34,786 nt of DNA from Adlercreutzia sp. ZJ473 (GTDB lineage Bacteria; Actinomycetota; Coriobacteriia; Coriobacteriales; Eggerthellaceae). Shown piece after piece: positions 1 to 34,786 of the stretch (positions are counted from its first letter, which is position 1; the number at the start of each line of letters is the position of its first letter). The notes beneath the pieces are model-generated. The model worked only from the letters and a program-made list of their open reading frames with translations. It searched no databases and was not told where the DNA came from. The position numbers were made by a program, and so were the translations under genes. Where the stretch lies: contig NZ_JAAVTO010000028.1 of the NCBI RefSeq assembly GCF_013185065.1, positions 1 to 34,786 on the forward strand, written 5' to 3'.

Positions 1-444
1 GGCCGCCTCGATGACCGCCTTGCCCGCGACCTCGGCCACGGGCTCGGCCGCCGCCGCCGTCGCGGCCGCAGCCGCCGCGGCTTCCGCCGCCTCCTTCTCG
101 GCCGCCTTGCGGGCCGCGCGCTCGCGGTCGTAGCGCGCCTTGCGCTCGGCGAAGCTCTCGGCCTTCTCGGCAGCCTCGGCCGCCGTCTTCTTGGCCGCGT
201 CAGCCGTCTTCTTCGTCTTGGCCGCCGCGTTGTCGATCACGTCGAGCGGGTTCTTGAACGGGGCGTCGGCGTCCTTGTCGAACACCTCGGCCTTGAGCGT
301 GCCGCTCATCTCCTCCTGCGCCTTGCGGAACTTCGCGATGGCCTGGCCGGCGGTCTTCGCCATGGCAGGCAGCTTGTCAGGTCCGAAGATCAGAAACCCG
401 AACAGCAGGATGAGGAAGAGCTCGAATCCTCCGATGCCAAACAA
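1..444 (-). CDS. tatB: TatB/TatA-family twin-arginine translocase subunit (3' end cut by window)
   Basis: Sec-independent export of folded, often cofactor-bearing proteins; acts in the cytoplasmic membrane. The N-terminus reads MFGIGGFELFLILLFGF and continues with the GPDKLP hinge, the classic layout of one short membrane helix, a Gly-Pro hinge and an amphipathic helix (AMAKTAGQAIAKFRKAQEE). A glutamate at residue 8 is more typical of TatB than TatA. The rest is a long Ala/Lys/Glu-rich tail that runs off the left edge. The start is taken as TTG at 444 because it gives the exact family N-terminus and has AGGA a few bases upstream; no ATG fits. It follows the small membrane protein gene by 22 bases, probably in one transcript. 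TatA versus TatB is not certain. Confidence 0.85.
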   Translation of the reverse strand, partial: MFGIGGFELFLILLFGFLIFGPDKLPAMAKTAGQAIAKFRKAQEEMSGTLKAEVFDKDADAPFKNPLDVIDNAAAKTKKTADAAKKTAAEAAEKAESFAERKARYDRERAARKAAEKEAAEAAAAAAATAAAAEPVAEVAGKAVIEAA

Positions 445-466
445 CTTGGGAGTCCTTTCACGATCG

Positions 467-685
467 CTAGAGCGACAGCACGGTGAGGGCCATGGTGGGG
501 ATGCCCAGCGCCAGGACGAGGATCACGCACACCACCACCGTGAAGATCTTCTTGGTGCGCGCCGCGCGCTCGCGCTGCTGCTCGGCGCGGCGCTCGCGCT
601 CCTCGGCAGCCTTCACGCGCGCGGCCCTCTGCTCGCGCGTGAGCTTGCTGCGCGACTTGCCCTGATGCTTTTTCGACTGTGCCAT
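467..685 (-). CDS. Small single-pass membrane protein, function unknown
   Basis: A 72-residue protein. The first 43 residues are strongly basic and glutamine/arginine rich with heptad-like charge spacing (probable coiled or amphipathic helix). The last 27 residues form one hydrophobic segment (KKIFTVVVCVILVLALGIP), so a cytoplasmic charged head with a C-terminal membrane anchor is predicted. I do not recognise the family. Its place immediately upstream of the Tat gene suggests cotranscription, and a Tat or envelope accessory role is possible but unproven. Start codon ATG; stop at 467-469. Confidence 0.7.
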   Translation of the reverse strand: MAQSKKHQGKSRSKLTREQRAARVKAAEERERRAEQQRERAARTKKIFTVVVCVILVLALGIPTMALTVLSL

Positions 686-726
686 TTCGCCTTGCCTTCG
701 ACGCTTTCTCTTCTCGCAGGCGCAAC

Positions 727-744
727 GCGGACGGGCTCGTCCGC
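727..744 (-). terminator. Hairpin between amidohydrolase and small membrane protein genes
   Basis: Perfect 7-bp inverted repeat GCGGACG / CGTCCGC with a 4-base loop, 24 bases past the amidohydrolase stop codon on the minus strand. There is no good T-run, so it may be a weak terminator or an mRNA-processing stem within one operon. Confidence 0.45.
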
Positions 745-768
745 GGCGCGCGGCCTATTATGCCTTAA

Positions 769-2127
769 CTAGACGCGCAACTTCGTGCGAATCTCGATCA
801 CGCGGGCAATGTTCTTCGCAACCTCCACGTCCACGTGCCAGTGGTTCTTCTCGTAGAGCATCTTGCCGTCCACCATGGTCATGAGGACGTCCGAGGCCGA
901 GCAGGTGTTGACCACCGCCGAGACGGGGTTCGCGCCCGCCGACTGGTGCGAGCTCGACAGGTCGACCGCGATGAGGTCGGCGCACTTGCCGATGTCGAGC
1001 GAGCCGATCTTGTCCTCGAGCCCCAGCGCGCGGGCGCCGCCCATGGTGGCGAGCTCGAGCATGGTGGTGGAGTCGAGGAAGCGGCGCGTGTCGAGCGCGC
1101 GCTGGATGAGCATGCCCACGCGCATCTCGGAGAGCATGTCGGTCGACTCGGTGGCGGCGGGGGAGTCGGTGCCGAGGCCGGTGCGCAGGCCCGCGCGCAG
1201 AAACGCGCCGAGCGGCGCCACGCCCATGCCGAGCTGCGCGTTCGCGCGCGGGCAGGTGCAGACGGCCACGTCGTACTCGCGCAGCTTCTTGATGTCCTCC
1301 TCGTCGACGTGCACGGCGTGCACCAGAAGCACGTTGGGTGACTCGAACGCGCCCCAGTTCAGCGCGTAGCGCACCGGGGTCACGCCCGTGGGCATCCACG
1401 GCGGGATCTCCACGTAGCCGCGCTTGGCCTCGTCCATGGTGTGCACCGAGAACATCGAGGAGCCGTACTTCACGAAGTTGAACTCCTCGCGGCTGCCCGC
1501 CAGGCGCATGGCCACCGGCAGGCCCTCCTTGCAGGCGAACTCCGACACGAGCCCGAACACCGACGGGTGCGTGGCGTACACGGCCGCCGGGGCGATGCCG
1601 ACGGTGACGCGGTCGGGATCGACCTCCTCGCGCCAGTGCATGATGTCCTTCTCGGCCGAGCGCATGGCGAAGCTCACGCGCTGCTTGTCCATCACGCCCA
1701 CCTCGCGGTACATCACGCCGCGCAGGCCGAGCTTCTGGGTGGCCGTGCACGCCGCGCCCGTGGAGGTGATGTCGGCGATGGTGGTGATGCCGCTTGCCAG
1801 CGCGTCGAGGCCGCCGAGGACGGCGGAGTCGTACCAGTCGGCCGCCTCGAGGCGACCCGAGCGCTCGATGACCGACAGGATCCACGAGGCGTAGGGCATG
1901 TCGGCCACCATGCCGCGCAGCACCGACTTCTCGAGGCGCGTGTGCAGGTCGACCAGCCCCGGCATGACGGCCGCGAGCCCGTAGTCGACCACCTCCTCCT
2001 CGGGGTAGCGCAGGCGCAGCATCTCGACCTTGCCGACGTCGAGGATCTTGCCGTCGCGCACGAGCACGGCGCCGCCCGTGATGGGATCAGACGTTATGGG
2101 AAATACGTATTGTGCGCAAATAAGCAT
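769..2127 (-). CDS. Amidohydrolase-superfamily protein (MtaD/SsnA-like) with altered metal site
   Basis: About 452 residues, the usual length of the 5'-methylthioadenosine / S-adenosylhomocysteine deaminase branch. Family marks are the N-terminal beta-sandwich (MLICAQYVFP...), PGLVDLHT near residue 62, LLVHAVHVDEEDI near 270, CPRANAQLG near 292 and LGTDSPA near 319. The metal site is degraded: the usual HxH reads H62-T-R64, the third ligand motif (usually HxHxxE) reads M-R208-L-A-G211, while H270 and D321 remain. A normal zinc deaminase reaction is therefore doubtful. ATG at 2127 is chosen because AGAAGG lies 5 bases upstream; a GTG six bases earlier would touch that site. It lies downstream of the putative menK with its own extended -10 promoter. 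A role related to SAH or aminofutalosine cannot be excluded. Confidence 0.85.
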   Translation of the reverse strand: MLICAQYVFPITSDPITGGAVLVRDGKILDVGKVEMLRLRYPEEEVVDYGLAAVMPGLVDLHTRLEKSVLRGMVADMPYASWILSVIERSGRLEAADWYDSAVLGGLDALASGITTIADITSTGAACTATQKLGLRGVMYREVGVMDKQRVSFAMRSAEKDIMHWREEVDPDRVTVGIAPAAVYATHPSVFGLVSEFACKEGLPVAMRLAGSREEFNFVKYGSSMFSVHTMDEAKRGYVEIPPWMPTGVTPVRYALNWGAFESPNVLLVHAVHVDEEDIKKLREYDVAVCTCPRANAQLGMGVAPLGAFLRAGLRTGLGTDSPAATESTDMLSEMRVGMLIQRALDTRRFLDSTTMLELATMGGARALGLEDKIGSLDIGKCADLIAVDLSSSHQSAGANPVSAVVNTCSASDVLMTMVDGKMLYEKNHWHVDVEVAKNIARVIEIRTKLRV

Positions 2128-2167
2128 GGGCACCTTCTTCGTGTCCGCGAAACTGGATCAGACTCGT

Positions 2168-2176
2168 ATCATAGCA
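2168..2176 (-). promoter_or_regulatory. Extended -10 promoter for the amidohydrolase gene
   Basis: On the minus strand TGCTATGAT fits an extended -10 element (TGnTATGAT), about 41 bases before the chosen ATG. No good -35 is visible; the -35 region is occupied by a hairpin. Confidence 0.4.
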
Positions 2177-2178
2177 CT

Positions 2179-2203
2179 GGGCGGCGAACCCGCCTCGCCG
2201 CCC
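2179..2203 (-). terminator. Hairpin downstream of the putative menK
   Basis: Perfect 9-bp inverted repeat GGGCGGCGA / TCGCCGCCC with a 7-base loop, located after the radical SAM gene and directly upstream of the amidohydrolase -10. Likely terminates the upstream gene; it may also affect the next promoter. Confidence 0.45.
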
Positions 2204-2317
2204 GCGACCAAACACACACTCTTTGCGGTTGAAGGCGGGGCGCGGCGCCTGCGCGCGGCGGGCGCGGGGGCGCGCCTGCGGGGTGCGAGGCTCCCGGGGT
2301 GCGGCGCCTTCCCTTCC

Positions 2318-3646
2318 CTACCGCTGGGTGCCGTCGCCGAAGAGGAGCTCGCGCTCCGGGCCGGACAGGGCGTTGCGCGCCTGCTCGCGCAGGTTGTTCA
2401 TGGCGCTCAGGAACTGGCGGTACATCACTACCACGAGGTAGCGGCCGCGCGGCGTGAGGGTGAGCTCGTCGGGCGTGTCGGTGGCGAACGCGCGGTTCGC
2501 GCGCATGAACGCGAGCTCGACGGGCAGGCCGCGCTCGATGCTCACGCCGAACTCGCGCGCGAAGGCGCGCTTGTCGAGGCGCAGCTTGTAGAGGTTCACC
2601 AGGAAGCAGTAGCGCATGAGGTCGCGCTCGGACATGTCGCTTCGGCCCATGAGCGACATCCGCCCGCTCTCGATGGCCTCGTTGTACTCCTTGATGCTGA
2701 ACGTGTTCACGTAGAGGCTGCGGTTCAGGTACGTGATGGAGCCGCTCCCGATGGCGGGGTACTGGTCGTAGAACGTCTGGAACTCGTCGATCTGCGGCGC
2801 GCCGTCGCGCGTCGCCTCGTCGGCGCCGTTGCGCGTGAAGGTCCACAGCGTCGTGCGGTGGAACAGCGGGTCGTCCCCGCCCGCGAGCACGCCGTCGAGG
2901 ATCTGGTAGTAGCGGTACTCGCGCGGGTAGTCCATCTTGCCCAAGGTGCGCGTCATCTTGCTCATGGTGCCGTGCGACACGTACAGCGGCGAGAACGTGG
3001 TCTGGCGCGCGCCGCACGTGGCGACCTTCTCCAAGTCGTCGAAGAGGATCTCCTCGGTCTGGCTCGGGAAGTTGAAGATCATGTCGACGTTCAGCGAGTC
3101 GAAGTACGGGAGCGCGCCCGTGATGCGCTCGTAGATCTCCGCGCCGCTGCCGTACTTGTCGTAGCGGTCCATCTGCTTCAAGAGGTCGTCGTTGAAGCTC
3201 TGCACGCCCACGGAGAGGCGCTGCACGCGCCCCTTGAGCGCGTCGAGGTAGGGCTGCACCAGGTGGTTCGGGTTCGTCTCGGACGCCACCTCCCTGATGT
3301 CCCAGATGTCGCGGGCCAAGTCGAGCGTCTCGCACAGCTCGTCGAGCATGATGGTGGGCGTGCCGCCGCCCATGTAGATGCTCTCGATGTCGTACCCCAG
3401 GTCGCGCACCATGAGCATCTCCTTGCGCATGTTGGCGAAGTAGGGCCGCGCCACGTCCTCGCGGAAGGCGTAGCGGTTGAAGCTGCAGTACGGGCACAGG
3501 CGCTGGCAGAACGGCACGTGCATGTAGAGCATGTACTTGCGGCCCGGCTCGGGCGCGGGCATCATCGCCTCGTCGGTGGGCTTCAGCGCCAGCTCGCAGC
3601 GGGCGAGCTGCTTGACAACGGTGGTGAGCATGCGCTCGGACAGCAT
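2318..3646 (-). CDS. menK: Class C radical SAM methyltransferase, probable menaquinone C-8 methyltransferase
   Basis: A 442-residue HemN/HemW-like radical SAM protein. The iron-sulfur motif C47-x3-C51-x2-C54 is followed by the SAM-binding GGGTP at 93-97. The 'coproporphyrinogen oxidase family' fold is shared by HemN, HemW and the class C methyltransferases. Among the last, MenK/MqnK methylates menaquinone at C-8, as described for Adlercreutzia, Shewanella and Wolinella. What points to MenK here is the position: it is divergent from, and 173 bases away from, the menG/ubiE start. The product would be 8-methylmenaquinone, a low-potential quinone used in anaerobic respiration and found in Eggerthellaceae. 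AAGGAG sits 5 bases before the ATG. HemW remains the main alternative; the quinone role is inferred from family plus context. Confidence 0.78.
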   Translation of the reverse strand: MLSERMLTTVVKQLARCELALKPTDEAMMPAPEPGRKYMLYMHVPFCQRLCPYCSFNRYAFREDVARPYFANMRKEMLMVRDLGYDIESIYMGGGTPTIMLDELCETLDLARDIWDIREVASETNPNHLVQPYLDALKGRVQRLSVGVQSFNDDLLKQMDRYDKYGSGAEIYERITGALPYFDSLNVDMIFNFPSQTEEILFDDLEKVATCGARQTTFSPLYVSHGTMSKMTRTLGKMDYPREYRYYQILDGVLAGGDDPLFHRTTLWTFTRNGADEATRDGAPQIDEFQTFYDQYPAIGSGSITYLNRSLYVNTFSIKEYNEAIESGRMSLMGRSDMSERDLMRYCFLVNLYKLRLDKRAFAREFGVSIERGLPVELAFMRANRAFATDTPDELTLTPRGRYLVVVMYRQFLSAMNNLREQARNALSGPERELLFGDGTQR

Positions 3647-3745
3647 GGGTACTCCTTAACGTGCGAAGGAAGGGCGAATAATCCAATCGGCTATGGTACC
3701 GCTTCTTCGCGGCGATGCGCGCGCGAAAACGGATATGAAAACAGA

Positions 3746-3751
3746 TATACT
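3746..3751 (+). promoter_or_regulatory. Possible -10 element for menG
   Basis: TATACT lies 69 bases upstream of the menG start in the menK-menG divergent gap, inside a locally A/T-rich stretch. No convincing -35 accompanies it. Confidence 0.3.
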
Positions 3752-3819
3752 AGACGCGTTTGATACGAGACGCCAGACGCGTCTCGACGGTCCCATCGCG
3801 ATTCCGGGGAGAACACACC

Positions 3820-4563
3820 TTGAGCATCGACACCGCAACGGGCGAGGAAGCGCCCGCCGAGCTTTCATCCGAGCGCGTGAAGAGCATCTTCTCGCAGATC
3901 GCCAGGAAATACGAGCGGTTCAACGCCGTCTCGAGCTTCGGCGCCTACCGCCTGTGGCTCTCCGGCATGATGCGCCAGGCGCCCATCAGCGCGGCTGACG
4001 AGGTGCTCGACATCGCGGGCGGCACGGGCGACGTCACCTTCGCGGTGGCGCGCGCGAAGCGGCCCGCGCACATCCAGTGCACCGACCTGGTGCCCGAGAT
4101 GCTCGACGTGGCGCGCATGCACCACGAGGCGGGCGCCGCGAACGGCGTGCCCGTCGACTTCGAGGTGGTCGACGCGCAGGACATCCCCTACCCCGACGCG
4201 AGCTTCGACGTGGTCACCATGGCCTACGGCATCCGCAACATGCCCGACCGCCCGCGCGCGCTCTCCGAGATGCACCGCGTGCTGCGCCCCGGCGGCGCGC
4301 TCGTGTGCCTCGAGTTCTCCACGCCGCCGAACCGGGCGTGGCGCGCGCTCTACGGCTTCTACCTGAAGCACCTCATCCCGTTCTGGGGCGGGCTCATCAC
4401 CGGCGACAAGGACGGATTCGTGTATCTGGCGAAGTCGATCCGCGCCTTCCCCGACCAGCAGGGCCTCGCCGCCCTCATGGAGGAGGCGGGCTTTCGCGAC
4501 GTCACCTGGAAGAACTACACGGGCGGCATAGCCGCCGTCCACGTGGCCCGCAAGCCGGAGTAG
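3820..4563 (+). CDS. menG: Demethylmenaquinone methyltransferase (UbiE/MenG)
   Basis: SAM-dependent C-methylation of demethylmenaquinone, the last common step to menaquinone. The 247-residue chain has the family sequence throughout: VKSIFSQIARKYERFNAVSSFG near the N-terminus, SAM motif LDIAGGTGDVTF at about 63-74, the acidic SAM ligand in CTDLVPEML, and PYPDASFDVVTMAYGIRNM followed by EMHRVLRPGG. The start is set at TTG 3820, with GGGGAGA nine bases upstream, because the longer frame back to 3760 adds 20 residues unlike the family. It is divergent from the putative menK, so the two quinone methylases may share regulation. A GC-rich hairpin follows the stop immediately. Confidence 0.92.
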   Translation: MSIDTATGEEAPAELSSERVKSIFSQIARKYERFNAVSSFGAYRLWLSGMMRQAPISAADEVLDIAGGTGDVTFAVARAKRPAHIQCTDLVPEMLDVARMHHEAGAANGVPVDFEVVDAQDIPYPDASFDVVTMAYGIRNMPDRPRALSEMHRVLRPGGALVCLEFSTPPNRAWRALYGFYLKHLIPFWGGLITGDKDGFVYLAKSIRAFPDQQGLAALMEEAGFRDVTWKNYTGGIAAVHVARKPE

Positions 4564-4564
4564 C

Positions 4565-4582
4565 GCGCCGGCAGGCCGGCGC
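4565..4582 (+). terminator. Hairpin after menG
   Basis: Perfect 8-bp inverted repeat GCGCCGGC / GCCGGCGC with a 2-base spacer, beginning two bases after the menG stop. No T-run. It lies in the convergent gap with the MFS gene. Confidence 0.4.
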
Positions 4583-4588
4583 CTCGGA

Positions 4589-4637
4589 GCGGGGCGGAAG
4601 GGCGGGCCGACGCCCAAAGGCGGGGCGGAAGGGCGGG
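4589..4637. repeat. 18-bp direct repeat in the convergent gap
   Basis: GCGGGGCGGAAGGGCGGG occurs at 4589-4606 and again at 4620-4637 (31-base period). Together with the preceding hairpin it fills the noncoding space between menG and the MFS gene. Function unknown. Confidence 0.6.
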
Positions 4638-4701
4638 GCGCAGAGGCGCTTTTATGCGCGCGGGCAGGAATGGCGGGACGCAGCCCGACGCCTTTGCCGC
4701 C

Positions 4702-6078
4702 TTACCTCCAGGCGCGGTCCTTCTCGGGGTAGAAGACCCAGGCGGCGACGTAGGAGGCGACGAGGCAGACCATCACCAGGCAGATGGTGACGCCGAAGCC
4801 GAAGGCGTCGTTGGTGAACCCCCACAGCGCGCTGGCCAGGCCGATGCCCACGTCGTTCATCAGCAGGAACAGCGCGTTGGTGGCGCCCCAGCGCTCGGGC
4901 GGGGTGTTCTTCACCGCAACCGCCTGGTTGAGCGGCAGGCTGATGCCGAGGCAGAGCCCGTAGAAGACGCCCGCCAGGTAGAACACGTAGTCGCTCGCCG
5001 GCCCGAAGTAGAGCATCACGCACGTGACCAGGCCGCACGCCACCGCCACCGTGAACGTCTTGATGGGCGCCACGCGGTCCATGAACGACTTCGACTTCAG
5101 GCGCACGGCGATCATGCTGATGGCCGAGATGGTGTAGAACAAGCTCGCGTTCGCCACGCCGATCTGCGTGCCGTAGAGGCCCACGAAGAAGATGCCGAAG
5201 CCGAAGGTGGGGCACATGATGGTCATGGGGATGGCGCCGGGAAGCGCGCGCGGCTCGAAGAAGGACGGCGCCTTCGCGGGCTTCGCAGCCGGAGCCTTCG
5301 CGGGCTGGCCCTTCGCGTCCGCGGCCTGCGGCTCCGCGTTTGCGGCCCGTGATTCCGCTGCCGCGGCCTGCGCCTTCGCGCGCTCCCAGCGCTCGCGGAA
5401 CGCCGAGGTCTCGGGCAGCGCGAGCGGCTTGCGCTCGTAGCGCGTGAAGAACGAAACCGCCAGCCCGGCGACTGCCACCAGCGACAGACCCGCGTACAGG
5501 TTCGACGCGGGGTCGGTCCCCGCGAGGAAGAGCGCGAGCGCCGGCCCGACCGACATGGCGAGCGCCTGCCCGAGCCCGTAGTAGCCGATGCCCTCGCCCA
5601 GGCGCGCCCGCGGCAGCACGTCGGCCGCGGCCGTCGACGCAGCCGTGGTGGCCATGGCGAAGCCCACGCCCTGCAGCACGCGGCTCGCGGCGTAGAGCGC
5701 CACGCCCTGCCCCGCGAGCGGCACGACCGTGCCCGCCAAAAGGACGACCGCGCCCGCGATCATGACGAGCGAACACTTCCCGGCGTCGATGATCGGCCCG
5801 ATGACCAGGCGCGCGACCGCCGCCGAGGCCGAGAACACCAGCGCGAGCACGCCCGCGAGCGACGCGCCGTAGCCCACGCGCGAGAGGAACACCGACGTGC
5901 CCGCGTTCAGCCCCTGCCCCATCACGAAGCAGCAGAACGTCAGCAGCACGATGAGCACGAACACGGCCGTCCACAGCCGCGGCTGGGCAGCCGCCCTCCC
6001 GGCGGACGCAGCGGACGCGCGCGCCACCTCGCCCTCGATCGCCTCGTCGTCGGACGCGACGTGCGCAGAATCCGCCAT
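4702..6078 (-). CDS. Major facilitator superfamily transporter
   Basis: A 458-residue twelve-helix MFS carrier. The N-terminal half has the helix 2-3 loop in the form LVIGPIIDAGK and helix 4-5 segments VLQGVGFAMATTAAS. Between the two six-helix halves lies an unusually long Ala/Lys/Pro-rich linker (about 70 residues, roughly 205-275), almost pure low-complexity. The C-terminal half resumes at PGAIPMTIMCPTFGFGIFF. Substrate unknown; drug or metabolite efflux of the YfcJ/YhhS type is possible. ATG at 6078 is preferred because GGGAGA stands upstream. It is transcribed away from luxS, with a 26-bp palindrome about 100 bases upstream of its start. It converges on menG. Confidence 0.85.
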   Translation of the reverse strand: MADSAHVASDDEAIEGEVARASAASAGRAAAQPRLWTAVFVLIVLLTFCCFVMGQGLNAGTSVFLSRVGYGASLAGVLALVFSASAAVARLVIGPIIDAGKCSLVMIAGAVVLLAGTVVPLAGQGVALYAASRVLQGVGFAMATTAASTAAADVLPRARLGEGIGYYGLGQALAMSVGPALALFLAGTDPASNLYAGLSLVAVAGLAVSFFTRYERKPLALPETSAFRERWERAKAQAAAAESRAANAEPQAADAKGQPAKAPAAKPAKAPSFFEPRALPGAIPMTIMCPTFGFGIFFVGLYGTQIGVANASLFYTISAISMIAVRLKSKSFMDRVAPIKTFTVAVACGLVTCVMLYFGPASDYVFYLAGVFYGLCLGISLPLNQAVAVKNTPPERWGATNALFLLMNDVGIGLASALWGFTNDAFGFGVTICLVMVCLVASYVAAWVFYPEKDRAWR

Positions 6079-6177
6079 AACCCCGTTCTCCCTCGTCAAA
6101 GCCCGAGCGCGCGGCTCCTCGCCGCTGCGCCCGCAAAACACCGTCGCCTCTTAGTGTAGCGGTTTTGGCTGCGCCGC

Positions 6178-6203
6178 GCGCTAGATCGTATACAATCTAG
6201 CGC
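6178..6203. promoter_or_regulatory. 26-bp near-perfect palindrome overlapping a promoter (putative operator)
   Basis: Arms GCGCTAGAT (6178-6186) and ATCTAGCGC (6195-6203) flank CGTATACA, whose core GTATAC is itself a palindrome, so only one base pair in 26 breaks the symmetry. TATACA at 6189-6194 pairs with TTGGCT at 6165-6170 (18-base spacer) as a candidate luxS promoter. A regulator binding here would block RNA polymerase. It could act on luxS (start 6370) and on the divergent MFS gene. Confidence 0.55.
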
Positions 6204-6369
6204 AGCGCCCTCGCGCGCCCCGAGCGCCGCCGAGCGCCCCGGGCGTGCCGGGCGGACGTGCGCGCCCGTGTGCGCCTGCGCGTCGCTGGGCACCCGCGCG
6301 TGCCCGCGCGCATTGCGCACCCGTGCGCCGCCGGGCGGCATCCGAGCATCATCCGAAGGAGTTTGACCC

Positions 6370-6864
6370 ATGGAGCGAATCGCCAGCTTTTCCGTTGACC
6401 ACACCGTGCTCGAGCCGGGCGTGTACGTGTCGCGCAGCGACGCGGACGCCGCCACCGGCTGCGTGACCACCACGTTCGACCTGCGCATGACCGCGCCGAA
6501 CCGCGAGCCGGTGATGGACACCGCCGCCGTGCACGCGCTCGAGCACCTCGGCGCCACCTTCCTGCGCAACGACGCCGAATGGGCCGACCGCGTGGTCTAC
6601 TTCGGGCCCATGGGCTGCCGCACGGGCTTCTACCTGGTGGTGTTCGGCGCGTGCGAGCCCGCTGACGTCGCCGGCTTGGTGCTGCGCCTGTTCACGTTCG
6701 CGCGCGACTTCGAGGGCGAGATCCCCGGCGCGCGCCCCGAGGAGTGCGGCAACTACCACGACTCCGACCTCGCGCAGGCGAAGTGGTGGGCGCGCCGCTA
6801 CGTGGCCGAGACGCTCGAGGTGCTCGACGAGGCGCACACCGCCTACCCCGCGCTGCTCGACTAG
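6370..6864 (+). CDS. luxS: S-ribosylhomocysteine lyase (LuxS)
   Basis: Cleaves S-ribosylhomocysteine to homocysteine and 4,5-dihydroxypentane-2,3-dione, the precursor of autoinducer 2; cytosolic metalloenzyme dimer. The 164-residue chain has the metal motif H55-x2-E58-H59 (HALEH), the catalytic cysteine C83 in GPMGCRTGFY, and the third metal ligand C126 in EECGNYH. Length matches the family. GAAGGAG lies eight bases before the ATG. The mtn gene, which makes its substrate, follows 109 bases downstream on the same strand, so the pair carries out the two-step breakdown of S-adenosylhomocysteine. A palindromic operator-like site lies upstream. Confidence 0.96.
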   Translation: MERIASFSVDHTVLEPGVYVSRSDADAATGCVTTTFDLRMTAPNREPVMDTAAVHALEHLGATFLRNDAEWADRVVYFGPMGCRTGFYLVVFGACEPADVAGLVLRLFTFARDFEGEIPGARPEECGNYHDSDLAQAKWWARRYVAETLEVLDEAHTAYPALLD

Positions 6865-6973
6865 CGCAGAAGGCGGATGCGGCAGGCGCGGCAGGCAGAA
6901 GGATGGTCGAGCGCGGGCGAGGGCGCAGGTGCGCATGGCACGCCCTTGCGCCCGGACGCGGAAGGAGAACGGC

Positions 6974-7675
6974 ATGACGGTGAAGGTCGGGGTCATCGGC
7001 GCCATGGACGTCGAGGTGGAGGCCTTGTGCCGCGCGCTCGGTGACGCGCGCGTCACCACCTGCGCGAACATGGACTTCCACGAGGGGGTCGTCGGGAGCA
7101 CGCCCGCCGTGGTGGTGCGGTGCAACGTGGGGATGGTGAACGCCGCCGCGTGCGCGCAGGTGCTCATCGGCCGCTTCGGCGTCACGCACGTGGTGAACAC
7201 CGGCGTGGCCGGCTCGCTCGACGCGGCGATCGACATCGGCGACGTGGTGGTGGCGACCGACGCCGTGAACCACCTGATGGACGTCTGCAACCTCGGGTAC
7301 GCGCCCGGGCAGACGCCGGGGCTTGACGCGCTCGCGTTCCCCTGCGACGCGCGCCTGCGCGAGCGGCTCGCCGACGCGGTGCGCGCGACGTGCCGCGTCG
7401 GCGTGCACGAGGGGCGCGTGGCCTCCGGCGACCGCTTCGTGCGCGACGCCGAGGAGAAGGCCCGCATCCGCGCCGCGTTCGACGCCGCGTGCTGCGAGAT
7501 GGAGGGCGCCGCCATCGCGCAGGCGTGCTGGCTGGGCGGCGTGCCCTGCGGCATCGTGCGCGCCATATCCGACAAGGCCGACGGGTCGGACGCCGTGGAC
7601 TACCCCGTCTTCGAGGCGCGCGCCGCCGCCGACTGCGCCGCCATCGTGCGGCAGCTGCTCGAGAGCTGGGAGTAG
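6974..7675 (+). CDS. mtnN: 5'-methylthioadenosine / S-adenosylhomocysteine nucleosidase
   Basis: Hydrolyses the glycosidic bond of methylthioadenosine, S-adenosylhomocysteine and 5'-deoxyadenosine. The 233-residue protein has the N-terminal VGVIGAMDVEVEAL (E14 corresponds to the catalytic Glu12 of E. coli), NTGVAGSLD, the CEMEGAAIAQ motif with the ribose-binding Glu, and RAISDKAD carrying the catalytic Asp. ATG 6974 is chosen over an upstream start because GAAGGAG precedes it. It supplies LuxS with S-ribosylhomocysteine. It also clears 5'-deoxyadenosine, the by-product of radical SAM enzymes such as the putative MenK nearby. The same fold can cleave aminofutalosine, but no other futalosine-pathway gene is visible here. 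Confidence 0.93.
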   Translation: MTVKVGVIGAMDVEVEALCRALGDARVTTCANMDFHEGVVGSTPAVVVRCNVGMVNAAACAQVLIGRFGVTHVVNTGVAGSLDAAIDIGDVVVATDAVNHLMDVCNLGYAPGQTPGLDALAFPCDARLRERLADAVRATCRVGVHEGRVASGDRFVRDAEEKARIRAAFDAACCEMEGAAIAQACWLGGVPCGIVRAISDKADGSDAVDYPVFEARAAADCAAIVRQLLESWE

Positions 7676-7683
7676 CGGCCCAC

Positions 7684-7705
7684 GCGGCACGAGCGCGCGT
7701 GCCGC
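7684..7705. terminator. Bidirectional hairpin between convergent mtnN and tsaD fusion
   Basis: Perfect 8-bp inverted repeat GCGGCACG / CGTGCCGC with a 6-base loop in the 81-base gap between two converging genes. No T-run on either side. Confidence 0.5.
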
Positions 7706-7756
7706 GAAGCCCCGAGGCCCCGAAGCACGCCCTGGGCCGGGACGGCCCGCGGCGCG

Positions 7757-10402
7757 CTAGTACGGCTCGTCGAGGTCGGCGTGGGCCCGGGCGTCGGCGT
7801 CAAGCCCGAAGAACTTGCCCGCGCGGAAGCGGTCGAGCGCCACGAGCGCGATCATGCCCGCGTTGTCGCCGCACGAGTGCAGAGGCGGCATGACCAGCCG
7901 CACCCGCATCTTCGCGCACAGCTCCTCGTAGGCCGCGCGCAGCACGGGGTTGGCCGCCACGCCGCCGCCGAGGCAGAACGTGCGCGCGCCCGTCTCCTCG
8001 AGCGCCCGCCGCGCCTTCGCCACCTGCACGTCGACGACCGCCTGCTGGAAGCTCGCGCAGACGTCGGGCACGTTGAGAGAGCGCCCGGCTGCGCGCTCTT
8101 GGTTGACGTAGGTGACGACCGCGGTCTTGAGGCCCGAGAGCGAGAAGCGCAGGTCGCCCGAGTGCATCATGGCGCGCGGGAACGCGATGGCGTCCGGGTC
8201 GCCGTCCTTCGCGTAGCGCGAGATCACGGGGCCGCCGGGATATCCCAGCCCGAGCGCCTTCGCCACCTTGTCGAACGCCTCGCCCACCGCGTCGTCGATG
8301 GTGGCGCCGAGCGTGACGTAGTCGCCCCAGCCGCGCATGTGCACGAGCAGGGTGTTGCCGCCCGACACGAGCGACACCACCGCAGGCGGCGCGAAGTCAG
8401 GCGCGCCCACCTTGTTCGCGTAGAGGTGGCCCTCGAGGTGGTGCACGCCGACGAAGGGCACGCCAGCCGCCCACGCCGCGCCCTTCGCGAACGCCACGCC
8501 CACCACGAGCGCGCCCACGAGCCCCGGCGCGTAGGTGACCGCCACGGCGTCGAGGTCGCGCCAGCGCAGGCTGCCCGGCGCGCCGCCGAGGCGGGCGGCC
8601 GCCACGTCGAGGCACTCGTCGCACACGCCGCAGACGGCCTCGATGTGCTTGCGGCTCGCGATCTCGGGCACCACGCCGCCGAAACGCGCATGGAAGTCGA
8701 TCTGCGAGGCCACCACGTCGGAGAGCAGCGCGCCGTCCCCGTTGACGACGGCGGCGGCCGTCTCGTCGCAGGAGGACTCGATGGCGAGGATGAGCGGGCG
8801 GGCGGGCTCGGAAGCCGCGCGCGCGCCTGCGCCTGCGGCGCTTCCGGCCTCCGCGCCTGCGCTGCCCGCGCCCGCGTCCCTGCACGCGGCGTCCCCGTCG
8901 TCGAAGCGCTGCAGCTCCATGCCCGCGACGTCCTTGCGCGCGGCGGGCAGCGCCTCCGCCTTCATGATGAGGGCGTCCTCGCCGTCGGAGTAGTAGCGCG
9001 GGCGCACGCCGAGGCTTTCGTAGCCGAGCGCCGCGTAGAGCGCCTGCGCGCCCGCGTTCGCTGCGCGCACCTCGAGCGAGCTCGTGCGTGCGCCCAAGTT
9101 GCGCGCGTCGGCGGCCACGCGCGCGACGAGCTCGGCGGCGATGCCGCGGCGGCGGTGCTCGGGCGCGGTTCCCACCTTGAGGATCTGCACGTCGCCGTCG
9201 ACCACCCAGCCGCCCGCATAGCCCACGAGCGGCGCGTCAGGCGGAAGCGGCATGGCGGGGTCGGCCGCGAAGGCCGCCCACCACACGCGGTCGGCGCGGC
9301 CCAGCTCGTCGGCCACGAGCGCCTCGCTCCACGCGTCAGACCCCATGATGCGCGCCTCGAGCGCCGCCACGTCAGCCACGTGCGCCGCGTCGAGCGGCTT
9401 GCAGGCGATGCCCTCGCCGTTCGCGCGCGCGTTGGCGATGGCCGTGTCGTTCATGGTGACGTGCTTGCTGCCGCGCGCGCCGGCGAGCGCCTGGTCTGCG
9501 CGCGCGAGACGCGCGCGCTCAGCCTCCTCGGCGTCCGACAGGCGCGTGTACACCGGCAGCGCGAACGCCGGGTCGTGCCGGCGCGCGTCGAGGGGGTCCG
9601 CCTCGCCGGCGCGCCACGCCGCCTGCAGCGCCAGCAGCAGGCCCGCGCCCGTCGGCGTCCACTGGTCCTCGGGCAGCAGCGCGCCGCACGCCGAGAACAG
9701 ATCGGCGTACTTCTTGAGCGCGTCCCCCGTGATGAGCAGCTGGTCTGCAGCGTCGGGAGCCGTTGAGAGTTCGGGGCTGCTCACCAAGCGAGTTCCGCAC
9801 GAGCCGGAAGCGCCGGCGGCGCTTCCGAGCGAGCCAGGACTGTCCGAGCGACTGAGCTGCCCCGGGCCCTCGACGGCGGTGGGAGCGACAGCGCCCTCGA
9901 CGGCGCCCGCGGCAGCGTACTCCTGCGCGCACAGCTCCGCCTTCACCACGCGATCCTCGCCAAGGCGCACCACACCCGCGTCGCTCACGTCGAACTCGAC
10001 CGGGTACACCTCCTTGCGCATGGCGTCAGCCGCCACGAGCAGGTGCCCGCGCACGCCCGCGCCCCACGCGCCCCACGCCACCGCGTCGAGCGTCGAGACG
10101 CCCACGAGGCCCACCTCGAGCGCGCTCGCGATGCCCTTGGCCGTGGCCATGGCGATGCGCACGCCCGTGAACGAGCCCGGGCCGCGCCCCACCGCCACGC
10201 ACGCGATGTCTCCGCGCGCCACGCCCGCGTCCCGAAGCAGCGCGTCGATGCGCGGCAGAAGCTGCGTGTTCGACGCGCGCCGCGCCGCCACCTCGGCAGC
10301 CGCGACGAGCGCGACCGAGCGCGCGGCCGCGTCAAGCGCGCCCACGCCGATGGAGATCACCTCGTTGGCCGTGTCAAACGCCAACACGTATTGTGCCTGC
10401 AC
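7757..10402 (-). CDS. tsaD: TsaB-RimI-TsaD three-domain fusion (tRNA t6A synthesis and ribosomal protein acetylation)
   Basis: An 881-residue single chain joining three proteins usually made separately. Residues 1 to about 310 are TsaB (VLAFDTANEV, GRGPGSFTGVRIAMATAKG). About 335-490 is a GNAT acetyltransferase of the RimI type (VGTAPEHRRRGIAAELVARV, ANAGAQALYAALGYES). About 540-881 is TsaD (LAIESSCDETAAAVV, the metal-binding HLEGH, SGGNTLL, CGDNAGM). TsaB and TsaD form part of the complex that adds threonylcarbamoyl to A37 of ANN-decoding tRNAs; RimI acetylates S18. Linkers are Ala/Gly-rich. TsaB contains an extra low-complexity insert at about 165-230, encoded partly by a palindromic element. 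Start is GTG at 10402 with GGAGG nine bases upstream. TsaE, the partner ATPase, is encoded just upstream on the same strand. Confidence 0.95.
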   Translation of the reverse strand: MQAQYVLAFDTANEVISIGVGALDAAARSVALVAAAEVAARRASNTQLLPRIDALLRDAGVARGDIACVAVGRGPGSFTGVRIAMATAKGIASALEVGLVGVSTLDAVAWGAWGAGVRGHLLVAADAMRKEVYPVEFDVSDAGVVRLGEDRVVKAELCAQEYAAAGAVEGAVAPTAVEGPGQLSRSDSPGSLGSAAGASGSCGTRLVSSPELSTAPDAADQLLITGDALKKYADLFSACGALLPEDQWTPTGAGLLLALQAAWRAGEADPLDARRHDPAFALPVYTRLSDAEEAERARLARADQALAGARGSKHVTMNDTAIANARANGEGIACKPLDAAHVADVAALEARIMGSDAWSEALVADELGRADRVWWAAFAADPAMPLPPDAPLVGYAGGWVVDGDVQILKVGTAPEHRRRGIAAELVARVAADARNLGARTSSLEVRAANAGAQALYAALGYESLGVRPRYYSDGEDALIMKAEALPAARKDVAGMELQRFDDGDAACRDAGAGSAGAEAGSAAGAGARAASEPARPLILAIESSCDETAAAVVNGDGALLSDVVASQIDFHARFGGVVPEIASRKHIEAVCGVCDECLDVAAARLGGAPGSLRWRDLDAVAVTYAPGLVGALVVGVAFAKGAAWAAGVPFVGVHHLEGHLYANKVGAPDFAPPAVVSLVSGGNTLLVHMRGWGDYVTLGATIDDAVGEAFDKVAKALGLGYPGGPVISRYAKDGDPDAIAFPRAMMHSGDLRFSLSGLKTAVVTYVNQERAAGRSLNVPDVCASFQQAVVDVQVAKARRALEETGARTFCLGGGVAANPVLRAAYEELCAKMRVRLVMPPLHSCGDNAGMIALVALDRFRAGKFFGLDADARAHADLDEPY
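9773..9863. repeat. 91-bp palindromic element inside the tsaB coding region
   Basis: Outer arms GGGGCTGCTCA (9773-9783) and TGAGCTGCCCC (9853-9863) match at 10 of 11 positions. The centre holds a perfect 9-bp repeat GGAAGCGCC / GGCGCTTCC with a GGC spacer (9806-9826), and the intervening flanks are partly complementary. It encodes a Ser/Gly/Ala-rich insert absent from ordinary TsaB and looks less like coding sequence than its surroundings. Probably a small inserted palindromic (REP or MITE-like) element kept in frame. Confidence 0.55.
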
Positions 10403-10444
10403 TTTCGCAAACCTCCGTAAAGCACGTCTCGCACGGGCGCCGCC

Positions 10445-10474
10445 TTGCTTGCCGAAGCGGCGCCATGATATACT
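10445..10474 (+). promoter_or_regulatory. Promoter of a short plus-strand RNA
   Basis: TTGCTT (10445-10450) and TATACT (10469-10474) with an 18-base spacer. No plus-strand gene follows; the transcript would run toward the 3' end of the small minus-strand peptide gene. Confidence 0.5.
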
Positions 10475-10480
10475 GAGCTA

Positions 10481-10563
10481 CGCCAGCAAAGCCCGCGTTT
10501 GGTTAACGGAGTACGGGCGGCGCGGTGTTTTCGAACTAAGGGGTCGGTTGCAGCCGGCCCCTT
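10481..10563 (+). ncRNA. Putative antisense RNA (antitoxin-like), ends approximate
   Basis: A roughly 85-base RNA predicted from the promoter at 10445-10474 and the hairpin at 10538-10563. It contains no start codon with a usable frame. Its 3' end would be complementary to the 3' untranslated end of the small hydrophobic peptide mRNA, which runs the opposite way through the same hairpin. This is the layout of the Fst/par type I toxin-antitoxin loci. Expression is not shown by the sequence. Confidence 0.4.
10538..10563. terminator. Shared bidirectional terminator hairpin
   Basis: AAGGGGTCGG (10538-10547) pairs with CCGGCCCCTT (10554-10563) over 10 positions with one G-T pair and a 6-base loop. 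The A's and T's on both outer ends let it work in either direction. It lies 24 bases past the small peptide stop codon. Confidence 0.55.
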
Positions 10564-10587
10564 CCGCTTCTCCCGCTCACCATCCGA

Positions 10588-10692
10588 TCACTTATTTTTC
10601 CGTCGTTCGAGCAACAGAGGCAGCAGCGAAGCAAGCGCCGCAACCCATGCCGGTAACCCGTAGAGCACGAAGTTCAGAATTTCTCTCAGCAT
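10588..10692 (-). CDS. 34-residue hydrophobic peptide, candidate type I toxin
   Basis: Reads MLREILNFVLYGLPAWVAAL then ASLLPLLLERRKNK: one membrane-spanning helix with a conserved-looking proline near the middle and a strongly basic C-terminus, the general plan of Fst, TxpA and similar membrane toxins. GAGAGGAG lies eight bases before the ATG. The ribosome site is part of the self-complementary stretch at 10702-10715. It has its own extended -10 promoter at 10749-10757, lies alone between tsaE and the tsaB-rimI-tsaD gene, and faces a convergent short RNA. No family is recognised by sequence identity; the toxin idea rests on peptide shape and locus layout. Confidence 0.6.
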   Translation of the reverse strand: MLREILNFVLYGLPAWVAALASLLPLLLERRKNK

Positions 10693-10701
10693 AAGGCGAC
10701 T

Positions 10702-10715
10702 CCTCTCTCGAGAGG
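10702..10715 (-). promoter_or_regulatory. Stem hiding the ribosome site of the small peptide
   Basis: The minus-strand leader contains CCTCTCGAGAGAGG, which folds on itself into a 5-bp stem with a 4-base loop and includes part of GAGAGGAG, the Shine-Dalgarno sequence. Similar 5' stems limit translation of Fst-type toxins. Confidence 0.45.
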
Positions 10716-10748
10716 CACCGCCCGTGTCGGACTTTGCTGGCGTTGTGC

Positions 10749-10757
10749 ATTCTAGCA
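10749..10757 (-). promoter_or_regulatory. Extended -10 promoter of the small peptide gene
   Basis: Minus strand TGCTAGAAT matches TGnTAnAAT. Transcription would begin near 10743, at the first base of the inverted repeat, leaving a leader of about 50 bases. Confidence 0.5.
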
Positions 10758-10781
10758 GATGCGGCGAAGGGGCCGCTTGGG

Positions 10782-11303
10782 TCAGCGGGCGCTCCCCGCC
10801 GTCTTCGAGAGGCGCGACCGCGAGTCGCTCGCCCACACGAACAGCAGCTGGCGCGCGCGGGCGCCGCAGGAGTGCGCGCGCACGATGCGCTGGCCCGCCG
10901 CGTCGACGGCTATGGTGATCTCGAGGTAGTCGCAGGGCAGCTCGTCGGGGAACTTCTCGGCCCACTCCACGAACGTCGCGCCGTCGGAGTCGCCGTCGAT
11001 GAGCGCGTAGTAGTCGATGTCCTCGAGCTCGCTCGCGTCGTCGAGGCGGTACAGGTCGAGGTGGTGCAGCGGGATGCGCCCCTCGTCGTAGGTGAGCAGG
11101 ATGTTGAAGGTGGGGCTGGTCACCGGGGAGGTGACGCCGAGCGCCGCCGCCACGCCCTGCACGAACTGCGTCTTGCCCGCGCCGAGGTCGCCGTTCAGCA
11201 CCACCACGTCACCCTCGTGCAGAAACGGCGCGAGGGTGGAGGCCAGCTGCTTGGTCGCCTCAGCCGAGCTGGTCTTGCGCAGATATGTGAGTCCACTCGC
11301 CAT
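10782..11303 (-). CDS. tsaE: tRNA threonylcarbamoyladenosine synthesis ATPase TsaE
   Basis: P-loop ATPase that works with TsaB and TsaD in t6A formation. The 173-residue chain has the Walker A motif [13 protein letters not shown] at about 38-50, [13 protein letters not shown], the HLDLYRL motif, and [13 protein letters not shown], all diagnostic of TsaE. The start is ATG 11303; the frame stays open far upstream but without family sequence. There is no Shine-Dalgarno site, and TATGAT lies only six bases before the ATG, so the mRNA may be leaderless. It is upstream of the TsaB-RimI-TsaD fusion, so all proteins of the complex except TsaC are encoded within 3.6 kb, interrupted by the small peptide locus. 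Confidence 0.95.
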
Positions 11304-11309
11304 GTCATC

Positions 11310-11315
11310 ATCATA
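11310..11315 (-). promoter_or_regulatory. -10 box placing the transcript start at the tsaE ATG
   Basis: Minus strand TATGAT followed by six bases and the ATG. Transcription normally starts about seven bases after such a box, that is on or next to the start codon. No -35 is obvious. Confidence 0.35.
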
Positions 11316-11374
11316 CGCCAAAGCGCGACGGCACGCAGGCTCGCGGTGCCCACCGCATGGGAAAATGCGCGAAC

Positions 11375-12223
11375 TTACGCCTTCGCCGCCTTCCCCTCCG
11401 CCTTCTTCGCCTTCTTCGTGCCGTGGCAGGCGTACATCACCACGCCCACGAGCACGCCGCCCACGATGTTGCCGAGCGTGACGGGGACGAGGTTCGCCGT
11501 GACGAACGTGCCGAAGTCGAGCACGGCGGTGTTGATGCCCGCGTCGACGATCATCTGCGTGTAGGCGGGGTTCAGGTACGCGAAGATGCCCGCCGGGATG
11601 TAGTACATGTTGGCCACGCAGTGCTCGAAGCCCGCCAGCACGAACCCCATGACGGGAACGTAGAGCCCCATCATGCGCCCCGCCGCGTCCTGGGCGGCGT
11701 TGCCCAAATACACCGCGATGCACACCATGAGGTTGCAGAAGATGCCGAGCACGAACGCGTTGCCCCACGGCAGCGCGTCCTTGCTCGCCGCCACCTTCGC
11801 CGTGTAGACCGCCAGATCGCCGCCGCCGATGTTGAGCTGCCCGAAGAACGCCATGAGCGCCGCGAGCGCCACCGCGCCCACGAGGTTGCCCACGTACACG
11901 ACCGCCCAGTTGCGCGCGAGGCGCCCCCAGCTGATCCGCCCGTCGAGCGCCGCCGTCACCATGAGGGCGTTGCCCGTGAACAGCTCGGTGCCCAAAAGCA
12001 CCACCATGATGAGCCCCATGGGGAAGATGAGCCCCGACACCAGGCGCACGAGGCCCGCGTTGTCGAGCGCATGCGCCGCCGTGGAGGAGGTGACCGCGCC
12101 CAGCCCGATGAGCAGGCCCGCGGCCACGCCCAGCACGAACAGGCGCCACGCGGGAGAGGCCGCCTTGCCGACCGAGGCGCTCATGTAGTTGTCAGTGATC
12201 TCAGTGGGGGTGAACAGGGGCAT
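11375..12223 (-). CDS. Formate/nitrite transporter family channel (FocA/NirC type)
   Basis: A 282-residue FNT protein, a pentameric membrane channel for formate, nitrite or similar small anions. Six hydrophobic segments are visible, with [22 protein letters not shown] (family signature GxxL near helix 2), [13 protein letters not shown], and [15 protein letters not shown] carrying the central histidine. The C-terminus is Lys/Ala rich. It starts two bases after the folD stop, with GGAAGG inside the folD end as ribosome site, so the two are cotranscribed and probably coupled. With folD, fchA and fhs in the same window, formate is the most likely substrate. Confidence 0.92.
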
Positions 12224-12225
12224 GG

Positions 12226-13089
12226 CTATCCTTCCGCGATCTTTTCCGCTGCTTGCACGACATGCGCCATGGTGACGCTCGTGGTCACCGAGCCGAGGCC
12301 GCCCGGCACGGGCGTGATGGAGCCCGCATCTCCGAGCACGGACCCTGCGGCGTCGAAGTCGACGTCGCCGCACAGGGCGCCCTGCGCGTCGAAGTTGATG
12401 CCCACGTCGAGCACCGTCTGGCCGGGTCTGAAGTACGCCGCGCCGAACGCGCGCGGGCGCCCCGTGGCGCAGATCACGACGTCGGCCAGGCGCGTGAGGG
12501 ACTCGAGGTCCTCGGTCTTCGAGTGGCACAGCGTCACGCTCGCGTTGCGGCCGAGCAGCATCATGGCCACCGGCCGGCCGATGACGAGGCTGCGCCCCAC
12601 CACCACCACGTGCTTGCCCTCCACGGGGACGCCGTAGTGGTCGAGCACCTCGAGGCACGCCTGCGCCGTGGCGGGCGGAAAGCCCTGCGGAGCTCCGGCG
12701 AACACGCCCGCGAGCGACAAGCTCGTGATCCCGTCGACGTCCTTCGCGGGAAGCAGCAGGTCGCAGGCGCGCGCCTCGTCGATGTGCGGCGGAAGCGGGC
12801 GGAACATGAGGCAGCCGTGGACGGAGGCGTCGGCGTTCACGGCCTCGATGGCGCGCGCGAGCTCGTCGAAGGGCGCGTCGGCGGCCAGCGCGAGCGAGCG
12901 CACGCCGATGCCGAGACCCGCGGCGCGCCTGGCGGCCGTGCGCTCGTAGGAGAGGTCGTCGGGACGCTCTCCCATGCGCACGACGGCGAGCGTGGGGGTG
13001 ATGCCGCGCGCGGCAAGCGATGCCACGCGCGGCGTCAGATCATCCTCCAGGGAATCTACGACCTCCCTGCCGGCAAGCAACCTCACCAT
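12226..13089 (-). CDS. folD: FolD-type methylenetetrahydrofolate dehydrogenase, cyclohydrolase residues missing
   Basis: A 287-residue FolD homologue. Family marks: PLPPHI at 98-103, PAKDVDGI at about 114-121, VVVVGRSLVIGRPVAMMLL (NADP site), VTLCHSKT and TPVPGGLGS near the C-terminus. Two catalytic residues are changed. The lysine of the SxxYxxxK motif (Lys54 in E. coli, Lys56 in human) aligns with A52, and the glutamine of VQLPLP aligns with F96. In studied FolD proteins these serve the cyclohydrolase reaction, while the dehydrogenase can work without the lysine. A stand-alone cyclohydrolase candidate (fchA) is encoded at 25360. ATG 13089 is used, with AGGGGG five bases upstream. The formate channel gene follows with a 2-base gap. 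Confidence 0.88.
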   Translation of the reverse strand: MVRLLAGREVVDSLEDDLTPRVASLAARGITPTLAVVRMGERPDDLSYERTAARRAAGLGIGVRSLALAADAPFDELARAIEAVNADASVHGCLMFRPLPPHIDEARACDLLLPAKDVDGITSLSLAGVFAGAPQGFPPATAQACLEVLDHYGVPVEGKHVVVVGRSLVIGRPVAMMLLGRNASVTLCHSKTEDLESLTRLADVVICATGRPRAFGAAYFRPGQTVLDVGINFDAQGALCGDVDFDAAGSVLGDAGSITPVPGGLGSVTTSVTMAHVVQAAEKIAEG

Positions 13090-13298
13090 CAAACCCCCTC
13101 TTTTCCGCCATCTCAGAAGATCGGTCTATCTTAGATGATAAGCGAGGACAATGCGACGGCAGTATGCCCGTCGGCTCGCCAAACCCCGCGAAGCTCCATG
13201 ATCTCCGACATGCGGCAAGAGCCCCGAACAGCAGAGCGTGAAGGCGAGAGGCGGCAAGGCGCGAGGCCGCCCACCCCTTCCGCGCACACGGCGAAGCC

Positions 13299-14453
13299 TC
13301 AGCCCCGCTCGCATCCCTGCCTGGCAACTGCGGCCATGAGCTTGATGCGATTCACCTGGTTCACGCCGCTCGTGCCTGGGTCGAACTCCACGGTGGCTAT
13401 GTTCGCGCCCGAGCCGTAACGGCGAAGGCGGCGCAGGACCCCGCGCCCGACCACGTGCCCCGAAAGGCAGCCGAACACGCTCGCGTAGACGATGTCGGTG
13501 ACGCCCTCGTCGACGAGAATGCTCATCCAACCCGCAAAAGACCAGCCCAGGCCATGGGTGAGCAGCTCGGGAACGAAGCGCAGCCCCGCGCTTCTCACCC
13601 GCTCGTAGGTTACGGCGTGCGGAATGACGCGCAGCCCCTCGCTCGCGCACGCACACAGGCCATCCACCTCCTCGAGGAACGTCCCCTCTGCGCCTTGGGC
13701 GTGCAGGGCATAGCTTACCAGGCCTGACAGGTACGGAGCCACCACTTCGCAGCCCTCCTCCTCGAGCACCTGAAGCAAGCCCCCGTTGACGGACGGGCAG
13801 AACAGCGCCGCCGCCGTCCCCGCAACGCCGACGCGCGGCTTGGAGAGGCGGGCCGTCGGCAGAAGCCGCGCCGCCTCGTCGTCGAGACTGCGCATGAAGC
13901 TCCTCGCGTCGAACGGCTCTCCCGAACGCAGCATCTCCAAAACCCTGCCGCGCCAGCTCTCGGAAAGCGCGTCGAAATAGGGCACCTGCGGCCCCTCCAA
14001 GTGGGGGCGCATGCGCAGCCGAAGCTGAAGCAGCAGGTCACCCGCCATGAGGGCATGCGCAAGGCAGCGCTGCTCAGCAGAGGAGGCGCCGCGGAGGAAC
14101 TCGTTGAAGTCATGCAGCGTGACCCCTGCTAACCCCGCTTCGCGCAAGCCGCGCTCCACGAAGAAGGGGATGTCCTTGCAGCGGCATCCCGGGCACAGCA
14201 TCGGCACGCACACGTCAGCCGACTCGCCGGGGATGCCCGCGCCCGCTTGCGCCTGCACGGCGCGATGAGCCTGCGCCACGGCCACGACAGCCGTGAAGCA
14301 CGCGTCGTTGTTCACCAGCGACAGTCCCCGGCGAATCGCATCAGCGTCCACCTCCGTCGGAAAATGCGCACCCAAGCCGGCGCCTTGCGCCGCCGCAGAG
14401 AGGAACCCCCCGTGCCAATCGGACGGAAGGGGAATGATCAGGCGCTCTCTCAT
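13299..14453 (-). CDS. 2-hydroxyacyl-CoA dehydratase (HgdB)-like protein, detached C-terminal part of a giant activase
   Basis: A 384-residue protein matching the C-terminal third of the large activase/DUF2229 fusion proteins: VNNDACFTAVVAV, then a cysteine-rich stretch CVPMLCPGCRCKDIPFF where the family usually has QTGGGCRATNY, then FGCLSGHVVGRGVLRRLRR and EFDPGTSGVNQVNRIKLM at the end. The conserved cysteines suggest an iron-sulfur cluster like those of HgdB or the double-cubane protein. Its ATG overlaps the TGA of the upstream activase (ATGA), so translation is coupled. Reaction unknown; the partner activase would feed it electrons with ATP hydrolysis. The 206 bases to folD hold no gene. 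Confidence 0.85.
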   Translation of the reverse strand: MRERLIIPLPSDWHGGFLSAAAQGAGLGAHFPTEVDADAIRRGLSLVNNDACFTAVVAVAQAHRAVQAQAGAGIPGESADVCVPMLCPGCRCKDIPFFVERGLREAGLAGVTLHDFNEFLRGASSAEQRCLAHALMAGDLLLQLRLRMRPHLEGPQVPYFDALSESWRGRVLEMLRSGEPFDARSFMRSLDDEAARLLPTARLSKPRVGVAGTAAALFCPSVNGGLLQVLEEEGCEVVAPYLSGLVSYALHAQGAEGTFLEEVDGLCACASEGLRVIPHAVTYERVRSAGLRFVPELLTHGLGWSFAGWMSILVDEGVTDIVYASVFGCLSGHVVGRGVLRRLRRYGSGANIATVEFDPGTSGVNQVNRIKLMAAVARQGCERG

Positions 14454-17400
14454 CGAAGACCCCTTGCTCTCTCGCCTGCCATGCCGCCCCGCAGCTCACG
14501 CGTCCTGAGGCCGATGATGCCCGCCTGTGCCGCCGCCAGCGACCTTATGCGAATGCGCACCGCCGCAAGATCGCACATCTCGTCGATCTTGAGCATCGTC
14601 ATCATCTTCCCGGACGCCCGCAGGACGTCCCTCACCTTGTCAGACGCCGCGGCATCCAAGCCGCAGCCGAACGAGCACAGCTCAACCAGCTCGAGCTCGT
14701 CGTGACGCGCGACGAGCTGCGCCGCCGCCAGCAGCCGGTCAGGATACTCCCACAAGCGCTCCCCCGCGCCAGGCGCCTGCCGGGCACCGAGGCAGTCGTC
14801 AGTCAGCACCGCGTACCCGCACGATCGCAAGAGCCCCGGAATGCCATGGTGAACCGCCGGGTCAACGTGATAGGGACGGCCCGCCAGCACAATGCCGCGC
14901 GCGCCTGACGCGGCGATCTGCTCCAAGGCGCGCGCGCCCTCCGCCCGCAGGGCGCGCCTGAAAGCGCTCTGCGCGGCACGTCCTGCCCGTACCGCCACGT
15001 CGACCTCAGCACGCGTGACGTCAGGCCACGCCGACGCAAGCGACGCGCGAACGACTTCTGCGAGCGCTGCGGCCGCATCCGGGAAATCATCCCGCGCGTC
15101 CCCCAGCAGACACGCGACCTGCGGCATGACGAAGCGGACCTTCTGCCGATCCGCCGTGCTCACGTTCTCCGCGAGCACGAGGCCGTAGCCCGCCGCCACC
15201 GGGCAGGCAGACCTCGGCATGCTCACGCCGTCCACAAGGGGCAGAAAGACGGTGTCCACCCCGCGGTCGATCAGGTCGAGCAGCTGACCGTGGGCGAGCT
15301 TCGCCGGATAGCACACCGACTCAGACGGTATAGTCTCCAAAGCCCGGCCTCGCAGCTCGCCGCAAGACAGCACGACGCGGAACCCAAGCGCCGACAGGAG
15401 CGCATGCCAGAACGGATACGTCTCGTACATGTCGAGGGCGCGCACCACGCCGATCTCCCCGCGTCGCGCGTCGCTCAGCTCAAGCGAGGGACGATCGAAC
15501 AGGGCGTGATAGCGCCAGTCGAACAGATCAGGTAGCGTCCTCGTGCTCGACGCCCCCGCACGCATCCCCCCAGGATGCGCTTGCTCGCCCGCACCACGCT
15601 CGCAGCGGTTTCCCACCGTGAAGGTTCGCCTCTCCCCCGCATCAGAGAACGTCGTGACCATGAGCGTGCAGGCGTTTGGGCAGCGACGGCACGTCACCGT
15701 CTTTCCAGCGCAGGAAAGCCCCCTCATGCGCTCGCGCGAAAGCAGCGCCGACGTCGACTGGCCGCGCCCGCGCTCCCGCGCGATGAGCGCAGCGCCGTAT
15801 GCCCCCATGTAGGCGGCGATGTCCGGTCGGTGCACCGTGCGACCGCATACGCGCTCGAAGGCCCGCAGCACTGCGTCGTTGGAGAACGTCCCGCCCTGCA
15901 CCACGATGCTCTCGCCCAAGGCGGACGCGTCGCGTACGCGCATGACCTTCTCGAGCGCGTTTCTCACCACGGAGTACGCGAGCCCTGCCGATATGTCCCC
16001 CGTGCTCGCGCCTTCCTTCTGCGCATGCCGCACGCGCGAGGTCATGAACACCGTGCAACGCGTCCCCAGGTCAACGGGGTTCTCAGCCGTAAGCGCCGCG
16101 TTGACGAAGCGATCGAGCCGCACGTTCATCGACCACGCCATCCCCGAGAGCAGCGCCCCGCATCCGCTCGAGCACGCCTCGTTCAAGACCACGTCGTCAA
16201 CCGCCCCGTCGCGCAGGTAGACGCACTTGATGTCCTGACCGCCGATGTCCAAGATGAAGTCCACGTCAGGAACAAGCTCGAGTGCCGCGCGCACATGGGA
16301 GACCGTCTCCACCTCGCCCGAGTCGAACGAGAACGCCTGCTTGAGGTATCCCTCGCCATATCCCGTGACGCAAGCGTGCGCGATAGTGATAGCCGGGTTG
16401 CCGTCATGCAGGCGCGGAAGGCGCTTCCGCAGGTCGGACAGCATGTCACGCGCCACTTCCATGAGATTTCCCGCCGAACGCTCGTACCCGGTGCGCAAGA
16501 TGCGACCGTCCTCGGAGACCAGCGCGTACTTGATCGCCTCCGACCCCGAGTCCACGCCCAGAAAAGCGCGCCCCTCATAGCTTGCCAGGCCAGCGCGAGG
16601 TGCGCGGCAGCGCGCATGCTCGTCTGCGAAACGGCGATGCTCGTCACGCGAGGCGAACAGGGGCTCGAGGCGCGAGAGGGTGGCGCCGTCATCCCAGGAA
16701 ACGCCCTCCAGCTGATCCAGCAGCTGCGCCAGCGTGCAGGACGATTCGCCGCGAGCCTCGAAAGCAGCTCCTTGGGCGACGAACAGGTGTCCTTCGGCGG
16801 GCACCAGCATGTCCTCGTCGGAAAGCCCCAGGCGCTCCTTGAACCGCCCGCGCAAGTACGATAGGAAATGAAGCGGCCCGCCGAGCAGGGCGACCTTGCC
16901 CGTGATGGGCCGCCCGCATGCCAGCCCGGCTATGCACTGGACAGACACCGCGTCGAAGACCGAGCCGGCGATGTCCTCGCGCGAGACGCCCTCGTTCAAC
17001 AAGGGCCTCACGTCCATCTGCGCAAACACCGCGCACCGCGAGGCGATGGGGTGGATGGTGGCGCATCCGTGCGCCAGGTGGTTGAGCTTCTCGGCGTTGA
17101 CGTCCAGCATGCCCGCTATGGTGTCGATGAAGCCGCCTGTGCCTCCTGCGCACGTGCTGTTCATGCGCAGCTCCTCGCCGTCGGACAGAAAGAGGATCTT
17201 GGAGTCCTCCCCGCCGATCTCAATGGCAACGTCGGCTTCAGGGATGAGGCGCTCAAGCGCCCGGCGGCAGGCGACGACCTCCTGCGTGAACGGAAGGCCC
17301 AGCGCGCCCGCCAGCTGCATGCCCGCCGAGCCGGTGACGCCCACCGCGAACAGCTCGCTCGGGTAGCGTCGCATGGCGTTGCGCACCACGTAGGAGAGCG

Positions 17401-17551
17401 TCTCCCTCACGTTGGAGAGGTGTCGATCGTAGCTTGAGTACAACAGTTCTCCATCATCGTCTTGTACGACGATCTTGATGGTCTTCGACCCGATGTCGAT
17501 GCCCATGCGAAGCGGCGTTGCGCCGGAGCCCTCCTTGCTTGAGACGCCCAT
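14450..17551 (-). CDS. CoA-enzyme activase with two BcrAD/BadFG (HgdC-like) ATPase domains and a DUF2229 region
   Basis: About 1033 residues. Two ASKHA-fold ATPase domains in tandem: the first opens with MGIDIGSKTIKIVV, the second with FLGVDSGSEAIKYALV. Each keeps both cysteines that hold the bridging [4Fe-4S] cluster in HgdC (MNSTCAGGTGGF and ASRCAVFAQMD; NEACSSGCGALL and GTRCTVFMTSR). A cysteine knot CRRCPNACTL follows, then DUF2229-like sequence from VVRALDMYETYPFWHALLSA, and an HgdB-like part ending in SFGCGLDAAASDKVRDVL. Such proteins use ATP to deliver very low-potential electrons. ATG 17551 is chosen because AGGGA precedes it and it clears the upstream stop. Lies downstream of a molybdenum enzyme and ferredoxin; normally fused to the next gene product. 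Confidence 0.88.
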   Translation of the reverse strand: MGVSSKEGSGATPLRMGIDIGSKTIKIVVQDDDGELLYSSYDRHLSNVRETLSYVVRNAMRRYPSELFAVGVTGSAGMQLAGALGLPFTQEVVACRRALERLIPEADVAIEIGGEDSKILFLSDGEELRMNSTCAGGTGGFIDTIAGMLDVNAEKLNHLAHGCATIHPIASRCAVFAQMDVRPLLNEGVSREDIAGSVFDAVSVQCIAGLACGRPITGKVALLGGPLHFLSYLRGRFKERLGLSDEDMLVPAEGHLFVAQGAAFEARGESSCTLAQLLDQLEGVSWDDGATLSRLEPLFASRDEHRRFADEHARCRAPRAGLASYEGRAFLGVDSGSEAIKYALVSEDGRILRTGYERSAGNLMEVARDMLSDLRKRLPRLHDGNPAITIAHACVTGYGEGYLKQAFSFDSGEVETVSHVRAALELVPDVDFILDIGGQDIKCVYLRDGAVDDVVLNEACSSGCGALLSGMAWSMNVRLDRFVNAALTAENPVDLGTRCTVFMTSRVRHAQKEGASTGDISAGLAYSVVRNALEKVMRVRDASALGESIVVQGGTFSNDAVLRAFERVCGRTVHRPDIAAYMGAYGAALIARERGRGQSTSALLSRERMRGLSCAGKTVTCRRCPNACTLMVTTFSDAGERRTFTVGNRCERGAGEQAHPGGMRAGASSTRTLPDLFDWRYHALFDRPSLELSDARRGEIGVVRALDMYETYPFWHALLSALGFRVVLSCGELRGRALETIPSESVCYPAKLAHGQLLDLIDRGVDTVFLPLVDGVSMPRSACPVAAGYGLVLAENVSTADRQKVRFVMPQVACLLGDARDDFPDAAAALAEVVRASLASAWPDVTRAEVDVAVRAGRAAQSAFRRALRAEGARALEQIAASGARGIVLAGRPYHVDPAVHHGIPGLLRSCGYAVLTDDCLGARQAPGAGERLWEYPDRLLAAAQLVARHDELELVELCSFGCGLDAAASDKVRDVLRASGKMMTMLKIDEMCDLAAVRIRIRSLAAAQAGIIGLRTRELRGGMAGERARGLR

Positions 17552-17556
17552 GGAAC

Positions 17557-17832
17557 TTATCCCTGCTCCCAAGGGTAGACAGGCCGCGGCGTCTGATTCG
17601 CCTCACGACGCTTTTTTGCCGCCGCCGCAAGCGCGATGATCTGCTCGTGCTCAACCTTCTTCTTCGCGAGGTAGGCCTGCTTGGCACGGGAGCGCATCAC
17701 GTCGGTGATGGGCTCGCCGCAGTTCGGACAAGCGTCATCGAGCAGGTTGATGTCGCCGCCGCATGCGGCGCACGTCGAGCGCTTGTCGTAGCACTTCCCG
17801 CAACGGGAGCAGTCGGTGCAGGAAAACGTCAT
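17557..17832 (-). CDS. Small four-CxxC (zinc-ribbon-like) protein
   Basis: A 91-residue protein with four CxxC pairs (C5/C8, C11/C14, C21/C24, C35/C38) in its first 38 residues, enough for two zinc ribbons or small iron-sulfur sites, followed by a Lys/Ala-rich helix and a PVYPWEQG end. AGGAGGG lies a few bases before the ATG. It is immediately downstream of a strong hairpin and its stop precedes the activase ATG by five bases, so it is probably made with the activase. Role unknown; a metal or redox accessory of the activase is a guess from position only. Confidence 0.78.
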   Translation of the reverse strand: MTFSCTDCSRCGKCYDKRSTCAACGGDINLLDDACPNCGEPITDVMRSRAKQAYLAKKKVEHEQIIALAAAAKKRREANQTPRPVYPWEQG

Positions 17833-17853
17833 GGCACTTCCCTCCTAGCGAAA

Positions 17854-17884
17854 GGCGGACCGGGGCTTCACGCCCCGGCCCGCC
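17854..17884 (-). terminator. Strong intra-cluster hairpin (terminator or attenuator)
   Basis: GGCGG-A-CCGGGGC, loop TTCAC, GCCCCGG-C-CCGCC: 12 paired positions with one internal mismatch, followed on the minus strand by TTTCGC. It lies between the ferredoxin stop (17915) and the start of the next gene (17832), just 22 bases before it. It would end most transcripts of the molybdenum-enzyme operon and let a fraction continue into the activase genes. Confidence 0.65.
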
Positions 17885-17914
17885 AAGCTCAACTCAAAGC
17901 CTCAGACGCCAAAC

Positions 17915-18247
17915 CTAGCGATATACCGCCAAGTGGCCCTCAGTCTCATCTGCCAGCTTGTTGATCTCGTCAAGCTCGCCAACATGCAGCGCATGGGAGA
18001 TGCAGATGGCGGCGCAGGGAGCGTTGCCTTCCTCCTTCTCCAGGCAGTACGCGCACTTGTCGAGGCGGTACGGATACGGCGACATGAACATCTCGTGACG
18101 GCCGTCAACCACATCGGGCTTCCCGAGGAACACGCGCATGTACGTGTCGGTCACAGGCAGGTCGTAGTAGTTCTGGCACGCCAGCTGGCACGCCGAGCAC
18201 CCCACGCAGTAGTCAAGCTCTACGAGCACTCCAATTTTCTTTGCCAT
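17915..18247 (-). CDS. Two-cluster [4Fe-4S] ferredoxin partner of the molybdenum enzyme
   Basis: A 110-residue electron carrier resembling a shortened DmsB/HybA-type subunit. First cysteine set C14-x2-C17-x2-C20-x3-C24 (CVGCSACQLAC), second C65-x2-C68-x9-C78-x3-C82. The four further cysteines of full DmsB subunits are missing. No signal peptide or membrane segment, so cytosolic. GAAGGG lies seven bases before ATG 18247. It follows the molybdopterin enzyme gene by 46 bases. In known Eggerthellaceae catechol dehydroxylase clusters of the cytosolic type, the catalytic gene is accompanied by just such a small ferredoxin and an MFS carrier. Confidence 0.9.
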   Translation of the reverse strand: MAKKIGVLVELDYCVGCSACQLACQNYYDLPVTDTYMRVFLGKPDVVDGRHEMFMSPYPYRLDKCAYCLEKEEGNAPCAAICISHALHVGELDEINKLADETEGHLAVYR

Positions 18248-18293
18248 GATCAATCCCTTCGTTACTCACTCGCGTCAGATTCAGCGAATCAAA

Positions 18294-20732
18294 TTAAAAC
18301 TCGTTCACCTTGGAAACCTTGCACAGCATGCTGCGCATGGGCGCAGCGCCGAAGCCCGGGTCAGATCCTTCCGCAGTGCACAGAACGTTGGGGTTGGCCT
18401 GATCCCAGCTGAAGCCAGGAAGGTTGAGCTCCTCGCAGGCGTGCTTGTAGTTCGGGCGGCACATGGAAGCTGCGCCCTTGATGACGCCCTTGGAGATGCG
18501 GGCCTTCGCGCGGATCTTGCCGCGGCGGGTCTCGACCCACAGCCACTCGCCCTCGGAGATCTGGCGCTCGCGCGCGTCCTCGTCATTGAGCTCGACGTAA
18601 GGCCAGGGCTCCAAGATGCGCTGGTGCGCGATGTTGGTCCATGCGGAGTGGTAGAACGCGTAGTCGCGCGCGCCGGTGGTCAGACACAGGTCAAACTCCT
18701 TGTACACCTCTGGCGTCTGATACGGGCTCTCAAACGGCTCGCTGTAGCTCGGCAGCGGGGAGTTGTAGCCGTACGAGGGCATCTGCTCGGAGTACACCTC
18801 GATGCGGCCCGTCGGCGTCTGGAACTTGACCAGGCCCTTCTCATGCTGCCTGGTGGTGCGGTTCTCACCGCCGTACTCGATGAAGTAGCCGATCTCGGCG
18901 GCCTTCTCGTAGTCGGTGATGGGCTCCTTGCCGTTGGGGATCAGGTGGAACTCGTTCAGGCGCCACAGCTGCATCTCCTCGGAGCTCTCCCATGGCCACA
19001 GGTCGGGAGCGAAGCGCTTGCCCAGCTCGCGCTGGAAGTCCCAGTCGTCGCGCGCCTCACCAGGAGGAAGCACGGCCTTCTGCGGGATGATGAACGGGCA
19101 GGGCTCGGGGTAGAGCTCCTCGTCGAACACGCCGACGCGCTCAGACCAGTGGGCAGCCGGCAGGACGATGTCGGCGATCTCGTTGCCCGGGGTCATGAAG
19201 TAGTCCATGTCGACGTTCAGCTCCAGAACGTCGCCCGTGAGCGCCTTGTGGATCTTCTGCGAGTCCTCGAAGCAGCCCAGCGGGTCGTTCGCAACCGAGA
19301 TCATGACCTTGGCCGGCCACGGCTCGCCCGTGATCATGGACTCCCATACGTCGTTGGGGATGTTGGCGTTGCCGTAGACCTGCGTGTACATGGGATGCTT
19401 GTCGTAGCCCAGGCGCAGCTTCGGGGGAACGCGGTCGTACGCGGTGATCTTCGGGTCGAGCATGAACTCCCAGAAGGTGTTGAAGTAGATGCCGCCCTTG
19501 TCGTCCAGCGGCGGGTTGAGCAGCAGCTGGAGGATGGTGATGGCGCGGCCGGACTGCAGCGCGTTGGAGGTCATCATGCAGGCGCCCAGGTAGGCGGTCA
19601 GAAGCGACGGCTTGTCGTCGGCAGGGTTGGTGATGATGTCGAACATCTGCAGGATCTTCTCGACCGGGGTCCAGGTGACGGAGGACACCTTCTCGGGCGT
19701 CCACACGGCGATCTCGTCCTTGTAGGTCTCGAGGCCGGTCTTGCAGGTCATCTTCGAGCCGTCCTTGAGCGTCACCTCGAAGGCGCCCATGAGCGCAGGG
19801 CGCACGTCCTCGCGGTTGAAGCTCTCGGTCTCGGGATGCCAGATGGCGATGTCGTTCGCGTTCTCATCCCACACCACGTAGCGCTCGTCAGAGCCGTCCT
19901 CGGAAAGCTCGGCCTCACGCAGCATCATACGAGCGTCGGCGTTGATGAGGAACGGGGCGTTGGTCCACTTGATGAGCATCTCGTGAGCACGCTCGAACTT
20001 GCCGCTCGTGAACATGAGGTTGGCAAGGCCCATGGCCAGCGCGCCGTCGGTGCCGGGGCGAACCGGGACCCACAGGTCGGCCTTCGCGCCGATGTCGCGG
20101 AACACCGGGTCCACCACCACGACGTGGGCGCCGTTGCGCTTGGCGTCCATGATGCGCAGGCCGGAGTACTGGCGCGAGCGGATGGGGTTGGTGCCCCACA
20201 TGACGATGGAGCCGGCGTTGCGATAGTCGCACGCCTCGTGGGGATGGAACATGCGACCCCAGGTCACATGCGTCTGAGCCAAGTTGGGGAGCAGGCAGAC
20301 ATGGGTCGGCCACACCTTGCCGCCGCCGTTCCAGGAGTTGTTCAGGCGGTCGAGGAAGTGGTTGGAGCCACGGCCGGTGCCCTGGGAGATGATGACGGAC
20401 TGCGGGCCGTACTCGTCGATGACCTTGCGCACCTTCGCCTCGATGAGGTCGATGGCCTCGTCCCACGTGATGCGCTCCCACTCGTCCTTGCCGCGGTTCT
20501 CGGTGTGAGGCTCGTCGACCGACCAGGTCTTGCGCTTCATGGGGTACTTCAGGCGATCGGGATGGGCGTGGATCTCGGGAGCCGAGAACGCCTTCACGCA
20601 CAGGATGCCGTCGTTGACCGGGCAGTCCGGATCGCCCTCAACGCGCGTGATCTCGTTGTTGTCATTCACGGTGAGAATGACGCCGCACTTCGAATGGCAA
20701 TCGAAGCACACGGTACGTACTTTCTTCTCCAT
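18294..20732 (-). CDS. Cytosolic molybdopterin oxidoreductase, acetylene-hydratase / catechol-dehydroxylase-like
   Basis: An 812-residue bis-MGD (DMSO reductase family) catalytic subunit. The N-terminal [4Fe-4S] site is C9-x2-C12-x3-C16 ... C45, at nearly the same positions as in acetylene hydratase. C146 in THVCLLP is the likely Mo/W ligand (compare Cys141 there). There is no Tat signal, so it acts in the cytosol. Acetylene hydratase has an aspartate after the second cluster cysteine (Asp13); here it is H13, so that reaction is unlikely. The set of enzyme, small ferredoxin downstream and MFS carrier upstream matches the cytosolic catechol dehydroxylase clusters (Hcdh, Cadh, Dodh type) of gut Eggerthella and Gordonibacter. 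The substrate cannot be read from sequence; a reductive dehydroxylation or transhydroxylation of a phenolic compound is inferred. GAGAGGA precedes ATG. Confidence 0.88.
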   Translation of the reverse strand: MEKKVRTVCFDCHSKCGVILTVNDNNEITRVEGDPDCPVNDGILCVKAFSAPEIHAHPDRLKYPMKRKTWSVDEPHTENRGKDEWERITWDEAIDLIEAKVRKVIDEYGPQSVIISQGTGRGSNHFLDRLNNSWNGGGKVWPTHVCLLPNLAQTHVTWGRMFHPHEACDYRNAGSIVMWGTNPIRSRQYSGLRIMDAKRNGAHVVVVDPVFRDIGAKADLWVPVRPGTDGALAMGLANLMFTSGKFERAHEMLIKWTNAPFLINADARMMLREAELSEDGSDERYVVWDENANDIAIWHPETESFNREDVRPALMGAFEVTLKDGSKMTCKTGLETYKDEIAVWTPEKVSSVTWTPVEKILQMFDIITNPADDKPSLLTAYLGACMMTSNALQSGRAITILQLLLNPPLDDKGGIYFNTFWEFMLDPKITAYDRVPPKLRLGYDKHPMYTQVYGNANIPNDVWESMITGEPWPAKVMISVANDPLGCFEDSQKIHKALTGDVLELNVDMDYFMTPGNEIADIVLPAAHWSERVGVFDEELYPEPCPFIIPQKAVLPPGEARDDWDFQRELGKRFAPDLWPWESSEEMQLWRLNEFHLIPNGKEPITDYEKAAEIGYFIEYGGENRTTRQHEKGLVKFQTPTGRIEVYSEQMPSYGYNSPLPSYSEPFESPYQTPEVYKEFDLCLTTGARDYAFYHSAWTNIAHQRILEPWPYVELNDEDARERQISEGEWLWVETRRGKIRAKARISKGVIKGAASMCRPNYKHACEELNLPGFSWDQANPNVLCTAEGSDPGFGAAPMRSMLCKVSKVNEF

Positions 20733-20759
20733 TGCTGTCCTCTCTTCTCTCTATTGGAC

Positions 20760-20834
20760 CCTGCGTGCCTCCTGCGCACGCAGGTAGTTCCCCCTGCTGC
20801 GAACGCGCTCCCCAACGAGCCCCTCGGGGAGCGC
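20760..20834 (-). promoter_or_regulatory. Two tandem hairpins in the leader of the molybdenum enzyme gene
   Basis: CCTGCGTGC / GCACGCAGG (20760-20784, 9 bp, loop 7) and GCGCTCCCC / GGGGAGCGC (20805-20834, 9 bp, loop 12) fill the 153-base gap between the MFS stop and the next start. Neither has a T-run. They could end or process the MFS transcript, or stabilise the downstream mRNA. Confidence 0.5.
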
Positions 20835-20885
20835 CGCGCACATGCGCCAGCGTGCCGCCAGCGCCTTTGCCTCCAAGACGCCTCG

Positions 20886-22229
20886 CTAGAACGTCTTGTC
20901 CTTGGTCTCAGGGCCGAACAGGAACACCAGCAGGCCGGGGATGATGACCATGGCGGCTGCGATGTACATGGTGGTGTACACGCCGAAGCTGGTCATGACG
21001 CCCGCCAGGATGATGGGTCCCAAGATGGAGCCCATGCGGCCCCAGGACGTCGCCAGGCCGTTGCCCGTAGTGCGAATGTTGGTCTCGTACAACTCTGGCG
21101 TGTACAGAGCCATCATCATGGCGTTGAGGTACTTGCCGAACTGATACAGGATGCCCGTGATGATCAGCATGACCAACGTGGTGGACGCACCGTAGGCGAT
21201 GCCGAAGATCGACGTGCACAAACCGGCGATGAGGAACGTCTTCTTGCGCCCGAGCTTCTTGGCAGACCATGTTGCGAAGAACCATGCCGGGATGCCGCCC
21301 AGGATGCCGATGGTCACGAACCCAGTGGACTGGACGACGTCGAAGCCCTTCTCCATGAGGATGGTGGTGAGCCACGTAGTCAGGCCGTAGTCGCTGAACA
21401 TGCTGATGAACCACACGAAGAAGCACAGAACGGTGACCCTCAGGTACTTCGGGCTGAACAGGTCCTTGAACGACGCCTTCTTATCGGTGCGCTCGATGCG
21501 AACCGGCTCGGGCAGCTCCTTGTGGCGGGCGATGGCCTCCTGCTCGAACTTCGTGCAGATGGCATCAGCCTCGTCGTATCGCCCCTTCGCCTCAAGCCAC
21601 AGGGGCGACTCGGGGCACGTCTTGATGATGCCGATGATGAACAGCGCCGGGAGCGCCTCAGCCAGGTACACGCCGCGCCAGTCGAAGTGCGGCAGGATGA
21701 GCACGGTGAGCACTCCGGCCACCGCGAAACCGATGGGCGTCATGAGCTGGTAGAGCGTCATGTACTTCGGACGCTCGGCACCCGAGACGATCTCGGAGAG
21801 ATAGCTGAGGGCCACGGGGAACTGCCCGCCCAAGCCAACGCCCAATATGAAGCGCATGGTGAACAGGTAGTAGATGTTGGGCGAGAACACCAGGGCGAAC
21901 CCGGCAATACCCCAGAGGAGCATGGCACCGACGATGGTCTTCTTGCGGCCGATGCGGTCAGCGATGCGGCCGGCGCCGATGGCACCGATGAACATGCCCA
22001 AGAAGCAGATTGACGAGTAGTAGCCGCCCGTTGTGGCATCCATTTCGAAGTATTCGCGAATGGTCGGCATCAAGAAGCTCGTTCCGCCCAGGTCGATGGT
22101 TTCGGCAAACCACCCCATGAGCACGAAGAAGATGATGACGACCGTATGCGGAGACGTCGGGATGCGGTTCATTCGATCTGCGATTGTGTACTCAGGCTTA
22201 GCCTGAGCTGCACCAGAAGCGTTTGGCAT
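20886..22229 (-). CDS. MFS transporter (sugar/aromatic-acid symporter type)
   Basis: A 447-residue twelve-helix carrier. It has the loop 2-3 motif GRIADRIGRKKT, helix 4-5 RFILGVGLGGQFPVALSYLSE, PESPLWLEAKGR after helix 6, the large central loop, and a second-half ATWSAKKLGRKKT, as in metabolite:H+ symporters including those for aromatic acids. Start ATG 22229 with AAGGGGGT upstream; the frame continues 36 codons further without family sequence. A hairpin (GCCTTTC / GAAAGGC, 22252-22270) lies just before the ribosome site. It precedes the molybdenum enzyme gene on the same strand and would import its substrate or export the product. Confidence 0.9.
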   Translation of the reverse strand: MPNASGAAQAKPEYTIADRMNRIPTSPHTVVIIFFVLMGWFAETIDLGGTSFLMPTIREYFEMDATTGGYYSSICFLGMFIGAIGAGRIADRIGRKKTIVGAMLLWGIAGFALVFSPNIYYLFTMRFILGVGLGGQFPVALSYLSEIVSGAERPKYMTLYQLMTPIGFAVAGVLTVLILPHFDWRGVYLAEALPALFIIGIIKTCPESPLWLEAKGRYDEADAICTKFEQEAIARHKELPEPVRIERTDKKASFKDLFSPKYLRVTVLCFFVWFISMFSDYGLTTWLTTILMEKGFDVVQSTGFVTIGILGGIPAWFFATWSAKKLGRKKTFLIAGLCTSIFGIAYGASTTLVMLIITGILYQFGKYLNAMMMALYTPELYETNIRTTGNGLATSWGRMGSILGPIILAGVMTSFGVYTTMYIAAAMVIIPGLLVFLFGPETKDKTF

Positions 22230-22251
22230 TTCAACCCCCTTAAGAATGTGA

Positions 22252-22270
22252 GCCTTTCCCCCTGAAAGGC
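22252..22270 (-). promoter_or_regulatory. Leader hairpin of the MFS gene
   Basis: Perfect 7-bp repeat GCCTTTC / GAAAGGC with a 5-base loop, ending about ten bases before the MFS ribosome site. Could modulate translation or mRNA decay. The rest of 22230-22493 shows no gene and no confident promoter. Confidence 0.35.
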
Positions 22271-22444
22271 ATGCCTGAACAAATGGTGGGCTGCCTGCAT
22301 CCAGGCGTGTTCCCCCTCTCGCTCTAGCCCCCTTCAAACGCTCTAGGAAAACCTTACGATGGGCAAGGCGGGCAGGTCGATCAGCAGGATGTTTAAGCGC
22401 TTCAACAGACCGTAGTGATGACAGCTTGAGCTGGTGCTTTGCAA

Positions 22445-22475
22445 GCTCTTACACGTGCTGGAGCACGCGAAGAGC
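22445..22475 (-). terminator. Two-part hairpin after the LysR gene
   Basis: Outer 6-bp stem GCTCTT / AAGAGC and inner 6-bp stem CGTGCT / AGCACG, separated by a small internal loop, 19 bases past the LysR stop codon. A short TTGC follows on the minus strand; probable but not strong terminator. Confidence 0.45.
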
Positions 22476-22493
22476 CCAGCGCGAGGCGCGGCC

Positions 22494-23471
22494 TTACCGC
22501 CCTTGCGCAAGTTCAAACGTGCCCGCGAAGCGACCACGCTCGGCGCCTTCGCGCACGCGCTTCTTCATGAACGAGATGACCTCTTGGACGCGCGGCGACT
22601 CCCCGTCGACACGCGGCACCAACACGCCGAACTCCGTGCTGAAGAACCCCCGCGTGGGAACGGTTCTGATGCGGTCAGGCAAGACGCCCACACCCTCGAT
22701 GAGCTTGGGGGCGAAGCTTATGAACTGGTTCTCCATGATGCGCGCGTAGATGACGGGCGTGGCGTTCGTCACCGTCTTGACGCACTCCTCCCGTATGTAG
22801 TCATCGAGCGCGTCGCCGAGCACCGTGTCCTGGTAACGCGCCACCGAGCAGCCGTCGACGTCGCCTGGCACGATCTCAGACTTGCCAGCCAGAGGGGAGT
22901 AGGCTGACACGAGGGCGACGAGCGGCGACGTGAACAGCGCCTCGTACTCCATGTCGCTCTCCTCCATCAGCTTTTGCACGAACCCCCAGTACTTCTCGAT
23001 GGCGGGTATCGAGATGAACCCGAAGGAATCCTCGCCGCCGCGAGCGACGATATGGGGAACCACACGGTAAACGTTCGACTCCTTGAACTTGACGTTGAAC
23101 GGGAACTGCCCCGGCTTCTGGATGTCGAGGAACGTGGCGACGTACTGCGACACGCACGGCGTCACCGTAACCCTGACCGTTTCATGGCGCGCACCTCCCC
23201 CGATCTCCGCGAGACGGTATCCGGCGAGCGTCCCCTTGACGCGCTCCAGCGCGTCAATGACGCCGTCAACCTGCCGGCTCAACTCGCGTCCCGCCGGCGT
23301 GAGCGATATGACGTTGTTCCGATACGAGGTGAGCGTCACGCCGAAGTCCTTCTCGAGCTGGTGAATCGCCCGGCTGACGCCTTGGGGCGTCATATAGAAG
23401 TTTGTCGCGGTCTTGGAAATGGAAAGTGTCTCGGAAAAATCCTTGAAGTAGTACAGATACTCAACATGCAT
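22494..23471 (-). CDS. LysR-type transcriptional regulator
   Basis: A 325-residue regulator. The N-terminal winged helix-turn-helix reads LSISKTATNFYMTPQGVSRA, then IHQLEKDFGVTL and ISLTPAGREL, the standard LysR pattern. The remainder is the two-lobed effector-binding domain, beginning near VRVTVTPCVSQYVATF. GGGGGGA is close to ATG 23471. Most LysR genes face their target; this one is on the same strand as the MFS and molybdenum-enzyme genes that follow. It likely senses a small-molecule substrate of that cluster or of the OFA-type carrier on the other side; which one cannot be told from sequence. Confidence 0.92.
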   Translation of the reverse strand: MHVEYLYYFKDFSETLSISKTATNFYMTPQGVSRAIHQLEKDFGVTLTSYRNNVISLTPAGRELSRQVDGVIDALERVKGTLAGYRLAEIGGGARHETVRVTVTPCVSQYVATFLDIQKPGQFPFNVKFKESNVYRVVPHIVARGGEDSFGFISIPAIEKYWGFVQKLMEESDMEYEALFTSPLVALVSAYSPLAGKSEIVPGDVDGCSVARYQDTVLGDALDDYIREECVKTVTNATPVIYARIMENQFISFAPKLIEGVGVLPDRIRTVPTRGFFSTEFGVLVPRVDGESPRVQEVISFMKKRVREGAERGRFAGTFELAQGR

Positions 23472-23575
23472 GATTCCCCCCTGGTCCAAGATGGATCCGT
23501 GCCTTGAATCACCCTTCGATGCCGTCTTCAACCCCTCAAGTCTGCCTGCCCCCACGTCACCGAACGCACGACAAT

Positions 23576-23603
23576 GCCGCTTGGCGTTGAAACGCCAAGC
23601 GGC
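23576..23603 (-). terminator. Perfect 13-bp hairpin after the 70-residue CxxC protein gene
   Basis: GCCGCTTGGCGTT / AACGCCAAGCGGC with a 2-base spacer, the cleanest hairpin of the window, 52 bases past the stop at 23656 and 104 bases before the LysR start. On the minus strand ATTGTCGTGCGTT follows. Separates the small gene from lysR. Confidence 0.65.
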
Positions 23604-23655
23604 CCATGCATAGAGCGTCCGCCTTGCGGCCGCCACCCTGGTATGTTGCCTCCCC

Positions 23656-23868
23656 CTATGCTTTGGGAGCCGAAGGCGGCTGCGGGCCCTTCGGGGCACC
23701 AGGCATGGCAGGAGCTGGGGCTCCGGGCGAGGCCGGAGCGCCTGCCTCGGGAAGCGGCGCCTTGCAGAACGGGCAGACGACGGGGCGGAAATTGGGCGAC
23801 ACGATCTTCTTGCCGCACTCGGGACAGATAAGCGGGCCCGACGTCGTATCAGGTGGTCTGAAACACAT
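23656..23868 (-). CDS. Small zinc-ribbon protein with Pro/Ala-rich tail
   Basis: A 70-residue protein. Residues 15-35 form one zinc ribbon (C15PEC18 and C32PFC35); residues 38-70 are almost only Pro, Ala, Gly and Ser and likely disordered. GGAGGAGA stands four bases before the ATG. It has a promoter (23948-23976) and a strong terminator of its own, so it is a single-gene unit between the LysR and OFA-type MFS genes. I do not recognise a named family. It is the second small CxxC protein of this region but shares no other similarity with the one at 17557. Confidence 0.75.
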   Translation of the reverse strand: MCFRPPDTTSGPLICPECGKKIVSPNFRPVVCPFCKAPLPEAGAPASPGAPAPAMPGAPKGPQPPSAPKA

Positions 23869-23947
23869 ACGATCTCCTCCTTCATGAAGCCGTTACACAG
23901 CAAGCCGAAGCAGCGCCTCCGTTCGCTGCGCCGTTTACGGTAGCCCC

Positions 23948-23976
23948 ATGTTACGAACCGCCTCTCCCCTACACAA
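23948..23976 (-). promoter_or_regulatory. Promoter of the small zinc-ribbon gene
   Basis: Minus strand TTGTGT (23976-23971), 17-base spacer, TAACAT (23953-23948). It would give a leader of about 70 bases. The divergent MFS gene has only a weak candidate (TTGAAA at 24010-24015). Confidence 0.42.
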
Positions 23977-24080
23977 CGAACTAACGGTAGGGGTGCGCGC
24001 AACCAATCGTTGAAAGCGCTCGAAAACGTTTGCCGATAGCCTGGTAATGCCAAAGAAAGATGCCGTTGAGGGGGTTCGCC

Positions 24081-25352
24081 ATGGCTGAAAACGCTGATCT
24101 GAAAGTAGCACAGATAAGACGGAAGAGGGTCGCTTATCTGGCCGTGTCCACCGTCTCGCTTCTCTTCCTCGGCCTCATATACGCGTTCTCCCTATTCTCC
24201 GCGCCCATGTGCGCCACGTTCGAACTCGAGAAGAACGACGTGAGCCTCACGTTCAACATCATGATGATGGCGTTTTGCGTGGGCGCCGTCATCGGCTCGC
24301 AAATCGAGAAGGTCGTCGGGGTCAGGGGCTCCATCATATGCGCGGGGATCATGTTTCTCGTGGGGTTCGCCGGAACGGGGCTCTTCGGCTACGGCAGCAT
24401 CATGGCGGTCTACCTGCTCTACGGCGTATGCGGCGGCATGGGCGTGGGCATCGGGTACAACTCCATCATCGCCACCACCAACGTGTGGTTTCCCGACAAG
24501 GTGGGCTTCTCATCCGGCGTGCTCATGATGGGGTTCGGCGTCTCCGCGCTGCTCGTCGGCAACCTGTCCCTGAGCTTCGTCGCATCAGCGGGGCTCACCC
24601 CCGTGCTCATAGCGCTCGGCATAGCGACGTTCGCGGTTGCGTTAGCCTGCGCATTCATACTCAAACGTCCGCCGGAGAACATCATAGAGATCATGACGGG
24701 CAAGGAAGCCGTCACCACTGGCGACGACCCCGCTGACAACGACAAGCCCCTCTCCACTCCTTCGTTCTATGTGTACTGGATCTGGGCCATCATCGTCATC
24801 GCCATCGGCCTTGCCACCATCGGAAGCTGCGCGTCTGACGCTCAGCTGGTCGGCCTCGACACGGCGTTCGCCACCATGCTCGTAGGGGTCGTCTCCACGG
24901 CGAACGGCCTGGCACGCATCGTCATGGGCGTCGTGTACGACAAGACCAACGTCAAGGTCACCATGGCCGTCAACGCCGGCGTGGCCGTCATCGCCGCAGG
25001 CGGCATCTTCGTCGCGTTCGCCACTGGCATGGGCGTCTTCTACGTGATCGGAGCGGTGTGCTGCGGCTTCTGCTACGGCACCGTCCCTGTCGCCACCTCG
25101 GCGTTCTCCCGCCAACGCTTTGGCTCGAAGAACTACCCGCTCAACCTTTCCATCGCGAACCTCGCCATCTTGTTCGGCTCGCTCCTCAACATCGCCGTGC
25201 AGGCGGCCGTCGGCGGCGCCGAGAACCGCCTGGGCGTATTTGCAGCACTGCTCGCACTGTCCGCCATCGCACTCGCCGACGTCATCCCCTTCTCCAAGAT
25301 GTGGAACCGCGACATGAAGCGACTCGATGAGGCAAGGACGCAGGCGAACTGA
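24081..25352 (+). CDS. OFA-type MFS transporter (oxalate:formate antiporter family)
   Basis: A 423-residue twelve-helix carrier. The N-terminal helix FLGLIYAFSLFSAPM with the Tyr-Ala-x-Ser pattern, LTFNIMMMAFCVGAVIGS, GVCGGMGVGIGYNSIIAT followed by WFPDKVGFSSGVLMMGFG, and the second-half LARIVMGVVYDK and GFCYGTVPVATSAF are typical of the OFA group. These move small carboxylates or related organic anions. GAGGGGG stands seven bases before ATG 24081. It is the only plus-strand gene of the island and ends seven bases from the fchA stop (convergent). Substrate unknown; an aromatic or organic acid used by the adjoining redox genes is plausible. Confidence 0.87.
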   Translation: MAENADLKVAQIRRKRVAYLAVSTVSLLFLGLIYAFSLFSAPMCATFELEKNDVSLTFNIMMMAFCVGAVIGSQIEKVVGVRGSIICAGIMFLVGFAGTGLFGYGSIMAVYLLYGVCGGMGVGIGYNSIIATTNVWFPDKVGFSSGVLMMGFGVSALLVGNLSLSFVASAGLTPVLIALGIATFAVALACAFILKRPPENIIEIMTGKEAVTTGDDPADNDKPLSTPSFYVYWIWAIIVIAIGLATIGSCASDAQLVGLDTAFATMLVGVVSTANGLARIVMGVVYDKTNVKVTMAVNAGVAVIAAGGIFVAFATGMGVFYVIGAVCCGFCYGTVPVATSAFSRQRFGSKNYPLNLSIANLAILFGSLLNIAVQAAVGGAENRLGVFAALLALSAIALADVIPFSKMWNRDMKRLDEARTQAN

Positions 25353-25359
25353 GCGACGC

Positions 25360-25986
25360 TCAGGCCGCGGCGCCGCCGAGCTCGTCGAGCACGAAGGCGT
25401 ACACCGCGTCGGCGAGGCGCGTGCCTTCGTCGACGAGCTGCTCAGCCTGCGCGCGATACGCTTCCGCACGAGCGGCGTCGGCCATCGACCCCGCGTTGAT
25501 GAGCACGTTCAAGCTCGCGCCCTGGAGCGCCGCCTTCGCGAAGAGCGCGGAGGCGCCCGCGTCCGACACCGCCATGCGGCTGCCGCAGCGCGCCATGAAG
25601 TCGCACTCGCGCAGCACCTCGACGCACGCGCGCATGATCTCGAGCGGCACCTCAGTCGCGCCGACGAGCGCCTCCTGCAGCGCGTCCTCCTTGGCCGCAC
25701 GCTCGTCGGGCGTCTCGCGCGGCATGCGGTAGGCCGCCGCCAGCGGCTCGAAGGCGCGCGCGTCCTCGTCGACGAGCGCGACCAGGCGCTCCCGCAACGT
25801 GGCCAAGCATCCCAGCGACGAGAGCACCTCGCCCTCGACGTCGGCGTAGCGGGCCTTCCCCACCGTGAGGTTGCCCACCATGGAGGCGAGCGCCGAGGCG
25901 AGCGCCCCGCAGCAGGCGCAAGCCCCGCCCCCGCCGGGAACGGGAGCGGAGCTCGCCAGCTCGTCGATGAAAGCAGCATCCAACAT
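25360..25986 (-). CDS. fchA: Methenyltetrahydrofolate cyclohydrolase (FchA, cyclodeaminase/cyclohydrolase family)
   Basis: Interconverts 5,10-methenyl-THF and 10-formyl-THF. The 208-residue, mostly helical protein has the family signature ELASSAPVPGGGGACACCGALASALASMV near the N-terminus, then GNLTVGKARYADVE and LINAGSMADA near the C-terminus. ATG 25986 is chosen because AAGGAG precedes it; an earlier start would add nine residues. It lies downstream of fhs on the same strand, separated by 181 bases that hold a probable small RNA on the other strand. Because FolD in this window lacks the cyclohydrolase lysine, FchA probably supplies that step. A formiminotransferase-cyclodeaminase-type activity is the alternative. 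Confidence 0.88.
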   Translation of the reverse strand: MLDAAFIDELASSAPVPGGGGACACCGALASALASMVGNLTVGKARYADVEGEVLSSLGCLATLRERLVALVDEDARAFEPLAAAYRMPRETPDERAAKEDALQEALVGATEVPLEIMRACVEVLRECDFMARCGSRMAVSDAGASALFAKAALQGASLNVLINAGSMADAARAEAYRAQAEQLVDEGTRLADAVYAFVLDELGGAAA

Positions 25987-26015
25987 GGAGTTCCGCTCCT
26001 TCTGCACAGCCAATC

Positions 26016-26044
26016 TGGACAGCGCCAGGCGACCGTGCTACTAT
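26016..26044 (+). promoter_or_regulatory. Promoter of an orphan plus-strand RNA
   Basis: TGGACA (26016-26021), 17-base spacer, TACTAT (26039-26044) preceded by TGC (extended -10). There is no plus-strand gene downstream until coordinates far beyond fhs. Confidence 0.5.
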
Positions 26045-26050
26045 GCGAGT

Positions 26051-26125
26051 TAGAGGCGCCCCGCCAGTCCGGGCAGCGTCGTTTGAGTGAAGCCCCGTCA
26101 GTGTCCAAACTTAGCGGGGCTTTTT
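26051..26125 (+). ncRNA. Putative small RNA between fchA and fhs
   Basis: About 75 bases bounded by the promoter at 26016-26044 and an intrinsic terminator at 26090-26125 with a run of five T's. No reading frame with a ribosome site is visible. It is divergent from fchA and convergent with the end of fhs. It might act in trans, or its promoter region could regulate fchA. It does not match a riboswitch class I can recognise. Confidence 0.42.
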
Positions 26126-26126
26126 C
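26090..26126 (+). terminator. Intrinsic terminator in the fchA-fhs gap
   Basis: AAGCCCCG (26090-26097) and CGGGGCTT (26115-26122) form an 8-bp stem with a 17-base loop, followed on the plus strand by TTTTTC. On the minus strand it would also sit 46 bases past the fhs stop, so it may serve both directions. Confidence 0.65.
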
Positions 26127-26167
26127 ACGTCAAAGCGAAACCGCGCGCCATACCACCTCGCAAAAGA

Positions 26168-27856
26168 TTAGAACAACCCGGAGATCTTGCCGGTCTCGTC
26201 CACGTCGATCTTGAACGCGGCGGGCGTCTTGCCGAGGCCCGGCATGGTCATGATGGAGCCCGTGAGCGCCACCACGAAGCCGGCGCCCGCGCTCACCTTC
26301 ACCTGGCGCACCGTGATCTGGAAGTCACGCGGCGCGCCGAGCTTGGCCTGATCGTCGGAGAACGAGTACTGCGTCTTGGCCATGCACACGGGCATGCCGC
26401 CGAAGCCGAGCTTCTCGAGCTGCGCGAGCTCCTTCTTCGCGCTCGGCTCGAACACCACGCCGTCGGCATGGTACACGCGCTGCGCGATGGCCTCGATCTT
26501 CTCCGCCAGCGTGAGCTCGTCGCCGTAGGCGAACTCGAAGGTGTCGGCGCTGCGCCCCTCGGCGTCGCCCTCGGCGCACAGGCGCACCACCTCGTCGGCG
26601 AGCGCAAGGCCGCCCTCGCCGCCGCGCGCCCACACCTCGGACAGCGCCACGTTCACGCCCAGCTCGCGGCACTTGGCCTCCACCAGGTCGAGCTCGGCCT
26701 TCGTGTCCGTGGGGAACGCGTTGATCGCCACCACACAGGGCAGGTTGTACACCTTCGTGATGTTCTCCACGTGCTGCAGCAGGTTCGGCAGGCCCGCCTC
26801 GAGCGCCTCGAGGTTCTCCTCGTTGAGGTCGGCCTTCGACACGCCGCCGTGGTTCTTGAGCGCGCGCACCGTGGCGACCACCACCACCGCGTCGGGCTTG
26901 AGGCCCGCCAGGCGGCACTTGATGTCGAGGAACTTCTCCGCGCCGAGGTCGGCGCCGAAGCCGGCCTCGGTCACGCAGTAGTCGCCGAGCGCCATGGCCA
27001 TGCGCGTGGCCATGATGGAGTTGCAGCCGTGCGCGATGTTGGCGAAGGGGCCGCCGTGCACGAACGCCGGCGTGCCCTCGAGGGTCTGCACGAGGTTCGG
27101 CTTGAGGGCGTCCTTCAGAAGCGCGGTCATGGCGCCTTCCGCGTGCAGGTCGTGCGCGGTGACGGGCTGGTCGTCGTAGGTGTAGCCCACCACGATGCGG
27201 CCGAGGCGCTCCTTGAGGTCGGTAATGGAGGTGGCGAGGCAGAAGATGGCCATGACCTCGGAGGCCACCGTGATGTCGAAGCCGTCCTCGCGCGGCACGC
27301 CGTGGGCCTTGCCGCCGAGGCCGTCCACGATGTTGCGCAGCTGGCGGTCGTTCATGTCCACCACGCGCTTCCACGTGATCTTGCGCACGTCGATGCCCAG
27401 CTCGTTGCCGTTGTGGATGTGCGCGTCCAGAAGCGCAGCCAGCAGGTTGTTCGCCGCGCCGATGGCGTGGAAGTCGCCCGTGAAGTGCAGGTTGATGTCC
27501 TCCATGGGGACCACCTGGGCGTACCCGCCGCCCGCGGCGCCGCCCTTGATGCCGAACACGGGGCCGAGCGACGGCTCGCGCAGCGCCACCATGACGTTCT
27601 TGCCGCGGCGCGCCAGCGCGTCGGCCAGGCCCACCGTGGTGGTGGTCTTGCCCTCGCCCGCCGGCGTGGGGTTGATGGCCGTCACCAGGATGAGCTTGCC
27701 GGGCGCATGCTCCTCCTCGCGCAGCAGGTTGTAGTCAACCTTGGCCTTGTAGTTTCCGTAGCACTCAAGGTACTTCTCGCTGATGCCAGCCTTTTTGGCA
27801 ATCTCGCCGATGCGCTCCGGGTGCGCTGCTTGGGCAATTTCAATGTCGGTCAACAC
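26168..27856 (-). CDS. fhs: Formate-tetrahydrofolate ligase
   Basis: ATP-dependent capture of formate as 10-formyl-THF; the entry reaction of the methyl branch of the Wood-Ljungdahl pathway and a source of C1 units for purines. The 562-residue chain is nearly identical in plan to clostridial enzymes: [17 protein letters not shown]-type P-loop at about 60-74, [43 protein letters not shown], and GLGKTPAA near the end. Start is GTG 27856 (next codon TTG is also possible); GAGGAG is 14 bases away, longer than usual. A promoter with a 12-bp palindrome lies at 27930-27967. Downstream is fchA. Confidence 0.96.
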
Positions 27857-27929
27857 GTCGGGCCCGCTTTCTCCTCATGACGCACGCCGTCGCGCCTCGC
27901 CGCGCGACGCACCGCGCCTCGTTTGCCAG

Positions 27930-27967
27930 AATGAGCTCATTTTAGCGGGCTTGGCAGGCGGTTTCCA
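27930..27967 (-). promoter_or_regulatory. fhs promoter with a 12-bp palindrome at the start site
   Basis: Minus strand TGGAAA (27967-27962), 17-base spacer, TAAAAT (27944-27939). The perfect palindrome AATGAGCTCATT (27930-27941) overlaps the end of the -10 and the start site, a natural operator position. The leader to the fhs start also holds an 8-bp hairpin CGTCGCGC / GCGCGACG (27888-27909). Confidence 0.5.
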
Positions 27968-28081
27968 CGTTGAGCGCGCCAAGGGCGCGAGAAGCCAGAC
28001 TGGTGGCGAGCAGCGTGCGCGGGAGAGCGCGGCGCGACGCGGAGGCGAGGTGACGCGGAGGCTCGTACGGAAACGAGGACG

Positions 28082-28864
28082 CTACCGGCGCGCGGAGGCG
28101 AGCAGCCTCAGTCCCTCCAGCGTGAGCTCGGGCAGCACCTCGGTGATCTCGCTCGAGTGCGCGGCCACGAGCGCCGAGAGCCCTCCGGTGGCCACCACCG
28201 GGCACGTGCGGCCCAGCTCGGCGAAGATGCGGCGCACCAGGCCGTCCACGCGGTCGGCCTCGCCGAGCACGATGCCCGCCTGCACGGCCTCCTCGGTGCT
28301 TTTGCCGACGGCGGCCGGAGGCGCTGCGAGGTCGATGGTCGACAGGCGCGTGGCGTGCGAGAACAAGGCGCTTGCGCTCGTCTCCACGCCCGGGGCGATG
28401 ATGCCGCCCAAAAAGCTCCCGTCCTCGTCGACGACCTCGATGTTGGTGGCGGTGCCGAAGTCGACCACCACCACCGGCGCGCCGAAGAGGGCGCGCGCCG
28501 CCACGGCGTCGGCCACGCGGTCGGCGCCGATCTCGCGCGGGTTGGGGTACGCGCTCTTGAACAGGCCCGCCGCGCTGGCGGCCTCGGCCGTGCACAGGCG
28601 CGCCTCGACGCCCGCCAGCTCGCGCACCGCGTCCGACCAGGCGCGCGTGAGCGCCGGCACCACCGAGGCCATCGCCGCCGCGTCGACGTCATGCGCCGTG
28701 ACGCCCGCGGCCGCCATGAGCGGCAGGAGCTTGGCGCGCACGTCGTCGGCCGCGTCGCGCTTGCTGGTGGCAACCCGCCACACCGCATGCGGCTCCACCT
28801 TGTCAAAGCCGCGGTAGACGCCCACCACGGTATGCGTGTTCCCCACGTCAATCGTAAGTAACAT
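28082..28864 (-). CDS. coaX: Type III pantothenate kinase (CoaX)
   Basis: Phosphorylates pantothenate, first step of coenzyme A synthesis; cytosolic. The 260-residue protein has the ASKHA phosphate motif LTIDVGNTHTVVGVY at residues 3-17, GADRVADAVAA (pantothenate region) and VVVDFGTATNIEVVD, then GGIIAPGVETSASALF and ATGGLSALV. ATG 28864 gives the exact family N-terminus; the frame open further upstream has no family sequence. An extended -10 (TGCTATAAT) is at 28937-28929. It is divergent from the response regulator gene. Confidence 0.95.
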   Translation of the reverse strand: MLLTIDVGNTHTVVGVYRGFDKVEPHAVWRVATSKRDAADDVRAKLLPLMAAAGVTAHDVDAAAMASVVPALTRAWSDAVRELAGVEARLCTAEAASAAGLFKSAYPNPREIGADRVADAVAARALFGAPVVVVDFGTATNIEVVDEDGSFLGGIIAPGVETSASALFSHATRLSTIDLAAPPAAVGKSTEEAVQAGIVLGEADRVDGLVRRIFAELGRTCPVVATGGLSALVAAHSSEITEVLPELTLEGLRLLASARR

Positions 28865-28912
28865 AATTATGACAAACGCCCTTAGCTTTCCGAAGTTGCC
28901 CGTTGCTTTCGC

Positions 28913-28937
28913 TATAGTGATCGCAGACATTATAGCA
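28913..28937. promoter_or_regulatory. Overlapping divergent -10 boxes for coaX and the response regulator
   Basis: Plus strand TATAGT (28913-28918) could serve the regulator gene; minus strand TGCTATAAT (28937-28929) serves coaX. The boxes are 10 bases apart and are part of an inverted repeat GCTATA / TATAGC, so polymerase can hardly use both at once. Confidence 0.4.
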
Positions 28938-28997
28938 ATCGCCCAACGAACGGTCCCCGAAAGCCACTCGGCCGGTTCACGAGAGAAAGGCAGAGCC

Positions 28998-29690
28998 ATG
29001 ACCGATAAGCAGAGCCGCATACTTGTCGTTGACGACGAGCCTTCCATCACCGAGTTCGTCGGGTACGCCCTGAGCAAGGAAGGCTACGCCGCCGACATCG
29101 TCAACAGCGGCGAGGACGCGCTCGCGCTTGCGGCGAAGAACGCCTACGACCTGTTCGTCCTCGACATCATGCTGCCCGGCATCGACGGCTACGAGCTGTG
29201 CCGCCGCCTGCGCTCGAGGACCGCGGCGCCCGTGCTGTTCCTGTCGGCGCGCGACACCGAGCTCGACAAGGTGGTGGGGCTCGAGATCGGCGGCGACGAC
29301 TACCTGGCCAAGCCCTTCGGCGTGCGCGAGCTGATCGCCCGCATCCGCGCGCTCCTGCGCCGCGGCTCCGGCGAGATGCAGGGCAGCGCCAGCGCCATCA
29401 CGGCCAGCGGCATCACCATCGACGAGGACGCGCACGTCGCTCGCGGCGACGCAGGCGAGATCGACCTCACGCCGCGCGAGTTCGAGCTGATGGCGTGCTT
29501 GATGAAGAGCGCCGGGAAGGTGGTGTCCCGCGAGGACCTCCTGCGCGACGCCTGGGGCTGGGAGTACCTCACCGAGACGAAGACGGTGGACACCCACATC
29601 AAGCGCCTGCGCGACAAGATCTCCGCCGCCGGCTACGACCCCACGATGGTGGAGACGGTCCGCGGCTACGGCTACCGGTTCCGCGCATAG
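28998..29690 (+). CDS. OmpR/PhoB-family response regulator
   Basis: A 230-residue two-domain regulator. Receiver domain 1-120: acidic pair D12-D13, phosphoacceptor D56 in LFVLDIMLPGIDG, Ser83/Ala84 in LSARD, K105 in YLAKPFG. C-terminal winged helix 135-230 with DLTPREFELMACL, SREDLLRDAWGWEY, and TVDTHIKRLRDKI plus VRGYGYRF, the usual PhoB DNA-recognition sequence. No histidine kinase gene adjoins it: the gene downstream is the converging bioY. Target genes unknown. ATG 28998 has AAAGG upstream. Confidence 0.93.
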   Translation: MTDKQSRILVVDDEPSITEFVGYALSKEGYAADIVNSGEDALALAAKNAYDLFVLDIMLPGIDGYELCRRLRSRTAAPVLFLSARDTELDKVVGLEIGGDDYLAKPFGVRELIARIRALLRRGSGEMQGSASAITASGITIDEDAHVARGDAGEIDLTPREFELMACLMKSAGKVVSREDLLRDAWGWEYLTETKTVDTHIKRLRDKISAAGYDPTMVETVRGYGYRFRA

Positions 29691-29725
29691 CGCAGGAGCT
29701 GCGAGCGCAGGACCCCGAAGCACGA

Positions 29726-29760
29726 CGGGCGCAGGCCAGCCGCAAGCCGACCTGCGCCCG
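29726..29760. terminator. Bidirectional hairpin between the response regulator and bioY
   Basis: Perfect 10-bp inverted repeat CGGGCGCAGG / CCTGCGCCCG with a 15-base loop, in the gap between two convergent genes. Confidence 0.6.
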
Positions 29761-29767
29761 AAAGCCC

Positions 29768-30412
29768 CTACCTCACGGCGGAGCGCACTACGCGGGCGCA
29801 GGCCACGGCGGCGAGGATCTTCAAGAAGTCGATTCCCGCGAAGGGGGCGACGCAGGCGAGGAAGGCGGCCTCGGGCCCCACTCCCATGACGGGCATGAAC
29901 TGGGCACAGCCGCACAGATACGCGATGCAGGTGAACAGCACGCCCGCCACCACCTCGACGCCCGAGATGCGCATGAAGCGCGCGAACCTCTGCGCGAAGG
30001 AGAGCTTCGCCTCAGCAGCGGGATCCACCTCGGCGGCCCTGAGGCTCACGTCCCAGTCCGTGCGCGTGCGCACCACGTGCAGGAACAGCACCGCGGCAGT
30101 CACGCCGAACAGGTAGCCCCACAGAAAGCCGCCCGTCGGCCCGGCGAGCACGCCGATGCCGCCGCGCATCCCCGAGAACACCGGCACGCCCACGGCGCCG
30201 AGCGCCAGGTAGCACACGATGGCCGCGATGGCCTCCTTCGGCTTGAGCACCACGATGGCGAAGGTGACGGCGAACATCTGCAGCGTGACGGGCACCGGCC
30301 CGATGGGGATGGTCACCCACGCCGAGACGGCCATGATGGCCACCGTCAGGCCCACGAACGCGATGGAGCGCGTCCGCGACGAGCTCGTCGCATGCGCCTT
30401 AGCTTGTTCCAT
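29768..30412 (-). CDS. bioY: Biotin transporter BioY (ECF substrate-binding subunit)
   Basis: A 214-residue membrane protein with six hydrophobic segments, the S component of the biotin ECF transporter. BioY marks: ITVAIM-like first helix, then TIPIGPVPVTLQMFAV, LGAVGVPVFSG and GGIGVLAGPTGGFLWGYLFG, all conserved in the biotin-binding face. A charged loop of about 40 residues (RTRTDWDVSLRAAEVD...) between helices 4 and 5 is longer than usual. GAGAGGA precedes the ATG. No EcfA/EcfT gene is nearby, so it must share the general ECF module or act alone. With birA 2 kb away it covers biotin uptake and attachment. Confidence 0.93.
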   Translation of the reverse strand: MEQAKAHATSSSRTRSIAFVGLTVAIMAVSAWVTIPIGPVPVTLQMFAVTFAIVVLKPKEAIAAIVCYLALGAVGVPVFSGMRGGIGVLAGPTGGFLWGYLFGVTAAVLFLHVVRTRTDWDVSLRAAEVDPAAEAKLSFAQRFARFMRISGVEVVAGVLFTCIAYLCGCAQFMPVMGVGPEAAFLACVAPFAGIDFLKILAAVACARVVRSAVR

Positions 30413-30461
30413 AATCGATCCTCTCTTCCCTCAGATGAACGCGCTGAAAAAGAACAGACGC

Positions 30462-30467
30462 ATTATA
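30462..30467 (-). promoter_or_regulatory. -10 box of bioY
   Basis: Minus strand TATAAT about 50 bases before the bioY start, with a perfect 10-bp palindrome GCACGCGTGC (30470-30479) directly upstream in the spacer. No -35 is evident. A regulator could bind the palindrome; BirA here has no DNA-binding domain. Confidence 0.4.
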
Positions 30468-30603
30468 GCGCACGCGTGCTCCTGGCGCGTTTCCGCGCGC
30501 TTACACCTCCGCCATGCGCGCGAGGTCGCTGCCGCCGACGGGCAGGCGCGCCTGCGCGCCACCGAGCCGACGCCCGCGCCTGCACACCGCCTGCGCGGAG
30601 CCG

Positions 30604-32187
30604 CTACCTCACCTTCAGGTCGACCTCGCCGCGCTGCACCCTTCCCAGCCGGCGCATCTCGAACGCCACGAAGCACGCCGTCACGCAGATGGAGAGCGCG
30701 TCGGCGACAGGCTGCGCGAAGTACAGCGCGTCGAGGCCGTTGAGCGCGGGGGCCATGAGCGGCAGCAGGTCGGGCAGAAGCCAGATGAGCGGCACCAGGA
30801 ACACGATCTGGCGCGTGAGGGACAGAAAGATCGACTTCGCCGGCTGGCCCGTGGCCTGGAAGTAGTTCGACGACACGATCTGGAAGCCCACGAGCGGCAG
30901 CGTCACGAACTGCACCTTCATGGCGAACACCGTGAACTCGTTGAGGTCGGGGTTCGTGATGCCGAACGCGCTCACCACGCCGGCCGTGAACAGGTAGATG
31001 CACGCCCAGATCGCAACGCAGATGGCCGAGGCGCCCACCACGCCGCACTTGTACGCGCTGCGCACGCGGTCGATCTTGCGCGCGCCGTAGTTGTAGCCCA
31101 GAAGCGGCTGGATGGCCACGGCCACGCCGATCACCGGCATCACCGAGAACTGGCCGATGCGCTGCACCACGCCGATGGACGCCAGCGCGTTCTCCGCGCC
31201 GATCACCGTGAGAGCGCCGTACTTCACCAGCTGGTAGTTCAGCAGGAAGTTGATGATGGCCATGCCCGCCTGGATGGCGAAGCTGGGGAAGCCGAGCGCG
31301 AAGATGCTGCCCACGAGGCGCGGCTGCGGGCGCAGGTAGCGCAGGCGCAGGTGCATGGGCGCGTCCTTCACGCCGATGAAGTACCACAGCACCAGGGCGC
31401 ACGAGAGCGCCTGGCCGGCGAGCGACGCGCACGCGCTGCCCACGATGCCCCAGCCGAGCATCATCACGAACAGGAAGTTGAACGCCACCGAGGACAGAAG
31501 CCCGGCCACCATGGTGACCAGCGCGCGGATCGGCGCGCCCGAGGTGCGGATGAAGTTGTTCACGCCCATGCCGATCATCTGGAAGATGAAGCCGAAGCAC
31601 AGGATCTGGATGTAGATGCGCGCGTAGGGGCGCACGTCGTCAGTGGCGCTCGAGACGGTGAGCACTGCGTCGATGATCAGGGGGCTCGCGGCAGCCAACG
31701 CCACGATGACCCACACCACCAGGCTCAGGAACACCACGTTGCCCAGCGCGCGCTCGGCCTCGCCGTGCCGGCCCTCGCCCAGGCGCAGCGCCGCGAGCGC
31801 GTTGCCGCCGTTGCCCACGAGCATGGCGAACGCCATGAACACGATGAGCATGGGGTTGGCCACCGTGATGGCCGACAGGCCGATCTCGCCCACGGCGTTG
31901 CCGAGGAACACCGAGTTGATGATGGCGTACGAGCCGTTCACCAGCATGCCCACCACCGACGGGATGGCGAACTCCACCACGAGCTTCGGCACCGACGCCG
32001 TGCCCATGCGCGCGACCTTCGCGTCGCCCTTCGAGGCGGGCGCCGCCTCCTTGCCGCGCTCGCCTGCGGCGTCGCCGCTGGCGTCGTCGCCTGGGACGCT
32101 GCCGCCGGAGATGCCGCCGCTTACGCCGTCACCCGGCTTGCCCTCGCCGTCCAATCTGCCTTCGATGCGCTCGTCTGATCGTACCAT
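30604..32187 (-). CDS. MATE-family efflux transporter (MepA/NorM-like)
   Basis: A 527-residue carrier exporting organic cations or drugs in exchange for H+ or Na+. Two homologous six-helix halves are visible: first half from VPKLVVEFAIPSVVGMLVNGSYAIINSVFLG, second from LRPQPRLVGSIFALGFPSFAIQAGMAIIN; also GYNYGARKIDRVRSAYK after helix 8 and GFQIVSSNYFQATGQPAKS, both typical. The N-terminal 58 residues are a Gly/Asp/Ser-rich hydrophilic extension not usual for the family. ATG 32187 has GGAAGG ten bases upstream. Substrate unknown. Confidence 0.93.
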   Translation of the reverse strand: MVRSDERIEGRLDGEGKPGDGVSGGISGGSVPGDDASGDAAGERGKEAAPASKGDAKVARMGTASVPKLVVEFAIPSVVGMLVNGSYAIINSVFLGNAVGEIGLSAITVANPMLIVFMAFAMLVGNGGNALAALRLGEGRHGEAERALGNVVFLSLVVWVIVALAAASPLIIDAVLTVSSATDDVRPYARIYIQILCFGFIFQMIGMGVNNFIRTSGAPIRALVTMVAGLLSSVAFNFLFVMMLGWGIVGSACASLAGQALSCALVLWYFIGVKDAPMHLRLRYLRPQPRLVGSIFALGFPSFAIQAGMAIINFLLNYQLVKYGALTVIGAENALASIGVVQRIGQFSVMPVIGVAVAIQPLLGYNYGARKIDRVRSAYKCGVVGASAICVAIWACIYLFTAGVVSAFGITNPDLNEFTVFAMKVQFVTLPLVGFQIVSSNYFQATGQPAKSIFLSLTRQIVFLVPLIWLLPDLLPLMAPALNGLDALYFAQPVADALSICVTACFVAFEMRRLGRVQRGEVDLKVR

Positions 32188-32245
32188 TGTTCACATGCCT
32201 TCCCGTCTTGCTCCGGCACATTGTAGCGCGCGGAGCGGGCGGTTG

Positions 32246-33118
32246 CTAGCGAACGGACGAGATATGCGCCTCACCCGAGGAAACTGCGACCAAATCGCCA
32301 CCGAGCGGCGGCTCGACCAGAAGGCGGCCCTGCTCGTCCGCGCCGCGCACCACGCCCTCGGCCACCGGCGAGCCGTCGAGGTTCTCGACGGAGACGCGCA
32401 GCCCGTCGAGGGCGGCGTGCGCGGCGTACTCAGGCAGAAGCGGGGCGAAGCCGTGCGCCGTCCACGCGGGGTAGAGCTCCGAGAACGCCTCGAGCACGGC
32501 CGCGCGCACGACGGGAATGTCGGGGGCGGACGGCGCTTCGGGGGCGCGTGGCGCGTCGGGGGCGGGCGGCACGTCGGGAGCGGGCGGCACGTCGGGAGCG
32601 GGCGGCGCGTCAGGGACGGGCGCGAAAAGCTCGCTCACGTAGGCGGGCGCGTTCTTGCCGCCGACCGCCTGCGCGCCTGAGCCCTGCGGCGAGAGCACGT
32701 TCACGCCGATCCCCACGCAGATGCCGCCCGCGTGCGACTCCAGCGAGATGCCGCAGAGCTTCGCGAGGCGAAAGGGGGCTCCTTCCGCGGCGCGGGCAGG
32801 GGTGTGCACCACGTCGTTGGGCCACTTGATCTTCACGCGCGCGGCGGCGCCGGGAGCGAGCGCGACGAGCGCGCGGCGCACGGCCATGCCCGCGACCAGG
32901 CTCAACGTGGGAAGCTGCGCCAGCGGCACCTGCGGGCGCAACAGCAGCGACACGTACATGCCGCCCTCGGGGCTCTTCCACGCGCGCCCCTGCCGGCCGT
33001 ACCCGGCCGTCTGCGCCCGCGCCCCCACGGCGAGCCCCTCGGGCTCCCCCTCCTCAAGCGCGCGCTTCACCAGGTCGTTCGTCGACGTAACCTCGTCATA
33101 GGTTCGCAAGCGAAACAT
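32246..33118 (-). CDS. birA: Biotin-[acetyl-CoA-carboxylase] ligase without DNA-binding domain
   Basis: Activates biotin as biotinyl-AMP and attaches it to carboxylase carrier domains. The 290-residue protein begins directly with the catalytic domain (MFRLRTYDEVTSTNDLVKRA), so it is a group I ligase that cannot act as repressor. Catalytic marks are YGRQGRAWKSPEGGMYVS at 40-57 and KIKWPNDVV at 97-104, then the C-terminal SH3-like part (GVVRGADEQGRLLVE). Between the two is a Pro/Ala/Asp tandem repeat insert (about 168-203), coded by 18-bp repeats. ATG 33118 with GAGAGGGA upstream; the open frame continues 44 codons upstream without family sequence. Confidence 0.94.
   Translation of the reverse strand: MFRLRTYDEVTSTNDLVKRALEEGEPEGLAVGARAQTAGYGRQGRAWKSPEGGMYVSLLLRPQVPLAQLPTLSLVAGMAVRRALVALAPGAAARVKIKWPNDVVHTPARAAEGAPFRLAKLCGISLESHAGGICVGIGVNVLSPQGSGAQAVGGKNAPAYVSELFAPVPDAPPAPDVPPAPDVPPAPDAPRAPEAPSAPDIPVVRAAVLEAFSELYPAWTAHGFAPLLPEYAAHAALDGLRVSVENLDGSPVAEGVVRGADEQGRLLVEPPLGGDLVAVSSGEAHISSVR
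32521..32610. repeat. 18-bp tandem repeat inside birA
   Basis: Five 18-base units (32521, 32539, 32557, 32575, 32593) of the form CGGGRGCGGGCGGCRCGT, with a decayed sixth after 32611. On the coding strand they give the six-residue unit P-D-x-P-x-A. Units three to five are nearly identical, so copy number may vary between strains without breaking the frame. Confidence 0.85.
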
Positions 33119-33183
33119 AAGGACTTTCCCTCTCTTGCAACAGCTGCACAAACCGCCCTTGTCGTTCGTAACGTCAGCGAGGG

Positions 33184-33277
33184 TTCTTGCAGTGCCTGAG
33201 ATAGCCCCGCCGCGCGGCTGAGCGTACTCCGTACGCGAAGGAAAGCGCACAAGGGGCTAGGTCAGGTGCCGCAAGAA
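33184..33277. other. 94-bp nested inverted-repeat element between birA and folP-folK
   Basis: Pairing arms in order: TTCTTGC / GCAAGAA (33184-33190 and 33271-33277), a 4x4 internal loop, CCTGA / TCAGG, a 3x3 internal loop, AGCCCC / GGGGCT (33203-33208 and 33253-33258). The interior holds a separate hairpin CGTAC-TCC-GTACG (33223-33235). It fills half of the 209-base gap between two minus-strand genes. It may be a terminator of folP-folK, a structured leader of birA, or a small palindromic insertion. Confidence 0.55.
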
Positions 33278-33327
33278 GCCGCAGCGTCGAGCGTTCCGCC
33301 CGTTCCGTCAGGGCAAGCGGAACCAAC

Positions 33328-34641
33328 CTACAACTTCCACGCGCGGCCGACTCGGTCGGACTCGGGCACGGCGTCGACGGGCGTGCCGTCCGCCAGCACG
33401 TGTCCCGGCAAGATCTCGAGCAGCGGCTTCACCACGAAGTCGCGCTCGGTGACGCGGGGGTGCGGCAGCGTGAGCTCGTCGGTGGAGAAGTCGTACATCT
33501 GGTAGTCGAGGATGTCGACGTCGAGCGTGCGCGGCCCGTTCTCCACCTCGCGCACGCGGCCCAGGCTGTTCTCGACGGCGTGCAGGTAGCCCAGAAGCTC
33601 GCGCGGCGGGATGCCGCAGCGCATCAGCACCACCGTGTTCACGAAGTCCTCCTGGTCCTCGAGGTAGGCCGGCTCGCTGCCGTAGAAGCTCGCGACGTCG
33701 ATGATCTGGGAGTCAGGCAGCGCGCACAGCTGCCCGATGGCATGGTTGATCTGCGCGATCTTGCCCTCGGTCTCCTCGCCGGGGCTTGCCACCAGGGCCA
33801 CGTTCGACCCCAGGCCCAGAAGCACGTAGGGCCGCAGGTCGGCCAGCGCGCGCGCCGTCTCCTCCACGTTGTGCGTGCGCACCACGCCGGCCCCCAGCTC
33901 GCAGGCGAGGAGCGCCTCGGCGGCGGAGGCCGCGTCGCGCTCGAGCGGGTCGTCGATGTGGTAGGCGTAGCCCACGTAGCTCTTGCGCGAGGGGGCCGCC
34001 ATCACGGGATAGCCCAGGTGGACCAGCTCGTGCAGGTTGCGCATGAGCTCGATGGTCTGCTTCGGCGTCTTGCCGAAGCCCGGACCGGGGTCGACGCAGA
34101 TCCGCTCGCGCGCGACGCCCGCCGCCTTGAGCGCGGCGCAGCGCTCGCGCAGGTAGTCGCGCACCTCGGACACCACGTCAACGTACGCGGTGTCGTCCTG
34201 CATGGTGGCCGGCTCGCCCCTCATGTGCATGACCACGAGCCCCGCGTCGCTCTCGCGCGCCACCTCGACCATGGCCGGGTCGCGGAAGCCCGACACGTCG
34301 TTGACGACCGAGGCGCCCGCGCGCACCGCGCGCGCGGCCACGTCGGCGTGCCGCGTGTCAACCGACACGCACATCCCGCGCTCCACGAGCGCGCGCACCA
34401 CCGGCTCGATGCGCGCCCACTCCTCCGCGGGCGTGACCGGGGCCGCGCCCGGGCGCGTGGACTCGCCGCCCACGTCGATGACGGCGGCTCCCTGGGCGGC
34501 CATCTCCTCGGCATGCGCCACCGCCGCCTCGGGCGCGGCGTACGCGCCGCCGTCGGAGAACGAGTCGGGCGTGACGTTCAGGATGCCCATGATGACGGGC
34601 ACGCTCGTGTCGAACGTGAAGGTGCCGCAGGTCCACTTCAT
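33328..34641 (-). CDS. folP: Dihydropteroate synthase - hydroxymethylpterin pyrophosphokinase fusion
   Basis: Two consecutive folate-synthesis enzymes in one 437-residue chain, in the reverse of pathway order. Residues 1 to about 262 are FolP (MGILNVTPDSFSDGG, VIDVGGESTRPGA, DVSGFRDPAMV, CVDPGPGFGKT, APSRKSYVG). About 272-437 are FolK (YVLLGLGSNVAL, GKIAQINHAIGQL, RVREVENGPRTLDVDIL, LPHPRVTERDFVVKPLLEI). FolK makes 6-hydroxymethyl-dihydropterin diphosphate and FolP couples it to p-aminobenzoate. ATG 34641 is used: the frame upstream is low-complexity, and the preceding gene stops five bases before it. It supplies folate to the C1 enzymes in the same window. Confidence 0.95.
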   Translation of the reverse strand: MKWTCGTFTFDTSVPVIMGILNVTPDSFSDGGAYAAPEAAVAHAEEMAAQGAAVIDVGGESTRPGAAPVTPAEEWARIEPVVRALVERGMCVSVDTRHADVAARAVRAGASVVNDVSGFRDPAMVEVARESDAGLVVMHMRGEPATMQDDTAYVDVVSEVRDYLRERCAALKAAGVARERICVDPGPGFGKTPKQTIELMRNLHELVHLGYPVMAAPSRKSYVGYAYHIDDPLERDAASAAEALLACELGAGVVRTHNVEETARALADLRPYVLLGLGSNVALVASPGEETEGKIAQINHAIGQLCALPDSQIIDVASFYGSEPAYLEDQEDFVNTVVLMRCGIPPRELLGYLHAVENSLGRVREVENGPRTLDVDILDYQMYDFSTDELTLPHPRVTERDFVVKPLLEILPGHVLADGTPVDAVPESDRVGRAWKL

Positions 34642-34645
34642 GGCG

Positions 34646-34786
34646 CTACTCGTCCCCGCGCTTGTCCACGCCGTACGGGTTCGCATACGGGTTCGCGTAC
34701 GGGCTCGCACCCGCTGCCGGCGCCTGCGCGCCCGGCGCGGAGCCCGCCGCCGCGTCGCCGCCGCTCGCAGCGCCGCCCGCGCCCGC
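34646..34786 (-). CDS. C-terminal end of an upstream gene (possibly FtsH)
   Basis: The last 46 codons of a frame that enters from the right edge and stops four bases before the folP start. It is Gly/Ala/Pro-rich and ends SPYANPYANPYGVDKRGDE, with a 12-bp DNA repeat behind the ANPY units. Such disordered tails end actinobacterial FtsH proteases, and ftsH often precedes folP, so FtsH is a guess from gene order. No catalytic sequence is in view. Confidence 0.55.
   Translation of the reverse strand, partial: AGAGGAASGGDAAAGSAPGAQAPAAGASPYANPYANPYGVDKRGDE

Follow-up and report, generated by a model that had tools for sequence, protein, structure and literature searches.

A LysR-type regulator, an MFS carrier, a molybdenum (Mo) enzyme, a ferredoxin (Fd), a small CxxC protein, a double HgdC-type activase and an HgdB-like protein, arranged as LysR-MFS-Mo-Fd-CxxC-Act-HgdB and here called the cassette, are shown by genome comparison to form a single co-inherited, horizontally mobile unit of gut Coriobacteriia. 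The set was analysed in the window, that is, the whole stretch of 34,786 nucleotides from Adlercreutzia sp. ZJ473, a single contig of a genome of 2.63 Mb. The adjacency of the molybdenum and activase genes is not due to chance. The components are of known kinds, the new elements being their obligate mobile pairing and a split HgdB-like protein with four cysteines. It is proposed, tentatively, that the cassette would act as one inducible reductive system, in which the activase may feed or reactivate the ferredoxin and the molybdenum enzyme with ATP-driven electrons.

The preliminary description of this DNA had listed seven elements on one strand, from the carrier to the HgdB-like protein, and all of them were confirmed in position and order, on the minus strand (Table 1). 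Beyond that description, the LysR gene was found to be part of the set, and the set to sit in an insertion with an extra, divergent MFS gene.

Table 1. Features of the cassette and its surroundings in the window
Feature	Coordinates	Strand	Support or remark
LysR-type regulator, 325 aa, heads the conserved set	22494..23471	-	HTH_1 1.8e-11; LysR_substrate 2.1e-7
MFS importer/exporter, aromatic-acid/H+ symporter-like, 447 aa	20886..22229	-	MFS_1 5e-53
Mo bis-MGD enzyme, DMSO reductase family, 812 aa	18294..20732	-	Fe-S motif C9/C12/C16/C45; C146 = aligned Mo-ligating Cys
Eight-Cys (two-cluster) ferredoxin-like electron-transfer subunit, 110 aa	17915..18247	-	DmsB-type match 2e-10; invariant Cys
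Strong intercistronic stem-loop without T-tract	17854..17884	-	13-bp stem, z -3.2
Small four-CxxC protein, 91 aa, weakly double-zinc-ribbon-like	17557..17832	-	
Double HgdC-type activase (two ASKHA ATPase domains) + fused DUF2229 of HadBC/DCCP fold, 1033 aa	14450..17551	-	
HgdB-like protein, 384 aa, C-terminal domain split off from the fused activase family	13299..14453	-	four Cys invariant within clade
Divergent MFS transporter, oxalate/formate antiporter-like, looser companion inside the insertion	24078..25352	+	
Insertion of 12.3 kb with the entire set, between folD and fchA	13090..25358	.	

The LysR gene was found in every cassette whose contig extends far enough. The carrier matches TIGR00895 at 5e-65, yet under the cut-off of that model, and its identity across the closer cassettes is 87-89%. 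In the cassettes, the frames for the CxxC protein, the activase and the HgdB-like protein either overlap or are separated by a few bases, as would be expected of a translationally coupled operon; the start of the HgdB-like frame overlaps the activase stop by 4 nt in the window, and the overlap of these two frames ranges from 4 to about 20 nt among cassettes. Rfam and tRNA scans over the window gave no matches.

Molybdenum enzymes with 81-90% identity occur in seven of the 138 genomes of the family (the window genome, G055, G056, G065, G067, G068 and G126), and activases with more than 59% identity are present in those same seven only, on the same contig and directly downstream of the molybdenum genes. 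Genomes with the cassette include those of Ellagibacter isourolithinifaciens DSM 104140, Gordonibacter sp. 28C and Gordonibacter sp. Marseille-P2775. When 84,980 species were scanned, two deeper cassettes came to light, UBA948 (molybdenum enzyme 70% identical) and Md513_bin86 (66%), both with the activase, the contig of the latter, which is that of G397 from another family of the order, stopping within this gene. Thus, the activase is adjacent in all the close molybdenum-enzyme relatives found (66-90% identity; nine loci, six genera, at least two families). The preliminary description had named, as a finding that would speak against it, the two gene groups being unlinked in all relatives; this is refuted by an adjacency kept in every close relative found. 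The two nearest molybdenum-enzyme homologues beyond the clade (55-60% identity; Gordonibacter sp. 28C NODE_3 and RUG12647) have no adjoining activase.

The phylogenies point to one origin. In a molybdenum-enzyme tree of 39 sequences the cassette enzymes group together as a single clade (SH-aLRT 100), and in an activase tree of 38 sequences the split activases do likewise (support 99). UBA948 and Md513_bin86 are the first branches in both trees; they disagree slightly on where the window falls with respect to G126 and Ellagibacter. Linkage in all close relatives, one clade for each partner and joint insertion indicate that the two gene groups are one inherited unit.

This joint insertion is evident from a sister species, G028, in which the site is empty: the gap between folD and fchA (the latter identified by an FTCD_C match, 1e-62) measures 42 bp, versus 12.27 kb in the window. 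The inserted DNA contains the seven cassette genes and the divergent MFS gene, and its GC content is 0.64 versus 0.70 in the flanks. In Gordonibacter sp. 28C the cassette and the formate-tetrahydrofolate ligase gene are widely separated (G067:C1, 80 kb versus 499 kb). An integrase, a tRNA and clear end repeats were looked for at the insertion and none was seen, and no CoA ligase, transferase or thioesterase is encoded among its genes. The divergent MFS gene is found beside the cassette in relatives too, but in varying position and with 37-64% identity.

Purifying selection acts on all the genes of the set. In pairs with unsaturated synonymous changes, dN/dS values were 0-0.04 (ferredoxin), 0.03-0.09 (molybdenum enzyme), 0.03-0.11 (carrier), 0.11-0.17 (activase) and 0.29-0.37 (HgdB-like protein). 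The latter is by far the fastest-evolving conserved member, whereas the molybdenum enzyme and the carrier are nearly frozen. Taking into account that an enzyme working on the same substrate would be expected to match the constraint on the carrier and the molybdenum enzyme, and that the HgdB-like protein does not, this contrast favours an accessory redox role for it, as an argument rather than a proof.

The molybdenum enzyme has acetylene hydratase (2e7z) as its best PDB match (1.6e-57), which upholds its preliminary label of acetylene-hydratase-like. All cassette enzymes keep C9, C12, C16 and C45, together with C146 at the position of the Mo-ligating cysteine of 2e7z, so that both the Fe-S and the Mo-ligating cysteines align. 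Differences from acetylene hydratase include the length (about 812 versus 727 residues), the ferredoxin partner, the reductive context and position 13, where all cassette enzymes have His in place of the catalytic Asp13 of acetylene hydratase. The N-terminus, MEKKVRTVC, has no twin-Arg (TAT) signal, and the ferredoxin and MFS genes adjoin. The window genome contains 39 matches of varying strength to this enzyme, the best after the enzyme itself being 36% identical, so that it is a specialised representative of a large local set. Sister molybdenum enzymes (55-60% identical) lacking an activase but accompanied by a ferredoxin and other transporters (G067:C23:168869-171250 and G121:C73:2952-5348) offer a naturally occurring control for what the activase does.

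The Gordonibacter-type cytosolic catechol dehydroxylases (Dodh, Cldh, Eadh1-3, Gs Vadh) share with the cassette a soluble, TAT-less molybdenum enzyme, a small 4Fe-4S partner and an MFS transporter, and a LysR regulator has been described at the Gs Vadh locus (PMC7028382, PMC11887054, PMC12771579). Their catalytic subunits do not have the N-terminal Fe-S motif (PMC11574389), in contrast with the cassette enzyme, which keeps the four cysteines and is accompanied by an ATP-driven activase. An Eadh candidate of Ellagibacter, picked by its Amidohydro_2, ferredoxin and MFS neighbours, has Ala at the position of C9 and is about 33-36% identical to the cassette enzyme; in the tree it lies beyond the well-supported branches, as a long-branched sole reference identified from its neighbourhood only. 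Thus, of the resemblance to catechol dehydroxylase clusters noted earlier, the gene layout stands and the enzyme subclass does not: judging by its sequence, the cassette enzyme is probably on a different branch, despite the similar layout. The cassette was also considered as the ellagic-acid cluster, an assignment rejected on finding that Ellagibacter has a separate Mo/Fd/Amidohydro_2 cluster (L170). For Gs Vadh (C1878_02750, LysR-linked), the locus-tag order weakly suggests a place in the genome other than that of the cassette.

The ferredoxin has eight invariant cysteines (C14, C17, C20, C24, C65, C68, C78 and C82). Within the family, full-length homologues of the CxxC protein are confined to the seven cassettes and to RUG12647 (G121/L052), where the gene adjoins those for the molybdenum enzyme and ferredoxin, the activase being absent. 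Since it also accompanies a molybdenum homologue lacking the activase, the CxxC protein belongs with the molybdenum enzyme and the ferredoxin. The stem-loop between the ferredoxin and CxxC genes folds at -44 kcal/mol. Strong stem-loops are formed by every Fd-CxxC gap examined, including that of RUG12647 without activase, although their sequences are unrelated, and MFS-Mo gaps contain strong stem-loops as well. An intrinsic terminator was considered and rejected: the T-tract is absent in the window, and for this reason the structure is unlisted by the terminator scan. It looks like an intercistronic element that tunes or stabilises the mRNA of the genes before it, and not like a terminator dividing unrelated operons.

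The activase contains BcrAD_BadFG and DUF2229 domains and matches HgdC-type activators, in which two cysteines per ATPase domain hold a shared [4Fe-4S] cluster. C460 and C499 align with the cysteine positions of 4eht, their domain 1 equivalents are C134 and C173, and all four are invariant. The predicted structure of the DUF2229 part (pLDDT 79) has the HadBC/BzdNO/DCCP fold, with Z 14.9 to 3o3m, well above the other structures compared. For the HgdB-like protein there was no Pfam match, and protein and profile searches of PDB sequences gave nothing credible, so that structure comparison was needed; its predicted structure (pLDDT 88) resembles those of DCCP, HadBC and BzdNO, with Z 12.4 (VIA) to 6eno. 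Both parts have an invariant cysteine triad, C148, C184 and C364 in DUF2229 (numbering of the aligned segment) and C52, C90 and C329 in the HgdB-like protein. In the latter, every Mo-linked member has a fourth invariant cysteine, C87 (C-x2-C-R), which the aligned fused homologues all lack. In 2-hydroxyacyl-CoA dehydratases the catalytic cluster has three cysteines and an open site, and the relay cluster is bound by an additional, fourth thiol (PMC11574389); thus, a fourth protein cysteine would suit a relay, and C87 may be a cluster ligand by analogy.

The preliminary description had grouped the CxxC protein, the activase and the HgdB-like protein as an ATP-dependent electron system, which fits the latter two, given an HgdC-type activase and a fold shared with DCCP, HadBC and BzdNO, but not the CxxC protein, which groups with the molybdenum enzyme. 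Nor is the HgdB-like protein a classical HgdB, as it corresponds to the detached C-terminus of a fused DUF2229 activase family. In nearly all other genomes of the family the activase and HgdB-like parts are one polypeptide of about 1500 aa, with whose C-terminus the 384-aa protein aligns, and the split is restricted to the Mo-linked clade. The two versions share domain order and full-length homology (37-52% identity over the activase part); the cassette version differs in being split into 1033 and 384 aa, in its linkage to a molybdenum enzyme, in the extra Cys87 and in an altered DUF2229 loop. The idea that fused activases generally adjoin molybdenum enzymes was rejected, no such rule appearing in 20 neighbourhoods. 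The near-universal fused activase (L133-L146) often has a TetR-like regulator gene alongside (cluster c1, 8 of 20 loci). At two other loci, L147 (Ellagibacter C3) and L149 (G057 C4), large fused activases adjoin a membrane LuxR-type regulator, which suggests that these could be substrate-inducible activases without any molybdenum enzyme.

In the proposed mechanism, LysR would sense a small substrate, probably a phenolic or other aromatic compound, which the MFS carrier would bring in and the molybdenum enzyme, with its Cys-ligated bis-MGD molybdenum, its own Fe-S cluster and its two-cluster ferredoxin partner, would reduce. In the double activase, a [4Fe-4S] cluster would sit between the two fused ATPase domains, and ATP hydrolysis would send single low-potential electrons through the DUF2229 clusters and those of the HgdB-like protein to the ferredoxin and the molybdenum enzyme, either continuously, for a substrate that is hard to reduce, or occasionally, for the rescue of an over-oxidised molybdenum centre. 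The CxxC protein would be a small metal-binding helper to the Mo/ferredoxin pair. The wider claim, that a DMSO-reductase-family enzyme may be powered or reactivated through dedicated archerase-type ATP-driven electron transfer, as a mobile gut-bacterial cassette, is made a little more cautiously still.

The main alternative is a two-step pathway, in which the molybdenum enzyme and its ferredoxin perform one conversion and the DUF2229/HgdB-like unit, driven by the activase, catalyses another, ATP-dependent one, as a reductase or dehydratase of the product or a precursor. The DUF2229 and HgdB-like parts do share their fold and three-cysteine sites with the catalytic HadBC, BzdNO and DCCP, and the nearest molybdenum homologues manage without an activase. 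Moreover, stand-alone large activases are widespread (132 of the 138 genomes), two of them lying beside a LuxR-type regulator, so that large DUF2229 activases may be reductases in their own right. Against this, the insertion has no CoA-activating gene, the HgdB-like protein evolves much faster than the nearly frozen molybdenum enzyme and carrier, and the clade-specific fourth cysteine would close the open cluster site. Because of these three points an ATP-driven electron supply to the molybdenum enzyme is preferred, with no more than moderate confidence, and the two-step pathway is judged possible but doubtful. The gain of C87 is counted for the preferred reading since it would be expected of a fully protein-bound cluster relaying electrons, and so is the invariance of all the cysteines needed for the activase cluster and the two HadBC-like sites. 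The constant linkage of the two groups, the single clade of each, their joint insertion and the touching or overlapping frames are counted for it as well. Counted against it are the activase-free nearest homologues, the stand-alone large activases and the characterised catechol dehydroxylases, which run on dithionite/methyl viologen with no activase (PMC12771579). A domain fusion or a Mo-specific contact linking the two groups was not found.

It could also be argued that the activase system does not feed catalysis, and instead helps the Mo-ferredoxin pair to have its molybdenum cofactor or an Fe-S cluster assembled, inserted or repaired. Loose sequence conservation and a clade-specific association would suit such a helper, and an ATP-driven complex with complex Fe-S clusters activates methyl-coenzyme M reductase, although via unrelated proteins (PMC12176620); nevertheless, the many related molybdenum enzymes of the same genomes (the 39 matches in the window genome) have no neighbouring activase and no scaffold-like component was found, which makes this explanation unlikely. 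More improbable still is that the two groups merely travel together, sharing an insertion and perhaps a regulator but having unrelated jobs. The stem-loop does stand between them, and the divergent MFS gene shows that the insertion can hold something that acts like a loose passenger; however, order and adjacency are fixed over six genera, both trees point to one origin and every gene is under purifying selection.

With respect to other ATP-driven systems, the cassette shares with 2-hydroxyacyl-CoA dehydratases, ATP-dependent benzoyl-CoA reductases and the double-cubane cluster protein the ATPase domains with cysteine pairs and the HadBC/BzdNO/DCCP-fold domains with three-cysteine sites. It differs from them in having two ATPase domains and one reductase domain per chain, linkage to a molybdenum enzyme, a fourth cysteine in the HgdB-like protein and no CoA-activating gene. 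Likewise, the HgdC-type activase (archerase) is a separate homodimeric protein, whereas here two ATPase domains and DUF2229 form one chain of 1033 aa. The activation complex of methyl-coenzyme M reductase is a precedent for ATP-driven, low-potential activation of a metalloenzyme (PMC12176620), but it involves other proteins, a nickel F430 target and archaea, and is an analogy only. In the literature found on catechol dehydroxylases there is no mention of a link to an activase (PMC7028382, PMC11887054, PMC12771579), and papers found on DUF2229 describe none either. The view that a connection between a molybdenum enzyme and an ATP-driven activase was undescribed agrees with our search, focused mostly outside the subscription literature, in which no paper linking a DMSO-reductase-family enzyme to an archerase-type activase was found.

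Molybdenum reductases of gut Eggerthellaceae determine what becomes of drugs, hormones and polyphenols, and the literature found gives no settled electron source for the soluble ones. That one such enzyme comes with an ATP-driven electron pump suggests either a reaction beyond the reach of ordinary donors or a means of reactivation. Taking into account that Gordonibacter sp. 28C and Ellagibacter isourolithinifaciens carry the cassette, and that Gordonibacter urolithinfaciens has served for heterologous expression (PMC11887054, PMC12771579), the question can be put to a direct test.

Two further genes of the window encode fused proteins. An 881-aa frame at 7757-10402 joins a GNAT acetyltransferase to TsaD, with an N-terminus that is TsaB-like by eye, as in a TsaB-RimI-TsaD-type fusion, and a single frame at 33328-34710 fuses dihydropteroate synthase and HPPK domains.

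Follow-up and report, generated by a model that had tools for sequence, protein, structure and literature searches.

A predicted Mo/W oxidoreductase linked to an archerase-like activase in gut Eggerthellaceae

The gene at 18294-20732 of the window (the whole stretch of Adlercreutzia sp. ZJ473 DNA that was analysed, 34,786 nucleotides) is predicted to encode the catalytic subunit of a cytoplasmic bis-pterin oxidoreductase with molybdenum or tungsten (Mo/W), and it appears to belong to a clade of its own, without a characterised member, beside the catechol dehydroxylases. The reading preferred here, which is held tentatively, is that this may be a reductive enzyme, fed by an importer and provided with an ATP-driven electron donor of its own. 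Catechol dehydroxylases shape the gut processing of diet, hormones and drugs, and for most of them no substrate is known; the present group breaks the sequence rules of the dehydroxylases and brings its own predicted ATP-dependent electron machinery. If true, the reading bears on how molybdenum enzymes are energised and on the range of compounds that the gut flora can reduce.

The gene and its conserved cassette

The gene proposed in the earlier note is real and lies on the minus strand, running from an ATG start at 20732 to 18294 (812 amino acids). An overlapping plus-strand ORF of 1255 amino acids (18246-22013) covers the same place and looks like a high-GC shadow. The minus strand is favoured because its gene is the one selected by a dicodon model with these loci as training set, and the clear homologues of the encoded protein indicate that the 812-aa frame is real. 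Pfam matches are Molybdopterin (6e-37), Molydop_binding (3e-15) and Fe4S4 (7e-12), and orthologues in other genera align over the full length at 81-90% identity. The following features surround it:

13299-14453, minus strand: X384, 384 aa, resembling half of a component D or double-cubane protein, with C52, C87, C90, C235 and C329
14450-17551, minus strand: archerase-like activase, 1033 aa, with two BadF/HgdC ATPase domains and DUF2229
17557-17832, minus strand: small Cys-rich, zinc-ribbon-like protein, 91 aa, conserved in the cassette
17915-18247, minus strand: small Fe-S (electron-transfer) subunit, 110 aa, with two 4Fe-4S motifs, downstream of the Mo/W gene
18294-20732, minus strand: Mo/W catalytic subunit, 812 aa, with C9-x2-C12-H13-x2-C16 ... 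C45, K47, and C146 in THVCLLPN
20886-22229, minus strand: MFS importer, upstream of the Mo/W gene (start at 22172 or 22229)
22494-23471, minus strand: LysR-type regulator (start at 23471 or 23489)
24081-25352, plus strand: second MFS transporter, lactate/oxalate-formate type, divergent

The conserved cassette comprises the LysR regulator, the MFS importer, the Mo enzyme with its Fe-S subunit, the zinc-ribbon protein, the activase and X384, while the genes around it vary from genus to genus. The carrier upstream (22229-20886) and the 4Fe-4S protein downstream (18247-17915), both noted earlier as flanking genes, lie on the same strand as the enzyme; the downstream ATPase/Fe-S cassette had received no mention. 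The best NCBIfam model for the importer is TIGR00895 (aromatic acid/H+ symport), with a score below its cut-off. The Fe-S subunit is 88-89% identical in Ellagibacter and Gordonibacter, and a Pfam/NCBIfam scan gave no match for the zinc-ribbon-like protein. The second MFS is a looser member, since its homologues, 39-64% identical, do not keep one position in the several cassettes that have them. A scan of the proteins encoded from 13299 to 25352 found no membrane anchor.

The N-terminus of the enzyme, MEKKVRTVCFDC, leaves no space for a Tat or Sec signal, and close orthologues start alike; the missing Tat signal of the earlier description can be read directly from these residues. Conservation of the enzyme across genera is 87-90%, with 81% in one MAG, nearly that of formate-THF ligase (89-92%), which points to strong constraint. 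The five genomes compared, at 81-90% identity, likely share one substrate. Recent transfer of the Mo gene was considered and rejected: identity at fourfold sites is 0.44-0.66 between genera, against 0.91 between two close Gordonibacter strains, and shows no sign of it.

Active-site motifs and place in the family

Of 53 PDB sequence matches the best is acetylene hydratase (E 1.6e-57), which also heads the Foldseek matches of the structure model P0002 (1.0e-44, nearly tied with perchlorate reductase at 1.5e-44; the model is fair, mean pLDDT 75.8); hence, the observed features were judged to exceed chance. Pyrogallol transhydroxylase was the weakest of the 53 sequence matches (E 9e-7) and ranked 31 in Foldseek. 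For alignment, 180 phmmer hits were freed of those below 640 aa or containing X and the rest were collapsed at 97% to 142 rows, which with two PDB rows made 144; cut N-termini are shown as gaps in one reference-clade row and four sister rows. In this alignment C9, C12, C16, C45 and C146 fall on acetylene hydratase cysteines and H13 on its aspartate, so that the correspondence first proposed from the bare sequence stands. If acetylene hydratase is numbered C9, C12, C16, C46, D13 and C141, as we take it to be, the offsets are 0, 0, 0 and 1 for the cluster cysteines and 5 for the metal ligand; the PDB chain as searched is numbered 3 lower. His occupies the catalytic Asp position in 6/6 members of the enzyme's clade. 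It is unremarkable there, since the Gordonibacter-type dehydroxylase clade has it too, in 39/39 readable rows.

This likeness raises the alternative of a redox-neutral hydratase, dehydratase or transhydroxylase, for which the activase and X384 would act as a reductive activator of the HgdC kind. The best match in sequence and fold is acetylene hydratase, and the intact Fe4S4 motif and K47 are as in that enzyme, which itself needs strong reduction. Archerases, as described in a review, activate dehydratases by one-electron transfer. The catalytic Asp is nevertheless replaced by His, acetylene hydratase appears to lie elsewhere in the tree, grouping with other uncharacterised proteins (a partial row, 450 positions shared with P0002), and the presence of a two-cluster Fe-S subunit of its own suggests that electrons flow on balance; we regard the redox-neutral alternative as quite improbable.

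The tree gave a reference clade of 40 proteins with Gs Vadh, Eldh1/2 and Eadh1-3, enzymes that were assigned by gene context and not by accession (the labels EadhX and EadhY stand for Eadh1 and Eadh2, in either order). This clade excludes the present enzyme (FastTree 1.0; SH-aLRT 100). A joint clade of the enzyme and the reference dehydroxylases was rejected (AU p 3.8e-8), whereas a wider clade that adds the sister groups was not (AU p 0.117); the rows of the 44-row tree were chosen by hand from the 144, and the groups for the AU test were defined with the first tree already in view. The motifs differ as well. THVCL with N150 is found in 6/6 of the enzyme's clade and in 0/40 reference rows, which all carry Pro-Arg at the C-x-x-P-R columns around the metal ligand, an empirical criterion derived from this sequence set; the enzyme's clade has Asn150. 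In place of the reference clade's LC-x-R-C the enzyme has LCVKA, and C9, kept here, is present in 0/39 readable reference rows. Gordonibacter-type catalytic subunits, according to a review, lack the Fe-S motif. An insert near residues 257-333 is seen in the enzyme and in none of the Gordonibacter-type members inspected.

An ordinary dehydroxylase of a catechol (or pyrogallol), with one dietary substrate and with the activase as hitch-hiker or maturation helper, is a reading we consider somewhat unlikely. Pairwise identity to the six assigned dehydroxylases is 32.5-34.5% over 680-701 aligned residues, which exceeds the loose limit of >30% amino acid identity used for catechol dehydroxylase homologues (by tBLASTn with five other queries; PMC11585353), and H13 is common to both. 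The alpha-beta plus MFS architecture is the same (PMC11887054), Gs Vadh likewise has a LysR and two transporters, and the wider clade is not rejected. The position outside the reference clade speaks against this reading, together with the motifs that are missing, the retained C9, the lack of a LuxR match among the eight neighbouring proteins scanned, and an activase kept in every orthologous locus.

The earlier note had called the enzyme catechol-dehydroxylase-like and named a tree as the means of judging this: relatedness and a two-subunit cytoplasmic form survive, while the tree puts it outside the clade of those characterised enzymes that could be placed, in one without a characterised member. 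The parallel drawn with Hcdh, Cadh and Dodh loci suits Dodh, which is likewise two-subunit and cytoplasmic, but not E. lenta Hcdh and Cadh, which are three-subunit and membrane-anchored (PMC11887054). The statement that each enzyme handles a single phenolic compound holds in broad terms, although urolithin dehydroxylases accept several urolithins according to PMC12771579, and a Mo enzyme also acts on non-phenolic corticoids according to a review.

Two identities were examined and rejected. Gs Vadh was suspected because Gordonibacter sp. 28C has an 87% orthologue and because a LysR and two transporters belong to the Gs Vadh cluster. The cluster so described fits G100:C12:80937-88266, not the locus of that orthologue. 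With a C1878 locus-tag step that we assume to be 5, C1878_02750 is gene 550 and fits NODE_2 gene 72 (NODE_1 holding about 478 genes), the orthologue being at NODE_1:80588-82993. Eadh1-3 were rejected because their place is next to the Amidohydro_2 gene, in clusters other than this one, and because they belong to the reference clade; the >1000-fold response to ellagic acid in a published study was confined to a single cluster. A third candidate, the corticoid 21-dehydroxylase Elen_2453, was compared by gene list: its cluster (FdhD, ferredoxin, Mo enzyme, SPFH protein) differs from the present cassette.

The activase, X384 and the supply of electrons

By domains, cysteines and predicted fold, the activase and X384 appear to belong to the archerase/component D family. 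The activase scores 212 bits with TIGR00241 (cut-off 125) and also matches PF01869 and PF09989. Its ATPase domains carry Fe-S cysteines (C134/C173; C460/C464/C499), and further sites are C-x2-C-x3-C ... C (621-650) and C747/C783/C963 in DUF2229. Sixteen activase cysteines are kept in 7/7 full-length cassette copies, and the five of X384 in 6/6 aligned copies. X384 is predicted to have the fold of the double-cubane protein and of 2-hydroxyacyl-CoA dehydratase component D: the best match of the model, whose alignment holds two N-terminally shortened rows (L051, L052), is DCCP 7yzm (Z 10.9, rmsd 4.7, 268 aligned), and matches 1-10 all belong to the component D/benzoyl-CoA reductase superfamily, the next having Z 5.8. 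Single X384 sequences gave component D-type matches in blastp with E down to 1e-21, in agreement with profile E-values that are approximate because the profile contained a trigger-factor-like neighbour (L057 17395-18621). Across cassettes the activase is 60-65% and X384 33-50% identical, both evolving much faster than the Mo enzyme.

The activase is present in 9/9 orthologous loci (window, L051-L057, G140) and X384 in the 8/8 that reach past it (L056 ends inside the activase). Among 138 family genomes, the seven with an enzyme orthologue of at least 81% are exactly the seven with an activase of at least 61%, all other activase matches listed being at most 52%. In the activase tree those of the cassette group together with bootstrap 100; the L055 copy, which reads in two frames, perhaps through a MAG error, was left out of this tree. 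A long homologue occurs in 130/138 family genomes (E 1e-150), so that the general role of the activase may be unrelated to molybdenum. Two paralogous loci (L058, G170; 55-60%) have the Mo enzyme and Fe-S subunit and no activase in the stretch covered. An activase is found in only 2/14 sister-clade loci, shown with six genes per side and some cut by contig ends; both are from Gordonibacter (L139, L142), and their activase clusters apart from those of the cassette, next to a housekeeping-like copy (bootstrap 85). Two independent recruitments to the Mo lineage are thereby suggested, no more firmly than that, about a quarter of a Gordonibacter genome presumably lying no more than 6 kb from a Mo gene.

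The activase and X384 could instead form a separate pathway enzyme, like 2-hydroxyacyl-CoA dehydratase or benzoyl-CoA reductase, acting before or after the Mo enzyme. X384 and DUF2229 together seem to resemble the two halves of component D, and in the sister clade the neighbours of locus L210 include four CoA-transferases as well as an acyl-CoA dehydrogenase. Yet no CoA ligase or CoA-transferase was found in the eight window proteins scanned or the conserved part of other cassettes, and nearly all genomes of the family have fused-type homologues, whether or not they have such a pathway; a separate enzyme is held to be distinctly unlikely.

In the preferred reading of a reductive, importer-fed enzyme, an organic compound, which may be an acid, aromatic or otherwise, would be sensed by LysR and enter through the MFS carrier. 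The Mo/W centre, with C146 as ligand and H13, H144 and N150 likely near the substrate, would remove an oxygen function or otherwise reduce the compound, receiving electrons through the Fe-S subunit. The archerase-like ATPase and its double-cubane-like partner would supply very-low-potential electrons, stoichiometrically or as reductive activation. Coupling of the activase to the Mo enzyme is proposed from gene linkage, which alone is no proof; against it stands the prediction that the small Fe-S subunit is the sole electron carrier in Gordonibacter-type dehydroxylases (PMC11887054). The enzyme may perform a harder reduction than known dehydroxylases. That the relay drives such electrons into the bis-pterin site of gut Eggerthellaceae, reducing substrates which ordinary catechol dehydroxylases cannot, is a bolder and unlikely proposal; a phenol without a neighbouring hydroxyl or another unactivated C-O bond would be examples. 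No archerase paired with a Mo/W enzyme was found in the literature searched. The idea is directly testable, since Gordonibacter sp. 28C, which is in culture and has served in published dehydroxylase studies, has the enzyme, and close relatives have published genetic tools.

Comparison with known systems

The Gordonibacter-type dehydroxylases (Dodh, Eddh/Cldh, Gp Hcdh, Gs Vadh, Eldh1/2, Eadh1-3) share with the present system a cytoplasmic catalytic subunit paired with a small 4Fe-4S protein, a neighbouring MFS gene and in some cases a LysR gene, a His after the second cluster Cys and a Cys metal ligand. Those placed here have lost C9 and carry LC-x-R-C and C-x-x-P-R, whereas the Mo/W enzyme has C9, LCVKA, THVCLLPN, the insert, a separate clade and the activase cassette. 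For a catechol dehydroxylase, PMC12771579 requires that the hydroxyl removed belong to a catechol. The Eggerthella-type enzymes (Dadh, El Hcdh, Cadh), which lie outside the tree sample and are set apart by architecture, keep the Fe-S motif of the catalytic subunit according to a review, as here, but have three subunits with a membrane anchor (PMC11887054), in contrast to an enzyme with neither signal peptide nor anchor gene.

Acetylene hydratase (2E7Z) matches in the cluster cysteines, the Lys after the fourth Cys and the Cys metal ligand; it differs in Asp13, where the Mo/W enzyme has His, apparently in its tree place, and in that a separate Fe-S subunit gene follows the Mo/W gene. With the archerase/component D systems (HgdC-HadBC, the benzoyl-CoA reductases BzdNO and MbdNOPQ, DCCP/DCCP-R), the cassette shares BadF/HgdC ATPase domains with cluster cysteines, two of them here, and the component D fold predicted for X384. 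Unlike these systems, it is fused, duplicated, split into two ORFs, free of CoA-handling genes and tied to a Mo/W gene.

P0002 and its gene cassette

The P0002 gene occupies positions 18294-20732 on the minus strand of the window and encodes an 812-aa product whose Pfam domains are those of the bis-pterin Mo/W enzymes; that it belongs to this family is near certain. Acetylene hydratase is its best PDB match by sequence (E 1.6e-57) and heads the Foldseek results (1.0e-44), with perchlorate reductase almost equal (1.5e-44). The residues singled out in an earlier note (C9, C12, C16, C45, C146 and H13) were all found and align with acetylene hydratase as it had stated; its remark that a Tat signal is absent was borne out by direct reading of the protein sequence, in which no signal peptide was found. 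The MFS carrier and small ferredoxin that it gave as neighbours correspond to an MFS gene on the 5' side and a 110-aa two-cluster Fe-S protein on the 3' side. Antisense to the Mo and MFS genes runs an open frame of 1255 aa (18246-22013, plus strand), which looks like a high-GC shadow ORF. The source genome assembly (2.63 Mb, 119 contigs), from the family that includes Ellagibacter and Gordonibacter, gives 47 Mo-enzyme domain matches and also encodes dehydroxylase-clade proteins at the loci L028, L197, L200, L201 and L202.

Absent from the earlier account is a dedicated ATP-dependent cassette that accompanies P0002, with its genes in the following order:

22494-23471, minus strand: LysR regulator
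20886-22229, minus strand: MFS carrier
18294-20732, minus strand: P0002, catalytic Mo/W subunit
17915-18247, minus strand: 110-aa two-cluster Fe-S protein
17557-17832, minus strand: 91-aa Cys-rich protein
14450-17551, minus strand: 1033-aa archerase-type activase
13299-14453, minus strand: 384-aa protein X384

Upstream lies another MFS gene, divergent with respect to the cassette; genes farther out are not counted in it, since other loci have different ones there.

Proteins resembling the Cys-rich one (17557-17832), which are zinc-ribbon-like, also seem to recur beside Mo dehydroxylase genes, at L131-L136, L139, L141, L143, L144 and L197; this may be an unrecognised accessory protein. Small proline-rich zinc-ribbon ORFs with the pattern MCFRP...CPxCGK are likewise found repeatedly in the vicinity of Mo-enzyme loci (window about 23690-23870, minus strand, read from raw sequence alone; similar in L056, L058, L143 and L146).

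Distribution and linkage

A pattern-based scan covering 84,980 species genomes gave 50 loci: seven have 66-90% identity to P0002 (L051-L057), one is a paralogue at 58% (L058) and the others are lower. Besides MAGs, the named carriers are Ellagibacter isourolithinifaciens and two Gordonibacter strains, sp. 28C and sp. Marseille-P2775. Among 138 family genomes, an orthologue at 81% or more was found in seven and a 57-60% paralogue in two, one of them also an orthologue carrier; in G. pamelaeae 7-10-1-b the best match is a sister protein at 39-42%. Between genera the Mo enzyme is conserved nearly as well (81-90%) as the window's formate-THF ligase (89-92%). By the isofunctional identity threshold of 72% (PMC11585353), the P0002 orthologues would have a common substrate.

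The order Mo enzyme, Fe-S protein, Cys-rich protein, activase and X384 was found again in orthologous loci. The activase is present in all nine (the window, L051-L057 and the one in genome G140) and X384 in eight of eight, L056 being left out because its sequence stops within the activase. LysR and the first MFS gene lie close by except at L051, whose contig begins some 600 bases ahead of the MFS gene and has no LysR in view. At two 55-60% paralogue loci (L058 and one in genome G170) no activase was found within the stretch examined. Activase identity of 61-65% was seen in exactly those seven of the 138 family genomes, the window's own among them, in which the orthologous Mo enzyme occurs; every other activase among the matches listed reached at most 52%, a sharp gap.

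The activase, X384 and a proposed mechanism

The cassette activases form a single clade (bootstrap 100) adjoining longer housekeeping-like copies, which almost every genome of the family has. Each combines two HgdC-type domains with cluster cysteines, a further C-x2-C-x3-C site and a DUF2229 with three cysteines, all kept in 7/7 full-length copies. X384 has no match among database families and matches the C-terminal part of longer activases. Its model (mean pLDDT 80.8) shares its fold with the double-cubane protein and with subunits of 2-hydroxyacyl-CoA dehydratase/benzoyl-CoA reductase (Z from 10.9 down to 7.6 in rows 1-10, the row after at 5.8), and Foldseek returned the same superfamily in rows 1-9 (E 1e-4 to 5e-4). 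All six aligned copies keep C52, C87, C90, C235 and C329; in the translations from L055 and G140 the main cysteine motifs can be seen too. Taken together, activase and X384 resemble a full ATP-driven electron relay. Nearly all genomes of the family (130/138 match at E 1e-150) have a fused activase-DUF2229-component-D protein, some 1500-1700 aa long (L147-L151); we know of no function for it.

Most likely, LysR would sense an organic acid, the MFS carrier would bring it in and the Mo/W centre would reduce it with electrons passing through the Fe-S subunit, and the archerase relay would supply low-potential electrons or keep the centre reduced. An aromatic acid is weakly hinted at by the best NCBIfam model for the carrier, an aromatic acid symport family (220 bits, cut-off 419). 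A sister-clade Mo enzyme (L210, G053:C25) has four family III CoA-transferases as neighbours, along with an acyl-CoA dehydrogenase and an FAD oxidoreductase; the CoA-transferases and dehydrogenase hint at carboxylic acids, though activase and X384 may instead be a separate CoA-dependent step. The absence of a visible activase from the paralogues and most sister loci speaks against coupling of activase and enzyme, as does the faster evolution of the activase compared with the enzyme. ATP-powered action of the Mo/W enzyme is a testable inference. Among the titles and abstract openings searched, no paper linking archerase-type activases to bis-pterin Mo enzymes was found; one review covers both, in separate sections.

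Relation to catechol dehydroxylases

Characterised dehydroxylases were placed in the trees by gene context. Gs Vadh, described with two subunits, two transporters and LysR (PMC11887054), was assigned to G100:C12:80937-83348 through its published description and locus-tag arithmetic; Eldh1/2 to a pair of G. pamelaeae genes lying side by side (G101:2585754-2590821; mutual identity 74.5%, published 74%); and Eadh1-3 to the Mo genes surrounding an Amidohydro_2 gene, of which G. pamelaeae has two and Ellagibacter three, as reported (PMC12771579). The Gordonibacter sp. 28C island around the gene assigned to Vadh (G100:C12:1-106000, L131-L136) holds 12 or more Mo dehydroxylase genes of the Gordonibacter type within roughly 100 kb, that gene included.

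In a 144-row FastTree all these anchors fell inside a 40-row reference clade (support 1.0) with P0002 outside, in a 24-row clade (0.999) of which, to our knowledge, no member has been characterised; a wider group (0.78) unites both clades with acetylene hydratase. A 44-row IQ-TREE under a mixture model concurred (SH-aLRT 100 for each clade, 96 for P0002 with its two sister groups). Constraining the P0002 clade with the reference clade was rejected (AU p 3.8e-8); joining all P0002-side groups to it was not (AU p 0.117), so the two sides may be sisters. The separation of the P0002 clade from the context-placed anchors is strongly supported.

The motifs agree with the trees in separating the two clades. 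Reference members lack C9 (0/39 readable rows) and have His13 (39/39), Pro149 and Arg150 (40/40) and LC-x-R-C (38/40); C9, K47, THVCL, P149 and N150 occur in 6/6 of P0002's clade, and the sister clade has HVCL (14/14) with His (13) or Asn (1) at position 150. P0002 also keeps an insert near residues 257-333 that is absent from the reference and sister members inspected (six of each) and present in a Tat-bearing group. At 32.5-34.5% identity to the assigned enzymes, P0002 would still count as a dehydroxylase homologue under the loose 30% cut-off (PMC11585353). The earlier label of catechol-dehydroxylase-like holds for homology, and fails for membership of the reference clade and for its motifs. 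P0002 is a real, conserved, uncharacterised Mo/W enzyme whose clade neighbours the catechol dehydroxylases. The Fe-S motif is kept by Eggerthella enzymes and missing from Gordonibacter ones (PMC11574389); P0002 has the architecture of the Gordonibacter type together with an Eggerthella-like Fe-S motif.
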